Origin: Verrucomicrobiota bacterium
GTDB lineage: Bacteria > Verrucomicrobiota > Verrucomicrobiia > JADLBR01
DNA: 64,000 bases
Direction: 5' to 3'
Assembly (NCBI GenBank): GCA_029560585.1
Contig: JAKQKQ010000026.1
Span: 1-64,000, forward strand
Part shown: positions 1-64,000 of the stretch, one piece after another
How positions within the stretch are numbered: the first letter of the stretch is position 1
Layout of the letters: every line of letters begins with the position of its first letter
Made by a program: the position numbers and the translations under genes
The notes under the pieces: model-generated
Told to the model about the DNA's origin: nothing
The model's database searches: none
The model's input: the letters and a program-made list of their open reading frames with translations, nothing else

Positions 1-1943
1 CTGGAGCCGGTGCCGCGGAGGGCACCGATGGTGTCTTTGATGCCGGTATTGAGGATGAGGTTGCCCTCGTCGAGTGCGAAGACGGCGGTGTCGGGCAGGA
101 CGTCGGAGACGGTGGGGATGATGCTCGCGCCGCCGAAGACGTAGGTGTTGCCGGAATAGGCCTGCGTGGCACCGATGTAGACATTGCCCGGGCCGGTGAA
201 GGTGACCATGGTGCCGGGGGCCGTGCCGCCGTTGTTCACGATCGAGCTATTGAGCGTGAGGTTCGAGACGACGTGGATGTAGCCGACCGGCGTGGTGACG
301 GTGGTGTTGGTGCCGAAGGTGACGGTGCCGCCCTGCAGGGTGCTGTCCCCACCCACGAAGATCGCCTGGCTGTCCACGCGCAGGTTGTTGCCGTTGAGGC
401 TGGCGGTCGTGTCGGCGCCCTCGAGGTGCAGGGCCCGGATGCTGGTGTTGGCCGAGATCGAATCATTGGCCGAGAGCTTGACGTTGCGGTCCACGGCGAA
501 GGTGTTGGTGAATTCGGCGGCGGTGAGCGGTCGGACGCCGGTGGTCGGGTCGTAGGTCACCAGCCCGGAGCCCAGGCCGTTGGCGTTGGTGTCGCCGGAC
601 ATGAAAGGCACGATCCCGATCTGGTCGCCGGTGCCGGAGTGCGAGAGGACCGGGGCGGCCGTGATCTTGAACTGGCCGACGCCCGGGCCATCGGCGGCGC
701 CGAGGTTGTCGCCGCGGATGAGGGCGGCCCGGCCGAAGTTGGAGTTGGTGAAGCCCGCGGCGGTGAGCACCGTGCTGCCGCCGGAGCCGGGGTCCACGGT
801 GATGATCGCGCGTCCCTCGGCGTTGGTGATGTAGCCGAGGGTCTCGGTGGTGTTCGTGTAACTGTTGCCGACGATTTTGATCTGGGAGCCGAAGTTGAGC
901 AGGAAGGAGGCGTTGTCGTTGATCCGGTCGTTGTTGATCTGGTTGCTCACGGAGCTGTCCAGCAGCAGCGTGGTTAGGCGCGTGGCGCGGTTGTTCTGGC
1001 CCATTTCATGGCGACCGGTGGCGTTGGTGTAGGAGCCGTTTTCGCCGACGAAGGCCAGCACGCCGTTGTTGATGACGAGGCGGCCGGCGAATGGGACCTC
1101 GGCGTCGAAGGCCTGGACGGCGTTGGTGCTGTTGTCGAAGGTCGTGGTGCTGCCGTTGGAGTCGTGGACAATCCGGAGAACGGCGTTGCTGTTACCCTGG
1201 GTGATGATGCCGTTGAACAGGTTGTACTCGTTGTTCTGGGGGCGCAACTGGAGTTCGCCGGTCCAGTTGCTGACCATGCCAGAACCCCGCAGGCCGCGCA
1301 TGGCGTCGCCGCCGGTGTTGACGTTATTCTTGTCGAGGGTGGCGCCAGAGTTGACGGTCACCACCGTGGTGTTGTCATCAAATCCGTTGGCGCTGCCGAC
1401 GTATCGCACCGTGCCGGCCTGGATGACGAAATTGGAGGCCTGGATGGCGCTGTTGGTGATCAGGAGCAGGCCATTGCCGGTCTTGATCAGGTCGCGATTT
1501 CCCGCCTGCCGGACGGCGCCCACCATGAGCGTGCCGCCGTTGGTGGAGTCGATGTTCCAGGTCTGGCTGTTGCTGAGCGTGATCTGGGAGGCGATGTAGT
1601 GCTGGCCCGCCGCGTCCTGGTCGAGCGTGATGCCGCCGTTGACGTAGAGCACGTTGCCCGAGATGGTGACGTTGCTGTCGGCGTCGTTGTTGAATAGCAG
1701 GCTCGCGATCACGCGATTGGCCGAAAGGGTCGTCGTCAGGTTGGTGGCCACCGAATAGAAAGCCACGTCGTTGCTTACCGCGAATGCGATGTCCCCGACC
1801 CAGTTCGCGTTGGTCGCCCAGCTCCCGGTCGGTCCATCGCCGTCCCACACGTTCGTGGCCGCGGATAGCGGACCGGCACACGCCAACAGGGCACAGGCCG
1901 CGGCGGCGCGCAGCGGGGCTATCAGGGCACGGTAGCTCATCAT
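1..1943 (-). CDS. Autotransporter-associated beta-strand repeat protein, partial (C-terminus outside window)
   Basis: This is the first ~647 residues of a large exported protein; the reading frame is still open at the window edge, so the C-terminus is missing. It starts at a double ATG (1943/1940) behind a GAGGAGGA ribosome site. The N-terminus is a signal peptide (MMSYRALIAPLRA, hydrophobic core, cleavage near PLSAA). After it come Asn/Thr/Gly-rich beta-strand repeats, with typical phrases such as NVWDGDG at the start of the mature protein, VSNLTLNSS, TVTFGTNTTV and GNLILNTGIKDTIGALRG. These are hallmarks of the autotransporter-associated beta-strand repeat (PF12951/TIGR02601 type), which forms a right-handed beta-helix on the outside of the cell. 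In Verrucomicrobia such proteins often end in a PEP-CTERM anchor, which cannot be checked here. The substrate or partner is unknown. Several antisense open frames lie over it and are ignored. Confidence 0.85.
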   Translation of the reverse strand, partial: MMSYRALIAPLRAAAACALLACAGPLSAATNVWDGDGPTGSWATNANWVGDIAFAVSNDVAFYSVATNLTTTLSANRVIASLLFNNDADSNVTISGNVLYVNGGITLDQDAAGQHYIASQITLSNSQTWNIDSTNGGTLMVGAVRQAGNRDLIKTGNGLLLITNSAIQASNFVIQAGTVRYVGSANGFDDNTTVVTVNSGATLDKNNVNTGGDAMRGLRGSGMVSNWTGELQLRPQNNEYNLFNGIITQGNSNAVLRIVHDSNGSTTTFDNSTNAVQAFDAEVPFAGRLVINNGVLAFVGENGSYTNATGRHEMGQNNRATRLTTLLLDSSVSNQINNDRINDNASFLLNFGSQIKIVGNSYTNTTETLGYITNAEGRAIITVDPGSGGSTVLTAAGFTNSNFGRAALIRGDNLGAADGPGVGQFKITAAPVLSHSGTGDQIGIVPFMSGDTNANGLGSGLVTYDPTTGVRPLTAAEFTNTFAVDRNVKLSANDSISANTSIRALHLEGADTTASLNGNNLRVDSQAIFVGGDSTLQGGTVTFGTNTTVTTPVGYIHVVSNLTLNSSIVNNGGTAPGTMVTFTGPGNVYIGATQAYSGNTYVFGGASIIPTVSDVLPDTAVFALDEGNLILNTGIKDTIGALRGTGS

Positions 1944-2096
1944 CTCATTCCTCCTCCTCGCGGGTCGAATCGGAGATCGACCCAGCCATGAAAGCCACGC
2001 TAGCGCCTGATTCGCACGGCACAATCCGGAAAACGTGACACCGATCTAAGCTCCAGGCCGACACTCATCGGCAAAAACCACGGGGCCAGTCTGTCT

Positions 2097-2300
2097 GTGC
2101 TGAATGTCGAGAGGTGGCTCCGTTCCCCTATTCTGTGTTTGGGCCGCCGGGATGGCGGGATGAGACTGTGGGAGCTGGCCGTGGCGGTCGGCGGAGCCGA
2201 TTATGCCACCGTCTCACAGGCACTGCAGCGTTTCGAGCAGCCGCTGGCGGGGGATACCGTCCTGAAGCGGGCCGTCGCGGCGACTGGAGGGCCAGTAAAA
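2097..2300 (+). pseudogene. Relic of the C-terminal part of a REP-associated tyrosine transposase (DnaA-like helix-turn-helix tail)
   Basis: The + frame here reads as the tail of a transposase, without the catalytic domain. RSPILCLGRRDGGMRLWEL is followed by GGADYATVSQALQRFE and a basic stretch. From memory this matches the DnaA-C-like helix-turn-helix found at the C-terminus of REP-associated (IS200-like, Y1) transposases, where a 'LGR..GMRL.EL...GG.DY..VS.AV.R' pattern is usual. No HUH or catalytic tyrosine motif is visible upstream, so it looks like a decayed fragment. It fits with the many REP-like palindromes in this window. The rest of the 1944-2389 gap contains a short tandem repeat (separate entry) and otherwise nothing I can recognise. 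A chance open frame is the alternative. Confidence 0.45.
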
Positions 2301-2335
2301 CGGCGTCCGAGTGGAACAAATGTCCAATGTCGAGA

Positions 2336-2376
2336 TGTGACCCCAAACGCCGCAGGTGTGACCCCAAACGCTGCAG
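2336..2376. repeat. Two-copy 21-bp tandem repeat
   Basis: Two 20-base copies (TGTGACCCCAAACGC[C/T]GCAG) occur one base apart and differ at a single position. They lie just beyond the 3' end of putA, next to the transposase relic. The second copy is followed by GTGAGATCCCAGGCC. It may be an end sequence left by a mobile element; no function is visible. Confidence 0.6.
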
Positions 2377-2389
2377 TGAGATCCCAGGC

Positions 2390-5356
2390 CTAGGATTGTG
2401 AGGGGGGGGTGGGGGAGCGGTCGGGTGCGAATCCGCGACGGACGAGGTTTTCGGAGACGGTGCGGGGGAAGAGGAAGTGGGTGAGGTATTCGGGGCCGCC
2501 GGCCTGGGTGCCGCCGCCGGACATCTTGAAGCCGCCGAACGGGTGGCGGCCGACGAGGGCGCCGGTGATGGGGCGATTGATGTAGAGGTTGCCGACCTGG
2601 AGTTCGGCGGTGGCGCGCGCGATGTGGCCTGGGCTGCGGGAGTAGATGCCGCCGGTGAGCGCGTACTCGGTGGCGTTGGCGAGAGCGATGGCCTCCGAGA
2701 GGTCACGTGCGCGGAGGATGCAGAGCACGGGTCCGAAGATCTCCTCCCGCGCGATGCCCGCCGATGGCGGAACGTCGGCGAAGATGACCGGGGGCACAAA
2801 GTAACCGTCGCCTGTGGGCACGTTTCCCTCGAATGCCAGGCGGGCCTCTTGCTTGCCGCGCGCGATCCATCCGCGCACGCGCTCGAAAGCGGCGCGGTCG
2901 ATCAGGGGGCCGACGACCGTGCCCGGGAGTTCGGCTGGGCCGACGGCGAGGCTGCGCGCGGCCTCGACGAGTCGGCCCAGCGCGCGGTCATGGATCGAGT
3001 CGAGCAGGATCAGGCGCGAGAGCGCGGAGCACTTTTGGCCCTGGTAGCCGAAGGCCGAATGGAGAATGCCGGGGATCGCCTCGTCGAGGTCGGCATCGGC
3101 ATCGACGATGATCGCATTCTTGCCGCCCATCTCGCAGACGACCTTTTTGAGGTTCGCCTGCCCGGGGGCGGTGTGGGCGGCGGCCTCCCAGATGCGCAGC
3201 CCGACCTCGCGCGAGCCGGTGAACGCGATGATGTCCACGTCGGGGTGGCGCACGAGGTGCTCGCCGATGAGCGATCCGGGGCCGGGGAGGAAACCCACGG
3301 TGCCGGGCGGTGCGCCCGCGCGGCGGAGCACGTCCATGAACCACGCCGCGGTGACGCTCGTCTGCTCGGAGGGCTTGAGGATCACGCAGTTGCCGGCGAC
3401 CAGCGCGGCGGCGCTCATCCCGCAAAGGATGGCCAATGGGAAATTCCACGGCGCGATCACCACCGCGACGCCGCGGGGCACGTGATGGTGGATGCTTTCC
3501 TCGCCGGGAACCTCGTGGCGCGAGCCTCCGAGTCGGCGCATTTCCTCCGCATAGAAGTTGCAGAAATCGATGGCCTCGGCCACGTCGGCATCGGCCTCGG
3601 TCCAGTTCTTTCCGGCCTCGAAGACCTCGAGGGAGGCGAAGCGGAACCGCTCGTGCCGCAGCAGCTCTGCCGCGCGCTCGAGCACGCGGGCGCGCTCGGC
3701 GATGGGCGTGTGGCGCCACCTCGGAAAGGCGGCGCGCGCCGCGGCTATGGCTGCGTCGGCCTCGGCGATTCCCGCGCGGGCCACGCGGCCGATCACCTCA
3801 GATGGGCGGGCCGGATTGATGGAGACGATCGTCTCATTCGTGCGCATCGCCGTGCCGCCGACCTGAATCGGGTATTCGCGCCCGAGTTCGCCGCGAACGG
3901 CTTCCAGGGCCTTGGCCATCGCGCGCCGATTTTCGGCGCGGTTGAAATCGGTCAACGGCTCGTTGTGGAATGCGCTCTCCTTGGCCGCGGGGGCTGATGG
4001 CCCGGGCGGGGGCGGGGCCTCTGCGGGGTCGTGGAGGAGTTCTCTTGCCGGGACATGGGTGCCGAACGCGGCGCGGAGGAAGCCCTCGTTGGACGTATTC
4101 TCCAACAGGCGTCGGACGAGGTAGCTCATGCCGGGCAGCATTTCGCCGATCGGGCAATAGTCGCGCAGGCGGCGATCCATGCCGATGAGCGCGGTCTTGA
4201 TGGGCTCCGCCATGCCGTAGAGCATTTGGAACTCATAGCTGCTGGGGTCGGCGCCGACCTTTTCGGCCGCCACGATGCACGCGGCGATGGTACGGACGTT
4301 GTGCGTGGCGAAGGCGGGGGCGACGTGCGCGCGATTCTCGAGCACGAGCCGCGCGAGCCGCTCATAATTGGCATCTGTTTCGGATTTTCTCTCGAACACC
4401 GGCACCGGCCAGCCGCGCTGCCGCGCGAGCGTGGTCTCGTGGTCCCAATAGGCGCCCTTCACGAGGCGCACGGCGATGCGGCGCCCGCGGGAATGGGCCC
4501 AGGCGATCAGGTCGCGCAGGTCGCTCTCCGAGTCGCGGAGGTAGGCCTGCACCGCGATGCCGGCGTGCGGGTAGTCGCGAAATTCCGCCTCATCCAGCAG
4601 GCGTTTGAAAAGCCCGAGGGTGAGATCCTTGAGGGCGGTGCTCTCCATGTCGAACGTGATGGCCGCGCCAACGCCGGCGGCCTGGCGCAGCAGGGGGCGC
4701 AGCCGTACCGCGAGGCGATCCATCGTGCCCTCTGGATCGGTCGGGCGGATCTGCGGGCAAAGGGCGGAGAGCTTCACCGAGACATTCACTTTCGGCAGTT
4801 CGTCGCGATCATCGCGATCGATCTGCGGGATGTGCCGCCAGCCGCGCGCCTCGCCGGCCAAGGTGTCCAGCAGTTCGGCATAGCGTGCCTGATAGCGGTC
4901 GGCCTCGGCCTCGCTGACGGCGGTTTCGCCGAGCAGGTCGATGGTCGAGGTGATGCGGCGCTCGCGCATGGCGCGGAGCCCGGGCAGCGCGGAGGCGGGA
5001 TCGGGCGCGAGGATAAACATGCGGGCCATCTGGGCCACGCCCCGGCGCGCGGCGGCGGCCGTCGCCCACGGGGCGGCCGGTGAAAGGCGGGCGGCCCATC
5101 GCAGCAATGCCGGGGACGCGCCGTTTCCGTCGGCGAGGTGCTCGCGGACGTGCCGCGCCACATCGCGGGACGAGGCCAGAGTGGGAAGGACATCCACCAA
5201 TCGGAAGAGCTGGACCTTGAGCGCATCGTCGCGCATCGACCAGTCGAGCAGTCGCCCCGCGAGGCCCCGGCGCTCGAAGATGCGCGGCGTCTCCCCCTGC
5301 ATCCGCGCGAGGATCTCGCGGCCCCAGGATTCAATCTCAGACTGCCATGGGTTCAT
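2390..5356 (-). CDS. putA: Bifunctional proline dehydrogenase / L-glutamate gamma-semialdehyde dehydrogenase
   Basis: The enzyme oxidises proline to pyrroline-5-carboxylate with FAD and then to glutamate with NAD+. At 988 residues it is a short PutA: an N-terminal alpha-domain, a FAD-binding PRODH barrel (about residues 150-440, with FDMESTALKDLTLGLFKRLL, RLVKGAYWD and LLENTSNEGFLR) and an aldehyde dehydrogenase domain (about 480-960). The ALDH active site shows Cys776 in GQKCSALSR and Glu742 in CEMGGKNA, and the cofactor region has FTGSREVG. There is no N-terminal ribbon-helix-helix repressor domain, so it should be enzymatic only. Its ATG lies 20 bases inside the end of the upstream agrE-like gene, so the two are co-transcribed and probably translationally coupled. 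AgrE should supply its proline substrate. Confidence 0.95.
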   Translation of the reverse strand: MNPWQSEIESWGREILARMQGETPRIFERRGLAGRLLDWSMRDDALKVQLFRLVDVLPTLASSRDVARHVREHLADGNGASPALLRWAARLSPAAPWATAAAARRGVAQMARMFILAPDPASALPGLRAMRERRITSTIDLLGETAVSEAEADRYQARYAELLDTLAGEARGWRHIPQIDRDDRDELPKVNVSVKLSALCPQIRPTDPEGTMDRLAVRLRPLLRQAAGVGAAITFDMESTALKDLTLGLFKRLLDEAEFRDYPHAGIAVQAYLRDSESDLRDLIAWAHSRGRRIAVRLVKGAYWDHETTLARQRGWPVPVFERKSETDANYERLARLVLENRAHVAPAFATHNVRTIAACIVAAEKVGADPSSYEFQMLYGMAEPIKTALIGMDRRLRDYCPIGEMLPGMSYLVRRLLENTSNEGFLRAAFGTHVPARELLHDPAEAPPPPGPSAPAAKESAFHNEPLTDFNRAENRRAMAKALEAVRGELGREYPIQVGGTAMRTNETIVSINPARPSEVIGRVARAGIAEADAAIAAARAAFPRWRHTPIAERARVLERAAELLRHERFRFASLEVFEAGKNWTEADADVAEAIDFCNFYAEEMRRLGGSRHEVPGEESIHHHVPRGVAVVIAPWNFPLAILCGMSAAALVAGNCVILKPSEQTSVTAAWFMDVLRRAGAPPGTVGFLPGPGSLIGEHLVRHPDVDIIAFTGSREVGLRIWEAAAHTAPGQANLKKVVCEMGGKNAIIVDADADLDEAIPGILHSAFGYQGQKCSALSRLILLDSIHDRALGRLVEAARSLAVGPAELPGTVVGPLIDRAAFERVRGWIARGKQEARLAFEGNVPTGDGYFVPPVIFADVPPSAGIAREEIFGPVLCILRARDLSEAIALANATEYALTGGIYSRSPGHIARATAELQVGNLYINRPITGALVGRHPFGGFKMSGGGTQAGGPEYLTHFLFPRTVSENLVRRGFAPDRSPTPPSQS

Positions 5357-7478
5357 CGGCCCGATATAACATCGGCCCGCTTTCCATGTGGCGCAATCGC
5401 TCGACCAGCAGGCTCAGGAACGAGCCCACGTCCGCCACGACCCCCGAGGACAATACCGACCCGCGATCGGCGAGCTTCGTAACCACGGCCGGGTTGATAT
5501 CGACGCAGACCATCTTGACGCCGGCGGGGGTCATGTTGCCCGAGCCGATGGAGTGGAGCATCGAGCCGAGCATGAGGATCATGTCGGCGCCTTTTATGTG
5601 GCGGGCGTACTCGTCCTGGGCGCGAATCATGTCGGTGAGCGTGTCTGGAAGAGGGCCATCGTCGCGGATCGAGGCCGCCAGCGCGAACGGCACATCGCGG
5701 CGGATGCATTCGTAAAAGATCCCGCTCTCAAGGACGCCCTGCCGAACGGCTTGTGCGATGCCGCCGCAGCGGCGGATCGCGTTGATGGCCCGGAGGTGAT
5801 TGCGATGGCCGCCGCGCACGCCGGCGCCCAGGCGGGCATCGACCCCCAGGGATGTGCCGAACATGGCCTGCTCGATGTCGTGGACGGCGAGGCCGTTTCC
5901 CGCCAAGAGTGCCTGCACGTAGCCCTCGCGCACCAGCCATGCCAGGCGATCAGCCCCGCCGGTGTGCACGACGACCGGGCCCGCCACCGCGACGATCCGC
6001 CCGCCCTGGCCACGGATCTGGTGCATCTGCCACGCCACCCGCTCGACTGCGAGCCCGACGCGACGCTCGCTTGAGACGCGCTCGCCCATGAACGCGAAGT
6101 CCGCCGCGATCGCCGGGCGATCCTCCCGCGTTTCCACCCTGCGCACCCGGCGTATGCCCGCCCCGCCGATCACGACACGGTCGCCCGGCTCGAGGCGACG
6201 GAAGATCGTGCAGCGCGCCTCGGCGGAATCGCCCTCGCCGCGGATCACGACGACGCCGTCCATGCGCTGGTCCTGCACGGGGATCCACCGTCCGCCCACA
6301 CGCACCTCGGTCGGATAGATGGTGGTCGCATAGAAATCTTCCGGGGCCACGCCCGTCCCGGTGACGGTTTCGAGCTGCGCGTCGGCCTCCTCTCGTGGCA
6401 CCGCCGTGGCGCCGAGATCGGCGAGCCGAGCCATCAGCTTGCCGAGCGCGTCTGAGGATGGTGCGGAGACGTGGATTTCGGCCCGAGAGGTGCTCTGCCG
6501 TTGTCGGCCCAGGCGGAATTCCATGACGCGGAAGCTGCCGCCCCCATCGACGATGACATCGAGCGCGCGATCCAGCAGGCCGGAGTCGAGCAAGTGACCC
6601 TCGAGATGCACCGAATCGGACTGCACCTCGCAGGCCGCGCTGGCGCGCGAAGGGCGCGGTTCGCCCACGCAAAGGGCAAGGCATTTCGCGGCCCCACCCG
6701 CCTTCATGAATTCGGTCAGCGGGGTCTCGACGACCTCGTGGCCCGCCGCGGCGAGCGCCGCCTTGAGTTCGGGGCTGGCGTGGTTGAGGAAGATGCGCTG
6801 GCCGATGTTGATGGCGTTGCACGCGAAATGGGCGGCATCGGCCGCGGAGACCGGGATGCGGCGCTCCGATGGGACGCGCGCCTCGATGAGGCGGTTGGAG
6901 GCGGCGTCGAAGGCCGGCGGATGATACATCAGCCAGCCGCCCTCCAGCGGGCAAAAGCACGTGTCGAGGTGATAGAATCGCGGATCGATAAGCCGCAGCG
7001 AGCACACCTCGACATCCAGCCAGCGTGCCACCAGCGGATGGGCGTCAAGTTCGGTGCGCAACCCATACGCGATCCACATCCAGCCGCCCTCGCGATCCAG
7101 CAGCGCGTCGCCCGCGCCCTCGAAAGGCAGATCCGGGGGCATCTCGAACACATCGAACCCCAGTCCGGTGAACCACTCCCGAAAATGGGCTTCCTCCGGC
7201 TGCCGCTCCCGGTAAAGGAAGCGTCCCAGGATCGCGCGATTGCCAAAGGTGACCCCCGCGTTCGCGGTGAACACCATGTCCGGCAGGCCCGGGCGCGGCT
7301 CGATCAGCTCGACCTGTGCCACCTCGCCCAGCCGTCCATGCAGCGCCTGCCACTGCGAGCGCGCAGCGTCCTGCGCCGAGCGGCCGACGTTGCCGTCCAT
7401 CCAGGGGTTGATCACATACCGAACCTCGAAGAAGTCGGGTCGGCACATCAGCAGACGGACGCGCGGTGGCGACGGCAT
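5337..7478 (-). CDS. agrE: AgrE/ArgZ-type bifunctional arginine dihydrolase / ornithine cyclodeaminase
   Basis: The N-terminal ~275 residues form an amidinotransferase/DDAH-fold domain. It contains PDMVFTANAG, FEGAGDAL (about 119-126), a YHLDTCFCPL block with His170, and FMKAGGAAKCLAL with the candidate nucleophile Cys266. These closely mimic the spacing of the cyanobacterial arginine-guanidine-removing enzyme. The C-terminal ~400 residues match the LOR/SDH-like TIGR00300 family (VAVAGPVVVHTGG, GNGLAVHDIEQAMFGTSLGVD, GSGNMTPAG), reported as the ornithine cyclodeaminase half of AgrE. The expected reaction is arginine to ornithine, ammonia and CO2, then ornithine to proline plus ammonia. The gene leads a two-gene operon with putA, which fits proline being passed on to glutamate. 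The start is the ATG at 7478; its ribosome site is weak. Confidence 0.85.
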   Translation of the reverse strand: MPSPPRVRLLMCRPDFFEVRYVINPWMDGNVGRSAQDAARSQWQALHGRLGEVAQVELIEPRPGLPDMVFTANAGVTFGNRAILGRFLYRERQPEEAHFREWFTGLGFDVFEMPPDLPFEGAGDALLDREGGWMWIAYGLRTELDAHPLVARWLDVEVCSLRLIDPRFYHLDTCFCPLEGGWLMYHPPAFDAASNRLIEARVPSERRIPVSAADAAHFACNAINIGQRIFLNHASPELKAALAAAGHEVVETPLTEFMKAGGAAKCLALCVGEPRPSRASAACEVQSDSVHLEGHLLDSGLLDRALDVIVDGGGSFRVMEFRLGRQRQSTSRAEIHVSAPSSDALGKLMARLADLGATAVPREEADAQLETVTGTGVAPEDFYATTIYPTEVRVGGRWIPVQDQRMDGVVVIRGEGDSAEARCTIFRRLEPGDRVVIGGAGIRRVRRVETREDRPAIAADFAFMGERVSSERRVGLAVERVAWQMHQIRGQGGRIVAVAGPVVVHTGGADRLAWLVREGYVQALLAGNGLAVHDIEQAMFGTSLGVDARLGAGVRGGHRNHLRAINAIRRCGGIAQAVRQGVLESGIFYECIRRDVPFALAASIRDDGPLPDTLTDMIRAQDEYARHIKGADMILMLGSMLHSIGSGNMTPAGVKMVCVDINPAVVTKLADRGSVLSSGVVADVGSFLSLLVERLRHMESGPMLYRADEPMAV

Positions 7479-7598
7479 GATACCAATTTAATGGCGACAT
7501 CGCGTGGCTGCAAAGGGCTAGCCACCGTTGGCCCCGCGCGGCGAAGCAACCGGATTTTCTCTTGAGGGCGTGAGATCGGCGGGGGATGATCCCGCGCC

Positions 7599-8285
7599 AT
7601 GGCGGTGGACCGATCGATTCCCGACTCGCGCTCCATATGGCGAAGGCTGGCCTGGCTGGGCGCGTTTGGGATCGCGATGGGATTGCTGGAGGCGATCTGC
7701 GTCATCTATCTGCGGAGGCTTCTGCCGATGGATGCCGAACTTACGACGCTTCCCCAGGAACACGGGCGCATCGAGATTATCCGGGAGGCATGCACCATCG
7801 TGATGCTGGTGTGCGTGGCGTGGCTGACGGGCATCAACGGCCGGTCGCGCGTGGCGTGCTTCTTCTATACCTTTGGCATCTGGGATATCCTGTATTACGT
7901 GGGCCTGTGGTGGCTGGCGGGCTGGCCGGATTCCCTGTTGACGTGGGATTGCCTGTTCCTGATACCGAAGCCTTGGTATGGCCCGGTGCTGGCACCGGTG
8001 CTGATCAGCCTATATTTCGTGTTTGGCTGCTGCTGGCTCCACGCGCGCGAGATCCGGGGCAGGCCGGTCCGTTTGTCCGCGGGGGCGATCATCGTTCAGG
8101 GCCTGACCGCGGTGGTGTGGTACTGGTCTTTCGTCAAGGACACGGAGTGGATCGCGGAGCACAAGTATGAGGGGGTCAGCTACTCGTGGCTGCTGCTGTT
8201 CGCAGGCGTGGCGATCGGCGTGCTGGGGCTCTGGTGGGCGGGTCGCGCGCCGCGGGAGCGCTGCGCTGATGCGTCCCCCGCGTGA
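7599..8285 (+). CDS. Conserved multi-pass membrane protein of unknown function (paralogue of the gene at 15256-15963)
   Basis: A 228-residue protein with about six hydrophobic segments. Conserved-looking motifs are MGLLEAICVIYLR near the N-terminus, FGIWDILYYVGLWWL, WDCLFLIPKPWYGPVLAPVLIS and WYWSFVKD. The same motifs recur almost unchanged in a second gene of this window on the opposite strand, so the WDILYYVG and PKPWYGPVLAPVL elements are under constraint. I do not know a function for the family; its Trp/Pro-rich loops suggest a membrane enzyme or channel-like protein rather than a transporter of a known class. It stands alone, 120 bases from the divergent agrE gene. Confidence 0.8.
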   Translation: MAVDRSIPDSRSIWRRLAWLGAFGIAMGLLEAICVIYLRRLLPMDAELTTLPQEHGRIEIIREACTIVMLVCVAWLTGINGRSRVACFFYTFGIWDILYYVGLWWLAGWPDSLLTWDCLFLIPKPWYGPVLAPVLISLYFVFGCCWLHAREIRGRPVRLSAGAIIVQGLTAVVWYWSFVKDTEWIAEHKYEGVSYSWLLLFAGVAIGVLGLWWAGRAPRERCADASPA

Positions 8286-8360
8286 CGGCCGCGCGGACGC
8301 GGCAAACCAGTGCAGTATTTCAGATGAATCTGAACAAGGAAGGCACCCCGGTCCGATCCG

Positions 8361-8445
8361 GGGAGGGACGCCGGCCCCGGCGTCCGCGTCCCACCGGACG
8401 CGCGGTTCCTGGGTCGACCCGGCCCGCGAGGCCGCGGGCCCTCCC
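8361..8445. repeat. Dispersed palindromic repeat, family A, copy 1 (reverse orientation)
   Basis: A GC-rich element of ~85 bases has two inverted-repeat blocks: GGGAGGGACGCCGG...CCGGCGTCC at one end and GGCCCGCGAGGCCGCGGGCC...CTCCC at the other. The same pair of blocks recurs at 20575-20646, 40182-40267 and 43187-43258 in the opposite orientation. It is REP/BIME-like and lies between genes. Confidence 0.7.
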
Positions 8446-8493
8446 GGCGACAGGGTCGGAACCAAGCGACACACGACATAAGAATTGAGTCCA

Positions 8494-10209
8494 GTGAGAA
8501 GACGGCCGCCGCTCCAGATCCGCATTCTATGCTTTCTGTGCCCGTGGGTTCCGGCGCTGGCGGCGGCAGGGATTCCGGAGATCCAGGGGCAGATCGATGA
8601 CGCGATCCGGAGCCACGCGCGCGAGGTGGCGCTGCCACCGGGGGCGGTGCGGCTGGAGGCGCCGTTGCGGATCCGGGGCGCGCGAGATCTCGATGTGCGA
8701 GGGGATAGGACAACACTTGTCCTGGGTTTCACGAAGGGGACCGCGATCCAGGTCTACGATTGCAGCAACCTGACCTTCCGGGGTTTCGCCATCGATTCCG
8801 ACCCGCTGCCCTTCACGCAGGGCACGATCATTTCAAAGCAGGCGGAGGACCGCACCTGCGAGTTTCGCGTGCACGATGGATATCCCTCGTTGTCGGAGGA
8901 TTATCTGGTCACGCACATCCACGCCTTCGAGGCGAAACGCGTCCGGTGGAAGGAGGGGGCGCCGGACATCTATGCGCGCCGGGTGGTGGCGCTGGACCCG
9001 CGGCGCGGGAGGATCGAGTTCGGGGGGAGAAAGGATGATTTCGAGGCGCTTGAGCCGGGGGATCGGATCGTGCTCAACAAGCGCGACGGCGGAGGGATCC
9101 GCTTCGACCGGTGCGAGGACGTGCGCGTCGAAGGCGTCACGTTTCTTGCCGCACCGGGCTGCGCCGTGCTGGGGCGATACATGCGCGGGGACAACCGCTT
9201 CAGCTACGATGTGCGTCCCGGCCCAGTGCCGCCCGGAGCGACGGAGCCCCGCCTGATGTCCACGTGCGCGGATGCTTTTAATTATGCGTACGCCCGACGC
9301 GGGCCAACGTTGGAACGATGCCATTTTACCTTCATGGGCGATGACTCCGTCAACCTCCATGGATTCACGTTTCTGGTTCTCGCGGTCGTCAGTCCGACCG
9401 AATTCAGGGTCGGATGGCCGTTCGCCCGGGAATCCGCCGAATGGGTCGTGGCCCCCGGCGATCCGGCGCGATGGCTCAAGGCGGGAAATTATGCCGTCGC
9501 GGGGTCCGCTCCGATCGCCTCATTTCGATGGGAACCGAAGCCGGATCCCAAGTTTCAGGGTCGCATCGAGGCCTATTGGCCGCGGAGCGTCAAAGGTCGT
9601 GGCGCGGTCTTTGCGCTGAACGTGGCGAAGCCGCTCTCCGCTGTCGAAGGCGATGCGATCGACCTGTCGGCTTCATCGGCGCCGGGGTTTACGATCCGCG
9701 ACTGCGAGTTCGCAGACCACCGCGGGCGCGGGAACCGGATCATGGCCGCGGATGGCGTTATCGAGAACAACCTCTTCCGCCGGATCAAGCAGGCGGCGAT
9801 ATCGCTCGGCCCAGAATACGTCTTCTGGCGCGAGGCGGGATGGGTTGAGGACGTCGTGGTCCGGGGCAACCGCATCGAGGACTGCGGGCTATCTCCGGAC
9901 ATGTGGCGGCCATCGTCATGCACGCTCGGGGCGATCAGCGTTTTCGCGCGAAAGGAAAAAGCGCGGGCCCCGATCCCCTTGGCCGCCGATAATCGGGGCA
10001 TCACGATCGAGGAGAACGCGATTAATGGCTGCGCGCTGGCGGGCATATGGGCGCGCTGCGCGAGCGATCTGGTGGTGCGCGACAACAGGGTCTCGCGCGC
10101 CAATCTCCATGGGGCAGATGGCGCCGGCGCCGACGAGGGTTTCGATGTGCGCGGGCCGATCGATGTGCGCGGTGTTGCGGGAGCGGAGGTGGATGCCCCC
10201 CGGCGATAG
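8494..10209 (+). CDS. Secreted right-handed beta-helix protein, similar to GH110 alpha-1,3-galactosidases
   Basis: A 571-residue exported protein with an N-terminal signal (RRRPPLQIRILCFL...ALAAAG). The body reads as a right-handed parallel beta-helix: repeated 'xVxGNxIxxC' rungs such as VVRGNRIEDC, VIENNLFRRI and LVVRDNRVSRA. A block near residue 280-295 (FMGDDSVNLHGFTFLV), together with DSDPLPFTQGTI near residue 110, resembles GH110 alpha-galactosidases from polysaccharide degraders. The start is uncertain: a TTG at 8485 or the GTG at 8494 chosen here, neither with a strong ribosome site. It probably acts on a galactose-containing glycan outside the cytoplasm. A pectate-lyase-type helix without this activity is the alternative. 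Confidence 0.7.
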   Translation: MRRRPPLQIRILCFLCPWVPALAAAGIPEIQGQIDDAIRSHAREVALPPGAVRLEAPLRIRGARDLDVRGDRTTLVLGFTKGTAIQVYDCSNLTFRGFAIDSDPLPFTQGTIISKQAEDRTCEFRVHDGYPSLSEDYLVTHIHAFEAKRVRWKEGAPDIYARRVVALDPRRGRIEFGGRKDDFEALEPGDRIVLNKRDGGGIRFDRCEDVRVEGVTFLAAPGCAVLGRYMRGDNRFSYDVRPGPVPPGATEPRLMSTCADAFNYAYARRGPTLERCHFTFMGDDSVNLHGFTFLVLAVVSPTEFRVGWPFARESAEWVVAPGDPARWLKAGNYAVAGSAPIASFRWEPKPDPKFQGRIEAYWPRSVKGRGAVFALNVAKPLSAVEGDAIDLSASSAPGFTIRDCEFADHRGRGNRIMAADGVIENNLFRRIKQAAISLGPEYVFWREAGWVEDVVVRGNRIEDCGLSPDMWRPSSCTLGAISVFARKEKARAPIPLAADNRGITIEENAINGCALAGIWARCASDLVVRDNRVSRANLHGADGAGADEGFDVRGPIDVRGVAGAEVDAPRR

Positions 10210-10297
10210 CGGCCATCCGGATCCGGTGGAAGCGGCCCGAGATGGGTCCGGCGTTCCCCCAGGGATCCAGGCGCTGCCAGAAACTTCCCACGCGTTT

Positions 10298-10350
10298 GGC
10301 GTCTCGCAGAGACGCCCCACAAGTCTTGTGGGCCGCCTGTATCAGGCGGC
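10298..10350. repeat. 53-nt triple-hairpin repeat, family D, copy 1
   Basis: Three perfect hairpins stand side by side: GGCGTCTC/GAGACGCC, CCCACAAG/CTTGTGGG and GCCGCCTG/CAGGCGGC. An equally long copy at 43107-43159 keeps all three stems with altered but still complementary bases. It lies in the 10210-10694 gap, which otherwise holds only a putative promoter and no gene. Confidence 0.75.
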
Positions 10351-10531
10351 AGCGGGCGTCGAGTTTTCTCATGAATGATGCGGCGCCCTCGGGCGCCGGC
10401 GGCGCGGCCAGCCTGTTTCGTGCCCGATTCAGCCTAAAGGCTGAACTTCGACAGGTTGCTGTCGAATAACGAAAAGCCCTGCACATGGGATCGCGTGCTG
10501 GGCGGTTGCGCTCGCCTTGCGTGCGCGCGGC

Positions 10532-10540
10532 TGCTATATT
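10532..10540 (+). promoter_or_regulatory. Probable extended -10 promoter for the M6 metalloprotease
   Basis: An isolated AT-rich island (10534-10549) in otherwise GC-rich DNA contains TGC-TATATT, an extended -10 element. There is no -35 hexamer at standard spacing (TTGCGT at 10517 is too close). It would give a 5' leader of about 150 bases before the protease ATG at 10695. Confidence 0.35.
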
Positions 10541-10694
10541 ATTTATTATGCGGGGAGGTTTGAGCCGCGACGTTTTCGAGAGCGGGGAGGGCAGGTCACT
10601 CAAGGGGCGCGGCGCAGACTCCCAAATCAGGAATAGTGGTGGACTGAAAGGAGCAGACAAAGCACCTTTTCGCGCCCTGACAACGGTGGTCTCC

Positions 10695-13600
10695 ATGATT
10701 CGATACTGGTGGCCGGGGTTGTGCCGAACGGATCTTGCGTGGTTGTTTCTGGGCCTAGCCACGTGGTGGGGTTTGGGGTCGGCCCAGCAGGCGCTCGCGG
10801 TTCCGGCCAACCCGGAGGCATGGGAGGTTCGCCAACCGGATGGGGTGACGTTCCGCATGCGTTTGCGTGGGGATGAATTCTTTTCCTGGCATGAGACGGA
10901 GGATGGTTATGCGATCATCAAAGACCCGACCGATGGGTACTGGAAATTCGCAAGACCGGCGGCTGACAAGGCGGAGTTTCGTGCCATCCCGGCCGCGCGG
11001 ATTGGCACGGCCGAACCGGCGCGGCTCGGCATCAGGAAACATGATCTCCCAAATCGCAGGCTGTTGCATGAGCAGATCCAGAAAGCCCGGCAGCAGCTCG
11101 GTGTGGAACCAGCGGCTGCATCGGCGTCGGTGCCCGATTCATCACAAGTCCAATTGGAACTGCCAAAGCCGCCGATGCCGGTTTCGGGAACCAAGACAGC
11201 CAAAAACATCGTCATCCTTGCGTGCTTCTTGGACCACTGGGATGCCGTCAACAGCACCGTTTCTTCCGGTTTCGGCCTCGTGGACACTAACCAGTATTAC
11301 AACCTTTTTAACCAGATAAGCTATTCCACCGATGGGGCGGCAGGATCGGTTAAGGACTATTACAAGGAAGTCTCATACGGCAAACTGGCTTTGGAGTCGG
11401 TGGTCACGCCATGGGTGGAGTTGCCGCGCGAGGAAGCCTATTATGGGACGGGCCATCCAGACGCGAATCCGAAGCAGATGGTGGCCGACGCAATTGCGGC
11501 CGCCGCGGATGCGGGATTCGATTTCTCGCAAGGCGACATGGACGGGGACGGATGGGTGGACTGCCTGACGGTCGTCCATTCCGGTTACGATCAAGCAGCC
11601 AGCGGTGCTCCCGACGCGTCCATCTGGTCGCATCGAGGGTCGCTGAGCAGCGTGGCGACGAACAACGGCGTCAAAATGTATCGCTATCAGACCGATGCGG
11701 CGCTGCGGGGTAGCAGCGGCAGCAACATCGTTCGCATCGGCACGCCATGCCACGAACTGGGACATTTCTTCGGCCTGCCCGATCTCTATGACTACAGCGC
11801 GCTGACCAAAGGCCTGGGCAATTGGTGTCTGATGTCTGGCGCATCGTGGAACGGTTCCAGCGGCAACCGCCCGGGGCATCTCAGCGCCTGGTGCAAGACC
11901 TTTCTTGGATTTGCGCGGCCCGTCCAGATCCATTCCAAGACCGGCATCTTACTGCCGTGCGCCGAGGACAATCCGATAGTCGGGATGTTGCGCGACGGGG
12001 TCTCCAACGGCGAGTACTTCCTTATCGAGAATCGCGCGAAAGTGGGCTTCGACAATGCGTCCCAGATCTATCCCGGCATGATCATCTACCACGTGGACGG
12101 CAAGAGCCTCAATAACGACCTGGGCACATGGCCCCATCCGGCTGTGAAGATCGAGGAGGCCGATGGTGACGACTCCCTCGGCGCCAAGACAAACGCTTCA
12201 GAGGCGGGTGATGTCTGGACAGGCACCGGCGGGCTTTCTGGCGGCTTCCGCGACCAGACCGGCAACAGCAATACCAGCGCGATGCTCTATCAGGCCGGCG
12301 CCTTCTACTCGCGCACCAACGATGCGGCGTCCTATACGTACAACGCACTGGACAACTTTTCCGACGCAGGAAGCAACATGACGCTCAATGCCACCACATT
12401 CAGACCCTCTGCCCCCACCGGCTACGCATTACCCCTGGAATATACGCTCGCCTGGCGTGCAGCTTCCGCGGCCACCAAGTACGAGGTCCAAGAAGGTTCG
12501 CTGGCTACCCTCACCGATTTTTCGGATGGCGCAGAGGACGAGGACGCAATGTACGCGAACTGGTACGTCGGTGGCATGGTGCGGCGAATGGCCACCAACG
12601 CCAGTCATTTGGGTTCCTACAGTTACGCCATGCAGAATGCGGACGCGCCTGTTCACCACTTGATCATGCGGAAACCGTTCAAGGTTACGACCGGGACGGC
12701 AATTTCGTTCTACGTGAAATCGCACATTTCGACGGACAATGGATACCTGAACTGCGAGATCTCGAATGATGACGGGGACACTTGGCATGCGCTCGGAACG
12801 TATAACGGCTACATCGATACCTGGTCGCTGCGCACGTATGACTATTCCGCGATCACCGCGGCGGGCATTGGCGACGGTGACCAGTGCATCATCCGTTTTG
12901 TCGCCGACATCGAGTATGCCAGCGGCTGGACGAGTTATCCCTCGAGGGGGTTTGCCGTGGACGACATCTCTATCACCGGCACTCAGATCGCAGGCTACGG
13001 GAACTGGACCTCCCTGGACAGCAACGTGGCGACCAATTCCTACGTTATATCGGGCAGGACGAACGGCGTTTATGCCTACCGCATCCAGGCATATGCCAAC
13101 GGCGCATGGAGGGGTTTTGGCCCGGAGGGCGAAATAACCGTGAGCGGCACCAACCACCCACCGACGTTCACGTCCCCGAACGTCGCCGACGCGCGCGTTG
13201 GCACCGCCTATGGCGGCTCGCTGGCCGGTGCCGCGATGGACCCCGACATGAATGACGTGCTCACCTATTCGAAGCTCAGCGGTCCGGCCTGGTTGAGTGT
13301 CGCCGCCGACGGCGCGACCTCGGGCATGCCATTGCCCGGCGATGTCGGTTCAAATACGTTCACGGTCCGCGTGGCCGACTCGGGCGGCAACTATGCCGAT
13401 GCGACCATCACCATCTGGGTGGATCTGCCTTTGAGCGCCTTGCGATCCAACCTGGTTGCATATCTTCCGTTCGACAGTGATTTCCTCGATTACTCTGGCC
13501 GCGGGAACCACCCTGCGCAGTCGAACATAAACAGCCGCGCGACCGGTCGTTTGGGGGCGGGTTATGTCCTGACCAATTCGGCCTTCCTTTCGTTCGGCCT

Positions 13601-15071
13601 GAGCCCAGATCTGCATTTCAAGAATGATTCGTCTGGTAACTCCAACAGTTTCAGCGTCGTTTTCTGGGCGAAGATCCCTCCAGGCTCATACAGCGGGGAG
13701 CCAATCTTCGCGGCGAATAAGGACTGGTCGCAGAATACGAACACCGGCTGGGCGCTCGCCTCGGGGCCCGGCACATCCAGTTCGGGTTTCTTCCAGATGA
13801 ACTTCAAGGAATCCAACGCCAATTCACGTGATTACGACTCCACCAGAGCGTCTCTCACCAATGGGTGGCATCACTTCGCGGTCGTCTTCCAGCGCGAAGG
13901 CACGCGCACCTGCTTCGCCTACATCGATGGTGTCCAGGCGACCAATCTGGCGATGTACCCGTCGGGCGTGAATATTGACGGGGATAACCTGCCTGTGAAC
14001 ATCGCCCGGGATGGCACGGGCGCCGGGACTCGCGGAAGTTGGACGACCGGCACCGCCATGATGGACGATTTCGCCTTCTGGCGCCGGGCCTTGAGCTCGA
14101 ACGACATCGCGATCATGTACGCCGCCGCCACCAACGGCTTCGGACTGCCGTATGCCGGGGTCGCGCCAGTCATCACCAATCTCAGCGCGAACTTCTTTCT
14201 GCCCTGCGGCGGGAGCTCGAATTTGAGCGTGGATGTCCTCAGCCCCGCCGCGGTGTCATACCAGTGGCGCCTTGGCGGCACGCCCATCAGCGCTGCCACC
14301 AACAGCTCCTGTGTCTTCACCAATGGGGGTCCCCCCGGAACTGCACTGTATGATGTGGTCATCAATAATGCCTACGGCGCGACCACGAGCCAGGTCATCA
14401 GTGTGACCCTTGGTGCCCCGCCTTCGGTCGCGCTGACCTCGCCGACCGGGGGCCAAGTTTTCGCGGCGCCGGCCACGATCAACCTGGTGGCGAATGTGGC
14501 CTCGAATGGCACGATGATCGACAAGGTCCGGTTCCTCTGCGCCACGTCGAATCTGATCGGCGAAGTCCTGACGCCTCCTTATGTCTCCACGTGGTCTAAC
14601 GTGAGTCCCGGAGCGTACTCACTGAATGCCCGGTTGTTCTACAACGGGGGTAACATCACCGAATCGGTTCCGGTAAGTGTCAGCGTCGTCACCCCGTTCG
14701 CTTATTGGCAGATCCAATACTTCGGCAGCACGAACAATCCCGCCGCCGCACCAGAGGTAGACACTTTCGGCACCGGCCAGAACAACGAATTCAAGTTCGT
14801 TGCCGGCTTGGATCCGACCAACGCCGCGGCAGTCTTTTGCCTGGACATCGCCACTGTGCCCGGCCAACCGCAGCAGAAGAAGTTGACTTTCAGCCCGCGG
14901 TGGACCGATCGGGATTATGCGCCTCAGTTTTCCACGAATCTGTCCAATGGCGCAGGATGGATGGCGCTGACGAACATCAACGTCAGCGACGTTGGGGCTG
15001 AAAGGACTGTCATCGACCGAAACGCGGTCGAGTTAAACAAGTTCTATCGTATAGAAATCACTCGACCGTGA
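10695..15071 (+). CDS. Secreted M6-family metalloprotease with multidomain C-terminus
   Basis: A ~1458-residue exported endopeptidase. After the signal peptide (MIRYWWPGLC..., cleavage near AQQALA) is an M6/immune-inhibitor-A-type domain, with the zinc site HELGHFFGLPD at residues 353-363 and the earlier block VKDYYKEVSYGKL. Downstream are a jelly-roll/MAM-like region (FYVKSH...FAVDDISITG), a putative-Ig (He_PIG-like) domain (NHPPTFTSPN...), a LamG-type domain (NLVAYLPFDSDFLDYSGRGNH), two Ig-like domains and a C-terminal module (FAYWQIQYFG...NNEFKFVAGLDP) that I associate with verrucomicrobial exported proteins. The frame is open upstream to 10485, but 10695 is the only start giving a signal peptide. 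It likely degrades extracellular protein, with the accessory domains binding substrate or surface glycans. Confidence 0.88.
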   Translation: MIRYWWPGLCRTDLAWLFLGLATWWGLGSAQQALAVPANPEAWEVRQPDGVTFRMRLRGDEFFSWHETEDGYAIIKDPTDGYWKFARPAADKAEFRAIPAARIGTAEPARLGIRKHDLPNRRLLHEQIQKARQQLGVEPAAASASVPDSSQVQLELPKPPMPVSGTKTAKNIVILACFLDHWDAVNSTVSSGFGLVDTNQYYNLFNQISYSTDGAAGSVKDYYKEVSYGKLALESVVTPWVELPREEAYYGTGHPDANPKQMVADAIAAAADAGFDFSQGDMDGDGWVDCLTVVHSGYDQAASGAPDASIWSHRGSLSSVATNNGVKMYRYQTDAALRGSSGSNIVRIGTPCHELGHFFGLPDLYDYSALTKGLGNWCLMSGASWNGSSGNRPGHLSAWCKTFLGFARPVQIHSKTGILLPCAEDNPIVGMLRDGVSNGEYFLIENRAKVGFDNASQIYPGMIIYHVDGKSLNNDLGTWPHPAVKIEEADGDDSLGAKTNASEAGDVWTGTGGLSGGFRDQTGNSNTSAMLYQAGAFYSRTNDAASYTYNALDNFSDAGSNMTLNATTFRPSAPTGYALPLEYTLAWRAASAATKYEVQEGSLATLTDFSDGAEDEDAMYANWYVGGMVRRMATNASHLGSYSYAMQNADAPVHHLIMRKPFKVTTGTAISFYVKSHISTDNGYLNCEISNDDGDTWHALGTYNGYIDTWSLRTYDYSAITAAGIGDGDQCIIRFVADIEYASGWTSYPSRGFAVDDISITGTQIAGYGNWTSLDSNVATNSYVISGRTNGVYAYRIQAYANGAWRGFGPEGEITVSGTNHPPTFTSPNVADARVGTAYGGSLAGAAMDPDMNDVLTYSKLSGPAWLSVAADGATSGMPLPGDVGSNTFTVRVADSGGNYADATITIWVDLPLSALRSNLVAYLPFDSDFLDYSGRGNHPAQSNINSRATGRLGAGYVLTNSAFLSFGLSPDLHFKNDSSGNSNSFSVVFWAKIPPGSYSGEPIFAANKDWSQNTNTGWALASGPGTSSSGFFQMNFKESNANSRDYDSTRASLTNGWHHFAVVFQREGTRTCFAYIDGVQATNLAMYPSGVNIDGDNLPVNIARDGTGAGTRGSWTTGTAMMDDFAFWRRALSSNDIAIMYAAATNGFGLPYAGVAPVITNLSANFFLPCGGSSNLSVDVLSPAAVSYQWRLGGTPISAATNSSCVFTNGGPPGTALYDVVINNAYGATTSQVISVTLGAPPSVALTSPTGGQVFAAPATINLVANVASNGTMIDKVRFLCATSNLIGEVLTPPYVSTWSNVSPGAYSLNARLFYNGGNITESVPVSVSVVTPFAYWQIQYFGSTNNPAAAPEVDTFGTGQNNEFKFVAGLDPTNAAAVFCLDIATVPGQPQQKKLTFSPRWTDRDYAPQFSTNLSNGAGWMALTNINVSDVGAERTVIDRNAVELNKFYRIEITRP

Positions 15072-15255
15072 TGTGGCCCAGGTGTGTGACTGGATGGAAG
15101 AGCGCGCTCAGAGCCGATGGGGGCAAGGCTGAGTCTCATGAATCTGTCGAGGCCCTGCGGGCATACCGTGCCGATGATGCTGAGCGTCATCGGCCGGCCG
15201 GGGCGCTTTTGCGACCAGGGCGGAGTCGGATCGCCGGATTTCTCGGGACCCTCGA

Positions 15256-15963
15256 TTAGCGATCGGGCGCACCCAACGCCTCGGGTATTTCTTTGGGCGG
15301 CGGTGGTAGCGGCGGGGGCAGCGCGGTCTTTGCGCGACCTCGGTTCAGCAGCACGCCGGCGCATGCGACGAACGCCCCCGCCGCGAAGAGCTGCCAGGAG
15401 TAGGTCATGCCCTCGAATCCCTCGGCCGAGATCCGATCGGCGTCTTTCACGAAGGACCAGTACCAGATCCCGAATGCGATGAGTTGACTCAGGACCAACG
15501 TTGCCGTGAGGCGAACGGGTCGGCCCCAAGCTTCCCGACAGTAGATCAGGATGCAAGAGAGGCAGAAATACGCGCTGATCAGCACGGGGGCCAAGACGGG
15601 GCCGTACCAAGGTTTCGGGATGAAGAAGAGGCAGTCCCATTCGAAGGGGCCCGTGGGCCAATCGTTGAGCCACCGCAGGCCGACATAGTACAGGATGTCC
15701 CAGATGCCAAACGCGTAGAAGAAGCACGCGGTCCTCGTCAGAAAGTTGGAACCGCCGAGCCATCCGACAGCCATCAGCATCGTGATGGTGCAAACCTCCC
15801 GGATCACCTCGATTCCCATCTCATCCAGCGGGGGTATGGGATAGTTCGTCGCGACCGGGTAGATCTTGCGGAGGTAGATCACGCAGATCGCCTCGAGCAA
15901 CCCCATGGCGGTGGCGTAGATCGCGACCCATGCCAGCCGCTTGAATGCCAAACGCCAATCCAT
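15256..15963 (-). CDS. Conserved multi-pass membrane protein of unknown function (paralogue of the gene at 7599-8285)
   Basis: A 235-residue membrane protein sharing most of its length with the gene at 7599: MGLLEAICVIYLRKI, FGIWDILYYVGLRWL, WDCLFFIPKPWYGPVLAPVLIS and WYWSFVKDADRISAE. The start at 15963 (MDWRLAFKRLAW) is preferred because GGGAGAG lies just before it and it aligns with the paralogue; an in-frame ATG at 15975 is possible. The tail is proline-rich (PPPLPPPPKE). It is divergent from the oxidoreductase gene at 16112. No known family was recognised. Confidence 0.8.
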   Translation of the reverse strand: MDWRLAFKRLAWVAIYATAMGLLEAICVIYLRKIYPVATNYPIPPLDEMGIEVIREVCTITMLMAVGWLGGSNFLTRTACFFYAFGIWDILYYVGLRWLNDWPTGPFEWDCLFFIPKPWYGPVLAPVLISAYFCLSCILIYCREAWGRPVRLTATLVLSQLIAFGIWYWSFVKDADRISAEGFEGMTYSWQLFAAGAFVACAGVLLNRGRAKTALPPPLPPPPKEIPEALGAPDR

Positions 15964-16111
15964 GCTCTCTCCCATAAGTCCGGCCCGGCCATGGTCGAGC
16001 CGAAGATAAGTTGCGCTTGGGGCGCCGGAAGCGTCAATGGAAATGGCCCGCCATCGCCCCACATCATGGTTGCGATGGGGCATCCGCTTGCGTATCATCG
16101 GAGTCGTGCAA

Positions 16112-17467
16112 ATGCATGCGTCTGCGCCAGTGAGCCGGCGGCATTTCTTGAGCGCGGCGTCGGCCGCGGGGCTATTTCAGGTGGTGCCGAGGCATGTCAT
16201 CGCGGCGTCCGGCCAAACACCCCCGAGCGAGAAACTGAACATCGCCGGCATTGGCGTGGGCGGTCAGGGGTTCCGCGATCTGCAGAACTTGGCGGAGGAG
16301 AACATCGTCGCGCTGTGCGACGTGGATCACGCGTACGCGGCGAAGGCCTTCGAGAGATTCCCTGGCGCAAAGCGCTACAAGGATTACCGGGAGATGCTCG
16401 AGAAGGAGAAGGGCATCGACGCGGTGCTGATCGGCACGCCGGACCACACGCACGCGGTCATCGCGGCGGCGGTGATGCGGGCGGGCAAGCATGTCTTTTG
16501 CGAGAAACCGCTGACCCACGACGTGCGCGAGGCGCGCGCGCTGGCGCACATCGCGTCGGAGACGAAGGTCCGCACCCAGCTCGGGATCCAGGGGCACTCG
16601 GGCGAGGGCGCGCGCCTGATCTACGAGTGGGTTCGGGCGGGGGCGCTGGGCGAGATCCGCGAGGTGGACGCGTGGTGCAGCCTTTCCTATCACCCCCCCG
16701 GGCACGCGAATTGGAGCCCGAAGTGGATGAGGCGCCAGGACGACGCGCCCCCCATGCCGGAAGGTCTGGAATGGGACCTCTGGCTCGGGCCGGCGCCGCA
16801 TCGGCCGTACCATCCCGCCTATCATCCCCGCACGTGGCGCGCGTGGTGGGATTTTGGCAATGGCATGATGGGCGACCGCGGCGTCCACACCCTGGATCCG
16901 GTCGTGTGGGCGCTGGATCTGGGCCTTCCCGAGAGTGTCGATGCGACATCGCTGGACATCAATCCGGACACGCATCCACTGGCCTCGATCGTGACGTTCC
17001 GTTTTCCCGCAAAGGGCGACAGGCCACCGGTGAAGCTCACCTGGTATGATGGGCTCAGGCCCCCGCGTCCCCCGCAGCTGGAGGCGGGGCGCATCCTCGG
17101 CGGCAAAGAGGGCGGGGCGCTGCTGAAAGGATCTAAGGGCATGCTGGCCTGCGGTGTCTACGGCGATTCGCCGCGCCTGATCCCGGAGAGCGCGATGAGG
17201 GATTTCTTGCCCAATCGGCCCGCGCCGAGCCTGCCCCGCATCGAGGAGGGCCACTACGCGAACTGGGCGCGGGCGTGCAAGGGCCAGGGCCAGGCCAGCG
17301 CCGATTTCGCCTACGGCGCGCACCTCACCGAGATCTGCCTCCTCGGCAACATCGCCAAGCGGATCGACGGGCGCATCGACTGGGACGCCGCAGCGATGCG
17401 CGTCACGAACAACGAGGAAGCGAATCGTCACGTGGCGCCCGAATACCGGGCGGGATGGAGCTTATGA
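16112..17467 (+). CDS. Tat-exported Gfo/Idh/MocA-family oxidoreductase
   Basis: A 451-residue protein with a twin-arginine signal (SRRHFLSAASAAGL) followed by a Rossmann fold (NIAGIGVGGQGFRDL). The family's sugar-site motif is visible as EKPLTHDV, and the C-terminal domain carries GDRGVHTLDPVVWAL. Members of this group bind NAD(P) and act on sugars, inositols or related compounds; Tat export of the folded, cofactor-loaded enzyme is common in the PVC group. The ATG at 16112 is chosen because GGAG sits 8 bases upstream and the Tat motif follows. Its stop overlaps the next gene's ATG (ATGA), so it is coupled to the FAD enzyme downstream. The substrate is unknown. Confidence 0.88.
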   Translation: MHASAPVSRRHFLSAASAAGLFQVVPRHVIAASGQTPPSEKLNIAGIGVGGQGFRDLQNLAEENIVALCDVDHAYAAKAFERFPGAKRYKDYREMLEKEKGIDAVLIGTPDHTHAVIAAAVMRAGKHVFCEKPLTHDVREARALAHIASETKVRTQLGIQGHSGEGARLIYEWVRAGALGEIREVDAWCSLSYHPPGHANWSPKWMRRQDDAPPMPEGLEWDLWLGPAPHRPYHPAYHPRTWRAWWDFGNGMMGDRGVHTLDPVVWALDLGLPESVDATSLDINPDTHPLASIVTFRFPAKGDRPPVKLTWYDGLRPPRPPQLEAGRILGGKEGGALLKGSKGMLACGVYGDSPRLIPESAMRDFLPNRPAPSLPRIEEGHYANWARACKGQGQASADFAYGAHLTEICLLGNIAKRIDGRIDWDAAAMRVTNNEEANRHVAPEYRAGWSL

Positions 17468-18834
17468 CAAGACGCGAATTGATCAGGGTGTTGGCGGCCG
17501 CCGGGCTCGGCGCACCGTTTGCGAGCAGGGTGGTTGCACAGGATGCGTCGGAGCATGCGGCACCCGACGGCAAGACCAAGGAACTCGAGCCATTCACGGT
17601 GCGGGAGGGACCGCGCTATCCGGCCGAGCTACGCGGCGGCAAGGTCATCCAGCCGGAGCGTCCGCTGGACGTGATCCACGAGACCGACGTGCTGGTCATC
17701 GGCGGAGGGCCGGCGGGTTTTGCCGCGGCGGTATCGGCGGCGCGCGCGGGGGCGAAGACGTGCGTGGTGGAGCGGTACGGCTACTTCGGCGGGCTGTGGA
17801 CCGGCGGGCTGGTGCTGCTGGTCATCAGCACGCACGCCAAGGAGAATGGCCAGCGGATTAAAGTCATGCGCGGCATCGGCGATGAACTTGTCGAGCGGGT
17901 CGATCGCATCGGCGGCATGATCTACCGCCAGAATCGGGACAGCGAGGACAAGTTCAATCCCACGACCGATCCCGAGGCCACGAAGTACATGATGGACCAG
18001 ATGATCAGCGAGGCTGGCGCGAAGGTCTATTTCCACAGCTGGGTCGTGGACGTGATCATGGAGGGGGGCGCGGTGCGCGGCGCGGTGATCGAGAGCAAGG
18101 CCGGCCGGCAGGCCATCCTCGCCAAGGTGATCGTGGACGCCAGTGGCGACGGCGATGTCTTCGCGGCGGCGGGCGCCGAGCACGAGCGGCGGCTGCACGC
18201 CATCGGGCTGGTGCACCGGCTGGGCAACTATGATCGGGCGGACCGCGAGAAGATGAAGGCCGCGGGCGTCAAGACGCTCGGTGGCCCGGAGCCGGAGCCG
18301 AGCGTCCGGTGGATCAACCTGCGCGGGCCTAGCACGGATTGCCTCGACATCGAGGTGCTGACGCGCCTGGAGATGGAGCACCGCCGCGCGATCTTTGAGC
18401 GCGTGCAGAAACTGCGCAAGACTCCGGGGGGTGAGCCACTGTTTCTGCTGCAGACCGCGCCACAATTGGGGGTGCGCACCTCCCGGTTGCTGGCGGGCAT
18501 GCACCAGTTGACCTTCAAGGATTCGCGCGAGGGCAAGAAGTTTCCCGATGCCATCGGCGTCGGGGGCGCGCAGGGCGCCAACCACGTCGGCTGGCCGATC
18601 CCCTACGGCGCGCTGCTGCCGAAGAAGGTGGACAACATCCTGGCGGCGGGGCGCTGCATCTCCTGCGACCAGAAACTGATCGAGGACATGCGCCTCATCG
18701 CGGCGTGCCTGATCACCGGCCACGGTGCGGGCGCGGCGGCGGCGGTTGCCGTGAAGAGCGGCTGTCGCCCCCGCGATGTCGATGTCGGCAAGGTGCAGGC
18801 GCTTCTGCGCGAGCAGGGCGCGTATCTGGGCTAG
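17464..18834 (+). CDS. Exported FAD-dependent oxidoreductase (FAD_oxidored family)
   Basis: A 456-residue flavoprotein beginning with a Tat-like leader (TRRELIRVLAAAGLGAP). The dinucleotide fold VLVIGGGPAGFAAAVSAARAGA lies about 75 residues in, followed by ERYGYFGGLWTGG, and near the C-terminus is a FAD-contact stretch ILAAGRCISCDQKL. This is the PF12831-type pattern common in planctomycete and verrucomicrobial sugar-degradation loci. It overlaps the preceding Gfo/Idh/MocA gene by four bases. The pair may work in sequence on one carbohydrate outside the cytoplasm, though the electron acceptor is unknown; the polyferredoxin encoded downstream is one candidate. Confidence 0.85.
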   Translation: MTRRELIRVLAAAGLGAPFASRVVAQDASEHAAPDGKTKELEPFTVREGPRYPAELRGGKVIQPERPLDVIHETDVLVIGGGPAGFAAAVSAARAGAKTCVVERYGYFGGLWTGGLVLLVISTHAKENGQRIKVMRGIGDELVERVDRIGGMIYRQNRDSEDKFNPTTDPEATKYMMDQMISEAGAKVYFHSWVVDVIMEGGAVRGAVIESKAGRQAILAKVIVDASGDGDVFAAAGAEHERRLHAIGLVHRLGNYDRADREKMKAAGVKTLGGPEPEPSVRWINLRGPSTDCLDIEVLTRLEMEHRRAIFERVQKLRKTPGGEPLFLLQTAPQLGVRTSRLLAGMHQLTFKDSREGKKFPDAIGVGGAQGANHVGWPIPYGALLPKKVDNILAAGRCISCDQKLIEDMRLIAACLITGHGAGAAAAVAVKSGCRPRDVDVGKVQALLREQGAYLG

Positions 18835-18905
18835 ATCCCGTCGCTCGCGAATGAGAACGGGCTGAGGCGTGGCGCGGGCAATCTTGCCCGCGGCGTCGGC
18901 TTAAC

Positions 18906-18942
18906 CCGGATATTTCACAGCCTTCCAGCTGTGAAATTCCGG
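18906..18942. repeat. Dispersed hairpin, family E, copy 1
   Basis: An inverted repeat with arms CCGGATATTTCACAGC and GCTGTGAAATTCCGG around a short loop. A near-identical hairpin is at 62826-62863, and a related one (CACGCGAGCGCGTG core) is at 42813-42846. Downstream sequence (AAAGCCATTT) is also shared with the 62.8-kb copy. The rest of the 18835-19233 gap contains a second hairpin around 19084-19160 (CAGAC-AGGATC-GTCTG) and no gene. Confidence 0.65.
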
Positions 18943-19233
18943 GCTCTGGGAAAACCGCGCCATGAAAGCCATTTATTGGGAAAGGTCAGGCAAAGACTGG
19001 GATTATTCGCGGTTGCAGAGTGTGTTTCGCGAATCGGTGGCCCCAGACCCTCCAAGATCGCGTTTTTGGGAGCGCGGTTTTCCTTTGAGCCTGCATGTTT
19101 CACGCGGAAGCGCGAGACATGCAGGCTAAGGCTTGCGCAGCAGACAGGATCGTCTGACCAACGGCGTATTGCGTGGTGTCTTGGATCTGGACGGCGCGTC
19201 TCGAGTGGTGCCCGTCATCTTCACCCGGAGGAA

Positions 19234-20568
19234 ATGCGTTTTTTCACTTGGTGCGGAGGTTTTCGGGCTGGCGGGACGCCGGGGTTCTCCATACGAAGGT
19301 GGGCCGTGAGTCGGTCCAGACAATCTGGGTCTGGGATTGGCAAGCGCCTTTTCGGGGCGCTGCGCGGATTTTTTTTCGTGGCGGCGCTGGCGGTGGCGTG
19401 GCCCCTGGTGGCGGGATGGGATGTCGCCGTTCCGCTGGCGACGGCGAGCCCACTGGTGGCGCTGGGATCGGTGATTGCGGCCCCGGCGGTGCGGTGGGCC
19501 CTCGCGATCGGGCTGTTCCTTTTGGTGTTCGCGGTTTTGCGGCGGCGGGCATTTTGTCGCCACGTGTGTCCCGTGGGGGTCCTGCAGGGCGCGTGTCGCG
19601 GTGAGATAGGGCAGCGGCGCGGCGTGATCGCGCGCGTGGCGCTGCGGTGGCCGATCGGCTCGTGGCTCTTTCTGTTGACGCTGGGTGGGGCGCTTGTCGG
19701 GTATCCGCTGTTTCTGTGGCTGGACCCGCTGGCGCTGCTGGGCGCGGCCTTCAACGCATGGCGCGGGCCTGTCACCGTGTGCGCGTATGTCGCGGGCGTG
19801 GCGCTCCCGGTCATCCTGCTGCTGGAGATGTTCGAGCCGCGACTCTGGTGCATGCGGTTTTGTCCGCTGGGCGCGATGCAAGACTGGCTCTTCCTAGTGC
19901 GCCGACGGATCGCCCTATCATTTGCTCAACGCGCCGAGGGGGCCGCCGGCCCGGCACCCATCGCGGCGGATGGCCTGGTGCGGAGGACCTTTATTGGCGT
20001 GGGGATTGGCGCGGCGTGGGGGCTCTTGGCCCGGTCGGCGCGGGCTGGCACAGGCAGCGCCGTCCGGCCGCCCGGAGCCGTGGGGGAAGATCAGTTCACC
20101 GCGCTCTGCATCCGTTGCGGCAGCTGCATCCGTTCCTGCCCACCGCAAATCCTGCGGCAGGACATCTTGAGTCACGGGCTCGCGGGATTGCTGGCGCCGG
20201 TCGCATCCTTCAATTCGGGCTACTGTCGCGAGGACTGCAACCGCTGCACGGAAGTCTGCCCCAGTGGTGCGATCGTGAGATTGACGGTCGGGGAAAAGAG
20301 GCGCGTCGTGATGGGCCCCGTGAGGATTGACCTGGGGATCTGCCTGTTGGCCAACGGCGGCGAATGCACCGCATGCATCACGCAGTGCCCGTACGAGGCG
20401 CTGGTGGTCGAGGAGTCCGCGGATGGGTTCTCATCGAGGCCCAGGTTGCATCAAGATAAATGCACGGGCTGCGGGGCATGCGAGGCCGCGTGCCCCGTTC
20501 GGCCGCTGCGCGCGATCCGGGTCTTCGCCCCCGACGGCGGTCGGCAGGGGCGGCTGTCGTTCAGCTGA
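19234..20568 (+). CDS. Membrane polyferredoxin: NapH/MauN-like and NapG/MauM-like domains fused
   Basis: A 444-residue protein. The first ~230 residues carry about four to five membrane segments and two Cys motifs (CRHVCPVGVLQ, CMRFCPLGAMQ) typical of NapH/MauN/NosR-type quinol-linked membrane proteins. Around residue 250 comes a twin-arginine-like start (RRTFIGVGIGAAWG). It is followed by a NapG/MauM-like ferredoxin domain with four Cys clusters (CIRCGSCIRSCPP, CREDCNRCTEVCPSG, CTACITQCP, CTGCGACEAACPV). In most bacteria these are separate genes. The start at 19234 follows a strong GGAGGA site; an upstream extension to 18931 is discounted because it runs through repeat DNA. It probably moves electrons between quinone and an exported partner enzyme. 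Confidence 0.85.
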   Translation: MRFFTWCGGFRAGGTPGFSIRRWAVSRSRQSGSGIGKRLFGALRGFFFVAALAVAWPLVAGWDVAVPLATASPLVALGSVIAAPAVRWALAIGLFLLVFAVLRRRAFCRHVCPVGVLQGACRGEIGQRRGVIARVALRWPIGSWLFLLTLGGALVGYPLFLWLDPLALLGAAFNAWRGPVTVCAYVAGVALPVILLLEMFEPRLWCMRFCPLGAMQDWLFLVRRRIALSFAQRAEGAAGPAPIAADGLVRRTFIGVGIGAAWGLLARSARAGTGSAVRPPGAVGEDQFTALCIRCGSCIRSCPPQILRQDILSHGLAGLLAPVASFNSGYCREDCNRCTEVCPSGAIVRLTVGEKRRVVMGPVRIDLGICLLANGGECTACITQCPYEALVVEESADGFSSRPRLHQDKCTGCGACEAACPVRPLRAIRVFAPDGGRQGRLSFS

Positions 20569-20574
20569 AGGACG

Positions 20575-20646
20575 GCCTCGCGGGCCGGGTTGGCGAAGGT
20601 CCCGCGCGGCCGGTGAATCGCGGACGCCGAGGCCGGCGTCCCTCCC
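20575..20646. repeat. Dispersed palindromic repeat, family A, copy 2
   Basis: CCTCGCGGGCCGGGTTGGC at one end and GGACGCCGAGGCCGGCGTCC then CTCCC at the other. It shares GGTGAATCGCGGACGCC exactly with the copy at 43187-43258. It begins about 7 bases after the polyferredoxin stop, so it may also serve as an mRNA 3' end. Confidence 0.7.
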
Positions 20647-20814
20647 AGCTGATACGGGCGACAAATGCCGTGCGGCGTCTCTGGGCCTGCAAGGCCGGGC
20701 TGCCCGGTCCACGGGCATTCCTGTTTTCAACCCGAGTCCGGATGCCGCGCGCGCAGATTGATGCCGCGGGAAAAATCGGTGACTGTCCGCGGGTCCGCTG
20801 GCAATGTCATCGGC

Positions 20815-21870
20815 ATGTCCATGCGGGATGTTCTGGCGGCTTGCATAGCCCTCGGTGCGTTTGTTGGCCACGCGGATCCCGAATGGGATTTTGGCACGAT
20901 GATCCGGCCCGCGCCGAGGGAGGCACGATTCATCGACGAGGATTTCTACATCTGGTGCGGGACGATGGCGCGGGGCGATGACGGAAAATATCACCTCTAT
21001 TACTCGCGCTGGCCGCGGGCGCTGGGCCACTACGCGTGGGTGACGCACTCGGAGGTGGCACATGCTGTGGCGGATGCGCCGCTCGGCCCCTATCGGCATG
21101 TGGACGTGGCCCTGCCCGCGCGCGGGAAGGAGTACTGGGATGGGCTATGCACGCACAATCCGACCATCCAGCGGTTTGGCGGCAAGTACTATCTCTATTA
21201 CATGGGCAACACCGGCGATGGCGTGGCCATGAAAACGCTCAACTGGACACACCGCAATAACCAGCGCATCGGCGTTGCGGTCGCGGATCGACCCGAGGGA
21301 CCATGGCGGCGCTCGGATCGGCCCCTCGTTGGGCCGACGCCCGGTTTCCACGATGCGCTGGCCTGCAGCAACCCCAGCGTCACATCGGATGGCAAGGGCG
21401 GCTACCTCATGGTCTACAAGGCCATCGGCGACAAGAACCCGATGCCATTCGGGGGACCGGTCGTTCACATCGTCGCCACCGCAACCAGCCCCGAAGGGCC
21501 GTTCGAAAAGCATCCCGCGCCCGTGTTCACCAAGGAGGGCGAGAAGTTCCCCGCGGAGGATCCTTTCATCTGGCGCGGGGGTGATCGCTTCTGGGCCATC
21601 GTCAAGGACAACGCGGGCCACTTCACCGGGGCGGGGAAGTCGCTGGCGCTGTTCGAGTCGGCGGACGGCTTCGACTGGCGGCTCGCGAAGCATCCGCTGG
21701 TATCGACGACGCAGGTGCGTCGGCCCGATGGGTCCGTCGAGCAACTCTATTCTCTGGAGCGGCCCCAGCTGTATTTTGAAAATGGCATGCCCGCGGTCCT
21801 CTTCTGTGCCGCCGATACCGACAGGGCGCGCGCGCATTCATTCAACATCCAGATCCCGCTGGGCCCATGA
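20815..21870 (+). CDS. Secreted glycoside hydrolase-like five-bladed beta-propeller protein (GH43/GH117 clan type)
   Basis: A 351-residue protein with a short signal peptide (MSMRDVLAACIALGAFVGHA). It has the repeated propeller phrases of the GH43/GH62/GH117 superfamily: YHLYYSRWPRALG, KYYLYYMGNTGDG, IGVAVADRPEGPWRR, CSNPSVTSDGKGGYLMVYK and AEDPFIWRGGDRFWAIVKD. The start could be 20815 or 20821; a longer open frame to 20665 runs through repeat DNA and lacks a signal. Its TGA overlaps the ATG of the GH16 gene downstream, so the two are made together. The likely role is trimming side chains or oligosaccharides of an algal or plant polysaccharide; the substrate cannot be told from sequence alone. 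Confidence 0.75.
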   Translation: MSMRDVLAACIALGAFVGHADPEWDFGTMIRPAPREARFIDEDFYIWCGTMARGDDGKYHLYYSRWPRALGHYAWVTHSEVAHAVADAPLGPYRHVDVALPARGKEYWDGLCTHNPTIQRFGGKYYLYYMGNTGDGVAMKTLNWTHRNNQRIGVAVADRPEGPWRRSDRPLVGPTPGFHDALACSNPSVTSDGKGGYLMVYKAIGDKNPMPFGGPVVHIVATATSPEGPFEKHPAPVFTKEGEKFPAEDPFIWRGGDRFWAIVKDNAGHFTGAGKSLALFESADGFDWRLAKHPLVSTTQVRRPDGSVEQLYSLERPQLYFENGMPAVLFCAADTDRARAHSFNIQIPLGP

Positions 21871-23135
21871 AGGTTCGCACGGCCTTATGCCTCGCGCTGA
21901 TCGCGGTCCCGCAGATCCCGCGTGCCGCAGATCCCGCGACCGTCCCGCCCGGGTACTCCCTGACGTGGGCCGACGAGTTCGATGCGGCGGCGGTGAACAC
22001 GAATGAGTGGACGTACCGCACGGGCAAGATAAGGCCCTTTTGCATCGGAAAGCCCGAGTACGTGACCATCGAGGGCGGAGCCATGAAGGTGCTCTGCGCC
22101 CGCGACGGGGAGAATCCGACCGGCGGTGGACTCATCACCAAACGCCGCCACCGGTACGGGTACTTCGAGACGCGCGCGAAGATGGACGGCGGTCCGGGCT
22201 TCCACGAGTCGATGTGGACCACGTGGCTCGGCAGCATGCAGGCGTTCTCCGATCCGTCGGAGTCGGCCAAGTGGCGCGATCGGCCGAAGATCGAGATCGA
22301 CTGTTTCGAGCACTACGCAAAGCACGGGCCGCAGGAGTTCAGCTACGGCATCATCGAGTGGTTTCCCGCCAAGGGCAGCGTCAGCCGGGATCTTCACAAG
22401 ATCTCGGGCGACCTCGCGCGCGATTTCCACGTCTACGGCTTTGAGTTTCAGCCCGACTGCTGCAACTTCTTCTTCGACGGGGAATTGATACGCACCGTGG
22501 ATGTGCGCGGTCTCCCGCAGAATGATTTCCACATCTGGCTCACCTGCATCGCGACCGACAAGGACGCCCGCCCCGGCAACGGGGGTTGCCTGTTCGACTA
22601 TTTGCGCTGTTACGCCATCGATCCCGCGGCATATCCCGCCCGAAGGGACGGATTTCTTTGCAAGCTCGCGGCGCGAAGCGGTCCGACGCAGAAATCTCGG
22701 GGCACCGATGTCTGGATCGAGGCGGAGGCGTTCGCCGACCTCGGCAGCTGGGAGGCGGCGTGGGATGGTGGCGTGCGCACGATCCGCGGCCTGGGGCCCC
22801 CAAAGGCCAAGGCGCCCGCGAGACCGGCCCCGGCGAAGACCACGGTGCTGATTCCCGAGCGGGGACGATATCGCCTCTGGGTCCGCGCCCGGGATTTTGC
22901 CACGAACATGCCCGCGAGCCGTTTCTTCTCCGTCGCGGTCGGCGGCAAGCGCAGCGACGCGCGGTTCGGCACGCATCGCAAGGACGGGTTCGAATGGCAG
23001 GATGGTGGCCTCTTCGACCTGGAAAAGGGCAAGATCATGGTCGAGATCATCGACGCCTCGCGATACTACGCCCGGTGCGATAAATTGCTGCTGACGACCG
23101 ACACCGATTTCAGACCGGATTCCAAATCCCGCTGA
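21867..23135 (+). CDS. Secreted GH16-family endo-glycanase with C-terminal carbohydrate-binding-like domain
   Basis: A 422-residue exported enzyme with a signal peptide ending near PRAAD. The catalytic domain (about 28-260) starts with TWADEFDA and has GYFETRAKM and the GH16 active-site pattern ExDxxE, seen as EIDCFE with Glu143, Asp145 and Glu148. The family cleaves beta-1,3/1,4-glucans and galactans (laminarin, agar, carrageenan, porphyran). The C-terminal ~130 residues (VWIEAEAFADLGSWEAAWDGG ... YARCDKLLLTTD) form a beta-sandwich-like domain, probably for binding. It is translationally coupled (ATGA) to the propeller hydrolase upstream, suggesting combined attack on one polysaccharide. Confidence 0.85.
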   Translation: MKVRTALCLALIAVPQIPRAADPATVPPGYSLTWADEFDAAAVNTNEWTYRTGKIRPFCIGKPEYVTIEGGAMKVLCARDGENPTGGGLITKRRHRYGYFETRAKMDGGPGFHESMWTTWLGSMQAFSDPSESAKWRDRPKIEIDCFEHYAKHGPQEFSYGIIEWFPAKGSVSRDLHKISGDLARDFHVYGFEFQPDCCNFFFDGELIRTVDVRGLPQNDFHIWLTCIATDKDARPGNGGCLFDYLRCYAIDPAAYPARRDGFLCKLAARSGPTQKSRGTDVWIEAEAFADLGSWEAAWDGGVRTIRGLGPPKAKAPARPAPAKTTVLIPERGRYRLWVRARDFATNMPASRFFSVAVGGKRSDARFGTHRKDGFEWQDGGLFDLEKGKIMVEIIDASRYYARCDKLLLTTDTDFRPDSKSR

Positions 23136-23182
23136 TCAGGCGCCGCCCCCGGCGCGCCGGATGATTGAGGATGAGATTACTG

Positions 23183-23470
23183 ATGGCGGGCCGTTTTGGA
23201 CTGCGGTGGCAGAGCGAAGCGACGGAACCGCTTTGGCACCGGGCGGGACGCCGGCTCCGCCGGTCGCGGAAAGCGGCGGCGTTGCCGCCGCACTCCAAAA
23301 CGCGAGGAGTAGGGTTCTTTGGAGCGCGGCGCGTGAACGTGCCGCTTTGGCCGTTGGTCCAGCACAGGCCAAGCGGTGGCGCCGTCCGGCGGTTGCCGGA
23401 CTCTGCCACCGCAGTCCAAAACCGTCCCGGCCCGGATCTTTGGTCGGGGCACGAGCCGCGCCCGCGAACA
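23183..23470. repeat. Dispersed repeat, family C, copy 1 (composite)
   Basis: It contains GGACTGCGGTGGCAGAGCG followed by AAGCGACGG, and later GACTCTGCCACCGCAGTCC as an inverted partner, then CCCGGATCTTTGGTCGGGGC. A shorter copy is at 38657-38825 and a fragment near 45938. It fills most of the 398-base gap between the GH16 gene and tetR; I see no gene in it. Confidence 0.65.
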
Positions 23471-23497
23471 ACGTGAAATTTCAGGTCGGTTCGAGGC

Positions 23498-23525
23498 TTG
23501 ACACGACCATACTGATAAGTATGGT
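23498..23525 (+). promoter_or_regulatory. tetR promoter with embedded palindromic operator
   Basis: A perfect -35 TTGACA (23498-23503) and a -10-like TATGGT (23520-23525) are separated by 16 bases. Between and over them lies the palindrome CCATACT-GATA-AGTATGG (23507-23524), a good size for a TetR dimer operator. Transcription would begin only a base or so before the ATG at 23534, so the mRNA is probably leaderless or nearly so. Autorepression is the simplest reading. Confidence 0.65.
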
Positions 23526-23533
23526 AACGGCAG

Positions 23534-24187
23534 ATGATGGCACCCGCCTATGCGCCCGAGATGCCCGCGCGCCTTGCGGAGGCAGCATTCCGGCTGTTCT
23601 CGGACCGTGGGATTCGCGATGTGAACATGGAGGCGATAGCGGCGGGGGCGGGGGTGACGAAGGGGAGCCTGTATTGGCACTATCGTTCGAAGGACGAGCT
23701 GATCCGGGCGGCCTGCTCGCACTATTACAGGGAGTGGCATCGGCGGACGCGGGCGGCGCTTGCGGGCGAGGCGGACGCCTTGCGGCGCCTTGATAAAGTG
23801 GTGCGGCTTTCGGTGCGGGATTGCCTGTTGGACGAGGGCAATCGGGTGTTCACGCTGGAGGTGTTTGCGCTATCGCTGAAGGATTCCGCAGTGCGCGAGG
23901 GCTGGCGCCAGTTTTTTGATGCGGTCCGGGAGTTCTACGTGGGCCTTGTGGAAGACGCCCGAGCTGCGGGGCGGATCCGGTGCGATGACCCGGGGCGCGC
24001 CGTGGGACTCATGCTTTCGGCGATGGAGGGATTCAAGCTCCGGGCGCTCTTTGAACCGGGCCTCTGCGCGCCAGAGTCGGAGCGTGCGATTGGGGATGAA
24101 CTCCTTGGCATTCTGGGCGCGGATTCTGGAACGGTTACAATACCACAGGGTATGGAAAACACGGAGGAGATATGGCGGCTGGGATGA
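23534..24187 (+). CDS. TetR/AcrR-family transcriptional regulator
   Basis: A 217-residue repressor. The N-terminal helix-turn-helix is clear: AAFRLFSDRGIRDVNMEAIAAGAG followed by VTKGSLYWHYRSKDELI (about residues 15-58). The rest is the variable all-helical ligand-binding domain. It is the first gene of a four-gene operon: its end overlaps the Gfo/Idh/MocA gene by 16 bases. An 18-base palindrome overlies its promoter, so it probably represses itself and the operon until a ligand, perhaps a sugar derivative handled by the operon, is bound. Confidence 0.9.
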   Translation: MMAPAYAPEMPARLAEAAFRLFSDRGIRDVNMEAIAAGAGVTKGSLYWHYRSKDELIRAACSHYYREWHRRTRAALAGEADALRRLDKVVRLSVRDCLLDEGNRVFTLEVFALSLKDSAVREGWRQFFDAVREFYVGLVEDARAAGRIRCDDPGRAVGLMLSAMEGFKLRALFEPGLCAPESERAIGDELLGILGADSGTVTIPQGMENTEEIWRLG

Positions 24188-25458
24188 CGCGGAGACGGTT
24201 CGTGGCGGTGGCGGCTGGAGGGATGGCCGGGTGGCAGATTTTGAGGGGGAGGGCGCGTGGGGAACCTGCGGCGAACGCGAAGCTGACGCTTGGGGTGATT
24301 GGGGTGGGCGGGCGCGGCAAGGCGCACATGAACGAGTTTTTCGCGGATCAGGGGGCGCGGGTGGTGGCGGTGTGCGATGTGCGGGCTGGCGAGCGGGAAA
24401 AGGCCAAGGCGTTGGCGGCGCGGAAGTACGGGGATGATTCATGCGCGACCTACGGTGATTTCCGGGAGCTGCTGGCGCGTGGGGACATCGATGCGGTGAG
24501 CATCGCGGTGCCGGATCACTGGCACGCGCTGGTGGCGCTGGCGGCGGTGCGTGCGGGGAAGCACGTGTATCTGGAGAAGCCGTTCGCGCACACGGTTGCG
24601 GAGGGTCGGGCGGTGGTGGAGGCGGCGCGGGGTCGGGACCTCGTGTTTCAAGTTGGGACGCAGCAGAGATCGATGGCGAACTATCGTCTGGCGTGCGAGC
24701 TGGTGCGCAATGGCCGGATCGGGAAACTGCGGACGGTGCGGGTGGGGTCACCCTTTGGCTTTCGCGGGGGCAGCACGCAGCCGGTGCCGGTCCCCGAGGG
24801 CATCGACTACGAGTTCTGGCTGGGGCCGTCCCCCAAGGTGCCGTACACCGAGGGCCGCTGTGATGGTGGGGGGGGCAAAGGCTGGTATCACATCAGGGAT
24901 TACTGCGTCGGGTGGTTGACCGCCTGGGGTTCGCACGACGTGGACATCGCGCACTGGGGCATGGGGGCTGACGCGACGGGGCCGGTCGAGGTGGACGCCT
25001 GGGGCGTTTTCCCGGAGGTGGGTGCCTGTGATGCCGTGTGGAAGTGGCGGGCGGAGTGCACCTATGCCAACGGGGTGAAGGTCATTTATGCCACCGAGCA
25101 GGAGAACCGCCACGGGGTCCGGTTCGAGGGCGATGGTGGCTGGGTGTTCGTTCGGCGCGGGTTCACCGATTCGAACCCGAAGAGGTTGCTCTACGAGATC
25201 ATCCGGCCGGGGGAGGAGCGCCTGGTGGCCGCAGACAATCATTTTGCGTGCTTCCTCGATGCGATCCGGACAGGGCGCGAGGTGACGGCGCCGCCCGAGG
25301 GGGCGCATCGGTCGACATCGGCCTGTCACCTGATGCACATCGCGATGCGGCTGGGGCGCAAGTTGCGCTGGGATCCGGCGGCGGAGCGTTTCGTCAACGA
25401 CGAGACCGCCAACCGGATGCTTGGACGGGCGATGCGGGCACCCTGGAGCCTGGCATGA
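24172..25458 (+). CDS. Tat-exported Gfo/Idh/MocA-family oxidoreductase
   Basis: A 428-residue protein with a twin-arginine leader (MTRRRFVAVAAGGMAG), Rossmann motif LGVIGVGGRGKAHM, the EKPFAHTV catalytic-lysine block and SHDVDIAHWGMG in the C-terminal domain. It starts inside the end of tetR behind GGAGGAGAT, and its stop overlaps the next ATG (ATGA). It is a second, only moderately similar copy of the family in this window (compare 16112-17467). Its neighbours, a ThuA-domain lipoprotein and a TIM-barrel isomerase-like protein, are typical partners in PVC sugar catabolism. The substrate is not known. Confidence 0.9.
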   Translation: MAAGMTRRRFVAVAAGGMAGWQILRGRARGEPAANAKLTLGVIGVGGRGKAHMNEFFADQGARVVAVCDVRAGEREKAKALAARKYGDDSCATYGDFRELLARGDIDAVSIAVPDHWHALVALAAVRAGKHVYLEKPFAHTVAEGRAVVEAARGRDLVFQVGTQQRSMANYRLACELVRNGRIGKLRTVRVGSPFGFRGGSTQPVPVPEGIDYEFWLGPSPKVPYTEGRCDGGGGKGWYHIRDYCVGWLTAWGSHDVDIAHWGMGADATGPVEVDAWGVFPEVGACDAVWKWRAECTYANGVKVIYATEQENRHGVRFEGDGGWVFVRRGFTDSNPKRLLYEIIRPGEERLVAADNHFACFLDAIRTGREVTAPPEGAHRSTSACHLMHIAMRLGRKLRWDPAAERFVNDETANRMLGRAMRAPWSLA

Positions 25459-27716
25459 AACGAGGATCTGATATGGAAAGTGCGCGCGGGAGAATGTGGT
25501 GGGCGATTGCGTGGGCGACGGTGATATGGCTTTCCGCGGGATGCGCGAGGCGGCCGATCGATCCGGCGGAGATCGAGGCGCGGTTTGGCCCGGCGCAGTC
25601 ATATCGCTATGGCGCGAGCCGCGCGCCTTTGCTGGACTTGGAACGCTTCATCCATTCGCACGCGGGGAATCCCTCGGCGAGGCGCCAGATCGAGCGCCGC
25701 CTGATCGATCTGGCGATGTCCGGTGCGACGATCGAGGCGCGGGCCTTCGCGTGCGAGCAGTTGGGGTTCATCGGTGGGGCGGCCTCCGCCCGCGCGCTGG
25801 GTGGGCTGCTGGACGATGACGCGCTGTCGTTCCACGCGCGCCAGGCATTGCAGAGGATCCCCGATCCGGCCGCGGGGAAGATCCTGCGGGATGCGATGGC
25901 GCGCAGCGATGGCGGGGCACGCGAAGCGTTGAGGCAGGGTCTTGTGGCGCGCGGTGACATTCAGGCGCCGGGGCCGAAGGCCCCAGCATCGAAGCATCCG
26001 GCGCGACGGCAGGCGGGACTAGTGGCTGCCCCCGCAAGCGTGGCGGAGTTGCTTGGGCGCGCGAACGCCGCCGAATCGGCCGCGCGCGGGGCCGCAGTCT
26101 CGTCCCTCGAACGCATCCCCGATGCGGGTGCCGATGCGGCGATCCTCGCGGCCGCGGCAAAGGCAGACCCGGCGGTCCGGGCGAGATTGATCGGTGTTCT
26201 GGCGGCGCGGGGGGCCGACGGGGCCGTGCCCCGTTTTCTGGAGTGGGCCAAGGGGGATCTCGACGAGGGTGTTCGCACGGCGGCGATCGAGGCCGTGGGC
26301 AAGGTTGGCGGCAAGGCGGAACTGGCGAAGCTGGTGGCACTGTACGCGGGCGCAGGATCCCCGCGGGAGGAGCGCGCCGGCCAGGATGCGACTTGGGCGT
26401 TGTTCCGGCGCGCGGGTGATCCGGCGGCACTGAAGGTGGCGGTCGGCGCCGTACTCGGGGCGGCGCCGCCAGCCAGGCAGGAAGTCTTGCGGAAGCTGCT
26501 GGCGCGCGCCGAAGAGCTGGTGCGCTCGCCGGGTCCAACCGCCGACACGCTGGTCGCGGAGCCGTTGCCGACCGGCGAGGGCGATCCCATTTTCCCCGAC
26601 GGTCATCGTCTCGTGGCCTACCACGATTGCGGGATGGACGAGGTCGGTGGCGGGGGAGGTGGACCCGCGATTCGGCTGACGCAGGGCAAGCCGTATCGAT
26701 TTGGCGACCGCGATCCGGTGCGCAGCGTCGCGACGGATCCGAAGCAAGTGCTTTTTCAGATCACGGGGTTGGCCGATACCGGACGATACGTTCTTGGGCT
26801 GACGTGGTGGGATGCGGATGGCAAGGGCCGGAAACAATCCGTCCATCTTGGGTCTGGCGAACCGGCCGCGTGGCAGAGGGCGCTGCCGTCGGCGATGCCG
26901 CTGGCATTTCATGCTGAGACGTCCGTTTGGGCGCGCGTCCAGTTTCCGTTGCCCGCCGGCGTGGTGAAGGGGGGCGCGCTCCGGGTGGCCATCAACTGCG
27001 AGGCCGGGCCGAATGCTGTCGTCAGCGAGCTCTGGCTACTGGAGAGACTGCCCGGGCCCGAGCGAAAGCGGGTCCTGATCGTGTGCGGCGATGACCACAA
27101 GGCGCATCGATGGCGCGAGACGGCACCGGAGTTTGCCGCCATCCTTCGCGAAGATCCGAGGCTCGAGGTCTCGATCACGGAGTCGCCGGCGATCCTCGGC
27201 TCGCCGCTGCTGGAGCATTACGATGCGGTGATGCTGCACTTCAAGAACTACGGCGAACGACTGCCCCTGGACCCCGAAATCTGGGAGGGGCTGGAGAAGT
27301 TCGCGTCGTCGGGCAAGGGCGTGGTCCTGGCGCATTTTGGTTGCGGCGCGTTTGAGGACTGGCAGGGGTTCGGGGCCGTGGCGGGTCGGGTCTGGGACAA
27401 GACCAAGCGCGGGCACGACCCGTACGGGGCGTTCCGTGTTCTGGTGAAGGACCGTGGCCATCCCATCACGGGTGGGATGGACGACTTCGATACCGCCGAT
27501 GAGCTCTATACGTGCCTGAAGGGCGACGCTGCGATCCGGGTCCTTTGCGGGGCCGTGTCCAAGATCGACAAACAGGAGCACCCGATGGCCTTTGTCAACG
27601 GCGCGGAGAAACTGCGGGTGTTCCATTGCACGCTCGGCCACGACCTCGCGTCCTTGAAACACGCGGGCACCCGGACGCTATACCGCCGTGGCGTGGGGTG
27701 GGCGGCGGGACTTTAA
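25455..27716 (+). CDS. Lipoprotein with HEAT-like repeats and C-terminal ThuA domain
   Basis: A ~753-residue protein with a lipobox (VIWLSAGC), so probably membrane-anchored on the outer face. Residues ~50-350 are Ala/Leu-rich HEAT-like helices (e.g. ARAFACEQLGFIGGAASARALGGLL, VRTAAIEAVGKVGG). A beta-rich region follows. The last ~220 residues are a ThuA/trehalose-utilisation-like glutamine-amidotransferase fold (KRVLIVCGDDHKAHRW, GVVLAHFGCGAFEDW, HPITGGMDDFDTADELY). The ATG at 25455 overlaps the preceding stop; an in-frame ATG at 25473 has a better-placed AGGA and gives the same lipobox. Such proteins accompany Gfo/Idh/MocA enzymes, but their biochemical activity is unsettled. Confidence 0.85.
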   Translation: MKRGSDMESARGRMWWAIAWATVIWLSAGCARRPIDPAEIEARFGPAQSYRYGASRAPLLDLERFIHSHAGNPSARRQIERRLIDLAMSGATIEARAFACEQLGFIGGAASARALGGLLDDDALSFHARQALQRIPDPAAGKILRDAMARSDGGAREALRQGLVARGDIQAPGPKAPASKHPARRQAGLVAAPASVAELLGRANAAESAARGAAVSSLERIPDAGADAAILAAAAKADPAVRARLIGVLAARGADGAVPRFLEWAKGDLDEGVRTAAIEAVGKVGGKAELAKLVALYAGAGSPREERAGQDATWALFRRAGDPAALKVAVGAVLGAAPPARQEVLRKLLARAEELVRSPGPTADTLVAEPLPTGEGDPIFPDGHRLVAYHDCGMDEVGGGGGGPAIRLTQGKPYRFGDRDPVRSVATDPKQVLFQITGLADTGRYVLGLTWWDADGKGRKQSVHLGSGEPAAWQRALPSAMPLAFHAETSVWARVQFPLPAGVVKGGALRVAINCEAGPNAVVSELWLLERLPGPERKRVLIVCGDDHKAHRWRETAPEFAAILREDPRLEVSITESPAILGSPLLEHYDAVMLHFKNYGERLPLDPEIWEGLEKFASSGKGVVLAHFGCGAFEDWQGFGAVAGRVWDKTKRGHDPYGAFRVLVKDRGHPITGGMDDFDTADELYTCLKGDAAIRVLCGAVSKIDKQEHPMAFVNGAEKLRVFHCTLGHDLASLKHAGTRTLYRRGVGWAAGL

Positions 27717-27790
27717 GCGACCTCCAACCATCAACATCCGCCGCCCAAGGCCCGCCAAGAACGAAGAATCGAGAGTGCAAGAGGGAAAGA

Positions 27791-28663
27791 ATGAAGATTG
27801 GATTTCACACGGATGCGTTCAACTCCTCGTACTGGAATTTCGAAAAGTGCCTTGAATGGGCCGAGCGCAACGGCGTCCATTTCATCGAGTGTGGGTTGAT
27901 CGATGGCGTGAGCTGGATACACGGCCTGGGCTATCAGCCGCACGTGGCCCTGTACGAGGACCCGCTGTTATTGCGCCGTCGAATGGAGAGGCGCGGCATC
28001 CGATTCTCGCAGGTGGATGCGGCGTATCCGCTTTCAGGGGAGGACGGCCCATCGCGGGGCTTGCCGTACGTTCTCAAGTCGATCCCTTGGGCGAAACTCG
28101 CGGGTTGTCCCTGCATCGCGACCACCGATGGTCTGCACAGGCCGGAGGGGCTCGGTGACGATGAGGCCATGGCGATGATGCGGCGGACATATCGGCGCAT
28201 CGTCGAGGTCGCCGAGGCATACGAGATCGTGGTGAATATCGAGGTGCACGGATATTTTACCACGAATCCCGACCGACTGGAGGAGATGCTCGCGTTCTGC
28301 GAGAGCCCGTACTTGCGGATGAACATGGACACCGGCAACTCGTTCATAGCCGGCCAGGACCCCGTGGCGTTCGCGGGACGTTTCGGGCGGAAGATTGCGC
28401 ACGTTCACGTGAAAGACGTGAGCGAATCGCTTGCGGCGGTGGCACGGGGCGGCCAGACCGGCATCGCGGTCAGCCACTGCTCCGTGGGGGAGGGGGTCAA
28501 CGCGGCCAACATCCGGCGCGTGCTGGAGTGCCTCCGCGACGGCGGCTATCAGGGCACCTTGAGCATCGAGTGTGAGGGTGCTGGAGGGCCGATGATCGAG
28601 ATGTCATTGGCGTGGTTGAGGCGCACCCTGAAAGAGCTGGGTATTCCCGAAGAAACGGCGTGA
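27791..28663 (+). CDS. Sugar phosphate isomerase/epimerase-like TIM-barrel protein
   Basis: A 290-residue AP-endonuclease-2-type (xylose-isomerase-like) TIM barrel, cytosolic since no signal is seen. Recognisable strands and metal-site blocks are IGFHTDAFN, IVVNIEVHGYFTTN, LRMNMDTGNSFIAG, IAHVHVKDV and GTLSIECEGAGG; Glu, Asp, His and Glu in these probably hold the metal. A ribosome site GAGGGA precedes the ATG. It ends the TetR-controlled operon, 74 bases after the ThuA gene. The role is probably isomerisation or epimerisation of the keto-sugar made by the oxidoreductase. Confidence 0.85.
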   Translation: MKIGFHTDAFNSSYWNFEKCLEWAERNGVHFIECGLIDGVSWIHGLGYQPHVALYEDPLLLRRRMERRGIRFSQVDAAYPLSGEDGPSRGLPYVLKSIPWAKLAGCPCIATTDGLHRPEGLGDDEAMAMMRRTYRRIVEVAEAYEIVVNIEVHGYFTTNPDRLEEMLAFCESPYLRMNMDTGNSFIAGQDPVAFAGRFGRKIAHVHVKDVSESLAAVARGGQTGIAVSHCSVGEGVNAANIRRVLECLRDGGYQGTLSIECEGAGGPMIEMSLAWLRRTLKELGIPEETA

Positions 28664-28940
28664 GGTGGATTTTCCGCCCGCCTCGCGGGCAGCGGGCGAA
28701 GATCCTTTGCGCGCTGCCGGCGCCCGTCATGGCGGCGTCGACTGTCGGAGTGCGCCGACCCTCCGGCGGTGCCCTGGCAGGGCGACCTTTGGTGACAGTG
28801 GCACCGCACCTCCGAGAGGGGATTGATTCCGCCGGCAGATGCTGGACGAACCCGGTGCCGTTTTGATAGACGAATGTCGCTGTTACGCGTAGTCTGGCAC
28901 TGCCTATATCGGAGAAGGACGGCTGCACGGAAAGGACGCC

Positions 28941-29336
28941 ATGCTGAACATCACCATCGAGAATGAGCCGAACGGGCGGGTTCGTGCCTGCCTGATCGGC
29001 CGCCTGGATACGGAGACCTATGGTCAATGCGAGGAGCGCTTGCGACCAGTTCTGTCGGGGGACGCGCGCGAGCTGGTGTTTGACTTGGCCCAGCTTGACT
29101 ATCTGAGCAGCATGGGGTTGCGGGTGTTGATGCAAACGACGAAGGCCCTTGCCCAGCGCGGCGGCAGGTGCGTCCTGACCCGGCTCCAGCCTCCGATTCG
29201 GGCGGTCATCGACATCGCAAACGCGCTGCCCCCAGAGACGATTTTTGCCAGCGTCGAAGAGGCCGATCGCTATCTGGACGTCATGCAGCGGCGGGCGAAG
29301 GAGGAGGCCGCGAAAAAAGCGAGGCGCTCCACGTAA
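28941..29336 (+). CDS. STAS-domain anti-sigma factor antagonist
   Basis: A 131-residue protein of SpoIIAA/RsbV type. It contains IGRLDTETYGQCEERL and the phosphorylation-site loop DYLSSMGLRVLM with candidate serines 56 and 57. Proteins of this kind bind a HATPase anti-sigma kinase and are switched off by serine phosphorylation. The gene for such a kinase lies tail-to-tail 27 bases away, so the two form a plausible partner-switching pair. The C-terminus is a Lys/Arg/Ala tail. The 277 bases upstream hold no gene that I can support. Confidence 0.88.
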   Translation: MLNITIENEPNGRVRACLIGRLDTETYGQCEERLRPVLSGDARELVFDLAQLDYLSSMGLRVLMQTTKALAQRGGRCVLTRLQPPIRAVIDIANALPPETIFASVEEADRYLDVMQRRAKEEAAKKARRST

Positions 29337-29363
29337 CGGGCGCGCGGTCGGGGGCGCCGTCGT

Positions 29364-29810
29364 TCAATCGCGGGGCACCAGGATGGACAGGCGGTTGATG
29401 CCGCTGATCCGTTCGTACTGGATGTCGGACGCGAACTGCCTCACCAGCGTGAGGCCGAGCCCACCGATTTTTCGTTCTTCGAGCGGCGCGTCCAGATCGG
29501 GTGCGGGCGCGTTCAGGGGGTTGAATTCCCGACCGTCGTCCTCGATCACGATCTTGACCCGCTTTGGCTGCACGGAGACGCACAGCTTGATCTCGTGGTC
29601 GCCCCGATCGTCATAAGCGTACTTGAGGACGTTGGTTCCGATCTCCTCGATGATGAGGTTGCACGCGTAGGCGGCCTGCCCGCCGAGCCCCTGAGCTTTG
29701 AGGAAGTCCATGGCGTCCGCGGTGACGCGGCAGAGGGCGGGCAGGTTGTTCTGGAAAACCCGCTCCCAGATTGGCGGGGCATCGTCTCTGGAGGATTCGC
29801 CCGGCTTCAT
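29364..29810 (-). CDS. RsbW/SpoIIAB-type HATPase (anti-sigma / serine kinase-like)
   Basis: A 148-residue GHKL-type ATPase. The N-box is IIEEIGTNVLKYAYDD (about 53-68), the G1 box IEDDGREFNP and the G2 box KIGGLGLTLVRQF. The ATG at 29810 is preceded by AGGGA; a longer open frame upstream is non-coding by composition. It converges on the STAS gene. The canonical role is to bind a sigma factor or other output and to phosphorylate a STAS antagonist. No sigma factor or PP2C phosphatase gene is in the neighbourhood, so the output is unknown; the adjacent STAS-fusion/ABC operon is a candidate. Confidence 0.88.
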   Translation of the reverse strand: MKPGESSRDDAPPIWERVFQNNLPALCRVTADAMDFLKAQGLGGQAAYACNLIIEEIGTNVLKYAYDDRGDHEIKLCVSVQPKRVKIVIEDDGREFNPLNAPAPDLDAPLEERKIGGLGLTLVRQFASDIQYERISGINRLSILVPRD

Positions 29811-30004
29811 AGGGTCCCTGGGGTCTACGTCGGTGAGCCTCCGGCGCGGTTGGAGAAGCCGCTTGCTCTTCCGGGCCGCGTGATTGAAAATCGGCTTTGC
29901 AACGCCCCGACTGTATGAGACATGCCGGGTACCCTCAATGGAAAAGCCTGCCGGGCGGTTGAGGTGCTCGAGTTGAAGTACCATAGAGCGCCAACACACA
30001 CGAG

Positions 30005-32950
30005 ATGATGGCCAACCTCCAGCGGCTGCTGATGTCCCTCGCGTTGCTCGGTGCGGCGGCAATGGTCTTGCTGCTCTCGGACCTCCATTCCCGAAAGGGT
30101 GCCCGCCGCCCACAGGCCGATCGGATGATCCCCGTCGCATTGGTCAAACACGCCTCGAACTCCTTGCTGGACGAGGTGGAGCAGGGTGTGATCGACGCCA
30201 TGGCCGAGCGTGGCTACCGCGATGGCGCGAAGATCTCTCTCCAGCGTTTCTCGGCCGACGGTGACGTGCCGACCAGCACCGTCATCGCGAAGCGCGTCAC
30301 CGACGGCAGCTTCCGACTGGTCGTGAGCATGAGCACGCTCTCCCTTCAGGCGGTGGCCAACGCGAATTCTGCCGGGCGCACCCCCCACGTCTTTGGCGCT
30401 GTCACAGATCCCTCGGCCTCGGGCGTCGGCATCCGGGCCATGGGCAGCACGAACAAGCCACCCTGGATGGCGGGGATCGGCACGTTTCAGCCGGTGGAGT
30501 CCATCTTCCGGATGGCCAGGGAATCCTGGCCTGGGCTCAAGGTTGTGGGCGTCGTCTGGAATCCGGCCGAGCGCAATTCGGAGATGTGCGTCCTGAAAGG
30601 AAGGCAGGTCTGCGCCGAATTCGGCATTCAGCTCGTCGAGGCCACCGTGGACCAGACCAAGGACGTCCGCGATGCCGCCGGCGCGCTGGTCGCCCGGGGC
30701 GCGCAGGGCTTCTGGACGGGTTTCGACCTCACCGTCTACGCCGCGATGTCCTCGCTCTGCGAGGTCGCCGCCCGCGCCGGCATCCCTGTTTTTTCGAATA
30801 ATACCGGTCACCTCAAGGAGGGCACGCTTTTCGAGCTCGGCGCGAACTATGGGGAGGTCGGCCGCCAGATCGGCAACATCGCCGCCGACGTCCTCGGCGG
30901 TGCCGATCCCGCGAAGATGGCCGTCGAAAATTTCATGCCGGAACGCGTCATGCTGAACCGGCAGGTGCTCGGGGCGCTCCGCGATCCGTGGAAGTTCACT
31001 GACGAGGCCGTCGCCCGCGCGGTGATGATCATCGGCGCCGATGGCTCCGTCGAAAAGGATGCCCAGGATGCGCGTGCCGGCCCTGCCTCGGCTGCGGCGC
31101 CGGCGCGCGATCACCCGCACAAGATCGCCATGGCGTATTTCGGGCCGGACGAGGGCACCGACTCGACCATCGCGGGCATGATGGACGGCCTGCGCGAGCG
31201 CGGTCTTGAGGAGGGGCGGGATTTCTCGGTTGTGAAGTTCCACGCCAACGGTGAGATCGGCGCCATCGCCCCCATCATGCACGCGATCGATTCCGGGGAT
31301 GCCGACGTCGTGGTGACCTTTTCGACTCCGGTCCTCACGGCGGCGTGCTCGGCGGTGAGGCGGAAGCCCGTGGTGTTCACCTACTGCACCGACCCGGTCG
31401 CCGCGGACGCGGGCAAGACCTTCGAGGATCACCTCCCGTTCGTGACCGGGATAGGGTCATTTCCCCCGATAGAGGATGCCGTCAAGATGATCACCCTGAC
31501 ATTTCCCAAGGCGCGGCGCATCGGGACGCTCTACAACACTGCGGAGGCCAACTCGGTGCGCGAGGTCGGCAGGCTGCGCGACCTCTGCGGTTCGCTCGGC
31601 CTTGAACTGGTGGAGGCGGCGGCCGGGAATACGGCCGAGGTTGTGCCGGCGGCCCAATCGCTTGTGGCGCGGGGTGTGGACGTCGCGTTTCTGCCCGGCG
31701 ACAACACGGCCTATCAGGCCTTCGAGGGAATTGCCAGTACGCTCGCGGCAGCGCGAGTGCCCCTGGTCATCGATGCCCCGGAATTCACCGATCGCGGCGC
31801 CCTGGCCGCCGTTGGGGTCGGATATTACAACACGGGTTTCGCCACGGCGGAACCGCTCGCGCGCGTGATGGCGGGCGAATCGCCCGCCAAAATACCTTTT
31901 CGGAATGTTGCCCAAAAGCAGGTTAAGCTGAATCTCAAGGTGGCGTCACATCTCGGCGTCAGGTTTCCGCCGGAAGTCATGGCCATGCGGACCGAGGGGG
32001 CGAAATCCTCGGCCACTGGGGCGAAACCGGTCCCCCGGCTGTGGCGCATCCACCAGTTGTACTATCTCGAATCGCCCCTCGTTGAGGACAGCACGCGGGG
32101 GTTCCGGGAGGGGCTGGTAGCCGCGGGCCTCCGGGAGGGCGCCGACTTCGCGCTCAAGACATTGAGCGCCCAGGGCGACATGACCGCCCTGGGGTCGTTG
32201 TTTGACTCGGCGCGCATCGCCGGCGTGGATCTCTTCGTGGTTTTTTCCACGCCGACGCTCCAGACGGCGGTCAAAAAGGTCAGGGACGTGCCGGTGTTAT
32301 TCACGGTGGTGGCTGACCCATTCTTGGCCGGCGCTGGCAGGACGAATGATGACCACCTGCCGAACATCACGGGCGTCTGCACGCAGGGCCCTTATGCCGA
32401 GATGGCGAAACTCCTCGTGAACCATTTCCCGCAGATCAAGCGGGTGGGAACACTGTTTTGCCCATCCGAGGCGAATTCGGTGGCCAACAGGGATCTCTTC
32501 GTTCGCGAGGCGGCGCGGCGGGGGATCAGGGTCGAAGCCGTGGCCGTGAATGCCGCGGCAGAATTGGCCGACGCCGCCCTTGCGCTGTGCGGGCGTGGAC
32601 CCGATGCGGTCGTTCAGGTAATCGATAATCTCACCGCCGCCGGATTTCCGGCCATCGCCCGTGCGGCGCGACAGGCGCGAATACCGATCTTCACTTTCCA
32701 GGATGCCACGATCGGGCAGGGCGCCAGCCTCGTGTTATCGCGGGACTACCGCGATGCGGGGGTGGACACCGCGGCGATGGCGGTGCGCATCATGCGCGGG
32801 GAGAGTCCGGCCACGATACCTTTTGCGCCGCCGCGCACCGTGCGGTTACTGATCCACACCGATAATGCCGCGGCGGTCGGCCTGCGCATCCCCGCGGCGC
32901 TTCTGGAGAAGGCGCAGAGGGTTTTGCCGGGGCCATCGAAGGGTTCGTGA
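30005..32950 (+). CDS. TrpX-like ABC transporter substrate-binding protein with three tandem binding modules
   Basis: A 981-residue protein with one N-terminal hydrophobic segment (about residues 8-25) that acts as anchor or signal. Three successive copies of the ABC_sub_bind (PF04392, TrpX-type) fold follow, at about 42-345, 371-660 and 678-975. Each has the same sequence of landmarks: a 'G.R.GL/Y.EG' start helix, 'V.FSTP.L..A' (VVTFSTPVLTAA; VVFSTPTLQTA), 'VTGIGSFPPIED' or its equivalent, and 'R.GTL.....EANSV'. TrpX relatives in other bacteria bind aromatic amino acids, usually as single-module proteins. The gene leads a tight operon with a STAS-fusion protein, a permease and an ATPase. What the three modules bind, and whether they work in transport or signalling, is open. 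Confidence 0.88.
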   Translation: MMANLQRLLMSLALLGAAAMVLLLSDLHSRKGARRPQADRMIPVALVKHASNSLLDEVEQGVIDAMAERGYRDGAKISLQRFSADGDVPTSTVIAKRVTDGSFRLVVSMSTLSLQAVANANSAGRTPHVFGAVTDPSASGVGIRAMGSTNKPPWMAGIGTFQPVESIFRMARESWPGLKVVGVVWNPAERNSEMCVLKGRQVCAEFGIQLVEATVDQTKDVRDAAGALVARGAQGFWTGFDLTVYAAMSSLCEVAARAGIPVFSNNTGHLKEGTLFELGANYGEVGRQIGNIAADVLGGADPAKMAVENFMPERVMLNRQVLGALRDPWKFTDEAVARAVMIIGADGSVEKDAQDARAGPASAAAPARDHPHKIAMAYFGPDEGTDSTIAGMMDGLRERGLEEGRDFSVVKFHANGEIGAIAPIMHAIDSGDADVVVTFSTPVLTAACSAVRRKPVVFTYCTDPVAADAGKTFEDHLPFVTGIGSFPPIEDAVKMITLTFPKARRIGTLYNTAEANSVREVGRLRDLCGSLGLELVEAAAGNTAEVVPAAQSLVARGVDVAFLPGDNTAYQAFEGIASTLAAARVPLVIDAPEFTDRGALAAVGVGYYNTGFATAEPLARVMAGESPAKIPFRNVAQKQVKLNLKVASHLGVRFPPEVMAMRTEGAKSSATGAKPVPRLWRIHQLYYLESPLVEDSTRGFREGLVAAGLREGADFALKTLSAQGDMTALGSLFDSARIAGVDLFVVFSTPTLQTAVKKVRDVPVLFTVVADPFLAGAGRTNDDHLPNITGVCTQGPYAEMAKLLVNHFPQIKRVGTLFCPSEANSVANRDLFVREAARRGIRVEAVAVNAAAELADAALALCGRGPDAVVQVIDNLTAAGFPAIARAARQARIPIFTFQDATIGQGASLVLSRDYRDAGVDTAAMAVRIMRGESPATIPFAPPRTVRLLIHTDNAAAVGLRIPAALLEKAQRVLPGPSKGS

Positions 32951-32954
32951 AGAC

Positions 32955-34202
32955 ATGGAGATAGAGCGACAGCCTGGTCCGGAGATGATGGTGCTCAGGC
33001 TCCATGGCCGGATGGACGCCGCGTGGAGCGGCCACGTCAGCAAAGCCATCGCCGAGTGCATTCAGGCCGGTCATCACGCCCTGGGGATCGATATGGCGGG
33101 CGTCGATTACATCAGCTCCGCCGGAATCCGTGTGCTGGTGCAGCACGCGCGCCAGCTCAAGGGCATCGATGGCCGTTTCTCCCTGTTGAACACGGGTGGC
33201 GAAGTCAGGCGCGTCTTGACGCTGGCGGGGCTTGACGCGCTCTTGGGTGTCGGCGGTGGGTTGGCGGTCGGCGGTGCTCGTTTGGGAAGGCCCCCCGGCG
33301 GCGCTGAGGCGACCGCGGTGTCCTTGGCGGGCGCGCGTGGGGAGATTCACCTGCTTGACGCAGGTTCGACGATGCGGGTGCGAGAACTGGGCGAGGCCGA
33401 GCGCTGGCTCAGGGGCGCCGGTGATCCGCAGGCATGTTCCCTTTGCGAATTTGGGCCGGACATGATCGGTTTGGGGCTCGGGGCGCTTGGTGCCGGCGAA
33501 CCGCGACTGGGGGAATTCCTCGCCGTGCCGGGTGCGGCCGTGTGCCAGTCAGCCGATGGTTCGAATCGGCCGGACTATGTACTTCGGCAGGGCTCGCTGG
33601 TGCCGAGCGTGAACGTGGCGTACGGCATCATTGGACAGGGCAGTTTTGGGCGACTCCTGCGGTTCGAGAAATGCCCCGACAGCAACGGCGTGTCCATGAG
33701 CGAGGTGGCTGGTGCGTGCCTGGCCGCGGTGGGCGGCCACGTCGCGGCCGTGGTGATGGTGGCCGAGACCGCTGGGCTGGTGGGGGCCGCGGTCCAGAGG
33801 TTGCCAGACGACGGGACGGCGATGGCTGCCGCCGATGGCATTTTCGCCTTCCCCCGCGTCCGCGAGTGGCTGAGCTTCACCTCGGAAACGGCTTTCGCGA
33901 AATGCGTGAGCCTGGCCGTCGGTTTCGTGGCCTCGGCGCGGGGGGCCGAACGGATGCGATTCCTGAAACCGATGTCGAGGGCGGTTGATCTGCAGGGGCA
34001 TTTTCATGCGGCGGCGTTCCCGTACCGCCCGATTCGGCGGGGCAAGCTGGACTTGGACGAGGCACTGTCGCCGCTGTTTGACAATGAGAACGTCCTCGGC
34101 CTGCTGCATTTGGTGAACGACTGGCGCATCCCCAGCGGCGTGGGCGAAAGCTCTTTCCTGCGGGGTGCCTGCTGGTGTGCGCCCGTGGAGGATCGGCCAT
34201 GA
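32955..34202 (+). CDS. STAS-domain protein with a C-terminal domain of unknown function, embedded in an ABC operon
   Basis: A 415-residue cytosolic protein. Residues ~1-100 form a STAS domain (LRLHGRMDAAWSGHVSKAI, loop DYISSAGIRVLVQHARQL with Ser54/Ser55). A Gly-rich linker follows. The remaining ~300 residues do not match a family I know: GEIHLLDAGSTMRVREL, CSLCEFGPDMIGLGLGALGAGEPRLGEFL, NVAYGIIGQGSFGRLLRFEK, and a C-terminal LFDNENVLGLLHLVNDWRIP. It starts 4 bases after the binding-protein stop, and its own stop overlaps the permease ATG (ATGA). That position suggests it regulates, or is part of, the transporter, as the STAS protein MlaB does in the unrelated Mla system. It could also be a target of the nearby HATPase. 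Confidence 0.75.
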   Translation: MEIERQPGPEMMVLRLHGRMDAAWSGHVSKAIAECIQAGHHALGIDMAGVDYISSAGIRVLVQHARQLKGIDGRFSLLNTGGEVRRVLTLAGLDALLGVGGGLAVGGARLGRPPGGAEATAVSLAGARGEIHLLDAGSTMRVRELGEAERWLRGAGDPQACSLCEFGPDMIGLGLGALGAGEPRLGEFLAVPGAAVCQSADGSNRPDYVLRQGSLVPSVNVAYGIIGQGSFGRLLRFEKCPDSNGVSMSEVAGACLAAVGGHVAAVVMVAETAGLVGAAVQRLPDDGTAMAAADGIFAFPRVREWLSFTSETAFAKCVSLAVGFVASARGAERMRFLKPMSRAVDLQGHFHAAAFPYRPIRRGKLDLDEALSPLFDNENVLGLLHLVNDWRIPSGVGESSFLRGACWCAPVEDRP

Positions 34203-35140
34203 CACTGATGCTCGGTGCGCTCACGATCGGCCTCATCCTCTCGCTCTTGGCGATGGGGATTTTCATCAGCTTCCGCGTCTTCGAGATAGCCGATATCACG
34301 GTGGATGGCTCCATCACCCTGGGCGCGGCCTTGTGCGCCGTCCTGCTGGTGCGCGGCGTGAATCCGGCGCTGGCCATGGCCGCAAGTTTTCTCGCCGGCA
34401 CTGTCGCCGGCACGATCACCGGAGTCCTCCAGGCCCGATTCAAGATCAATCCGCTGCTCTCTGGCATCCTCGTCATGACGGCCCTCTATTCGGTGAACCT
34501 CCACATCATGGGGCGCAGCAACATTCCCCTCCTCACCGCAGAGAACGTGACCACCTGGGCCGACCGGTGGTCGCAGGCGTTGCTTGGTGTCGCGGACGTG
34601 AACGTGTTTGGCTGGATGGTCGCGGGGCGGGACCTCGGCATCCTTGCGCTGGTGCTTGGCATTGTGACGATGGTGGGCGTCGCGCTGTACGGGTTTCTGC
34701 GCACCGAGGTGGGCACGGCCATGCGGGCGGCGGGCGACAACCCGCAGATGATCAGGGCGCTGGGCGTCGATGTGGAATCCTATCGCATCCTCGGCCTGGC
34801 CCTGTCGAACGGGCTGGTTGCCTGGTCGGGGGCGCTGCTCGCGCAGTATCAGGGGTTCGCCGACGCGCAGATGGGCATCGGGATGGTCGTGTGGGGGCTG
34901 GCCAGCGTGATCATCGGCGAATCACTCACGGGTTCCCGGAGCCTTGGCCTCGCGATCTATGGGGCCATCGCGGGATCGGTCCTTTTCCGCCTTCTGGTGG
35001 CCATGGCTCTCCGCTGGGGGCTTAATCCCAACGACCTGAAGATCGTCACGGCCCTCTTCGTGTTTGGCGCGCTGGTGCTGCCCACGTGGGTGGGCACGTG
35101 GCGACGAAATCGCACGATCGCGGAGACTGCGAAACCTTAG
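34199..35140 (+). CDS. ABC transporter permease, TrpY/BPD_transp_2-like
   Basis: A 313-residue inner-membrane protein with eight to ten hydrophobic segments. Motifs are FEIADITVDGSITLGAAL, FKINPLLSGILVMTALY, RAAGDNPQMIRALGVD and GLASVIIGESL, which fit the PF02653 permeases that pair with TrpX-type binding proteins. GGAGGA lies 7 bases before the ATG, which overlaps the stop of the STAS-fusion gene, so the two are coupled. The ATPase gene follows after 13 bases. Confidence 0.9.
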   Translation: MTLMLGALTIGLILSLLAMGIFISFRVFEIADITVDGSITLGAALCAVLLVRGVNPALAMAASFLAGTVAGTITGVLQARFKINPLLSGILVMTALYSVNLHIMGRSNIPLLTAENVTTWADRWSQALLGVADVNVFGWMVAGRDLGILALVLGIVTMVGVALYGFLRTEVGTAMRAAGDNPQMIRALGVDVESYRILGLALSNGLVAWSGALLAQYQGFADAQMGIGMVVWGLASVIIGESLTGSRSLGLAIYGAIAGSVLFRLLVAMALRWGLNPNDLKIVTALFVFGALVLPTWVGTWRRNRTIAETAKP

Positions 35141-35153
35141 AACCAGGCGCCCC

Positions 35154-35966
35154 ATGCTCACCATCCGGGACATTCACAAGACGTTCAATGCGGGGACCGT
35201 CAATGAGGTCCGTGCCCTCCAGGGCGTCAGCCTCCATGTGCCCGAGGGCGGCTTCGTCGTCGTCCTCGGCGGAAACGGTTCGGGCAAGTCCACGCTCCAA
35301 AATGCCGTCGCGGGCAGCTTTTTCGTAGACGGGGGCTCGATCCAGATAGCGGGGGAGGACGTCACCCGCTGGCCGGAGCACCGGAGGGCGCGCCTCATCG
35401 GGCGCGTTTTTCAGAACCCATTCAGCGGCACGGCACCGACCATGTCGATCGCCGAGAACTTCGCCCTCGCGACACGCCGGGGGCGCCGCCGCAGAATCCG
35501 TTGGGCGATTTCGCGATCGGTGCGCGATGAGTTGCGCGAGCGAGTGCGGGGTCTGAGAATGGGTTTGGAAGACCGCCTGGACAGCGCTATCGGTAGCCTA
35601 TCGGGCGGCCAGCGTCAGGCGCTGACCCTCCTGATGGCAACATGGCTGAAACCGGCACTGCTGCTGCTGGACGAACACACGGCCGCGCTGGACCCCAAGA
35701 GCGCCGAGCAGGTTATCCGATTGACCGGCGAGATCGTCGGCGGCCTCGGCCTGACGACGGTCATGGTGACCCACTCGATGCAACAGGCCGTCAACCTCGG
35801 CGACCGCGTGGTGATGATGCACAAGGGTCGGATCGCCTACAGCTTCTCGGGGGCCGAGAAACAGCGGCTGCGGGTGGACGACCTGCTCGGCCGATTTGAG
35901 GAACTGCGGCGGAGGGAGATGCTGGACGAGAGCACCGCCGCACTGTTGCGGGAAAGCTACGTTTGA
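35154..35966 (+). CDS. ABC transporter ATP-binding protein, TrpZ-like
   Basis: A 270-residue ATPase with Walker A GGNGSGKST (39-47), signature LSGGQRQ, Walker B ALLLLDEH and the switch histidine in VMVTHSM. It belongs with the permease and triple-module binding protein upstream and completes a TrpXYZ-like set. Its start at 35154 lies 13 bases after the permease stop, inside a longer open frame whose extra N-terminus is the permease gene read in another frame. Confidence 0.92.
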   Translation: MLTIRDIHKTFNAGTVNEVRALQGVSLHVPEGGFVVVLGGNGSGKSTLQNAVAGSFFVDGGSIQIAGEDVTRWPEHRRARLIGRVFQNPFSGTAPTMSIAENFALATRRGRRRRIRWAISRSVRDELRERVRGLRMGLEDRLDSAIGSLSGGQRQALTLLMATWLKPALLLLDEHTAALDPKSAEQVIRLTGEIVGGLGLTTVMVTHSMQQAVNLGDRVVMMHKGRIAYSFSGAEKQRLRVDDLLGRFEELRRREMLDESTAALLRESYV

Positions 35967-36025
35967 GTCGGATCGGCGCGCATTTCGTGCCTTGCTGGCC
36001 ACGCGGTAGATGTTAGAAGGGTCGT

Positions 36026-36946
36026 GTGCTCCGCAAGCTGGACATTGTTGGCAATCGCCTGACCGAGACGGAGGCCGATGACGCCCGGGTCCTCCTGTAC
36101 ATCGCGCCGACGGAGGAGGAGACGCGGCACCTCGTCTCGGAATGCCGCATCGATGCCCACACGCTGGCTTCCGCGCTGGACCCCGACGAGCTGGGTCGCC
36201 TGGAGTTCGAGCCGGACCACGCCGCCATCATCGTCAAGCGCCCCAAGCAATACTCTTCGGAGGACAACTTCCTATTCAAGATCACGTCGGTCGGCGTGTT
36301 CCTCTTTCGGGAGAAGCTGATCCTCGTCGTCGCGGAGGACACCCTGCGATTCGAGGGCAAACAATTCCAGAATGTCCGCTCGCTGACCGACATCATCCTC
36401 AAGATGATCTTCCGCTGCATCCATCACTTCGAGGAGCACCTGCGGGTGTTCAGCATGATCTCGGACGAGCTGGAGAGGAAGATCAACACGGCGATGGAGA
36501 ACCGCCACCTGCTCAACATGTTTACCCTGGGCAAGAGCCTGGTGTATTACCTAAACGCCATCAGCTCGAACGGGCGCGTGATGGACAAGATCAAGACGAA
36601 TGCCCAGAGGCTCGGGCTCACGCCCGAGGACGTCGAATTCCTCGATGACGTTCTGATCGAGAACAACCAGTGCCGAGAGTTGGCCAACACCTATTCGCAG
36701 GTGCTCTCTAGCCTCATGGACGCCCGCGTGTCCGTCGTGAGCAACAATCTCAACGTGCTGATGAAGGCGCTGACGCTGGTGATGATCTCGATCATGATGC
36801 CGACGCTCGTCATCAGCGTTTTCTCCATGAACGTAAAGCTGCCCATGGATCAGGAGGGCAGCATGATCCCATTCTGGTTCATCGTGGCCCTTGCGACGGC
36901 GTCGGGGGCTGCCGTGCTCCTCCTCTGGAAGCACAAGAGGCTGTGA
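36026..36946 (+). CDS. corA: CorA-family divalent metal ion transporter
   Basis: A 306-residue protein with a long soluble N-terminal region and two C-terminal membrane helices (ALTLVMISIMMPTLVISVF and FWFIVALATASGAAVLLL). The loop between them reads FSMNVKLPMDQEGS: the family's GMN signature appears here as SMN. Long helices before the membrane (HFEEHLRVFSMISDELERKIN) form the usual CorA stalk. It starts with GTG behind AGAAGG. It likely moves Mg2+ or another divalent metal; the altered signature makes selectivity uncertain. Confidence 0.85.
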   Translation: MLRKLDIVGNRLTETEADDARVLLYIAPTEEETRHLVSECRIDAHTLASALDPDELGRLEFEPDHAAIIVKRPKQYSSEDNFLFKITSVGVFLFREKLILVVAEDTLRFEGKQFQNVRSLTDIILKMIFRCIHHFEEHLRVFSMISDELERKINTAMENRHLLNMFTLGKSLVYYLNAISSNGRVMDKIKTNAQRLGLTPEDVEFLDDVLIENNQCRELANTYSQVLSSLMDARVSVVSNNLNVLMKALTLVMISIMMPTLVISVFSMNVKLPMDQEGSMIPFWFIVALATASGAAVLLLWKHKRL

Positions 36947-36988
36947 GGCGCCCCAGCCCTCCGACGGCGGGCGGTCCCGGAGGGCGCC
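36947..36988 (+). terminator. Possible corA terminator hairpin
   Basis: GC-rich stem CCCTCCG / CGGAGGG with an outer GGCG/CGCC pairing begins right after the corA stop. There is no T-run, so it may be a REP-like stabiliser rather than an intrinsic terminator. Confidence 0.3.
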
Positions 36989-37090
36989 AGGGGGGCCCCA
37001 AGATGCTGCCCGCGGCCTTTTCTCCGCCCTTGCGCGGGTCTGGCGACGGGTTTTAGATAATGGGCCCAGTAAACAAATCAGGGAGTCGTC

Positions 37091-38404
37091 ATGGCCGAAG
37101 CATTTCCAGGGATCAAGAGAATCGCGTACGAGGGACCGAAGTCGAAGAACCCGCTCGCGTTCAAGCATTACAATCCCGACGAGGTTGTCGAAGGCAAGAA
37201 GATGAGGGACCACATGCGGTTCTCGGTCGTCTACTGGCACACCTTCCGCAATCCGCTGTCGGATCCCTTCGGCGTGGGCACCGCGATCCGCCCGTGGGAC
37301 GACGGGGGAAACAGCGTCGAGAACGCGCGGCGCCGGGTGCGCGTGGCCTTCGAGTTTATGGAGAAACTCGGCGCGCCATTCTACGCCTTCCACGACCGCG
37401 ACGTCGCGCCCGAGGGCGCCACCCTGGCGGAGAGCCACAGGAATCTCGACGCCGTGGTGGGCGTGCTCAAAGAGGAGCAACGTCGCACCGGCATCGGCCT
37501 GCTCTGGGGGACGGCCTGCCTTTTTGCGCATCCGCGCTACGCGCACGGTGCGGCGACGAGCTGCAACGCGGACGTGTTCGCCTATGCGGCGGCGCAGGTC
37601 AAGAAGGCGATCGAGGTGACGCACGAACTGGGTGGGGACGGCTATGTCTTCTGGGGCGGCCGCGAGGGGTACTCGACGCTTCTCAATACGGACATGAGGC
37701 GCGAGCTGGATCATCTGGCGAGATTCCTGCACATGGCCGTGGACTATAGGAAGAAGATCGGCTTTCGCGGACAATTCTACATCGAGCCGAAGCCCAAAGA
37801 GCCGACCAAGCACCAGTACGATTCTGATGCGGCCGCCTGCCTGAATTTCCTGCGCGAGCACGGGTTGATGGGGCACCTGAAGCTCAACATCGAGACGAAT
37901 CACGCGACGCTGGCTGGCCACACTATGCAGCACGAGCTGGAGACGGCGATCGCCGCTGGGGCGCTCGGTTCGATCGACGCGAACACGGGCGACACGCTGA
38001 TCGGGTGGGACACGGACCAGTTCCCCACGGACGTGTACCTCACGACGCAGGTCATGCTCAGCATCCTCAATATGGGAGGCCTCACGACGGGTGGCGTGAA
38101 TTTCGACGCGAAGGTGCGGCGCGAGAGCTTCGAGCCGGTGGACCTATTCCACGCGCACATCGGGGGTATGGACGCCTTCGCACGCGGGCTGAAGATCGCC
38201 GCGGCCATCCGCGCCGATGGCCGGCTCGCCGAATTCGTGAAGGGCCGATATCGATCGTGGGACACGGGGGTTGGCAAAGAGGTCGAGTCAGGTTCGGCGT
38301 CGTTCGAGTCGCTTGAGGAATATGTCATGGCCAAGGGCGAGATCGCGGCCAACGAGAGCGGCCGTCAGGAGTTCTTGGAGAACCTGATCAACGAATTCAT
38401 CTGA
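37091..38404 (+). CDS. xylA: Xylose isomerase
   Basis: A 437-residue class II xylose isomerase converting D-xylose to D-xylulose in the cytosol (glucose to fructose as a side activity). The signature blocks are [13 protein letters not shown] with the catalytic His/Asp pair, [24 protein letters not shown] with the metal-binding Glu, [13 protein letters not shown] and GSIDANTGD. The length is normal for the family. GGAG precedes the ATG. No xylulokinase or XylR is next to it; it stands alone between corA and a repeat-filled gap. Confidence 0.95.
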
Positions 38405-38490
38405 CGCGGGCCGTTTGCCGCGCAGCTATCGGTCGGGGGCGCTGGATCGTTGCGCCTTTATTTCGAGTCAGACGTCATGTCCGTCGCCGC

Positions 38491-38590
38491 GGGCACCACC
38501 GGGGGTGAAAATGAGACGCAGGAGCGCGCTTGCGCGCGATTCGCGCATGGGATCGCCTGCGAGCAGGCTCCTGCGATTCTTTTCGAGTCA
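38491..38590 (+). repeat. Dispersed palindromic repeat, family B, copy 1
   Basis: It runs GGGCACCACCGGGGGTGAAA, ATGAGACG, then GGAGCGCGCTTGCGCGCGATTC, GATCGCCTGCGAGCAGGCTCC and TTTTCGAGTCA. The core can fold as a long stem between GGAGC...and...GCTCC enclosing two small hairpins (GCGCGCTTGCGCGC; GCCTGC-GAGCAGGC). Copies in the same orientation are at 41141-41250, 61671-61782 and 62933-63040. Confidence 0.75.
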
Positions 38591-38656
38591 GCGCCGGCCC
38601 CGGCGCGCCGGGGCGGCGCTGGCCAGAGTGGTCCACGCGTAGGATTATTCATGATG

Positions 38657-38825
38657 AAACTTCTGGGGGCGGGGCCGTTTGGGACTGCGGGGGCAGAGCG
38701 AAGCGACGGCACCGCTTTTGCCTCCGGCGGTTGCCGGACGGCGCCACCGCAATCCAAAACCCTTCCGGCCCGGATCCTGGTTCGGGGCACGAGCCGCGCG
38801 CGCGAACCGCGCCTGAAGTCTCTGG
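38657..38825. repeat. Dispersed repeat, family C, copy 2
   Basis: It carries GGACTGCGGGGGCAGAGCG, AAGCGACGGCACCGCTTT and CGGATCCTGGTTCGGGGC, matching the larger element at 23183-23470. With the family B copy it fills the 38405-38825 gap after xylA, where I see no gene. Confidence 0.65.
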
Positions 38826-39797
38826 CTAGCGGGGGGGATGTAATTCGAAGACGCCCTCTTCGCCGGACGGCGCGATGCTGGCACGCGCGATATGGAGGCC
38901 TGCGGCGCGCGCGAGGGATGCGACCCCCTCCGGCGTGAACCGGTTGGAGAAGAAGAGCCTTAGGGATTCGTCCTTCGGGAAGGTGATCCGCTCGCCGAAC
39001 AGATCGACGCGGCACGCCTGTCTGATGACGAGGCAAGCCTGGATTCGCCAGGGATGCCCCTCCGCGGGCGGGAGGACGGTGAAGCGGATATCGTCCGGCG
39101 ATGTGGGAATCCCGAGGGACTGGGGCAGGATGGCGAGCCAGCGCCGGGTCGGGGAGTTGTCGTACTGGGGGAGGATGGCGGCCATCTCGGATCTGGGATC
39201 GCGGCCGGGGATCAGGTTGGTGCCCACGAGCGCGCGGACGCCGGGACGCTGAAGGAAGGCGCGCAGGAGCGAGGGGATATTGGGCGCGGGGATGTTTGGG
39301 ACGATGCCAAAGGCAAGCCAGAGGATGGATCCGTGGTGTGGGAAGGCATCCCGCACCCAGGCGGCGATTCCCGCGGTGTTGGAGAGATCGGCCACCAGAC
39401 CGCGGGCGGCGATGGCGGGCATGGCTCCGCAAACGCGATTGAGCGCCTCGGCGACCATGCCGGAGGAGGCATCGATGGCGGCATAGGCGGTGGCGTGGGA
39501 GGCGCGCAAGGTGTCCACGTCCTTCTGTCCGCCGCCGCAGCCGATGCTGGCGAGGCACGTGATCGGCTCGCCGTCGTGCAGGCATGAGGTGATGGAATCC
39601 GGATATAGGCGAGCGACGGCCGGATCGGTGCGCGCGGGAGAGTGGGATTCGTGGAGGGCGAGCCATGCGGCGGTCTGGGCCGGGGATTCGTAGTGAAACC
39701 TGGCCTCGATCGAGCGTCCGCGAAGGCATGCCGTCAGGGCGGCGCGCCGGTTGCAGGGCCACTGGGATTTGTGGATCGCGAAATCAAGGGTGCCCAC
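38826..39797 (-). CDS. SAM-dependent methyltransferase, possibly EgtD/Methyltransf_33-like
   Basis: A ~323-residue protein with a class I methyltransferase SAM site (SIGCGGGQKDVDTL, then an acidic AIDASSGM) and a late helix-turn region FFSNRFTPEGVASLARAAGL. The latter resembles the C-terminal part of histidine-specific methyltransferases (PF10017), though the similarity is only from memory. The N-terminal motif RSIEARFHYESPAQTAAWL is distinctive. The start is uncertain: no ATG occurs until well inside, and the GTG at 39797 (VGTLDFAIHKSQ) is the best choice; a longer frame upstream is repeat DNA. The substrate is unknown, and it has no operon partner. Confidence 0.65.
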   Translation of the reverse strand: MGTLDFAIHKSQWPCNRRAALTACLRGRSIEARFHYESPAQTAAWLALHESHSPARTDPAVARLYPDSITSCLHDGEPITCLASIGCGGGQKDVDTLRASHATAYAAIDASSGMVAEALNRVCGAMPAIAARGLVADLSNTAGIAAWVRDAFPHHGSILWLAFGIVPNIPAPNIPSLLRAFLQRPGVRALVGTNLIPGRDPRSEMAAILPQYDNSPTRRWLAILPQSLGIPTSPDDIRFTVLPPAEGHPWRIQACLVIRQACRVDLFGERITFPKDESLRLFFSNRFTPEGVASLARAAGLHIARASIAPSGEEGVFELHPPR

Positions 39798-40181
39798 GGG
39801 TCCGATATTCACAACCCAGCAGCCAACACTCAACGCCCAAGATTCAACAGGCAGTTTCTGCGATGGCGCACGCAGGGCGCCGTGCGGAAGGGGGAGGGTC
39901 TCCCGCGGAGGCGCAGGGCCGCAGGGGCTCAGGGACTGGACCTTTTCGTGACTCGGCACCCCGGTTTTTCCAAACTCACTGCGTCTCTGCGGGAGAAAGA
40001 CCGTGGGAGGCCGGCTGGCCTTCAGCCGTTGTTGGGGGAGCTGGTTCAGGGAGAACCCAACGCCCAACAACCAACATTTAACAACCAACGTCCAGTGGCT
40101 GTGTTGGGGGATCCACGGGCAGGTGACGGCAGCGTCGGTCTTGTAGTGCTGTGTTTCGTTTGGCTCTGAAACACGTTTGCA
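39798..40181. repeat. Repeat-filled intergenic region (family F and CGCAGAG-type motifs)
   Basis: No gene is visible. The region holds clusters of the phrase AACGCCCAA / CCAACAACCAAC (near 39808-39860 and 40050-40110), which recurs at 42918-42945 and 43012-43060. Between them is a TCTCCCGCGGAGGCGCAGG...CTGCGTCTCTGCGGGAGA inverted pair of the widespread bacterial 'GCGTCTCTGCG' kind. Open frames through it have repeat-derived composition. Confidence 0.55.
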
Positions 40182-40267
40182 GGGAGGGCCCGCGGCCTTG
40201 CGGGCCGGGTCGGCCAGGGTGCCACGCATGCCGGTGGGACGCGGACTCCGGGACCGGCGTCCCTCCC
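40182..40267. repeat. Dispersed palindromic repeat, family A, copy 3
   Basis: GGGAGGGCCCGCGGCCTTGC at the left and GGGACCGGCGTCCCTCCC at the right, with a degenerate middle. It lies 115 bases upstream of terC; the remaining 40268-40382 has no gene and no clear promoter. Confidence 0.7.
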
Positions 40268-40382
40268 CCTATTCGACCAAGGAGGTGACCGTGTTCCGAT
40301 TCATCCGGTACCGTGCACTGGTGCGTGGGTCGCCCTGGGATCGCGCGTTGACGCTGGACACACGGGGTTTAAAACGCGCCCC

Positions 40383-41171
40383 ATGGAATGGGTGTTTACC
40401 GTGGAAGGCTGGATGGCGCTGGCAACGCTCACGCTGCTGGAGACCGTGCTCGGTATCGACAACGTGGTCTTCATATCGATCCTCGCCGGGAAACTGCCGC
40501 ACGGGCAGCGGGCGATGGCCTGGCGGACGGGGCTGGGGCTGGCGATGGTCACGCGCGTGCTGCTGCTATGCGCCATTTCGTGGATGGCGGGGATGACGGC
40601 GCCGTTGTTTGCGGTATTCGGGCACGGCGTTTCGGGGAGGGATCTGATCCTCTTGGCGGGAGGGCTGTTCTTGATCGGGAAGAGCACCTTTGAAATCCAC
40701 GATCACCTCGAGGGCGAGGAGGGTCACGCTGTGGACGGGAAGGGGAAAGGGGCCGGCTTCTGGCACACGATCGGCCAGATCCTTGCGCTGGATGTCGTTT
40801 TCTCGCTGGATTCCGTCATCACTGCGGTGGGCATGGCGCGGCATCTCTCGGTGATGATCGCGGCGGTGGTCATCTCGCTGGGCATCATGCTCTGGTGCGC
40901 CGCGGCAATCGGCGGTTTCGTGAATCGGCACCCGACCGTGAAGATGCTGGCGCTGAGTTTTCTGCTCCTCATTGGTTTTGCCCTGGTGATGGAAGGTTGC
41001 GGGCAGCACCTGCCCAAGGGCTACATCTACGCGGCGATGGCCTTCTCTCTGGGCGTGGAGATGCTCAACCTCAAGGCCGCCGCCCGGGCCAAGGCACGGG
41101 CGGTCGTCTTGCACAATCGTTTTGGGACGGCGGGCATTCAGGGCACCACCGGGGGTGAAAATGAGACGTAG
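40383..41171 (+). CDS. TerC-family integral membrane protein
   Basis: A 262-residue inner-membrane protein with seven or so hydrophobic segments and the two family motifs: LETVLGIDNVVFISIL near residue 25 and ALDVVFSLDSVITAVGMA near residue 140. The conserved Asp residues lie within the membrane. TerC proteins are linked to tellurite resistance and, more recently, to manganese export that protects exported metalloproteins. The last residues (GTTGGENET) and the TAG stop are encoded by a family B repeat, which also occurs in intergenic DNA elsewhere in the window; the original C-terminus has probably been replaced. Confidence 0.9.
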   Translation: MEWVFTVEGWMALATLTLLETVLGIDNVVFISILAGKLPHGQRAMAWRTGLGLAMVTRVLLLCAISWMAGMTAPLFAVFGHGVSGRDLILLAGGLFLIGKSTFEIHDHLEGEEGHAVDGKGKGAGFWHTIGQILALDVVFSLDSVITAVGMARHLSVMIAAVVISLGIMLWCAAAIGGFVNRHPTVKMLALSFLLLIGFALVMEGCGQHLPKGYIYAAMAFSLGVEMLNLKAAARAKARAVVLHNRFGTAGIQGTTGGENET

Positions 41172-41250
41172 GAGCGCGCTTGCGCGCGATTCGCGCGTGG
41201 GATCGCTGCAAGCAGGCTCCTACCGCCCGGCATCTGAATTTTCGAGCGAG
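41141..41250 (+). repeat. Dispersed palindromic repeat, family B, copy 2 (overlaps terC 3' end)
   Basis: Same core as at 38491, with GGAGCGCGCTTGCGCGCGATTC and CAAGCAGGCTCCTACC. Its first 31 bases are read as the C-terminus and stop codon of terC. Confidence 0.8.
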
Positions 41251-41323
41251 CGACGGGGTGCTGCTAACTTGGTGCCGCCTTCGGCTGGATGACGCCAGGC
41301 CCGCGCTGGGCCTGAGCCGACAT

Positions 41324-41581
41324 TCAGTTAGTGGCGACGGCGGGTTGGACGTGGACGAGGCGGCGGTCCCTGTTGAAGGCGACGGTGCCGTCGATGAGCG
41401 CGAAGAGGGTGTGGTCTCGGCCCATGCCGACATTGTGGCCGGGGTGGAATTTTGTGCCGCGCTGGCGGATGATAATGGATCCCGCCCGCACGACTTCACC
41501 CGCGAAGCGTTTGACACCGAGCCGTTGGCTGTTGCTGTCGCGACCGTTCTTTACGCTGCCTTGACCCTTTTTGTGAGCCAT
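41324..41581 (-). CDS. rpmA: 50S ribosomal protein L27
   Basis: An 85-residue L27 beginning [20 protein letters not shown], with [20 protein letters not shown] and [21 protein letters not shown]. It has the standard bacterial start without the cleaved Firmicutes extension. It follows rplU by 25 bases, the usual L21-L27 order. No obg GTPase gene follows. Confidence 0.97.
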
Positions 41582-41606
41582 ATCGATCTCCTAATGGTTC
41601 GCGCGT

Positions 41607-41921
41607 TCAGCCCCGGATGCCCGTGATCTTTACCCGGGTCATTTTCTGGCGGTGGCCGATGGTGCGGTGGTACCCTTTGCGCTTGCGATACTTGAACGCG
41701 ACGACCTTGTCGGCCTTCACCTGATCGACGACGTCTGCGGTGACCGACGCGCCCTTGAGGACGGGAGCGCCGATCTGGACGCCTCCGTCGGACGCGACGA
41801 GCAGCACTTCGTCAAACTGGGTCTTGCCGCCCGGTTCGACATCGAGCTTTTCGACGTCCAGCGTATCGCCTTCCGAAACCTTGTACTGTTTTCCGCCCGT
41901 GCGGATGACCGCGTATGCCAT
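41607..41921 (-). CDS. rplU: 50S ribosomal protein L21
   Basis: A 104-residue L21: MAYAVIRTGGKQYKVSEGD at the N-terminus and KYRKRKGYHRTIGHRQKMTRVKI at the C-terminus, which binds 23S rRNA. The ATG at 41921 is the family start, with AGG 4 bases upstream; the open frame continues to 42026 without meaning. It is first of the L21-L27 pair and divergent from lgt, 84 bases away. Confidence 0.97.
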   Translation of the reverse strand: MAYAVIRTGGKQYKVSEGDTLDVEKLDVEPGGKTQFDEVLLVASDGGVQIGAPVLKGASVTADVVDQVKADKVVAFKYRKRKGYHRTIGHRQKMTRVKITGIRG

Positions 41922-42005
41922 AAGCCTGTTACCCTTTCTCCGGCATGTGGCCGGACAATCGGGAGCTTGAAAACTTGTGCCAGGTTCCGTTAGAACGCAA
42001 GAGCA

Positions 42006-42812
42006 ATGTTCGGGTACTGGGTGCACAATTTGAGCCCGTTCGCCTTGGAGTTGGCTCCGGGGGTGGGCCTGCGCTGGTATGGGCTGGCGTACGTGGGAGG
42101 GCTTGCGATTGGGTGGTGGCTGCTGCGGCGATGGAGTCGCGAGGGGTGGCTGCCGGTGCCGGAGGGGGAAATCGGGGATTTCATGTTTTGGGTGGCCTTC
42201 ATGGGTATCGTGGTCGGGGGAAGACTTGGCTATTGTTTCTTTTATCGTCTGCCGTCGACGCTGGCGGACCCTCTGTCGATTCTACGGGTCTGGGAGGGCG
42301 GGATGTCCAGCCATGGCGGCATCGCTGGTCTTTGGGTGGCGGTGTGGATCTACTCGCGCCGCAAGCACTTATCGCTGCTGCGCTTGGCGGATGCACTGGC
42401 GTTGGCGTCCCCGCCGGGAATCTTTCTGGGACGGTTGGCGAATTTCGTGAATGGCGAGCTGTGGGGGCGTCCGTCATGGGTGCCGTGGGCGGTGATTTTT
42501 CCGGGCAGTCCCATGCCGGGGGTGCCGCGGCACCCATCGCAACTTTACGAAGCGGTGCTGGAGGGGCTGGTTCTTGGGGCGATCCTGTTTGGAGTGAAGC
42601 GGATGACCCCGCGGCAGGGGGCCGTGATTGGTGCCCTGATGGTGGTCTATCCCATCCTGCGGATCATCGGGGAGTGCTTCCGGGAGCCCGATGAGAACAT
42701 CCGGTATTTGTGGGGTGGCCTCACCTACGGGCAAGTGCTATCGGCGGGCATGCTGGTGCTCGGATCGATCTTATTGGGCCGGATCTGGAGGACCCGGGGG
42801 TCGGGGTGCTAA
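42006..42812 (+). CDS. lgt: Prolipoprotein diacylglyceryl transferase
   Basis: A 268-residue membrane enzyme that transfers diacylglycerol from phosphatidylglycerol to the lipobox cysteine of prolipoproteins. It has seven membrane segments and the family motifs GGRLGYCFFY, WEGGMSSHGGIAG, GRLANFVNGELWGR (signature Arg/Asn/Glu) and RHPSQLYEAVLEG. It would modify lipoproteins such as the ThuA and RND fusion proteins of this window. An imperfect hairpin immediately after its stop may end the transcript. Confidence 0.95.
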   Translation: MFGYWVHNLSPFALELAPGVGLRWYGLAYVGGLAIGWWLLRRWSREGWLPVPEGEIGDFMFWVAFMGIVVGGRLGYCFFYRLPSTLADPLSILRVWEGGMSSHGGIAGLWVAVWIYSRRKHLSLLRLADALALASPPGIFLGRLANFVNGELWGRPSWVPWAVIFPGSPMPGVPRHPSQLYEAVLEGLVLGAILFGVKRMTPRQGAVIGALMVVYPILRIIGECFREPDENIRYLWGGLTYGQVLSAGMLVLGSILLGRIWRTRGSGC

Positions 42813-42846
42813 CCCGCATTTTTCACGCGAGCGCGTGAAATATGGG
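42813..42846 (+). terminator. Hairpin directly after lgt (family E-like)
   Basis: CCCGCAT-TTTTCACGCG / AGCGCGTGAAAT-ATGGG folds into a long stem with minor mismatches, starting one base after the lgt stop. It resembles the family E hairpins at 18906 and 62826. No long T-run follows. The remaining 42847-43106 holds family F phrases (CAACGCCCAAC) and no gene. Confidence 0.4.
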
Positions 42847-43106
42847 TCCGACAGATTCGCGGGGGACGCTCGCACGAGACTGTCTCAAAATGGCATTGTC
42901 CCATGGGAACAAGAGATATCAACGCCCAACAAGCAACATCGACAGCCTTTGGCCCTTCGATGGGTGCGCCATGCGAGCATCCCGGGGGAGGGCCCGCGGC
43001 CTGAGGCTGTCTCAAAACTCAAACGCCCAACACGGAACACCCAAAAATCAATGCCCATCTGATGATAGAGGGGACTTCCAATGGTGTGCGGCGCGCGACA
43101 ATGCAC

Positions 43107-43159
43107 GGCATCTCACAGAGATGCCCTACAAGATTTGTAGGCCGCCTGTGCCAGGCGGC
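43107..43159. repeat. 53-nt triple-hairpin repeat, family D, copy 2
   Basis: Stems GGCATCTC/GAGATGCC, CCTACAA/TTTGTAGG and GCCGCCTG/CAGGCGGC. It matches the copy at 10298-10350 in length and order, with paired substitutions (G-C to A-T in stem 1; C-G to T-A in stem 2). Confidence 0.75.
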
Positions 43160-43186
43160 GCGGTTCAGAGGTTTTGAGACACGCTC

Positions 43187-43258
43187 GCCTCGCGGGCCGG
43201 GTTGGCCCGGGCGTTGCGCGGCTGGTGAATCGCGGACGCCGGGGCCGGCGTCCCTCCC
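43187..43258. repeat. Dispersed palindromic repeat, family A, copy 4
   Basis: GCCTCGCGGGCCGGGTTGGC at the left, GGACGCCGGGGCCGGCGTCC then CTCCC at the right, nearly identical to 20575-20646. It lies between the triple-hairpin repeat and the 3' end of the disulfide-reductase gene. Confidence 0.75.
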
Positions 43259-43333
43259 AATTGATACTGAGACGCCAGAGCGAAGGTGACGGTCTGGCGT
43301 TTTGAGACAGGCTCGCCCCGGCGTCCGGCATTC

Positions 43334-44989
43334 TCATCCTCCCGCGGGCGTACTTTCCACGGGGAACCCGCACATCTTGGCGTGGATGAATCCGCCGCGG
43401 AGGTTGGCGACATTTTCGTAGCCGTGCCCGTGGAGGATGCATGCGGCGAGGTAGCCGCGCTGGCCCTTCTGGCAGTACGTCACGATGGGGCGATTGCGCG
43501 GGACCTCGGCGAGGCGGTCGCGGAGCCGCACGACCGGGATGTGATTCGCCCCGCGGAGTGCCCCGAGCTCGGCCAGTTCGTCGGCGTCCCGCACGTCGAG
43601 GAGGAATTCGCCATTGGGCCGCCACGTTTCCGGCGAGACGGTCTTGACGTCGCCGCGCGCGATGTGGGAGGCGACGAAACCGGAGACATTGACGGGGTCG
43701 TTCGCGGAACCGAACGGCGGCGAATACGCGAGGTCGAGATTCTCCAGATCGAAGACCGTAAGGCGGGCGGCGATCGCAGTCGCGAGGACATCGATCCGCT
43801 TGTCGACGCCATCCTCGCCGATGGCCTGGGCGCCGAGCAGGCGGCCCGTGCCTTCCTCCGCCAGGATCTTAAGGAGGAGGGGCTTTGCGCCAGGGTAGTA
43901 GCTGGCGTGCGTGTGGTCGCGGGTGAGGGATGTGAAGAAGGAGAATCCTGCGGCGTCGGCCTGACGGGAATTGAGCCCGGTGGTGCCGGCGGTCAGGTGG
44001 AGGACCCGGACGATGGCCGTGCCGAGGGCGCCGGGGTAAATGAGCTTGCCTCCCGCGGCGTTGGCGCCCGCGATGCGGCCCTGTCGGTTGGCGGGACCGG
44101 CGAGGGGGATGCGCACCCGTGCGCCCGTTATGGCATGGGTCGTCTCGGCGGCATCGCCGACGACGTAGATGTCGGGGTCCGACGACTCCATGCGGCCATT
44201 GGCTTTCACCCCGCCGCTCTTGCCAATCTCGATCCCGGCATCCCTGGCCAGTTCGACTTCCGCCCTGACGCCGACGCTCAGGAGGATCAACTCTGCGGGG
44301 ATCTCGGTACCATCGTCGAGGAGCACCGACTTTTCCGTGAACGCCTTGGCCCCGGCGCCACAGCGAAAATGAAACCTCTCTCCCTCCAGTTGCCCCTCGA
44401 AGTGGGTTCCCATGTCCGGGTCGAGGGTGGGAAGCACGTGCGGGCTTTTCTCGATGACGGTGACAGTCATGCCTCGGTGGAGAAACGCCTCTGCCATCTC
44501 GAGGCCGATGAAGCCGCCCCCGATAACCACCGCGGTGCGGGGCTTTGGGGTGTTGACGAATTCCGCGATGCGATCCATGTCGGGGATATCACGAAGGGTG
44601 AATACGTGGGGCAGGCCCACGCCCTCAAATGGGGGGACGATGGGGCGGGCTCCCTGGCTCAGGATCAACTTGTCGTAGGGGACCTCCCGCCGCGCGCCAT
44701 CCGGGCCCTGGACCTCGATGGTTTTCCTGTCGCGGTGGATTCGGGTGACCTCGTGGTTCACGTGCGCGCGGACGCGGGCGCGGTCCCAGAAACCCTCGGG
44801 GGTCATGATGAGCAACTTCGAGCGATCCGGGATCTCACCTGCGATGTAGTAGGGAAGGCCGCAGTTCGCAAACGAGATATATGGCCCGCGCTCGAAGATC
44901 TGGATGTCGGCATTCTCATCAACCCTGCGCGCCTTGGCGGCCGCGGATGCCCCACCCGCCACGCCTCCAACGATGACGATCCTTCTCAC
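43334..44989 (-). CDS. CoA-disulfide reductase-like FAD enzyme with fused C-terminal rhodanese domain
   Basis: A 551-residue flavoenzyme. It has two dinucleotide folds (VIVGGVAGGASAAAKARR at the start; AVVIGGGFIGLEMAEAFL around residue 155) and the single active-site cysteine motif SFANCGLPYY (Cys43) of the CoA-disulfide/per- and polysulfide reductase group. A FAD block DIYVVGDAAET follows. The last ~100 residues are a rhodanese domain (EFLLDVRDADEL, active Cys in TYCQKGQRGY). Known relatives reduce CoA-disulfide or CoA-persulfide with NAD(P)H. It starts with GTG behind GGAGGA and overlaps the upstream rhodanese gene by four bases (GTGA). The role is probably sulfane sulfur handling or sulfide detoxification. 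Confidence 0.88.
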   Translation of the reverse strand: MRRIVIVGGVAGGASAAAKARRVDENADIQIFERGPYISFANCGLPYYIAGEIPDRSKLLIMTPEGFWDRARVRAHVNHEVTRIHRDRKTIEVQGPDGARREVPYDKLILSQGARPIVPPFEGVGLPHVFTLRDIPDMDRIAEFVNTPKPRTAVVIGGGFIGLEMAEAFLHRGMTVTVIEKSPHVLPTLDPDMGTHFEGQLEGERFHFRCGAGAKAFTEKSVLLDDGTEIPAELILLSVGVRAEVELARDAGIEIGKSGGVKANGRMESSDPDIYVVGDAAETTHAITGARVRIPLAGPANRQGRIAGANAAGGKLIYPGALGTAIVRVLHLTAGTTGLNSRQADAAGFSFFTSLTRDHTHASYYPGAKPLLLKILAEEGTGRLLGAQAIGEDGVDKRIDVLATAIAARLTVFDLENLDLAYSPPFGSANDPVNVSGFVASHIARGDVKTVSPETWRPNGEFLLDVRDADELAELGALRGANHIPVVRLRDRLAEVPRNRPIVTYCQKGQRGYLAACILHGHGYENVANLRGGFIHAKMCGFPVESTPAGG

Positions 44990-45549
44990 TTCTTGTCCTC
45001 CGGACGGCGGTTCCACGGCAGCGCCGCAAGCATATTGCCCATCATGCAACTGTCGGTGATCGCGGCGAAAGCCAGCCCGGCACCCACGCAGGCGGACAGC
45101 CAGATCCACCCGGGGTGAACAAAATGTGCCATGACGGCGCCCGTGATGATTAGCAGGCCCGCAACCAGCCGCACCTGTCGCTCGATGGACCACGGCGCCC
45201 ACGCGTCCCTTTCCACCGGCAGGCCCTCGCCCTTCCATGCCTCGAGCCCACCCTCCAGCACCGTGACCCTGTCAAACCCCATGGCCCCAAGCCGCCGGGC
45301 GGCCTCTCGGCTGCGCCGCCCAGACCGGCAGATCAGCACAACCTCGCAGGACCGGTCCAGGCGGGCCGCGCCCGATTCCAGTGAGCCAAGGGGCACCAGC
45401 GCCGAGCCCGCGATGCGCCCCCCGGCGAATTCCGCATAGTCCCGCACGTCCACCAGCTGGCAGCCGGCCCCGTGGCGCAGTTTCGTGTTCAGTTCGCCGG
45501 GCGCACACGTCGAGCAGCCGGCCGATGCATTCGAGCAGTGGGATTCCAT
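44986..45549 (-). CDS. Membrane-anchored rhodanese (YgaP-like, rhodanese + DUF2892)
   Basis: A 187-residue protein. The rhodanese domain (about 20-115) has CQLVDVRDYAEF and the active-site loop VLICRSGRRSRE. It is followed by two hydrophobic segments of the DUF2892 type ending in TDSCMMGNMLAALPWNR. The N-terminus is Cys-rich (four Cys in the first 20 residues). It should transfer sulfane sulfur at the membrane. It leads the operon with the disulfide reductase and is divergent from an ArsR repressor only 42 bases away. Confidence 0.88.
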   Translation of the reverse strand: MESHCSNASAGCSTCAPGELNTKLRHGAGCQLVDVRDYAEFAGGRIAGSALVPLGSLESGAARLDRSCEVVLICRSGRRSREAARRLGAMGFDRVTVLEGGLEAWKGEGLPVERDAWAPWSIERQVRLVAGLLIITGAVMAHFVHPGWIWLSACVGAGLAFAAITDSCMMGNMLAALPWNRRPEDKK

Positions 45550-45551
45550 GC

Positions 45552-45579
45552 TTGAATCATATAGTTATATGCTTATATT
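45552..45579 (+). promoter_or_regulatory. arsR promoter and shared operator in the divergent intergenic region
   Basis: TTGAAT (45552-45557) and TATATT (45574-45579) are 16 bases apart and read toward arsR. Between them sits the palindrome CATATA-GT-TATATG (45558-45571). The region is only 42 bases, so one repressor bound here would block both the arsR and the rhodanese transcripts. Confidence 0.6.
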
Positions 45580-45591
45580 GCAACCCCAGAG

Positions 45592-45930
45592 ATGAGATCG
45601 CGCGGCAAGATGGGCGGGATGGCCGAGGGGGCGCTGGAACTGGTGGCGGCGAGGTTCGGTGCGCTGGCGGAACCGATGCGGTTGAGGATTCTTCAGGCGC
45701 TCGAGGGCGGGGAGATGACGGTCACGGGGCTGGTGGGGACGACGGGGGCGGGACAGGCGAACGTGTCGCGGCACCTGCGGGTTTTGATGGAGGCTGGGAT
45801 GGTGGCGCGGCGCCGCGAGGGCCCGAATGCGTTTTACAGGATCAGCGACCCGGCGATTTTCGAGCTGTGCGAGCTGGTGTGTCGCCGGATGCGATCGGAA
45901 TTCAAGGCCGCGGCGGCAAAGTTCCGGTAG
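45592..45930 (+). CDS. ArsR/SmtB-family transcriptional repressor
   Basis: A 112-residue winged-helix protein: FGALAEPMRLRILQALEGG, recognition helix GQANVSRHLRVLMEAGMVARRREG. Its only cysteines, Cys93 and Cys97 (FELCELVCRRM), lie in the last helix. The known sulfide-sensing relatives (SqrR, BigR) instead use one early and one late Cys. Divergence from a rhodanese/persulfide-reductase operon suggests it senses reactive sulfur or a thiophilic metal. Starts at 45592, 45610 and 45619 are all possible; the first gives a nearly leaderless mRNA. Confidence 0.88.
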   Translation: MRSRGKMGGMAEGALELVAARFGALAEPMRLRILQALEGGEMTVTGLVGTTGAGQANVSRHLRVLMEAGMVARRREGPNAFYRISDPAIFELCELVCRRMRSEFKAAAAKFR

Positions 45931-45984
45931 GGGGTTGCTTTTGGATTGCGGTGGGGCGAGGCCGCACGCATCCTCCGCACCCCG

Positions 45985-46524
45985 ATGGCCACGAACAAGA
46001 AACGGAAGCGTCATGCGGCGACCGCGTCGCCGTACATCGAGGTGCGGCGGTCGGGGATTCACGGGACCGGTGTGTTTGCGGCGCGGGACGTGCCAAAGGG
46101 CCAGAGGGTGGTGGAGTACGTCGGGGAGAAGATCGGCAAGGTTGAGGCGGAGCGGAGGAGTCTGGCGCAGATCAGGCGGGCGCGGCGATCCGGTGGGGCG
46201 TCGGTCTTCGTTTTCGAGCTGAACTCCCGGCACGATATCGATGGGGCCGTGCCGTGGAACACCGCGCGCTTCATCAATCACTCGTGTTCGCCCAATTGCG
46301 AGGTGGAGATCGTGCGCGGCCGAATCTGGATCGTGGCGCGGAGGAGGATCCGGGCCGGGGAGGAACTCACGTACGACTACGGCTATGATTTTGATTCATT
46401 CGAGGAGCATCCCTGCCGGTGCGGAAGCCGCCGATGCGTGGGGTACATCGTGCGGACCGCACTCCGGCGGCGATTGAGGAAGGTCTTGGCGGAGAGGCGC
46501 CACACGGACCAACTGGCCGCCTGA
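45985..46524 (+). CDS. SET-domain protein lysine methyltransferase
   Basis: A 179-residue protein made almost entirely of a SET domain: IEVRRSGIHGTGVFAARDVPKGQ, the pseudoknot motif INHSCSPNCE, GEELTYDYGYD and a post-SET Cys cluster CRCGSRRC. It has a basic N-terminus (MATNKKRKRH). Such small SET enzymes methylate lysines of histones in eukaryotes and of histone-like or other proteins in some bacteria (e.g. chlamydiae). The ATG at 45985 is chosen as the first codon after a family C repeat fragment (about 45938-45962). No histone-like target gene is nearby. Confidence 0.88.
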   Translation: MATNKKRKRHAATASPYIEVRRSGIHGTGVFAARDVPKGQRVVEYVGEKIGKVEAERRSLAQIRRARRSGGASVFVFELNSRHDIDGAVPWNTARFINHSCSPNCEVEIVRGRIWIVARRRIRAGEELTYDYGYDFDSFEEHPCRCGSRRCVGYIVRTALRRRLRKVLAERRHTDQLAA

Positions 46525-46722
46525 GGGGCGCCGCGGGGCGGACAATCCGTTGGCCACGGCCCAATGGGGGTCGCCGCCGGCGAGATCGCCCGCGCCATGG
46601 CATGCGGGGGCGTTCGGCGCTTGCGGATCCGGGGTCACTCGCCGCGTTTGAGGCGGAGGCTCAGTCGGGATTGACCCCGCGGGATTTTCCAACAAGATAG
46701 AGAAATTCTGCCGAGACCCGAT

Positions 46723-47847
46723 TTGAACACGTTTCAACAAGCCAAATGGACCGCGCCAGTGGCGTTGCTGCCGCTGGTGGCGGTGGCACTCGGTGGCTGT
46801 GGGCGCAAAGCGTCGACGGCGCCGCCGCCGCCCCCAAGACCTGTGGAGGTCGCGTCGGCCGTGGCGCGCGACGTGCCCCTCTACATCGATGAGATCGGGA
46901 CGTGCGCCGCGGTCGAGACGGTCGTTGTTCAACCCCAGGTCTCCGGGAGCATCGCCAAGATTCATTTCAAGGACGGGGCGGATGTCCGCAAGGGCGATCC
47001 GCTTTTCTCGATTGATCGGCGGCCTTTTGAGGCCGAGCGGGCGCGGGCCGAGGCGGCGCTGGCCCAGGACCGCGTGAAGCGCGATTTTGCCGGGATCAAA
47101 CTGCGGCGCGCTGAGAAATTGCGGCAGGCGGGGACGATTTCCCCCGAGGAATTCGATGCGGCGAAGAGCGAGGCGGATGCCGCGGCGGCGCAGGTTCATG
47201 CCGACGAAGCCTCTCTCGCGGCGGCGCAGATCAATCTCGACTATTGCGAGATCCGCTCGCCGATCGACGGGAGGACGGGCGATCGCAAGGTGGATATCGG
47301 AAACGTGGTGGAGGCCAACAAGGCGCGATTGCTCGAGGTCCGGCGCCAGGATCCCATCTATGTGCAATTCACGGTGCCGGAGGCCGACCTCCCCCGCGTT
47401 AGGGCTTTCCTGACCGCGAAGAGCCTTTCGGCCGAGGTGTCGATCCCTTCGGAGCCCGATCAAGGCCGCACGGGCCGCGTGGATTTCTTGGACAACACTG
47501 TGCAGGGTGCCTCGGGGACCGTGCGCCTGCGCGTCGTGGTCGAGAACGCAGATCGGCGGTTCTGGCCCGGGCAGTTCGTCAACGTTAGGTTGCTGCTGGA
47601 TACGCTGAAGGGGGCGGTGCTCGTTCCGGCGAGGGCGGTGCAGGTGGGGCAGCGGGGCCCCTTTGTTTTTGTCGTGAAGAAGGACGCGACGGTGGATCTG
47701 CGGCAGGTCAAGCCCGGCCAGCGGCAGGGCGATGAGATCGTGATCTTTGAGGGGGTGGCGGCTGGAGAGGTCGTGGTCACGGCCGGTCAACTGACGCTGT
47801 CCCCGGGAACCGCCGTCGCGGTCGTGGGAGGCGCGCACGGGTCCTGA
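46723..47847 (+). CDS. RND efflux periplasmic adaptor (membrane fusion) protein
   Basis: A 374-residue lipoprotein (lipobox AVALGGC) with a proline-rich linker. It has the HlyD/AcrA-type barrel-sandwich halves (VVVQPQVSGSIAKIHFKDGADVRKGD and YCEIRSPIDGRTGDRKVDIGNVV), an alpha-hairpin coiled coil between them, and the beta-barrel/MP domains (GQFVNVRLLL, VLVPARAV). It starts at TTG; no ATG is available. It is followed with a 1-base overlap by the RND permease gene. Together they form an inner-membrane efflux complex. Confidence 0.92.
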   Translation: MNTFQQAKWTAPVALLPLVAVALGGCGRKASTAPPPPPRPVEVASAVARDVPLYIDEIGTCAAVETVVVQPQVSGSIAKIHFKDGADVRKGDPLFSIDRRPFEAERARAEAALAQDRVKRDFAGIKLRRAEKLRQAGTISPEEFDAAKSEADAAAAQVHADEASLAAAQINLDYCEIRSPIDGRTGDRKVDIGNVVEANKARLLEVRRQDPIYVQFTVPEADLPRVRAFLTAKSLSAEVSIPSEPDQGRTGRVDFLDNTVQGASGTVRLRVVVENADRRFWPGQFVNVRLLLDTLKGAVLVPARAVQVGQRGPFVFVVKKDATVDLRQVKPGQRQGDEIVIFEGVAAGEVVVTAGQLTLSPGTAVAVVGGAHGS

Positions 47848-50800
47848 TGGCAAGTCTCTCCGAACCGTTTGTCCGAAGGCCGGTCATGACCCTGCTCATG
47901 ACCACCACGGTCGTGCTTTTCGGGGTGCTGTGCTTCCGGAAGTTGCCGGTGAGCGACCTGCCGGGGGTGGATTTTCCGGTCATCCAGGTGAGCGCCAGTT
48001 ATCCGGGGGCCAGCCCGGAGACGATGGCTGCCAACATCGCCACGCCACTGGAGCGGCAGTTCATCCAGATTCCCGGGATGGAACTGATCACATCGTCGAG
48101 CGTGCAGGGCCACACGAGCATGACCCTTCAGTTCGTGCTTTCGAAACGGGTCGATGACGCGGCGACCGACGTGCAGGCGGCGATCAATCAGGCGACGGGC
48201 AATCTCCCCGCCGATCTGCCGTTTCCCCCCACGTTTTCGAAGTACAACCCCAACGACCGCCCGATCCTTTACATCGCGCTGACGAGCGAATCGCTGACGC
48301 GGGGCCAGCTATACGAGTATGCCAGCACGATCTTGGCGCAGAGGATCAACATCGTCGAGGGCGTGTCCAAGGTGGATCTCTACGGGAGCCGCTCGGCGAT
48401 ACGGATCAAGGTTGACCCCTCGGCACTGGCGCGCCGGAACATGACCATCGACGATCTCGCGGCGGCGATCCGCGCCGGCACGGGATATCTGGGGGCGGGT
48501 CAGGTCGACGGTGCGGCCCGGACGTTTCTGCTGCAGCCCAAGGGTCAACTGGACACCGCGGAGGCCTACGGCGCGCTCATTGTCGGAAACCGCGACGGGG
48601 CGCCCATCTACCTGCGGGACGTGGCAGAGGTCCGCGAGTCCCTTGCCGACGAAAGGGCGGCCAGGCACTTCTGGGCGCGGGGCTATGGGCGCCCGCCCGC
48701 GGCCGTCACCCTCGTCGTGTCGCGCCAGATCGGCGCGAATGTGGTGGCCACCGCGGAGCGCGTCAAGGCGCTGCTGCCGGATTTCCGGCGGGATCTCCCG
48801 GGATCCATACAGCTCATCCCGACATTCGATCGCTCGCTGACGATCAGGCAGTCCGTCGAGGAAGTTGAGCACACGCTGATCATCGCGTTCGTCCTGGTGG
48901 TGATCGTCGTGTTCGCCTTCCTGGGTCGGGTGGGGGATACCCTGATCCCGATCATCGCTCTGCCGATGTCGATGCTGATCACCTTCATGGTGATGTACCT
49001 CCTTGGCTACAGCATCGACAACCTGTCGCTGTTGGCGCTCACCCTCGCGATCGGATTCCTGGTGGACGATGCCATCGTGTTTCTGGAGAACACCGTTCGG
49101 CGCATGGAGGCCGGGGAGACGGCGCTGGACGCGACCATCAAGGGCGCCCGGGAGATCAGTTTCACCATCCTATCGATGACGTTTTCGCTGGCCGCCGTGT
49201 TCATTCCCATGGTGTTCATGCCGGGCCTGATCGGCAGGGTGTTCCAGGAATTCGCGATCACGATCATCATCGCGATCCTGGCCTCGGGATTGGTGTCCCT
49301 GACGCTGACGCCCCTGATGTGCGCCCGGATGCTGCAGAAGCACGCGACCGGCAAGCAGACGTGGCTGGAGCGGACGGTGGGCGCGTTCATACGGAGGGTC
49401 GTGGGGGTGTACGGACGCTCGCTGTGGTTCTTCCTGCGGCACCGCTGGGTCTCGCTGGTCGTGTGGGGGGCTTCGCTGGTCGGTTCGGTGGTGCTCCTCC
49501 GGGTCCTGCCAAAGTCATTCCTGCCGACGGGCGACAGCGGTTTCATCCGGGGAATCATCATGGCCCAGGAGGGAATCTCGCCGGAGGAGTTGCGGCAATG
49601 CCAGAGTAAGGTCGATGCCATCCTGTGCGAGGACCCCGCCGTGAACATCGCGATGACGATCTCGGGGATGTCGGGGCGCACCTCCTCGTCCCAGGCGACG
49701 GTGGTGGCTTTTCTGAAACCCCTCGGAGAGCGGCCGCCGATCAACACGGTGCTCGCCCGCCTGGCCAAGGAGATCGCGAAGATCCCGGGCATCGTGCCCT
49801 TTCTCCAGGCGATGCCCGTCATCCAGATCAGCACGGGGGCGACCGCGAACACCCAGGGGAAGTACGCGTACTCGGTCACCGGCCTCGATGATGGCCCGGT
49901 GCACGAGGCGGCCGAAAGGCTGGCGGAGAGGCTGCGAACCAACCCCGATTTCCGGTTCGTCAATTCCGATCTGAAGCTCAAGACGCCGAGCATCGAGATC
50001 GACATCCTTCGCGAGCAGGCGTCGAGCTACGGCATCTCGGCCCAGCGCGTGCTGACCGCACTGCGCAATGCCTATGCGCAGAACTTTGTCTACCTCATCA
50101 AGACGCAGACCGACCAGTACCAGGTGATCCTTGAGGTGGAGGACGAGAAGCGTCGGCGTCCCGAGGATCTAGGCCTGCTCTATCTCCGCTCAGACGATGG
50201 GGAGCGGCTGGTCCCCCTGAAGGCCGTGGCCCGGTGGCGGGAGGTGATCGGCCCGCAGTCCGTGAACCACATCAATCAGCTGCCGGCCGTCACGATCTTT
50301 TTCGACCTCGTGCCGGGGGCGGCGATCGGCGACGTCGCGAAATTCATCGAGTCAACCGCCGAGGAGGTATTGCCGACCGGGGTGCGCGGTCGCCTTGAGG
50401 GCGAGGCAAAGGTGTTCAAGGAGACCGTCGAGCAGTGGGCCGTGCTGATGCTTTTCGCGGTGTTCGCGATGTACGTGATCCTGGGCATCCTGTACGAGAG
50501 TTTTGTTCATCCGGTGACGGTGCTTTCGGCTCTCCCGGTGGCGACCGTGGGCGGCCTCGCCACGCTCGCGGTTTTCGGGCGCGAGGCAGACCTGTATGCC
50601 TTCGTCGGCATGTTTCTCCTGATCGGGCTCGTGAAGAAGAACGGGATCATCATGATCGACTTTGCGATTCAGCGCATGCACGAGGGGATGGGACCCGTGG
50701 AGGCGGCGCACGAGGCGTGCGTGGAGAGGTTCCGGCCCATCATGATGACGACGGCGGCGGCGCTGATGGGTGCGGTGCCGCTGGCGCTGGGGCTCGGGGC

Positions 50801-50993
50801 GGACGGCGCTTCCCGTCAGTCGCTGGGTCTGATCGTCGTGGGTGGGCTGATGGTGTCGCAATTGCTGACGCTCTACGTCACGCCCGCCATCTTCCTTTAC
50901 CTCGAGAAGGTCCAGGAGAGGTATCTCGATCGCATCCCCCTGCTTCGTTCGCACGGGGCACACGCGGCCCGGGCGGCGGCGGCGGGCGGGTGA
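47847..50993 (+). CDS. RND family multidrug efflux permease (HAE1 type)
   Basis: A 1048-residue inner-membrane pump of the AcrB/MexB/MdtB family. Features are FVRRPVMTLLMTTTVVLFGV at the N-terminus, the porter-domain phrase SASYPGASPETM, the proton-relay Asp pair in FLVDDAIVFLENTVRRME, and the C-terminal half starting FLPTGDSGFIRG with GLVKKNGIIMIDFAI. The length is normal. It forms an operon with the adaptor; no TolC-like outer-membrane gene follows. It exports small hydrophobic compounds; the substrate range is unknown. Confidence 0.95.
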   Translation: MASLSEPFVRRPVMTLLMTTTVVLFGVLCFRKLPVSDLPGVDFPVIQVSASYPGASPETMAANIATPLERQFIQIPGMELITSSSVQGHTSMTLQFVLSKRVDDAATDVQAAINQATGNLPADLPFPPTFSKYNPNDRPILYIALTSESLTRGQLYEYASTILAQRINIVEGVSKVDLYGSRSAIRIKVDPSALARRNMTIDDLAAAIRAGTGYLGAGQVDGAARTFLLQPKGQLDTAEAYGALIVGNRDGAPIYLRDVAEVRESLADERAARHFWARGYGRPPAAVTLVVSRQIGANVVATAERVKALLPDFRRDLPGSIQLIPTFDRSLTIRQSVEEVEHTLIIAFVLVVIVVFAFLGRVGDTLIPIIALPMSMLITFMVMYLLGYSIDNLSLLALTLAIGFLVDDAIVFLENTVRRMEAGETALDATIKGAREISFTILSMTFSLAAVFIPMVFMPGLIGRVFQEFAITIIIAILASGLVSLTLTPLMCARMLQKHATGKQTWLERTVGAFIRRVVGVYGRSLWFFLRHRWVSLVVWGASLVGSVVLLRVLPKSFLPTGDSGFIRGIIMAQEGISPEELRQCQSKVDAILCEDPAVNIAMTISGMSGRTSSSQATVVAFLKPLGERPPINTVLARLAKEIAKIPGIVPFLQAMPVIQISTGATANTQGKYAYSVTGLDDGPVHEAAERLAERLRTNPDFRFVNSDLKLKTPSIEIDILREQASSYGISAQRVLTALRNAYAQNFVYLIKTQTDQYQVILEVEDEKRRRPEDLGLLYLRSDDGERLVPLKAVARWREVIGPQSVNHINQLPAVTIFFDLVPGAAIGDVAKFIESTAEEVLPTGVRGRLEGEAKVFKETVEQWAVLMLFAVFAMYVILGILYESFVHPVTVLSALPVATVGGLATLAVFGREADLYAFVGMFLLIGLVKKNGIIMIDFAIQRMHEGMGPVEAAHEACVERFRPIMMTTAAALMGAVPLALGLGADGASRQSLGLIVVGGLMVSQLLTLYVTPAIFLYLEKVQERYLDRIPLLRSHGAHAARAAAAGG

Positions 50994-51143
50994 TGCCCCT
51001 TCCTCCACATCCAGGGATTCCATTGATCCTTGTGGTGCTTTGACATGCGGGTTCAAATCAATAGAAGTTAACTGGCGATTCACAAACCGTCGGTCCAGCG
51101 ACTTTGGGCCATTCGGAGGGATTTCGGCGACGGAGGATTCCGA

Positions 51144-52250
51144 TTGGAAACGCCTGTCGAGGAAAAGCCCAACAGGGGGCGGTTGCCTGCCGCTTTTGTC
51201 GTCATTGTGGCTTGCTGCTTGCTGGGGACCATCATGATCGCCGTGGATCTTGCCGCGGACCGGAGCCAGGGGAGTCCTTTTCTCGATATTGCAACAGCGG
51301 GGGCGTCTCTGCTGATAGCGCTTGGCATTTGGGCACGGAACAACGCGATTCGACTATTCTTGATTCTCCTGCTCGCGGGAAGTCTGGTTTCGTCAGTTCT
51401 ATGCGGGGTCTTCTGTGCCTGCCTGATGAGTCGGAACGTCTCGTTTCCCGCCCCGGGTGGCCTGTCGGCCGCCCTTCTCATCATCTTCGGGGTCCTGTTG
51501 TTGTGCTGGCTCTACTGGCGACTCCTGATAGGCATCCGGAGCGAATCGGCCCGGCGGCAGTTCGCGGGCTGCGGGCACGATCCTGCCGCAACAGCAAGGG
51601 AGAAAAAGAAAGAGTGGGCGGCTATCTGCGTGGGCGCGGTCCTTGTGGGCGCGATGTTCGCGTGGGTTCTACGCGCCGTTCAAAGTCTGGAGACATCGCA
51701 ACCAGCGCGGTCACAATCCGATGGTCTGCCACCCCGCGAGAGAGAATATCGGTTCGACGACTTCGGCTGTCGGATTCGATTGGACGAGAACCTTTGGAAA
51801 TGCGGCAGTGCGGAACGTGACGTCTATGGAGGCGGGAAGGTCCGATGCCTCTCGTTCGGTGGGGTTGCCATGGGGTCAGGCGAGCGTTCGGGTTTCGTCT
51901 TTATTGCGAGCACCGGAACGAGTTTCGACAAGGGTGCTGACGCCATACTCGTCGACCTGATCGAGGGTTATGAAACACGCTCTTGGAAGATCGTGGCGAA
52001 AAGCCGGTCCTTGATTTCGGGGATTTGGGTGCCGTGCGTGGTGGCGCGAAATTCCAAGCAAGAATCCGATGATCTGTTTCGGGCGGAATGGCGATGGCAT
52101 CATGCGGGGGTGGATATCACCCTGGTGGTTCATTCGGGCTCTGAAAATCTGCTGGGGGAGCGCGATGTCCAGAGTCTCTTGACCGGAATCGAGATGGTGC
52201 CGGTTTCGGTGCCGACGGTGAAGGAAGGGACCGGGCCCTCGGGCTACTGA
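51144..52250 (+). CDS. Hypothetical membrane protein with C-terminal soluble domain
   Basis: A 368-residue protein that I do not recognise. The first ~130 residues hold four hydrophobic segments (e.g. AAFVVIVACCLLGTIMIAV, LLIIFGVLLLCWLYWRLLI). A fifth near 165-180 (AAICVGAVLVGAMFAWVL) is followed by a soluble domain of ~180 residues starting REYRFDDFGCRIRLDENLWKC, which resembles single-domain 'surface stress' proteins with an Ig-like or lipocalin-like pattern. It starts at TTG with GGAGGA 8 bases upstream. Base use is less GC-biased than its neighbours, hinting at a different history. The 150 bases before it hold nothing notable. Confidence 0.7.
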   Translation: METPVEEKPNRGRLPAAFVVIVACCLLGTIMIAVDLAADRSQGSPFLDIATAGASLLIALGIWARNNAIRLFLILLLAGSLVSSVLCGVFCACLMSRNVSFPAPGGLSAALLIIFGVLLLCWLYWRLLIGIRSESARRQFAGCGHDPAATAREKKKEWAAICVGAVLVGAMFAWVLRAVQSLETSQPARSQSDGLPPREREYRFDDFGCRIRLDENLWKCGSAERDVYGGGKVRCLSFGGVAMGSGERSGFVFIASTGTSFDKGADAILVDLIEGYETRSWKIVAKSRSLISGIWVPCVVARNSKQESDDLFRAEWRWHHAGVDITLVVHSGSENLLGERDVQSLLTGIEMVPVSVPTVKEGTGPSGY

Positions 52251-52341
52251 CCGGATCGAGAACGCGCCGCATAATTCATGTGAAAACTCCCGCTACGTGG
52301 TGCGGGAAATCTTGTCTTCAATCACAAGACGTTGCCACATT

Positions 52342-52372
52342 GTGGGTTGGCGGACAGGATTGTCCGCCCCAC
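52342..52372. terminator. Hairpin between the orphan membrane gene and the TIM-barrel gene
   Basis: A perfect stem GGCGGACA-GGAT-TGTCCGCC with extra outer GTGGG/CCCAC pairing. Related half-sites (GGGCGGACAATCC at ~46534 and CAGACAGGATCGTCTG at ~19140) suggest another dispersed family (G). It lacks a T-run. Confidence 0.4.
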
Positions 52373-52522
52373 GGTCTTGGGCGCGGCGTGAAGTTTCAGG
52401 TCAGATCGCGCCTGGGGGCAAGGTGGTGCAATGACATTCGAGTTGGCGGGTGGGGTTAACTCGATCGCTTGTGCTCGAGCGAAGACTGCGGCAGTCTCGC
52501 GGAAACACAGCAGGAGGTGGAC

Positions 52523-53389
52523 ATGGGCGGATGGACCAGGAGGCAATGGATCGGTCAGGCGGCGGGGGTCTCGGCGATCGGCGCTTCGGTGGCGCGGGCA
52601 TTCGGGGCCGCATCGTCGCGGCGCTTTCGGATTGGGGCGTGCGATTGGTCGATAGGGAAGCAGGCGAGTCCCGATGCACTTTCGGTGGCAAAGGACATCG
52701 GGTTGGATGGGGTGCAGGTGAGCCTGGGCACCGAGAAGGATGAGATGCACCTGGCACGGGCGGAGGTGCAGGCGCAATACAAGAAGACCGTGGCGGAGAC
52801 CGGGGTGGCGGTGGCGTCGCTGGCGATCGGCGAAATGAACAGGATCCCGTTCAAGAGCGATGTTCGCACGATCGAGTGGGTGAGCGGAAGCGTGGACGCG
52901 TGCGCAGAGATGGGGTGCAAGGTCGTACTCCTGGCGTTCTTTTCGAACGGCGACCTGAAGGGGGACAAGGCCGGCACCGACGAGGTGGTGCGGAGGTTGA
53001 AGGGGATTGCGCCGAAGGCCGAAAAGGCAGGGGTGGTCCTTGGCATCGAGAGTTGGCTCAATGCCGATGAGCATCTGGACATTATCCAGCGGGTGGGTTC
53101 CCCGGCGGTGCAGATCTACTACGATGTGGCCAACATGGAGAAGATGGGATACGACCTCTACTCCGAGATCCGGAGGCTCGGGAAAGAAAAGCTCATCTGC
53201 GAGGTTCACGCCAAAGAGAACGGTTTTTTACTGGGGCAGGGAAAGGTTGATTTCAGGCGCGTCCGCGAGGCGCTGGACGAGGCCGGATACTCGGGCTGGG
53301 TGCAGATCGAGGGCGCGGTTCCGAAGGGGGCCGCGATGCTCCCGAGCCATCGCGATAATCTGAAGTTTTTGCGCGGGGTGTTGGGCTAA
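52523..53389 (+). CDS. Tat-exported sugar phosphate isomerase/epimerase-like TIM-barrel protein
   Basis: A 288-residue AP-endonuclease-2-type barrel with a Tat leader (WTRRQWIGQAAGVSAIGAS). It contains IGACDWSIGK, CKVVLLAFFSNGDLKGDKA, VVLGIESWLNADEH, VQIYYDVANM, LICEVHAKENG and GWVQIEGAVP; the Glu/Asp/His/Glu in these are the likely metal ligands. The ATG at 52523 has AGGAGG 7 bases upstream. It is 130 bases before the rhamnose mutarotase gene. Similar exported barrels in the PVC group are annotated for sugar isomerisation without biochemical proof. Confidence 0.85.
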   Translation: MGGWTRRQWIGQAAGVSAIGASVARAFGAASSRRFRIGACDWSIGKQASPDALSVAKDIGLDGVQVSLGTEKDEMHLARAEVQAQYKKTVAETGVAVASLAIGEMNRIPFKSDVRTIEWVSGSVDACAEMGCKVVLLAFFSNGDLKGDKAGTDEVVRRLKGIAPKAEKAGVVLGIESWLNADEHLDIIQRVGSPAVQIYYDVANMEKMGYDLYSEIRRLGKEKLICEVHAKENGFLLGQGKVDFRRVREALDEAGYSGWVQIEGAVPKGAAMLPSHRDNLKFLRGVLG

Positions 53390-53519
53390 CCCGCTCCAGG
53401 CGATCAGGTCCATACCTCTCGGGTGGGGTGGTGCGGGTTGGGTGAGGAGGAGAGTATCGTGAATGGGATGCCGGCGGGCATAGCGTTGATATGGGATTGG
53501 TCTTGAGAACGGAGGGACC

Positions 53520-53834
53520 ATGAGGCGGGTTGCATTCAGGATGAAGCTCAAGGCGGGTTTCGAGGCGGAGTACAAGAAGAGACACGACGAGATTTGGCCG
53601 GAGCTGTCGCGCAAACTGACTGAAGCGGGCGTGTCGGATTACTCGATTTTTCTGGACCCGGAGACGCTGGCGCTGTTCGCCGTGCAGAAGGTGTCCGACG
53701 GCAACACCGCGCATCTCCTGCCGGAGGATCCGGTTGTCCGAAAGTGGTGGGACCACATGGCGGACATCATGGAGACGAATCCGGATCATTCGCCGGTGTG
53801 CATGCCGTTGCCCGAGATGTTCCATCTGGATTGA
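53520..53834 (+). CDS. rhaM: L-rhamnose mutarotase
   Basis: A 104-residue protein of the RhaM family: FRMKLKAGFEAEYKKRHDEIWPEL, DYSIFLDPETLALFAVQKV and WWDHMADIMETNPDHSPVC, with the conserved His near residue 22. It interconverts the alpha and beta anomers of L-rhamnose. GGAGGG lies before the ATG. No other rhamnose gene is next to it, except possibly the exported TIM barrel upstream. Confidence 0.93.
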   Translation: MRRVAFRMKLKAGFEAEYKKRHDEIWPELSRKLTEAGVSDYSIFLDPETLALFAVQKVSDGNTAHLLPEDPVVRKWWDHMADIMETNPDHSPVCMPLPEMFHLD

Positions 53835-53954
53835 GGAGGGTGGACGATGACGCCGAGGGAGTGAGTGCTTCGGGCGTTCAGGCGGGTTCCCGGGTTGCCG
53901 GACCGGGTGCCGGTGGAGTTCGAGTTTTGCGCCTAGCTACACACGCATTTGTCG

Positions 53955-56669
53955 CTACTTGGGAGGCGTGGCGGCTTCGCGTTTTGGCGGTGGGGCCTCG
54001 TAGATGGGGACGAGGCATTCGCCGCGGACCCAGCCGGTCTCCCCATTGGGGAGCCGGAAGAGGCGCCAGCCCAAGAATTGGCGCTCGATGGTGCCGATCG
54101 TGCCCGCGGGCAAATCCTTTGTCTCCTGCCGCTCTATGTCGCTGGGGATCGAGCGGAGCACGGATGCGGTGCCGACGATGGCGGCCGAATGATCGGCGAG
54201 GAGGCCGTAGTGCGCATGGGCGAGGGCGGCGGCGACCGTGATCAGCGCGGCGAGGACGGGTGCCGCGAGCGCCGGTTGACCGTAGCGCTTGAATCCAGTC
54301 CGATGCTGCGCGAGGAGCACGATGGCAAACCCCGTGGCCCCGAACAGGGAGGAGGCCACGACGAACCACTGCCACTGGGCCGGTGAGAGTGACGCGAGCA
54401 AACGGACGGGACCCGGGGGGTGGGCGATGGTGAGGAGTTCGCGGTGGATGGCCGGCGGGATCGCCTGGCCGGAGTCGCTTTTCCCCTCCGCATTGCGCGC
54501 CGTGTTCAGGAAATTGGCGAGTCGGGGCGCCGGCTTTGAGGCAGCGATGGCTTCGGGGGAGGCCATGCCGGCCTTTTCGAGGGCGATGCCGAGGTTCCAC
54601 GCTACCGACGCGTCGCGGGGATTGAGGACGCGTGCGGCCGTCCAGTGCGCGACGGCCTCGGACCAGCGGCCCTGCTGCGCCAGCGCCAGGGCGAGGTTAT
54701 TGCGCGCCCTCCAGTCTGTGGGGGCCCTTGCGACCCGTTCTGCGCAGAGAGATTCGGCCTTGGCGAAATCGCCATGACGGTAGGCTTCGATGGCGTCCTC
54801 GGCGCGTGAATCGGGCGCGCAGAAAAGGAGACAGACGACCGTCGCGGTGGGCCAGAGGTTTCGCGGCAGGAAGAGGTGAAATACTGGGACCCTGGGCAGG
54901 CGTCGCGCCAGCAGGGCAGTTTCAGCTCGGTCGGGCCAGTCCTCGGGCAGTTTGCCCCCGGGGGCATAGAGGGCGGTCTCGGCCTCGTTCCAGAGCCGTT
55001 CCCATTCGGCGACCGCGGCTGCGCCGACGTTCTTTTCCCGTCGCAATGCGGCGAGGAAGTGTTCCCTTTGTGGCGTGGCTTCCGGTAATCCGCAGCAGTG
55101 GGCACTGGCCCGCATCCAACGCGTGAGCGCGATGCGGCAACGGGCGGGATCCGGGGCGAGCCGCAGTTCGCCGATTGCCTGCTGTGCATCGGTGCGAGCC
55201 CGCCTTCGCCATGCGAGGCTATCCGTGAGCACGGCGCGTTGGCGCGAGAGCGCGAGCCAAAAGATGGCAAGGGCGATGGCGGGCAAGAGGCAGAGCCATG
55301 CGGCGGTGGATCCGATGGGCCGGAGGGCCGAGGCCGTGCCGAGCAGGACGTCGCGCGGAAGTCTGGGCGAGGGGTCGAACGCCGGAGCAGGGGGGACGAC
55401 TTCGGCCGGGGGCGGCATTGGTTGCGACGGTGGCTGGGCCTGTCCGGCGGCAGGCTGTGACTGCGGCGCGGATTGGCTCGTTTTCGGGGCGGGGGTGACG
55501 GAAACCTGTACCGGTTCTGTCACGATGGTCTCGTAGCGCGCGGTGGCAGGGTTGAAGTAGGCCCACCTGACGGGACCCAGCGTGTAAGTGCCCGGCCGCG
55601 TTGGGATCAGGACCACGTCTTCCGTCAGCGTGCCGTCGAATACCACATTCTCGTGTTGGTCGAGGCGCGCCTTGGAGGGCGGGACGTGGAAGTCGGTGGA
55701 GACATCGCGCGCCGGGAGCGCGATGCCGGCATTCCAGTTTCCGGCGCCGGACAGGTCGAGCGTCCAGGTGATCGGGTAGCCCTCGGACACGGATTGTGGG
55801 ACGATCCGCGAATTGAGTTTGAAGAGGCCAACCGCACCCGAGAACTCAGGAGGCTCGGGGGTGGGAAGCGGTTTGACCTCGATGGTGATCGGATCGCTCT
55901 GGACATCCTCGTCCTGATTGAAGGGCGTGGTGAATATGCCGAAGCGCCGGTACCCGGCGAGGTAGCGGACCTTGATCTTTGCGCCCGCAAGGGACAGCGC
56001 GCCTGGGCGGTTGGCGACGCACCTCGCGGTCCACCGGTAGCCGACGAACGGCTGGCCGTCCACGGTGGGCGACACGTCGGAGGGCTGGCCCCAGTTTTCC
56101 ACCGTGACGCCATCGGGTTGCCAATCGACGTCGCTGCGACCGGTGATCTCGATGCTGGAATTGGCGTGTCGGAGGAGGAAGAACTCGACGGTAAAGACCT
56201 CGCCCTGCCAGACCTGTGCCTTCGTGGGTCGCAGCACGCCGATGATGATCCTCTTCATGTCCACGGGGGCTGCGGCGCCGATCCGGATCTCGAGTGCCGG
56301 GACCGACATGGTGCCGCGGTCCGTGTTGACGGAAAGGGCGGGGATGGTGACGGCGCCATCGCGCGTGGGGCGGACGTTGTAGGTGAGGCGAATGGTATTC
56401 GAGATGACACCATTCACCCACGAGTGATCCTCGGCGCGGGACATGCCGCCGAGCGGCTCGAGTCCGTCGATCGCGGGAAGATTGGGGACACCGCCTTTCG
56501 GGCTGCAGTTCTCGAAGACGAGCGTGAGTTGACCCGTCTGGCCCTTGGCAAAGGATTCGATGGGCTGCTGCCAGAAGACCCTCTGTGCGGTGGCATGGGT
56601 GGCGAGGCAAAGCAGGGCGACCGCGGCGGCGGACAGGCGACGGGACACGGGGATTCCTGCGGCCATCAC
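53955..56669 (-). CDS. BatD-BatE fusion protein (aerotolerance operon)
   Basis: A 904-residue membrane protein. A signal peptide (ending ATHATAQ) is followed by the BatD 'oxygen tolerance' beta-sandwich region (FWQQPIESFAKGQTGQLTLVFEN ... NTIRLTYNVRPTRDGAVTIPAL). A Pro/Gln-rich linker and a membrane helix come next. A BatE-like part then has a TPR (AYRHGDFAKAESLCAERV...WRARNNLALALAQQGRW), two more helices and a C-terminal SH3-like segment (GTIGTIERQFLGWRLFRLPNGETGWVRGE). In Bacteroides and Leptospira BatD and BatE are separate. Its ATG overlaps the BatB stop (ATGA). It is the last gene of the operon; the process is poorly understood, linked to oxidative stress and virulence. Confidence 0.88.
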   Translation of the reverse strand: MMAAGIPVSRRLSAAAVALLCLATHATAQRVFWQQPIESFAKGQTGQLTLVFENCSPKGGVPNLPAIDGLEPLGGMSRAEDHSWVNGVISNTIRLTYNVRPTRDGAVTIPALSVNTDRGTMSVPALEIRIGAAAPVDMKRIIIGVLRPTKAQVWQGEVFTVEFFLLRHANSSIEITGRSDVDWQPDGVTVENWGQPSDVSPTVDGQPFVGYRWTARCVANRPGALSLAGAKIKVRYLAGYRRFGIFTTPFNQDEDVQSDPITIEVKPLPTPEPPEFSGAVGLFKLNSRIVPQSVSEGYPITWTLDLSGAGNWNAGIALPARDVSTDFHVPPSKARLDQHENVVFDGTLTEDVVLIPTRPGTYTLGPVRWAYFNPATARYETIVTEPVQVSVTPAPKTSQSAPQSQPAAGQAQPPSQPMPPPAEVVPPAPAFDPSPRLPRDVLLGTASALRPIGSTAAWLCLLPAIALAIFWLALSRQRAVLTDSLAWRRRARTDAQQAIGELRLAPDPARCRIALTRWMRASAHCCGLPEATPQREHFLAALRREKNVGAAAVAEWERLWNEAETALYAPGGKLPEDWPDRAETALLARRLPRVPVFHLFLPRNLWPTATVVCLLFCAPDSRAEDAIEAYRHGDFAKAESLCAERVARAPTDWRARNNLALALAQQGRWSEAVAHWTAARVLNPRDASVAWNLGIALEKAGMASPEAIAASKPAPRLANFLNTARNAEGKSDSGQAIPPAIHRELLTIAHPPGPVRLLASLSPAQWQWFVVASSLFGATGFAIVLLAQHRTGFKRYGQPALAAPVLAALITVAAALAHAHYGLLADHSAAIVGTASVLRSIPSDIERQETKDLPAGTIGTIERQFLGWRLFRLPNGETGWVRGECLVPIYEAPPPKREAATPPK

Positions 56670-58588
56670 CAGTCCTTGCCTTTCTTGGGCTGTTCCTCGT
56701 GCTTGCCGTCCATCTGGTCGAGAATGTAGGCGAGCCGGGCGGGTGAATCGAGATCGCGGGCCCGCTCGTACCGGCGGAAGGCTTCGGCGAGTTCGGGGTT
56801 TTCCTTGGCTTCGCGGTCGGACTCGGTGGGTTGGCCGCCGACGCGCTGAGTGGTGCCGGGTTTCGGTTCGGGCTGTTGGGCCTGCTCGGATTTGTTGGTC
56901 AGGCCGCTGAGCGATTGGCTGGGGTCCGCCGGTTTGTCGCGTTGCTGTCCGTCCTGCTGCTGCGCGTCCTGGGGTGAGTCTTTGCCGTCTGAGGGCTGTT
57001 TGTCCGAGGGGGAATTCTGTTGCTGCTCCTGTTTCTGTTGGGCGTTTTCAGATTTCTGATTCTCGGACTGTTGGTCTTGGCGGCTGCCGGAACCCTGCTC
57101 TTGCTGCTGTTTGTCTTTCTGTTGGTTCTGGTCCTGCTGCTGGTCTTTCTGTTGCTGTGGGTGTTCCTCGAGGAGCTGGCGGAGCTGTTCGCGGAGTTCG
57201 TCCCAGGGTGCGGCTTTCGGGTCGATTCCCTGGCCGGCGTCGACGGCATCGATGCCGTCGAAGATGACGTTGCGGCGCGCATCCCGGTCATCTTTGAGGG
57301 CGGTTGGGTCGATGGCGGCATCGATGGTGGCGCGGGCGATGCTCGCGAAATCGGAGGCGGGCGGGCCGGGTTTTAGTGGAACCGATCGGAGCAGGTCCTT
57401 GAGCCTCGTGCTGGCGTCGGCCGGGGCGGGGGGCAGCTCCGGTGCGGCGGCGCGGTGGATAGTGGGGCCGAGGCAGAGCAGTGGTAACAAGAGGAGAAGC
57501 GGGATGGCCTGGGGCTGGCGGCGGGCCCGGCTTATCTGCGGGGGTGCTGTCAGGCGTGCCTCGACCGGTGCGGTGGTGCCGCGGCGCGGCGCGCGGATTC
57601 GCGGCACGGACGGGAATTCGCGCCAGAGGCTCAGGAGGAGCAGAAAGACGCCTGGCGCAAGGAACCACTGGAATCGTTCGATGTACAGGCGCTGCACCTG
57701 GTCCTCATAATCACCGCGGGTGCCCTGTGCCACGGTGGCCTCGATGAGCGTCGCGATATCGACCCAGCCGCTGGCGTCGCGATAGGCGCCGCCGGTGGAT
57801 CGCGCGAGTTCCTCGAGCGTGGAGGAATTGAGTTTCGACAGGACGGCGGCGCCTCGCTCGTCCTTCAAGAAGGCGCCGTCGGCCGTGGGGATGAGGGTGC
57901 CCTTGGCGGTGCCGACGCCGAGGGTGATGGCGCGGATATTCCGGGTCTTGAGATTCTGTATGTGGCGACGCCAGGACTCGGTGTGGCTCTCGCCGTCGCT
58001 GAGTACGACGAGGAAGCGATCGGCGTCGGTACCTTCGCCGAAGGCCTCGAGAGCGGTTTGCAGGAGCCGGTCGTAGTCGGTGCCGCCCTGCGGCAGGTAG
58101 GCCGGGTCTAGGCCCGGGAGGAATTCGCGGAGGATCTCGTAATCGGGGCTGAGGGGGCTCTGGAGGAAGGCGGTGCCGGCGAAGACGATGAGGCCGACGC
58201 GTTCGCCGCGGAGCGCACCCAGCAACGCGCTGACGAGCACCTTGGCGCGCTCAAGGCGCGAGGGCGGCACGTCCTTGGCGGTCATGCTGCGGGACAGGTC
58301 TAGGGCGATGAGCACCTCGCGGGCCTGGCCAAAGACCTTGATCTCATTGGAGCCCCATCTTGGCCTGGCGAGCGCGAACGTGCAGATGGCGAGTCCGGCC
58401 CAGAGGGCGATGCGCCGCGGCAGGTGGGAATTGCCGGGCGCGGGCCTCAGGCCCGACACGGAGGCCCAGAGGCGCGTGATCAGGGGCCAATGGAGCTGTG
58501 CGGCGTTGGCGCGGCGGCGCAGGTCGAAGAATGCGAGGGCCGCGATGGCGGGCAGGGCGATGAGCCAGAGCGGTGTGGCGAAGCTCAT
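56666..58588 (-). CDS. BatB-BatC-like fusion: VWA-domain membrane protein with Gln/Lys-rich tail
   Basis: A 640-residue protein. Two N-terminal helices flank a VWA domain with the MIDAS motif ALDLSRSM (Asp97) and LVVLSDGESHTESW, and a further helix is at ~320. After a second hydrophobic stretch comes a BatC-like region with a long low-complexity run of Gln, Lys, Asp and Ser at roughly residues 480-570. It ends with FRRYERARDLDSPARLAYIL. The start at 58588 (MSFATPLWLIALP) overlaps the BatA stop by four bases. VWA proteins of this operon are thought to assemble on the membrane with MoxR chaperone action. Confidence 0.88.
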   Translation of the reverse strand: MSFATPLWLIALPAIAALAFFDLRRRANAAQLHWPLITRLWASVSGLRPAPGNSHLPRRIALWAGLAICTFALARPRWGSNEIKVFGQAREVLIALDLSRSMTAKDVPPSRLERAKVLVSALLGALRGERVGLIVFAGTAFLQSPLSPDYEILREFLPGLDPAYLPQGGTDYDRLLQTALEAFGEGTDADRFLVVLSDGESHTESWRRHIQNLKTRNIRAITLGVGTAKGTLIPTADGAFLKDERGAAVLSKLNSSTLEELARSTGGAYRDASGWVDIATLIEATVAQGTRGDYEDQVQRLYIERFQWFLAPGVFLLLLSLWREFPSVPRIRAPRRGTTAPVEARLTAPPQISRARRQPQAIPLLLLLPLLCLGPTIHRAAAPELPPAPADASTRLKDLLRSVPLKPGPPASDFASIARATIDAAIDPTALKDDRDARRNVIFDGIDAVDAGQGIDPKAAPWDELREQLRQLLEEHPQQQKDQQQDQNQQKDKQQQEQGSGSRQDQQSENQKSENAQQKQEQQQNSPSDKQPSDGKDSPQDAQQQDGQQRDKPADPSQSLSGLTNKSEQAQQPEPKPGTTQRVGGQPTESDREAKENPELAEAFRRYERARDLDSPARLAYILDQMDGKHEEQPKKGKDW

Positions 58589-59607
58589 GCGATCGCCTCC
58601 TTCGCCACGGTGACCCTGGAGGCCAGTGCACCGAGGACCCAGAGGAGGGCGCCGGGCACGGCCAACCACGCGAAGTACTCGTCGGTAAGGCTATAGGAGG
58701 TTCCCTCGAACTTGATCTTCTTGGCCCTATCCACGGCCTCGAAGGCCGCGCGGATGGTGCCGGAGTCGTGGGCGCGAAAGTACTGGGCCCCCGTCATCTG
58801 GGCGATCTTGATGAGGGTGTCCTCGTCGAGTTCGTTGCGGATGCGGTGGTATCCGATGAAGTTGCCGTCCTTATCGTAGCGCCGGATCCTGCCGATGCCA
58901 TCGCGGCCTGCGCCGATCGTGTAGACGGGTATGGTGCGGGTCTTCGCGATATCGGCCGCGTCCATGGGCGCGATGGTCCCCCGGTTGTTGGCGCCATCTG
59001 TCAGGAGGATGATGAATGCCCCCAGGCGGTGGGAGTCCTGCTGGCGGGCGGATTGCTCGAGGCGGGTGAGCGCGACGGCGAGCCCATCTCCGATGGCGGT
59101 GCCCTCCTCGGGCACCGTGGACGTGGTGAGGCGCGCGGCCTGGCGCTTGAGCCATTCGTGGTCGAAGGTGAGGGGCGCGAGGGTGTACGCGCGACCGGAG
59201 AATATGACCATGCCGATCCGGTCGTTTGGGCGCTCCTCGATGAATGCCTTGATGACGGGCTGCACGGCCTCGAGGCGCGTGATGGAGGCGAAGCCCTGCT
59301 GGTAATCTTCGGTGGCCATGGAGAGCGATAGATCCACGGCGAGGATAATGTCGTAGCCCTCGGTGCGCCGCTGGTGTTTTTCCTGGACCTTCTGGGGGCG
59401 GGCGAGCGCCGTCGCGAGGAGTGCGACGCCGAGGTAGGCCATGGCCTGCGGCAGGCGGGAGGCGCGGATCATCGCGGGGTGGTGCCAGCGTGCGGCGAAA
59501 GGGACGACGAGGACGGGGGCACCGCGGCGCGAGCGCAGCCAGGCCACCAGCGGTAGGGCCGCGAGGAGGCATAGCCATTCCGGATTTGCCAGGCGCCACT
59601 CGGTCAT
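58585..59607 (-). CDS. BatA: VWA-domain membrane protein
   Basis: A 340-residue protein beginning MTEWRLANPEWLCLLAALPL, the usual BatA N-terminal helix. A VWA domain has MIDAS VDLSLSM (Asp92), GFASITRLEAVQ and IILLTDGANNRG, and there is a C-terminal membrane helix (AWLAVPGALLWVLGALA). It is 46 bases downstream of the DUF58 gene and overlaps BatB. The upstream frame to 59706 is not part of the protein. Confidence 0.9.
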   Translation of the reverse strand: MTEWRLANPEWLCLLAALPLVAWLRSRRGAPVLVVPFAARWHHPAMIRASRLPQAMAYLGVALLATALARPQKVQEKHQRRTEGYDIILAVDLSLSMATEDYQQGFASITRLEAVQPVIKAFIEERPNDRIGMVIFSGRAYTLAPLTFDHEWLKRQAARLTTSTVPEEGTAIGDGLAVALTRLEQSARQQDSHRLGAFIILLTDGANNRGTIAPMDAADIAKTRTIPVYTIGAGRDGIGRIRRYDKDGNFIGYHRIRNELDEDTLIKIAQMTGAQYFRAHDSGTIRAAFEAVDRAKKIKFEGTSYSLTDEYFAWLAVPGALLWVLGALASRVTVAKEAIA

Positions 59608-59653
59608 GATCTCAAATATCGTCCAAGGTTTGCGGGTCGCATCGTATTTCACC

Positions 59654-60574
59654 TCAATGACGTATGGCCGAAGCCATCCGGCGCTGGAAAAAGCCCACGA
59701 GGGCATCGAGGAGGGGTTCGTCGGTGAGGGCGGCGAGGCGGGTGAGGGGGTCGGGGAAGACGGACTGCCAGGAGGCCTCGCGTCGGGCCACCCACTGGCG
59801 GTGGGCCTCTCGCTGGGCGCGCGATGCCGTGTCGATCTGGATGAGGTGGTTTTCGACGGGGTCGAAGACGGTTAGGACACCGCCCTCGGGAAGGGTGCGA
59901 TCCCACGGGTCGTCGATCCTGAAGCCCATGATCTGGAAGCGGCGGCGGAGGGCGGCCCAGCCCTCGGGTTCCTTGGCGGAAGCGAAGTCGCCCATCCAGA
60001 TCAGGATGCTGTGTCGCGGCATGGCGCGGTTGACAAAGCGCCATGGGATCGCGGGGTGCCCGGTGAAGTCTTCTGGCGGTGGCTGGGCGAGGAGGGATGC
60101 CGCGGAATGGAGGATGGGGCCGCGGCCGCGCGCCGGGGGGCGGAACCAGTAGTGGTCGGATCCGGCGCAGAGCACGGCGAGGCGGTCACGGTTGGCGGCG
60201 CAGAGGAGGGAGATCAGGGACGCGAGTTCCATGAGGGCCGCGCGCTTCGTGCGGGCCGCGGAACCAAACTGGAGCGAGGGGGAATCCTCGAAGAGTATGG
60301 CGATGGTGAGTTCGCGCTCCTCGATATACTTCTTGCGGAAGGGCTCGCCCCGCCTGGCGGTGACGTTCCAATCGATGTCGCGGACATCATCGCCGTACTC
60401 GTACTTGACGACCTGATCGAACTCCATGCCGCGGCCGCGGAATGCGGATCGGTACTCGCCGCTGAGGATGTCTTCCGCGGCGTGGCGCACGCGCCACTCC
60501 ATCCTGCGCAGCAGGGCGATGGGGGGGGCGGTCTCGTCGCGGGCGGAGGGCATGGGGTTTGCGAGGGCTCTCAC
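59654..60574 (-). CDS. DUF58 domain-containing protein
   Basis: A ~306-residue protein with the DUF58 signature FRGRGMEFDQVVKYEYGDDVRDIDWNVTAR and a following VWA-like part with ELTIAILFEDSPS and ILIWMGDFASAKEPEGW. It sits between moxR and batA as usual. The GTG at 60574 directly after the moxR stop (TGAGGTG) suggests coupling; the ATG at 60553 is an alternative start. Its role in the MoxR/VWA system is not defined. Confidence 0.9.
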   Translation of the reverse strand: MRALANPMPSARDETAPPIALLRRMEWRVRHAAEDILSGEYRSAFRGRGMEFDQVVKYEYGDDVRDIDWNVTARRGEPFRKKYIEERELTIAILFEDSPSLQFGSAARTKRAALMELASLISLLCAANRDRLAVLCAGSDHYWFRPPARGRGPILHSAASLLAQPPPEDFTGHPAIPWRFVNRAMPRHSILIWMGDFASAKEPEGWAALRRRFQIMGFRIDDPWDRTLPEGGVLTVFDPVENHLIQIDTASRAQREAHRQWVARREASWQSVFPDPLTRLAALTDEPLLDALVGFFQRRMASAIRH

Positions 60575-60575
60575 C

Positions 60576-61550
60576 TCATGCTTCGGCGGTATCCGCCGGG
60601 ACCGGCGTGGCCTGGAGGACGTCGGATAGGAGATGGTCGGGCGTGATCTCTTCGGCCTCGGCCTCGTACGAGAGGCCGATGCGGTGCCGCAGGCAGTCGA
60701 GGTAGAGGTCCTGGATGATATCCGGCGTGACGTATTGTTGGCCGCGCATCCATGCGAGCGCGCGCGACGATTGGAAGAGCGACAGGGAGGCGCGGGGCGA
60801 TGCCCCGAACTGGAGGAGGCGCTTCCCATTCTGCGAGGCCTCGGCGCGGGCGCGCGTGGCGCGCACCAGGGCGAGGATATAGTCTTTGACGGGGTCGGCG
60901 ACATGGACGTCGTCGACGTGGGCACGCAGCGCGAGGAGTTCTTGGCCAGAGGAAACCGCGTCGAGCTGGGGCTGGGCCGTGACCTGGCCCCATCTGTCCA
61001 TCATGGTGCGTTCCTCCTCGGCCTGCGGGTAGTCGACGAGCAGTTTGAACAGGAATCGGTCGACCTGGGCTTCCGGCAAGGGATAGGTGCCCTCCTGTTC
61101 GATGGGATTCTGGGTGGCCATCACGAAGAACGGCTGCGGGAGTCTGTGAGACTGTCCGCCAATGGTGACCTGGCGCTCCTGCATGGCCTCCAGGAGCGCG
61201 CTCTGGACCTTGGCGGGTGCGCGGTTGATCTCGTCGGCGAGCACGAGATTGGCGAAGACGGGGCCGAGATGCACGGAGAAGGCGCCGTCCTTGGGCTGGA
61301 AGATCATCGTTCCGACCACGTCGCTTGGGAGGAGGTCTGGGGTGAATTGGACCCGTTCAAAATCGACGCCCAGGGCTTGGGCGAGGCTCTTGACGAGGAG
61401 GGTCTTCGCAAGGCCGGGCATGCCCTCCAGCAGGACGTGGCCGTTGGCGAGGAGGGCGACCAGCATGCGCTCCACGACCTTGTCTTGGCCGATGACGGCC
61501 TTGCCGACTTCGGCCGTGATGCGCGCTGACCAATCTGACGGTGTGCTCAT
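60576..61550 (-). CDS. MoxR-family AAA+ ATPase
   Basis: A 324-residue ATPase: Walker A LLEGMPGLAKT, Walker B LVLADEINRAP, sensor-1 VMATQNPIEQEGTYPLPEAQ and sensor-2 region GASPRASLSLFQSSRALAW. It is the first gene of the Bat operon and probably a chaperone for the VWA proteins. The ATG at 61550 (MSTPSDWSARIT) is the family-like start; the upstream open frame to 61652 is discounted. Confidence 0.93.
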   Translation of the reverse strand: MSTPSDWSARITAEVGKAVIGQDKVVERMLVALLANGHVLLEGMPGLAKTLLVKSLAQALGVDFERVQFTPDLLPSDVVGTMIFQPKDGAFSVHLGPVFANLVLADEINRAPAKVQSALLEAMQERQVTIGGQSHRLPQPFFVMATQNPIEQEGTYPLPEAQVDRFLFKLLVDYPQAEEERTMMDRWGQVTAQPQLDAVSSGQELLALRAHVDDVHVADPVKDYILALVRATRARAEASQNGKRLLQFGASPRASLSLFQSSRALAWMRGQQYVTPDIIQDLYLDCLRHRIGLSYEAEAEEITPDHLLSDVLQATPVPADTAEA

Positions 61551-61670
61551 AATTTGGGTGAAACAAACAATTTGAACGAACTGTGCGATTTGCCAAGGAT
61601 TTGAAGAAGGCCGATTTGGGGAGCGATTCGAGGGACGGATTCGCGGAGTCACATCCCGTGCCCTGCAGAT

Positions 61671-61782
61671 GGGGCATCACCGGGGATGATAATGGGAACG
61701 TAGGAGCGCGCTTGCGCGCGATTCGGGGGCGAGATCGCCTGCAAGCAGGCTCCCACGTCTCGTCATCTGGTTTTTTGAGTCA
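61671..61782 (+). repeat. Dispersed palindromic repeat, family B, copy 3
   Basis: GGGCATCACCGGGGATGATAAT, GGAGCGCGCTTGCGCGCGATTC, GCAAGCAGGCTCCC and TTTTTTGAGTCA. It lies between the moxR start and the 3' end of the PEP-CTERM gene. Its left flank (GGACGGATTCGCGGAGTCA) is also shared with copy 4, so the real unit may be ~150 bases. Confidence 0.75.
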
Positions 61783-61804
61783 CGCCCTGGGCGTGTGCGC
61801 GCGC

Positions 61805-62596
61805 TCAGGCACGGCGGCAGCGGCGGCGCAAGGCGAGTCCGGCGAACGGCAGCAGGACACACACCCAAGTCGAGGGTTCGGGGACTGTCAGCAAGTCCGA
61901 CCAACCACCGTCGGGTTTGTCCTTGTTCAGGTTTATGTGTTGCGACGACGTAGCGAAGGCCACACTGAATTGATCTGAGCCCGTCAACGACGTCATGGCC
62001 GCAAAATCGCTCCATGAGATGGCTATGTCGACGAAGTAGTCGCCGTCCCCACCGAGGGCCGTATTCGCCAGCACATATTGGCTCCACGTCCCTATGGCCC
62101 CCACGGTGACTTGGTTGCTCGCAACATTCTGCAACTGACTTACCCCTCCCCAAGTTGGCGATGAGGAAGGACCGTAGTCCGTGGAGGTTTGGACGATTTC
62201 GACCCTAAGGTCGTTGGCATCATCGATCTGGAGTATGTAGTCAACGAAGTCATCGCCGTCCGTATTCAGCAGAACAGCATAGACGCTCATACCAGCCACG
62301 GGCTGATCATCGACCCGCACACGGAACATCAGATTCGCGGCGTCGCGCGCAGTGTAGGCCGTGGCATTCGAGATGCTGCCAATGCTGCCAACCAGATCGT
62401 AGTAGTTTGGCATGGGCGCCGCATACGCCTGGGCATCCACGTTGTCTGTTTCAACGTCCACATAGTTTGACCCGCCCACGGTGATGACCGTCCAGTCAAG
62501 CAGGCTGGAGGGGAAAGTGGGGTCGGCATGTACTGGCGACACCCACGGCGCCAAGACCAGCGTCGTAAGGTACAGTCCAATCTTCTTCATGGTCAT
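61805..62596 (-). CDS. PEP-CTERM sorting domain protein
   Basis: A 263-residue exported protein: signal peptide MTMKKIGLYLTTLVLAPWVSPVHA, a beta-rich body (LLDWTVITVGGSNYVDV, DGDDFVDYILQIDDANDLRVEIVQ) and a C-terminal PEP-CTERM signal VPEPST + hydrophobic helix + RRRCRRA. The exosortase system should cleave and anchor or release it at the surface. The body, with its two DGD[D/Y]F[V]D-type strands, resembles no enzyme. AGGAGGAG precedes the ATG at 62596. No exosortase gene is in the window. Confidence 0.88.
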   Translation of the reverse strand: MTMKKIGLYLTTLVLAPWVSPVHADPTFPSSLLDWTVITVGGSNYVDVETDNVDAQAYAAPMPNYYDLVGSIGSISNATAYTARDAANLMFRVRVDDQPVAGMSVYAVLLNTDGDDFVDYILQIDDANDLRVEIVQTSTDYGPSSSPTWGGVSQLQNVASNQVTVGAIGTWSQYVLANTALGGDGDYFVDIAISWSDFAAMTSLTGSDQFSVAFATSSQHINLNKDKPDGGWSDLLTVPEPSTWVCVLLPFAGLALRRRCRRA

Positions 62597-62825
62597 CGTA
62601 CTCCTCCTGCGAACCAAGTATCAGGTCCGCTACAAAGGAGATTACGGTGATTCATGGCACACGCAAATGTTTTTCCCACGATAATAGTTCCATCTAATCA
62701 GATCATGCGATTGATCTCCGGCGTTGTTGTGAAATGTGGATCTGTTTATGCACGAACGTGGGGGCATTTCTTGGGCCCTCCAGGAGATTCCGTGGGCAAT
62801 CCTGTGGGAATTCGGGCCATCTGAC

Positions 62826-62863
62826 CCGGAAATTTCACAGCCTGACGGCTGTGGATTTTCCGG
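62826..62863. repeat. Dispersed hairpin, family E, copy 2
   Basis: CCGGAAATTTCACAGCC / GGCTGTGGATTTTCCGG, matching the 18906 copy. The 62597-63095 gap also holds the family B copy at 62933; its first 200 bases are AT-richer and probably carry the PEP-CTERM gene promoter, but I see no clean -35/-10 pair. Confidence 0.65.
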
Positions 62864-62932
62864 CCTCTCGGTCAGAGACCAAAAGCCATTTGGGGACGGA
62901 TCCGTGGAGTCAGTTTCCCACGCCCTTCAGAC

Positions 62933-63040
62933 GGGGCACCGCCGGGGCGGAAGATGGGACGTCGGAGCGCGCTAGCGCGCGATTCGAATCGCCTGCAAGC
63001 AGGCTCCTACTGCCCGGTGTCTGATTTCTCGAGTCAGCGC
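62933..63040 (+). repeat. Dispersed palindromic repeat, family B, copy 4
   Basis: GGGGCACCGCCGGGGCGGAA, GGAGCGCGCTAGCGCGCGATTC, GCAAGCAGGCTCCTAC and CTCGAGTCAGCGCC. It is the last element before the MBL-fold gene at 63096. Confidence 0.75.
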
Positions 63041-63095
63041 CTGAAGTTTCTGGCTCGGGACTTTCTGAAACTCGTCGGGCCGTTAGAGTTGTTTT

Positions 63096-64000
63096 GTGGA
63101 AGTGGCGTACGATGCGGGCGTCCGGGTGCCGGGGGCCGAGTTGTGGTTGGATCCGTATGGGGTCAAGCCGTTCGCATTCGTGTCGCACGCGCATTCGGAC
63201 CATCTGCGGGCGCACGGGGTGGTGTTTGCGTCGGAGGCGACGGCCGCGCTGGCGCGCGAGCGCCTGGGGAAACGTGCGCGGTCGCGGTACACGACGCTGG
63301 CGTTCGGGTGCGAGGCGCGGCTGGGGGATGTGGGGCTCGAGGGGCCGGGCCAGGATTGGCGGGTGAAACTGTTGCCTGCGGGGCACATTTTGGGGTCGGC
63401 GATGCTGCGGGTGGAGGGGGATAGAGGGTCGCTGCTATACACGGGGGATTTCAAGTTGCGGGAGGGTCGCGCGGCGGAGAGGTGTCGGCCGGAGCGGGCC
63501 GACGTGTTGGTGATGGAGACGACGTTTGGGCTGCCGCGATATGCGATGCCGCCATCGGCGGAGGTGGAGGAGCGGATCGTGACTTTCTGTCGCGACGCGC
63601 TGGAGGAATCGGAGGTGCCGGTGCTGTTCGCCTATTCGCTGGGGAAGGCGCAAGAGATAATGGCGCTCCTTGGCACGGCTGGGTTGCCGCTGATGCTCCA
63701 CGAGGCCGTGGCCTCGATGGCGCGCGTGTATGAGAATTGTGGCATGAGATTGCCGCCGTGGCGGCAATGCGATGGAGGGAAATTGGACGGGCACGTGGTT
63801 ATCTGTCCGCCCGGTTCGGAGGGTGCGCCCGCGCCGGAGGGCGTTGTGAAAACGCGGACGGCGGCGGTCACCGGCTGGGCGATGGATCCTGGGGCGGTGT
63901 ATCGGTATGGGTGTGATGCGGTGTTTCCGCTGACGGATCACGCGGATTATCCCGATCTGTTGCGGATGGTGGAATTGGTGGGGCCGAAGAAGGTGTTCAC
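63096..64000 (+). CDS. Metallo-beta-lactamase-fold exonuclease-like protein, partial (3' end outside window)
   Basis: The first 301 residues of a protein starting at GTG 63096 (VEVAYDAGVRVPGAELWLDP). The MBL metal site is HAHSDH (His31, His33, Asp35, His36), followed by LLPAGHILGSAML and LLYTGDFKLRE, with a later metal ligand in LTDHADYPDLL. This pattern fits the beta-CASP/'ligase-associated DNA exonuclease' or mRNA 3'-processing-like group. No DNA ligase gene is visible in the window. The frame is open at the end. Confidence 0.82.
   Translation, partial: MEVAYDAGVRVPGAELWLDPYGVKPFAFVSHAHSDHLRAHGVVFASEATAALARERLGKRARSRYTTLAFGCEARLGDVGLEGPGQDWRVKLLPAGHILGSAMLRVEGDRGSLLYTGDFKLREGRAAERCRPERADVLVMETTFGLPRYAMPPSAEVEERIVTFCRDALEESEVPVLFAYSLGKAQEIMALLGTAGLPLMLHEAVASMARVYENCGMRLPPWRQCDGGKLDGHVVICPPGSEGAPAPEGVVKTRTAAVTGWAMDPGAVYRYGCDAVFPLTDHADYPDLLRMVELVGPKKVF

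Follow-up and report, generated by a model that had tools for sequence, protein, structure and literature searches.

The stretch of DNA analysed here, 64,000 nucleotides in full (the window), carries a TrpXYZ-type gene set in one operon: an ABC_sub_bind binding protein (SBP), a BPD_transp_2 permease and an ABC ATPase. A gene for a STAS-fusion protein, which we call SFUS, lies within the same operon, and a stand-alone STAS gene and an HATPase gene precede it. The features of the locus are listed below.

28941-29336, plus strand: STAS1, a stand-alone STAS antagonist (Pfam PF01740, 7e-16; alignment to SpoIIAA)
29109-29111, plus strand: codon for Ser57 of STAS1, at the SpoIIAA Ser58 position
29364-about 29810, minus strand: RsbW/SpoIIAB-like HATPase, a putative serine kinase (PF13581, HATPase_c_2, 3.9e-20); its start codon (~29810) was placed by way of homologues
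29811-30004, no strand: intergenic segment between the divergent HATPase gene and operon (gene coordinates)
30005-32950, plus strand: triple TrpX-like SBP, 981 aa (PF04392, ABC_sub_bind, three copies, 3e-133)
32955-34202, plus strand: STAS-fusion protein SFUS, 415 aa (66-sequence alignment; AlphaFold2)
32961-33242, plus strand: STAS domain of SFUS (PF01740, 3.9e-16), with the Ser55 codon at 33117-33119
33318-34199, plus strand: C-terminal domain of SFUS, predicted acetolactate-decarboxylase/PTD012 fold (AlphaFold2, Foldseek, hhalign, residue invariance)
33513-33515, 33999-34001, 34005-34007 and 34107-34109, plus strand: invariant SFUS codons for E187, H349, H351 and H385, respectively
34199-35140, plus strand: permease (BPD_transp_2, 1.5e-28), overlapping SFUS by ATGA
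35154-35966, plus strand: ABC ATPase (PF00005, ABC_tran, 1.4e-26)

ORF coordinates and Pfam matches bear out all gene positions in the initial annotation, along with the convergence of STAS1 and the HATPase gene, whose 3' ends are 27 bp apart, and the ATGA that SFUS shares with the permease at 34199. The operon had been placed about 200 bases further on. It indeed begins ~195 bp from the HATPase gene, with the refinement that this gene is divergent from the operon; by its position, the segment between them is likely a promoter region for both. Only 4 bp separate the SBP and SFUS genes. Direct reading of the ATPase sequence finds the Walker A motif, the LSGGQ signature and Walker B all intact, and its C-terminal tail, considered as a candidate MlaF-like dock for STAS, is conserved within the SFUS-linked ATPases, the set in which it was compared. 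The SBP has an N-terminal membrane anchor, conserved among relatives, without a lipobox; its nearest solved relatives, by sequence kinship only, are 3lkv, 6hni and 3lft.

Both STAS proteins carry a serine at the position of SpoIIAA Ser58. The initial annotation had pointed to Ser54/55 and tied its case to conserved loop serines. In the fusion the equivalent residue is Ser55, and in STAS1 it is Ser57. Both S54 and S55 are present in all 66 SFUS sequences, and the Ser57 position is invariant in 25 of 25 stand-alone STAS proteins. The best Foldseek match of the SFUS STAS half is SpoIIAA in complex with SpoIIAB (TM 0.77), and MlaFB structures are also among its fold matches. NCBIfam models do not place the domain in the MlaB family: ant_ant_sig matches six of six sequences at 2.4e-16, versus two of six for mlaB_1 at only E 0.11.

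SFUS is linked to the importer across phyla

We searched relatives of the window genome, 384 + 388 genomes of its class and phylum, and named genomes. A single-sequence scan of genome contigs gave no SFUS match; an alignment-based scan did find relatives. About 75 are spread over about seven phyla: Verrucomicrobiota, Planctomycetota, Bacteroidota, Lentisphaerota (Victivallales), Acidobacteriota, Elusimicrobiota and Synergistota. Phyla were assigned by record title, and single labels may be wrong because most hosts are MAGs. One host of the core operon, Cerasicoccus frondis NBRC 105381 (L127), is a marine bacterium in culture.

Gene order around SFUS is strongly conserved. Among the 75 loci tabulated, a permease of the same type lies directly downstream in 60 of the 62 that reach far enough, and the ATPase is in place in 51 of 53. 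The SBP adjoins SFUS in 61/71 loci, misses being mostly contig ends; these SBPs are TM-anchored and have one to three ligand domains, often two or three. The reverse search gave the same picture: 369 genomes of the class yielded 21 such permeases, and SFUS adjoins 20 of them. The initial annotation would have put the link down to chance had SFUS homologues lain away from TrpXYZ-like genes; they lie beside them in nearly all cases, which makes this a conserved system and no chance neighbourhood.

Switch genes accompany many SFUS loci

We then asked which other genes recur near SFUS. In 33 loci with long flanks, we found an HATPase gene in 17, an extra STAS gene in 14 and a SpoIIE phosphatase gene in 9, with one or more of these in 18. 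Genomes carry few HATPases of this kind (2.7 on average). Even so, 10 of 28 whole genomes have one no more than 15 kb from SFUS, where 0.46 would be expected (Poisson P about 8e-11, a guide only, since the 28 genomes are related). Some loci form contiguous runs: PP2C-HATPase-STAS-SBP-SFUS-permease-ATPase in L120 and, in a Bacteroidota locus (L148), PP2C-HATPase-STAS-SFUS-permease-ATPase. An orthologue of STAS1, 70% identical, closes the ABC operon in three loci (L031-L033). On the SFUS tree, switch-gene linkage is scattered across several well-supported branches, with 16 changes versus a shuffled mean of 21. The window HATPase is the sole stand-alone RsbW-like protein of its genome; the other strong match is a fusion with SpoIIE. 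The window protein retains the N, G1 and G2 boxes, and E56, E57, N61, D92 and G117-G120 are invariant in 21 homologues.

Together, these data show that the switch genes belong with the SFUS importer system. A chance meeting of a partner-switching pair with an ABC operon could be argued from the window, in which the pair sits across the divergent putative promoter region and STAS1 is placed differently than in relatives. The recurrence of the arrangement across phyla and the P value for the HATPase alone render this exceedingly improbable. Conserved gene context gives good support to the tie that the initial annotation proposed between this transporter and switching by serine phosphorylation, because SFUS-importer linkage is conserved and the STAS serines are invariant.

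The neighbourhood also bears on what a switch would act upon. Clustering of all neighbours yielded as meaningful recurrent genes the ATPase, HATPase/STAS, PP2C with hybrid kinases, and an acetolactate-synthase-like enzyme, with no other recurrent gene of note and no sigma factor or other output gene, although a sigma-factor target may be encoded elsewhere. The input domains of phosphatases near SFUS loci are of the receiver, Cache-HAMP or cyclic-nucleotide type. One could picture the transporter and its anchored SBP as a sensor: import status would alter SFUS, which would bind the HATPase or free it to act elsewhere, for instance on a sigma factor or a two-component output, and transport itself would go unregulated. 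Tethered SBPs with often two or three ligand domains fit this picture, as do two kinds of frequent neighbour, receiver-bearing hybrid histidine kinases and receiver- or Cache-SpoIIE phosphatases; kinase sequestration is moreover the classic mode of partner switching. We nevertheless consider it unlikely, since the loci have no recurrent sigma or other output gene beside them, the permease and ATPase appear fully active, and an enzyme-like domain would be superfluous in such a scheme.

A different proposal is that the STAS half is joined constitutively to the ABC ATPase as a structural partner, independent of phosphorylation, and that the switch genes have other clients. A precedent exists in MlaB, a STAS protein that is a subunit of an ABC transporter (PMC7367683); MlaFB structures appear among the fold matches, and many loci lack a nearby kinase gene. 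Set against this are a STAS domain closer to SpoIIAA/RsbV than to MlaB, an invariant serine, kinase linkage far above chance and a subfamily, SFUS2, that can have a kinase gene but no transporter. We regard this proposal as improbable.

The C-terminal domain resembles an enzyme fold

The initial annotation called the remainder of SFUS an unknown domain. This holds for sequence profiles, in that Pfam, NCBIfam and PDB sequence searches with the domain returned STAS alone, and PF03306 had no match in 66 SFUS members up to E 10. The fold, by contrast, is recognizable. AlphaFold2 models were confident for full SFUS (pLDDT 92, pTM 0.90) and for the C-terminal domain alone (pLDDT 92.5, pTM 0.92). The 12 best PDB matches of the isolated domain in Foldseek were PTD012 and acetolactate decarboxylase (ALDC) structures (E 4e-5 to 3e-3, TMt 0.44-0.61). 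The next match came at E 0.06, with PPC/DUF296 proteins, which we take to be of the same fold group, following weakly. A PP2C-like fold had been considered and was dropped once these matches appeared. A search of a viral fold library with SFUS gave nothing useful.

We compared SFUS by hhalign with a profile of the acetolactate decarboxylase family gathered in this analysis. The score was 34.6, against 11-19 for shuffled, reversed and unrelated controls, and the alignment paired GLGAxG...GEFLAxxGxxxxQxxDG of SFUS with GIGTFxxLDGEMxxLDGxxYQxxxDG of ALDC. Identity is about 10% and the formal probability only 37%, so that homology to ALDC, as distinct from likeness of fold, is no more than possible. 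On these models and alignments, the C-terminal domain very probably has the acetolactate-decarboxylase/PTD012 fold.

Residue conservation suggests where a functional site may lie. E187, D207, H349, H351 and H385 are invariant in 66 SFUS proteins and in the remote SFUS2 (about 20% identity). H349-x-H351 is reminiscent of the fold's metal motif. There is no histidine at the canonical third place, 11-12 residues on; H385, the only other invariant histidine, lies 34 residues on, and a forced full-length hhalign of the three histidines onto ALDC gave no reliable register. E187, H349, H351 and H385 form a probable metal site. Because the third histidine is off its usual place, we stop short of calling the domain an ALDC and describe it as an enzyme fold that probably carries a metal site; catalysis may have been lost. 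Our judgement is that catalytic activity has a somewhat less than even chance.

SFUS2 and neighbouring metabolic genes

SFUS2 (L057-L063, L188-L198) has the same two domains and no transporter. Several members adjoin SpoIIE and HATPase genes, some as PP2C-HATPase-SFUS2, and others have neither. Because SFUS2 occurs with switch genes and without the transporter, what the whole family shares would seem to be the switch, with the importer a special partner of the SFUS branch. We also found an acetolactate-synthase-like gene in the HATPase/STAS operon at four loci, two of one genus (L094, L096, L102 and L105); two of the four pass the NCBIfam AlsS cut-off (756 vs 510 bits). Such enzymes number only one to three in most of these genomes; the window genome has its copy elsewhere. 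An acetolactate synthase gene near an ALDC-fold domain hints, on thin numbers, at keto-acid or acetolactate chemistry, and both reported activities of the ALDC/PTD012 fold are keto-acid decarboxylations (PMC12435205).

These observations invite a purely metabolic explanation, whereby SFUS would be mainly a decarboxylase-like enzyme for an imported substrate, controlled or oligomerized by its STAS half, and the transporter would merely supply it. The fold and its known activities, the invariant glutamate and three histidines, and the acetolactate-synthase-like neighbours are all in keeping with this. The canonical histidine spacing is not kept, however. The domain also always comes with STAS: in a search for stand-alone copies, 24 of 24 matches fell in STAS-length ORFs. 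SFUS2, where linked, adjoins the switch rather than metabolic genes. We thus assign this explanation a low probability.

Discussion

SFUS is best read as a phosphorylation-switched output or sensor protein with a metal site, tied to the substrate of the importer. For the locus as a whole, the best explanation, to which we give about an even chance, is a phosphorylation-switched importer module. The HATPase would act as a serine kinase on SFUS Ser55, STAS1 Ser57 or both, and a SpoIIE-type phosphatase, adjacent in relatives and encoded elsewhere in the window genome, would undo the modification. STAS1 would vie with SFUS for the kinase. As the output of the switch, SFUS would sense or convert, through its ALDC-fold domain, a 2-oxo- or beta-keto-type metabolite linked to import. 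Its STAS half would couple that domain to the kinase and probably also to the transporter, conceivably by docking on the ATPase or permease. The parts of this scheme differ in strength: in our judgement a switch role for SFUS is quite likely, and direct gating of the transporter falls a little short of an even bet.

Several observations count against the module. One locus (L258, in genome G155) keeps SBP, permease and ATPase without SFUS, and another genome (G379) has SFUS without the transporter. About half of the long-flank loci have no nearby switch genes, and a planctomycete clade of 13 rows has the core operon only, with none nearby. In the window, no phosphatase gene adjoins the module; six SpoIIE matches lie elsewhere in the genome.

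These findings suggest that, in many little-studied bacteria with this amino-acid-type importer, nutrient uptake or processing may be set by protein phosphorylation in a previously undescribed way. The ABC operon concerned is widespread and includes a STAS protein; because genes for the likely kinase and phosphatase are frequent neighbours, phospho-regulation of ABC-attached STAS proteins becomes directly testable. Partner switching also gains a further possible output, a STAS fusion with a decarboxylase-type fold, and Verrucomicrobiota and Planctomycetota importer operons otherwise annotated merely as ABC transporters acquire a regulatory context. If gating were true, a metabolite-handling adaptor would be conveying a phospho-switch to an ABC transporter. 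In the boldest form, a kinase and phosphatase toggle SFUS, which measures or removes a keto-acid and directly gates the importer; this novel type of post-translational control over transport is a speculative and rather unlikely extension.

A literature search for STAS with partner switching/SBP, TrpX or acetolactate decarboxylase, in which subscription papers were sparsely covered, returned no description of this system, in agreement with the initial annotation. Partner switching without a sigma factor and a STAS subunit of an ABC transporter are both already known, neither with this importer, fusion and gene set. The closest switches are RsbU/RsbV/RsbW and SpoIIE/SpoIIAA/SpoIIAB of Bacillus, in which a STAS protein with a phospho-serine loop, a GHKL HATPase and a PP2C are likewise encoded together; SFUS loci differ in having no recurrent sigma factor and in fusing STAS to an enzyme-fold domain inside an ABC importer operon. 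SypA/SypE of Vibrio fischeri, among others, exemplifies partner switching with an output other than an anti-sigma factor (reviewed in PMC8256260). That output is biofilm control via an unknown target and, unlike SFUS, involves no transporter and no fused domain. MlaB of MlaFEDB resembles SFUS as a STAS protein encoded with an ABC transporter, on which it acts; it has a conserved Ser/Thr at the same loop, and its phospho-regulation is an open question (PMC7367683). Mla, however, is an MCE lipid system and MlaB a bare STAS protein, whereas SFUS has a second domain, a TrpXYZ-like importer and, often, kinase and phosphatase genes alongside. AlsD/BudA (PF03306) and PTD012/C11orf54 (DUF1907) share with SFUS the fold, the HxH motif and a likeness between GIGxF..GE and GLGAxG..GE; the SFUS domain is distinguished by falling below Pfam detection, by the spacing of its third histidine and by occurring only fused to STAS. 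Finally, TrpXYZ- and CD0873-type importers (6hni is CD0873, with Tyr; PMC6816091) match the present system in SBP family and in permease and ATPase types, but here a TM segment anchors the SBP, which has one to three ligand domains, and the SFUS gene lies within the operon.

Gene content around SFUS operons

At locus L258 (G155:C17), an SBP-permease-ATPase operon of the same kind lacks the STAS-fusion gene (SFUS), which is present in G164, a sister genome from the same family; the L258 operon is a natural loss or a pre-gain state. Other loci carry additional genes, among them acetolactate-synthase-like genes sharing an operon with a HATPase/STAS pair.

L094, 4114-5829, minus strand: acetolactate-synthase-like gene
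L105, 3468-5183, minus strand: acetolactate-synthase-like gene
L096, 13982-15754, minus strand: the same, above NCBIfam AlsS cut-offs
L102, 226-1974, minus strand: the same, above NCBIfam AlsS cut-offs
L110, 4649-6295, minus strand: second, longer SFUS-like gene (STAS at residues 119-217), divergent to the adjoining SFUS operon
Window, 36026-36946: CorA-type magnesium transporter gene, 59 bp downstream of the ATPase gene

The CorA-type gene is not a recurrent neighbour at the other loci. By hit coordinates only, genome G047 has a separate HATPase-STAS-acetolactate-synthase-like run (C15:36836-39477), on a different contig from its SFUS operon.

SFUS2, a second STAS + ALDC-fold subfamily (L188-L198, L057-L063 and L077-L080), occurs without transporter genes. 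In several cases SpoIIE and HATPase genes share its operon, and in several, hybrid histidine kinases and response regulators lie close by.

Binding-protein anchors

Most SBPs of SFUS loci (window, 30005-30100, and L094-L165) retain a membrane anchor at the N terminus that follows the pattern RLxLGxxLIxxAxxxLLxSDxxSR and lacks a lipobox, in contrast to the Tyr-binding relative CD0873, which is a lipoprotein. The number of ligand domains per SBP ranges from one to three.

Follow-up and report, generated by a model that had tools for sequence, protein, structure and literature searches.

The locus described here raises the question of what three substrate-binding modules on one membrane-anchored chain contribute to the transporter that they serve. 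It lies in a stretch of 64,000 nucleotides from a Verrucomicrobiota bacterium (contig JAKQKQ010000026.1, positions 1 to 64,000), and this whole stretch is referred to below as the window. A preliminary description of the sequence had proposed that such an array could raise the local capture of a ligand, bind different ligands or act as a sensor. Based on the present data, we consider it reasonably probable that the substrate-binding protein (SBP) serves as receptor subunit in an ABC importer of the TrpXYZ type that handles several ligands and is coupled to partner switching by STAS-domain proteins. The analysis also led us to conclude that the more unusual part of the operon is not the three-module SBP but the STAS fusion gene that adjoins it.

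Three bilobal modules on one anchored chain

The SBP gene (30005..32950, plus strand) is an open reading frame for 981 amino acids, and the suggestion that it encodes three tandem binding modules was borne out by a profile search, by comparison of the modules with each other and by structure prediction. The profile PF04392 (ABC_sub_bind, TrpX-type) gave three non-overlapping and near-complete matches. These correspond to module 1 (class A, residues 39-345, 30119..31039), module 2 (class B, residues 368-668, 31106..32008) and module 3 (class C, residues 680-975, 32042..32929), all on the plus strand. The matches cover profile positions 5-274, 1-288 and 8-292 of 293, with E-values of 4e-37, 3e-51 and 7e-43, respectively, and the 129-176 bits scored per stretch against a gathering cut-off of 25.9 place each module in the family. 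Pairwise identity between the modules is 22-31%, and their local alignment scores range from 198 to 382 compared to means of 36-38 (SD of about 6) for shuffled sequences. Since repeats at the DNA level within the gene are only of chance size, the modules are not recent duplicates. The profile search found no second PF04392 gene in the source genome. Of the short blocks that had been reported to recur throughout the protein, FSTP (at 439 and 747) and EANSV (at 514 and 822) are indeed exact in modules 2 and 3, but in module 1 they have diverged to MSTL and ERNSE.

An AlphaFold2 model built on an alignment of 18 sequences contains an N-terminal helix followed by three complete bilobal modules, and not fewer (mean pLDDT 86.5). 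The modules are separated by low-confidence linkers at residues 355-368 and 665-672, and since the pTM is only 0.40, the relative placement of the modules is undefined in this model. Foldseek ranked the three family members of known structure first (3lkv, 3lft and 6hni; one alignment each, with target TM of 0.91-0.95), which identifies the modules as class I bilobal folds.

The presumed membrane anchoring of the chain also held up. The predicted anchor helix (30008..30100, plus strand) runs unbroken across residues 2-32 and carries a conserved SDxxSR exit motif. A lipobox is absent, since the first cysteine of the protein is found at residue 195 or later. Among 18 relatives L14, L23, D26 and R30 are invariant, and the last three of these residues lie at or just past the hydrophobic stretch. 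Conservation at this position argues for an anchor that is not cleaved and that contacts something; the contact partner may be the permease.

An importer operon with a STAS fusion gene

The SBP gene is the first of four genes, followed by the STAS fusion gene, a permease gene and an ATPase gene. The STAS fusion gene (32955..34202, plus strand) has its ATG 4 bases past the SBP stop codon, and this start was placed by a conserved MEI in the alignment of relatives. The BPD_transp_2 permease gene (TrpY-like; 34199..35140, plus strand), whose product matches the full profile, overlaps the preceding stop codon by 4 bases with its ATG, and the gene for the TrpZ-like ABC ATPase (35154..35966, plus strand) begins 13 bases further on. 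The operon thus combines SBP, permease and ATPase in the manner of a TrpXYZ-type importer, with three modules on the SBP as opposed to a single permease/ATPase gene pair. Just upstream of the SBP gene are a gene for a stand-alone STAS protein of the anti-sigma antagonist type (28941..29336, plus strand), identified by a profile match and probably a component of a partner switch, and a divergently oriented gene for an RsbW-like HATPase_c_2 kinase (29364..29900, minus strand; start codon uncertain). Both gene types recur at related loci. No SpoIIE gene was found on the contig of the window.

The product of the STAS fusion gene combines a STAS domain, recognized by its profile, with a C-terminal domain of about 300 residues (33312-34202, plus strand) that belongs to a conserved family. 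For this C-terminal domain there was no significant Pfam match in the 20 members tested, and a profile search against Pfam and PDB returned no homologue, so that the fold assignment derives from structure comparison alone. In the AlphaFold2 model of the fusion protein (pLDDT 85), Foldseek matched the STAS part to SpoIIAA, RsbV and MlaB, and the C-terminal domain to acetolactate decarboxylases and PTD012 (E-values from 7e-6 to 4e-4, target TM 0.44-0.61, aligned identity of about 10%). In PTD012, zinc is held by three conserved histidines (PMC12435205). Among 75 aligned STAS fusions H349, H351 and H385 are near-invariant (numbering from the window protein with its translation start at 32955). 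As the third of these histidines lies 34 residues downstream and is known from sequence only, a metal site in this domain is a proposal. With its enzyme-like fold, this conserved family outside Pfam is of interest in its own right.

The STAS domain has a putative phosphosite. Its SSAG motif is invariant, the SS pair being present in 74 of the 75 proteins with one gap, and in our alignment it coincides with Ser58 of SpoIIAA and Thr52 of MlaB.

Related loci and the possible role of a sensor

To describe related loci, we used the STAS-fusion alignment as a probe against a contig collection covering 84,980 species, which yielded 82 confirmed relatives, of which 80 loci were kept. A protein scan of the same collection with the full-length SBP found nothing. 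The loci belong mostly to Verrucomicrobiota and Planctomycetota, and further ones were found in Acidobacteriota, Armatimonadota, Myxococcota, Bacteroidota, Elusimicrobiota, Ignavibacteriota and other phyla, several of them in metagenome-assembled genomes whose labels may err. Nearly all of the 80 named loci combine the STAS fusion with a permease and/or an ATPase. The permease is encoded at 77 loci, the ATPase at 75 and the SBP at 71, the gaps being mostly due to short contigs or proximity to contig ends.

Within 7 kb, an RsbW-like HATPase gene was found at 34 of the 80 loci, a SpoIIE gene at 31 and a stand-alone STAS gene at 26; HATPase and SpoIIE genes were both present at 26 loci. The background for SpoIIE is about 0.01 per 15 kb (162 matches in approximately 217 Mb from 57 genomes of the class), but since the loci share ancestry and were fetched via the STAS fusion, the counts are not independent and the excess of SpoIIE is to be read as enrichment only. 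An analysis of gene clusters in the flanks revealed a mixed group of two-component and SpoIIE genes, and no single additional conserved partner gene.

These associations bear on the idea that the array is mainly a sensor for its ligands, with the permease relaying the signal to the STAS fusion and the switch genes and with transport being secondary. The position of the STAS fusion gene within the operon at related loci, the presence of at least one of the three types of switch gene within 7 kb at 41 of the 80 loci and the retention of the SBP at the membrane by its anchor would all suit a transceptor. Yet permease and ATPase are conserved across the loci, the permease matches its profile over the full length, about half of the loci have no switch genes nearby, and the SBP itself contains no signalling domain. 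We therefore regard a predominantly sensory function as unlikely, and prefer an importer whose activity is coupled to the STAS protein.

Ancient module classes that are gained and lost

Relatives with two, three and four modules were recovered in the search for multi-module homologues that the preliminary description had called for. Among 384 genomes surveyed from the class of the source organism, 43 have PF04392 matches, many of the strong ones consisting of two or three modules in one reading frame. The distribution is patchy, as a genome of the same genus (G002) has no SBP gene. A tree of 53 modules resolved three classes, namely A at the start of the chain, B, and C at its end, each with a support of 100/99-100, and the two-module proteins in this set are either AB or AC. 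In a tree of 148 modules, taken mostly from named genomes, class A forms one side of a branch with a support of 100, while classes B and C each need two changes.

The architectures across the 80 named loci are ABC (19), AC (15), AB (13), A (13), C (4), BC (1) and ABBC (1), and there are also two lone B genes and a few fragments at contig ends. The ABBC protein (locus L067) has 1326 amino acids and is encoded in an operon of the same layout. Some single-A proteins (L100 and L091) branch next to AB or ABC proteins, which indicates module loss. At a Planctomycetota locus (L116), A and B are encoded by separate genes that follow the ATPase gene; in the tree of 148 modules they sit next to modules of ABC proteins, and this arrangement is possibly a split or a pre-fusion state. 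With one to four modules from three old classes at the related loci, the array is to be seen as an ancient and evolvable trait and not as a local duplication.

Multi-module SBP genes were also observed elsewhere. One genome (G135) contains an A-C-C gene (L044) and an A-B gene (L046), and the 17-18 kb of surrounding sequence that we retrieved showed no gene for a STAS fusion, a permease or an ATPase. These two proteins are possible orphan receptors.

Ligand pockets differ between the module classes

To compare the ligand pockets, the contacts of solved binders (PMC6816091, PMC9382623) were mapped onto the modules via alignments to 6hni, 3lkv and 3lft. It should be noted that the identity to these proteins is 20-32% and that we converted the TrpX positions to CD0873 numbering ourselves (D152 = D158, N233 = N239), so that single-residue equivalences carry some risk. 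Over 145 modules of the system, T114 is kept without exception (145 of 145) and E187, N189, S190 and D238 are nearly invariant. D158 is replaced in 142 of the 145 modules. N239 is kept in all 84 modules of classes B and C and in none of the 61 class A modules, the equivalent residue in module 1 of the window being leucine. The site of Glu263 of CD0873 is mostly I, M, L or T in class A, D in class B (32 of 40) and N, A or V in class C; modules 1, 2 and 3 of the window have N/Y, A/Y and Q/Y, respectively, at the Glu263/Tyr279 sites. The pocket alignment thus uncovered positions that differ by class and from the solved binders of Trp, Tyr and Phe, and we infer that classes A, B and C prefer different ligands, which are unlikely to be free aromatic amino acids in the canonical binding mode.

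Of the three ideas put forward earlier, the binding of different ligands fits these class-specific residues best, and an increased local capture of one common ligand fits less well. In the latter case all three modules would bind the same ligand and the array would raise its local concentration and the rate of handover. The modules do share a common fold and the five residues conserved in essentially all of them (T114, E187, N189, S190 and D238), and in OpuA the paired domains share a single substrate, glycine betaine (PMC11065425). Against this stands the ancient origin of the classes, which moreover differ in their residues at both specificity sites and at the contact N233/N239; a recent duplication for avidity would have left the pockets alike. 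Binding of a common ligand by all modules therefore seems rather improbable to us.

As a further alternative, module A could be an adaptor that attaches the chain to the permease and binds nothing itself, with ligand binding left to B and C. This would explain why A comes first and closest to the anchor in most multi-module proteins and is often kept alone, and the complete loss of N239 from this class points in the same direction. Module A nonetheless retains the five common pocket residues and, in most cases, Y279, and as the transporter genes persist at loci where A is the only module, it probably binds something. We thus find a purely structural module A doubtful, and return to a chain on which each module receives a ligand.

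The preliminary designation of the protein as TrpX-like is correct with regard to fold and family but does not extend to tryptophan specificity. The whole SBP scores 425 bits against the NCBIfam equivalog for TrpX (NF041285), whose cut-off is 390, and Foldseek matched it to the tryptophan-bound structure 3lft. Both results would be expected of an ordinary tryptophan importer with a duplicated binding protein. Taken alone, however, modules 1, 2 and 3 score only 138, 150 and 142 bits, so that the cut-off is passed merely by addition and does not justify a TrpX label. In all three window modules Gln284, which favours tryptophan in SP1069, corresponds to Tyr and D152 is replaced, while N233 is missing from module 1. 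In addition, no Rfam family, T-boxes included, matched anywhere in the window. The tryptophan assignment was accordingly rejected as a summing artefact, and a plain tryptophan importer is the least likely of the alternatives and very improbable. The same addition of module scores may lead automatic annotation to name such multi-module proteins tryptophan-binding by mistake.

A proposed model for the multi-module importer

In the model that we prefer, one anchored chain carries three class I modules which diverged long ago and have different pockets, and each module probably captures a small ligand of its own, related to those of the others. Every module would deliver its ligand to the single permease/ATPase pair, as has been described for the tandem domains of GlnPQ. 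Module A, being the first on the chain and nearest to the membrane, could have an altered or a docking role. The STAS fusion would be either a cytoplasmic regulator of the ATPase or a reporter of the transporter state, and may act via a Ser/Thr partner switch that involves RsbW-like kinases and SpoIIE phosphatases. A broader and distinctly more tentative version is that of a widespread importer or transceptor in which one to four anchored receptors of different specificity feed one translocator, phosphorylation of the STAS domain on Ser/Thr sets its activity and the enzyme-fold domain acts on the ligand or senses it.

Comparison with known systems

The elements of this system have precedents: tandem binding domains are known from GlnPQ, paired domains from OpuA and a STAS subunit from MlaFEDB. 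Their present combination, in which an anchored chain of its own carries up to four PF04392 modules and an operon protein joins STAS to a decarboxylase-like fold, was not found described in the open-licence literature searched, and the transporter operon thus appears to be both widespread and undescribed.

With regard to module fold and to the types of permease and ATPase, the system resembles the TrpXYZ/CD0873-type importers of aromatic amino acids, and a canonical single-module operon with the same gene types, but without the STAS fusion, is present in genome G092. The TrpXYZ and CD0873 binders have a single module, and CD0873 is a lipoprotein, whereas here there are up to four modules on an apparently uncleaved anchor, the ligand contacts are altered and a STAS fusion gene lies within the operon. 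GlnPQ and OpuA likewise have more than one binding domain per transporter (PMC8025302, PMC11331510, PMC11065425), and the tandem domains of GlnPQ differ in ligand specificity and affinity. Their domains are joined to the transmembrane subunit and they belong to other transporter families, in contrast to the three or four PF04392 modules found here on a separate anchored protein. The architectures A, AB, AC, ABC and ABBC form a natural series on one conserved translocator, which lends itself to the study of module number and specificity.

The C-terminal domain of the STAS fusion is structurally comparable to acetolactate decarboxylase (1xv2) and PTD012 (C11orf54; 1xcr), with Foldseek E-values of about 1e-5 and three near-invariant histidines, but it differs from them in sequence to the extent noted above, and its metal binding and activity are putative.

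As for regulation, STAS antagonists, RsbW-like HATPases and SpoIIE phosphatases are shared with the SpoIIAA/SpoIIAB and RsbV/RsbW systems; unlike in those systems, the association here is with an ABC importer operon, and no sigma factor target was identified. A parallel is MlaB of MlaFEDB, which is also a STAS protein encoded with an ABC transporter (PMC7367683). MlaB is a single STAS domain in a lipid transporter, whereas the present protein adds a decarboxylase-like domain of about 300 amino acids, belongs to a small-molecule importer and is often encoded beside kinase and phosphatase genes. Thr52 of MlaB lies within the interface with MlaF, at the position of the phosphosite of other STAS proteins, and it has been named as an open question whether ABC transporters are regulated through the phosphorylation of MlaB and other STAS proteins (PMC7367683). 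At the loci described here, genes for a STAS protein and an RsbW-like kinase, often joined by one for a SpoIIE phosphatase, lie next to one and the same importer, which makes this question directly testable.

Follow-up and report, generated by a model that had tools for sequence, protein, structure and literature searches.

According to the MlaFB structure report (PMC7367683), the ABC ATPase MlaF depends for its stability on the STAS protein MlaB, its binding partner. Thr52 of MlaB is described there as lying in the interface with MlaF, and a phosphomimetic change at this residue weakens binding. The same report raises the possibility that regulation of ABC transporters by small proteins is more widespread, and it states that the authors' own structure search returned no other STAS-ABC pair (PMC7367683). 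Separately, a recent study assigned PTD012 the activity of a zinc β-ketogulonate decarboxylase and related its structure to that of α-acetolactate decarboxylase (ALDC) (PMC12435205). Here we describe a protein, STASx, in which a STAS domain and an ALDC-like fold are joined in a single chain. A full-text literature search with most subscription papers outside its coverage found no paper containing both "STAS domain" and "acetolactate decarboxylase", and no description of a STAS-ALDC fusion or of such a protein.

STASx is encoded in the window, the 64,000-nucleotide stretch of Verrucomicrobiota DNA that was analysed, where the transporter operon has the gene order SBP-STASx-permease-ATPase. The genes and the two domains of STASx are as follows.

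28941-29336, plus strand: lone STAS protein, RsbV-like (PF01740, 7.2e-16)
29364-29810, minus strand: HATPase_c_2 protein, an RsbW/SpoIIAB-like kinase, divergent to the SBP gene (PF13581, 5.3e-20); the start codon was chosen, with the candidate Met at 29810
30005-32950, plus strand: SBP, membrane-anchored, with three tandem ABC_sub_bind (TrpX-like) domains (PF04392, 3.1e-133, three stretches)
32955-34202, plus strand: STASx, an open reading frame of 415 residues with a STAS and an ALDC-fold domain (AF2 model, pLDDT 92.0, pTM 0.88)
32961-33242, plus strand: STAS domain of STASx, residues 3-96 (PF01740, 3.9e-16; TIGR00377; RsbV/SpoIIAA fold, Z ~16-17)
33363-34196, plus strand: ALDC/PTD012/PPC-fold domain of STASx, residues ~137-414, with the first strands from ~120 (VIA-align Z 17.4 for the full model and 17.2 for the domain alone)
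34199-35140, plus strand: permease (BPD_transp_2), overlapping the STASx stop codon (PF02653, 1.5e-28)
35154-35966, plus strand: ABC ATPase (PF00005, 1.4e-26)

The ATG of STASx at 32955 is 4 bases past the SBP stop codon (TGA, 32948-32950), and the STASx stop codon (TGA, 34200-34202) overlaps the ATG of the permease (34199-34201). This overlap is the layout of a translationally coupled operon gene, and the open reading frame is real. The SBP has a hydrophobic N-terminal segment, as read in the translation. Further out, the window holds a HEAT-repeat/ThuA-like protein (25038-27716) and a sugar isomerase-like protein (27791-28663) on one side, and CorA (PF01544, 36026-36946) and a xylose isomerase-like protein (37091-38404) on the other; all but CorA were named by eye from their translations.

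The initial annotation, made from the sequence, had described STASx as a STAS fusion whose C-terminal part belonged to no family that could be named. The STAS half is borne out by the PF01740 match to residues 3-96, with 59.2 bits against a cut-off of 22.6, and STASx also exceeds the cut-off of TIGR00377 (anti-sigma factor antagonist) with 59.1 bits against 53.45. The statement on the C-terminal part agrees with the sequence searches as well. Residues ~110-415 gave no Pfam or NCBIfam match at E≤1, and neither phmmer nor a profile search against PDB sequences returned anything convincing: the best phmmer match (E 0.0016) was a stretch of an unrelated glycoside hydrolase, and the best profile match had an E of 0.42. 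Pfam comparison of 71 STASx relatives gave only scattered weak matches, the best with E 0.016, and none was shared by more than two members. Neither PF03306, the ALDC family, nor PF08925, that of PTD012, matched any of the 71 members or of 8 members of subfamily 2 at E≤1, and G000 has no PF03306 match; PF08925 matched nowhere in the genomes, controls included, which makes that search uninformative. A PP2C phosphatase or a GAF-like domain, which the annotation had named as hits that would speak against its reading, had no profile match in the 71 members and did not appear among the fold matches listed.

The same annotation had called the domain unknown, and here structure comparison gave a different answer. 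The whole-protein Foldseek and VIA-align lists mixed STAS and ALDC rows, and the domain was therefore refolded alone (AF2 model, pLDDT 93.2, pTM 0.92), which gave a clean list. VIA-align, which only re-aligns the list of Foldseek, matched the domain to ALDC (6j92_A) with Z 17.2 and 3.0 Å over 199 residues, to human PTD012/C11orf54 (1xcr_A) with Z 14.3 and 4.3 Å over 233 residues (Z 14.2 for the full model), and to six PPC/DUF296-like entries (3htn, 3hwu, 2h6l, 2dt4, 2nmu and 2hx0) with Z 8.5-11.1. The first row below this fold group had a Z of 4.3, which is a clear gap. Foldseek alone ranks ALDC entries 1-11, with an E of 2.4e-4 for the whole protein and 4.6e-4 for the domain alone. The SCOP superfamily of the group is AF0104/ALDC/Ptd012-like.

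In profile comparison with ALDC, hhalign gave a P of 0.034 when few sequences were used; with 71 STASx sequences against 33 sequences (32 ALDC and 4bt2) the match was still weak, with P 0.004 and a probability of 8% over 71 columns, and the global mode gave nothing (P 0.63). In a column-shuffle control the STASx-ALDC profile score was 28.1 against a shuffled maximum of 25.2 (none of 100 shuffles as high), and subfamily 2 scored 33.1 against a shuffled maximum of 25.3 in 50 shuffles. The best stretches for STASx and subfamily 2, columns 76-178 and 74-96 of the ALDC profile respectively, both span its GE region. Because the sequence evidence alone is weak, the claim of kinship with ALDC rests on the shuffle control together with the fold. 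These results place the domain in the ALDC/PTD012/PPC fold group by structure, not in ALDC by sequence; as modelled, the domain is a known fold and no new one.

The C-terminal domain has homologues in 8 of 93 genomes, counting that of the window, and in 19 of the 387 genomes of the phylum. The most diverged of them, at 23% identity, still carry the conserved motifs, and these occurrences show that the domain is not a product of chance. In public genomes, a scan yielded 80 loci and 92 confirmed stretches. The loci are titled mostly Verrucomicrobia, Planctomycetes and Acidobacteria, and in a few cases Deltaproteobacteria, Armatimonadetes, Elusimicrobia, Sumerlaeota or Bacteroidetes; almost all come from MAGs, in which title and binning may be in error. 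The annotation had also asked whether the domain exists by itself or in fusions with PP2C, GAF or HATPase domains. All but three of the 105 frames bearing the domain also encode STAS (102 frames); the three are broken (L047) or N-terminally short (L090, L096), and no fusion to PP2C, GAF or HATPase was present among the 105. At L047 (7620-8873) STASx is split into two frames, by a pseudogene event or an assembly error. One short contig, L130, carries two facing STASx frames of equal length and score (727-2103 and 3542-4918), probably an assembly palindrome. L138 encodes a remote ALDC-like protein that scores 26.6 bits to PF03306, has H-x-H and GGH motifs and may represent another branch of the fold group. 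One branch of the family, subfamily 2 (L019/L022 and L034-L043), stands alone: in the loci examined, transporter genes of the STASx-operon kind were missing, as were HATPase, SpoIIE and lone STAS genes, which indicates that the two domains can function together in the absence of a transporter.

Residue conservation was measured in two sets. The 71-member alignment used 70 of the 78 STAS-containing loci; L047, L065, L066, L084, L110, L114, L120 and L122 were dropped for broken, truncated or masked frames, L065 needlessly, as its frame has none of these defects. Since the pattern of the genome scan contained H[FN]H, the 71/71 obtained for His349 and His351 is biased, and motif counts were taken instead from the pattern-free set of 24 profile-found matches, which includes the window itself, two loci of the profile training set, and L041 and L043, identical copies on one palindromic contig. 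The conserved positions are the following.

33114-33119, plus strand: Ser54-Ser55 (SS in 71/71 alignment members and 24/24 profile-search matches)
33510-33515, plus strand: Gly186-Glu187, paired with the ALDC "GE" motif in the hhalign register (71/71 and 24/24)
33999-34007, plus strand: His349-x-His351, candidate zinc ligands (13/13 in subfamily 1 and 9/11 in subfamily 2, pattern-free set)
34107-34109, plus strand: His385, candidate third zinc ligand (71/71; pattern-free set, 13/13 in subfamily 1 and 9/11 in subfamily 2)

We take Ser54-Ser55 to occupy the phospho-site motif position of SpoIIAA/RsbV-type STAS domains, with a putative phospho-acceptor. In ALDC, the Glu of the "GE" motif is the catalytic one and the H-x-H-x10-H motif provides the zinc ligands. 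In STASx, His349, His351 and His385 occur jointly in 22 of the 24 profile-found matches. In the AF2 model, His349 and His351 are on strand 346-355 and His385 is on the following strand, 382-386. This order is that of the HxH and GGH segments of ALDC, with a spacing of 33 instead of 10 residues. A forced full-length alignment of STASx with ALDC leaves the His residues out of register. A zinc site at His349/His351/His385 is therefore predicted from conservation and from the order of the strands. The basic residue nearest the ALDC arginine, Arg236, is present in 10 of 13 members of subfamily 1 and nearly absent in subfamily 2.

The position of STASx in the transporter operon is close to constant. 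Among the 80 loci, the permease is beside STASx in 76, the ATPase in 72, the SBP in 70 and all three in 63. Contig ends, broken frames or masked bases account for most of the other 17; L068 and L120, where no SBP was found, and L079, where no ATPase was found, have no such account. The initial annotation had placed STASx in an "otherwise ordinary transporter operon". The transporter operon stands, whereas "ordinary" undersells it, as STASx is a near-constant fourth member. In the profile-found set PF04392 is present in all 13 subfamily 1 genomes and adjoins STASx on the same contig in 12; in G416 it is on another contig. The six genomes with subfamily 2 only had no PF04392 match. Seven genomes have a strong PF04392 match (E below 1e-30) without STASx, and six loci among them show plain SBP-permease-ATPase operons, in which the permease shares 27-38% identity with that of the window. 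The 61 STASx-linked permeases, with a mean mutual identity of 65%, are separated from those of the six plain operons by a branch with SH-aLRT 96, in a quick tree with very long control branches. This split indicates that STASx marks a particular clade of TrpXYZ-like importers. Within the clade STASx diverges faster than its partners, the mean identity being 41% for its domain part, 65% for the permease and 69% for the ATPase. Mirror-tree correlations of 0.80 for STASx-permease and 0.84 for STASx-ATPase (n=61) ignore species relatedness and say little.

The SBP was also compared with TrpX (NF041285). The repeats of the window SBP score 142.0, 149.5 and 142.5 bits, each short of the 390 set as equivalog cut-off, and thus give no indication that tryptophan is the substrate. 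An assignment of the SBP as TrpX was rejected, since the 425 bits of the whole protein are the sum of three repeats and thus an artefact. The number of SBP repeats per chain varies from 1 to 4, with 3 in the window, 4 in G418, G416, G364 and G293, and 2 in G147 and G218; L016 and L018 have an SBP of one-repeat length. In a planctomycete group (L106, L107, L115, L116 and L117) the SBP gene comes after the ATPase, not before STASx. Clustering of neighbouring open reading frames was swamped by shadow frames and served only for choosing proteins to annotate by domain.

Genes of partner-switching type lie near many of these operons. Seven genomes of the class (~41 Mb) contain 22 HATPase_c_2 matches at E≤1e-15, and 7 of these are within ~8 kb of STASx, spread over 6 of the 7 genomes, against an estimated ~0.1 for a uniform spread; G029 has no strong match near STASx. 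SpoIIE matches lie within ~8 kb of STASx in 2 of the 7. In the 31 loci of at least 16 kb, a HATPase gene is found in 15, another STAS gene in 16 and a SpoIIE gene in 10, and the other 15 loci have no kinase, phosphatase or second STAS nearby. These counts link a phospho-switch to the operon in many loci, not in all; partner switching is either not obligatory or encoded elsewhere in the remainder. The window has no SpoIIE gene. The SpoIIE protein carries a dCache sensor in L044 and a cNMP-binding domain in L045. The lone STAS protein of the window (28941-29336) is ~70% identical to the product of a gene right after the ATPase in three other loci (L013:6865-7467, L014:10801-11406 and L015:11081-11497); in the window this gene is upstream, beyond the HATPase gene, and its place has thus changed. 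In L016, tandem HATPase_c_2-like genes (6000-6515 and 6550-6999) are flanked on either side by a lone STAS gene, upstream of the transporter, and the same tandem pair is found in L056 and L073.

The occurrence of STASx, with a zinc-decarboxylase-type fold, usually in one kind of uptake operon and in several phyla suggests a built-in regulator that senses the imported compound. Specifically, STASx may serve a TrpXYZ-like ABC importer as a dedicated regulatory subunit in the cytoplasm, with STAS docking, partner-switch gating and a metabolite-binding ALDC-like domain, a reading to which we give an even chance. By analogy with MlaB on MlaF, the STAS domain would bind the ATPase or transporter and support its assembly or activity. 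The RsbW-like kinase whose gene neighbours the operon in many loci would phosphorylate Ser54/Ser55, a SpoIIE-type PP2C would remove the phosphate, and the phospho-state would gate the contact between STAS and transporter. The ALDC-like domain, with a metal held on His349/His351/His385, could bind, and perhaps slowly decarboxylate, a keto-acid-type metabolite, either a product or a relative of the imported solute, and would thereby report the cytoplasmic supply back to the transporter. More generally, we propose tentatively that the activity of one family of non-Mla ABC importers, spread over Verrucomicrobiota, Planctomycetota and Acidobacteriota, is set by a Ser-phosphorylated STAS subunit combined with a recruited decarboxylase-fold domain as metal-dependent sensor of the imported metabolite, so that a single operon would hold transport, metabolite sensing and partner switching.

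The conserved site could also mean that catalysis comes first, the C-terminal domain being an active zinc decarboxylase or hydrolase on the imported compound that STAS merely tethers. The hallmarks of the enzymes with this fold are kept (GE glutamate in 24/24, HxH with the further His in 22/24), and its known activities are decarboxylations, by ALDC and by PTD012, the β-ketogulonate decarboxylase with zinc on three His (PMC12435205). Yet the spacing of the third His is unlike that of ALDC, and the basic residue nearest the ALDC arginine, kept in 10/13 of subfamily 1, is nearly lost in subfamily 2. PPC/DUF296 proteins, moreover, share the fold and are known as DNA- or protein-binding proteins rather than enzymes. 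We consider such an enzyme unlikely. At the other extreme, STASx might only steady the ATPase or permease, with the ALDC-like domain as a dead scaffold. MlaF stability requires MlaB (PMC7367683), and the faster divergence of STASx (41%) than of permease (65%) or ATPase (69%) would fit a scaffold; the motif residues of the domain, however, are kept while its remainder diverges, and a purely structural role appears very improbable. Signalling might also run in the opposite direction, with STASx acting in the manner of an anti-anti-sigma protein that relays uptake status to the linked kinase and STAS proteins, and through them to gene expression, instead of controlling uptake. The TIGR00377 score above the cut-off for anti-sigma antagonists and the clustering of HATPase, STAS and SpoIIE genes with STASx, SpoIIE having dCache (L044) or cNMP-binding (L045) domains, are in favour of this direction, but 15 of the 31 long loci have no partner-switch genes, and we judge it improbable.

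Several known systems come close to STASx, which differs from each of them. With ALDC (PF03306) it shares the fold, the GE motif in register, the HxH on a strand and the further His on the next strand, whereas the motif is H-x-H-x10-H in ALDC and H-x-H-x33-H in STASx, which lacks a PF03306 match, has extra N-terminal strands, insertions and the STAS fusion, and is only 10-13% identical. PTD012/C11orf54 (DUF1907, PF08925) covers more of the domain (233 residues) and holds zinc on three His (PMC12435205), but it is known as a metabolic enzyme, from eukaryotes and a number of bacteria, and not as part of a transporter, and STASx has no PF08925 match. Proteins of the PPC/DUF296 type (AF0104, 3htn, 2dt4 and others) show a shorter version of the fold, with ~140 residues, one lobe and no STAS, and are to our knowledge absent from transporter operons. 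In this respect a STASx family would give the zinc decarboxylase fold a further role, in signalling or transport, and the fold explains a family left blank by Pfam, NCBIfam and PDB sequence searches.

On the STAS side, RsbV and SpoIIAA resemble STASx in the SSxG motif, the TIGR00377 score above cut-off and the adjoining HATPase_c_2 gene, and are unlike it in that STASx has a large second domain and a fixed place in a transporter operon. That operon resembles TrpXYZ in its PF04392 SBP, BPD_transp_2 permease and ATPase, and departs from it in the SBP repeats (142-149 bits against the TrpX cut-off of 390), which often number 2-4, and in the inserted STASx gene. The ligand of the ALDC-like domain would also point to the substrate of the importer. 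MlaB, the STAS subunit of MlaFEDB, is likewise a STAS protein encoded with an ABC transporter, with a fold Z of 11-12 to STASx and with a conserved Ser/Thr at the STAS motif (PMC7367683). Whereas MlaB is a minimal lone STAS protein of an MCE lipid transporter, STASx has two domains and PF04392, PF02653 and PF00005 neighbours. The STASx family is a candidate second class of STAS-ABC regulation, in importers instead of lipid transporters, with a phosphorylation circuit adjoining in many loci.
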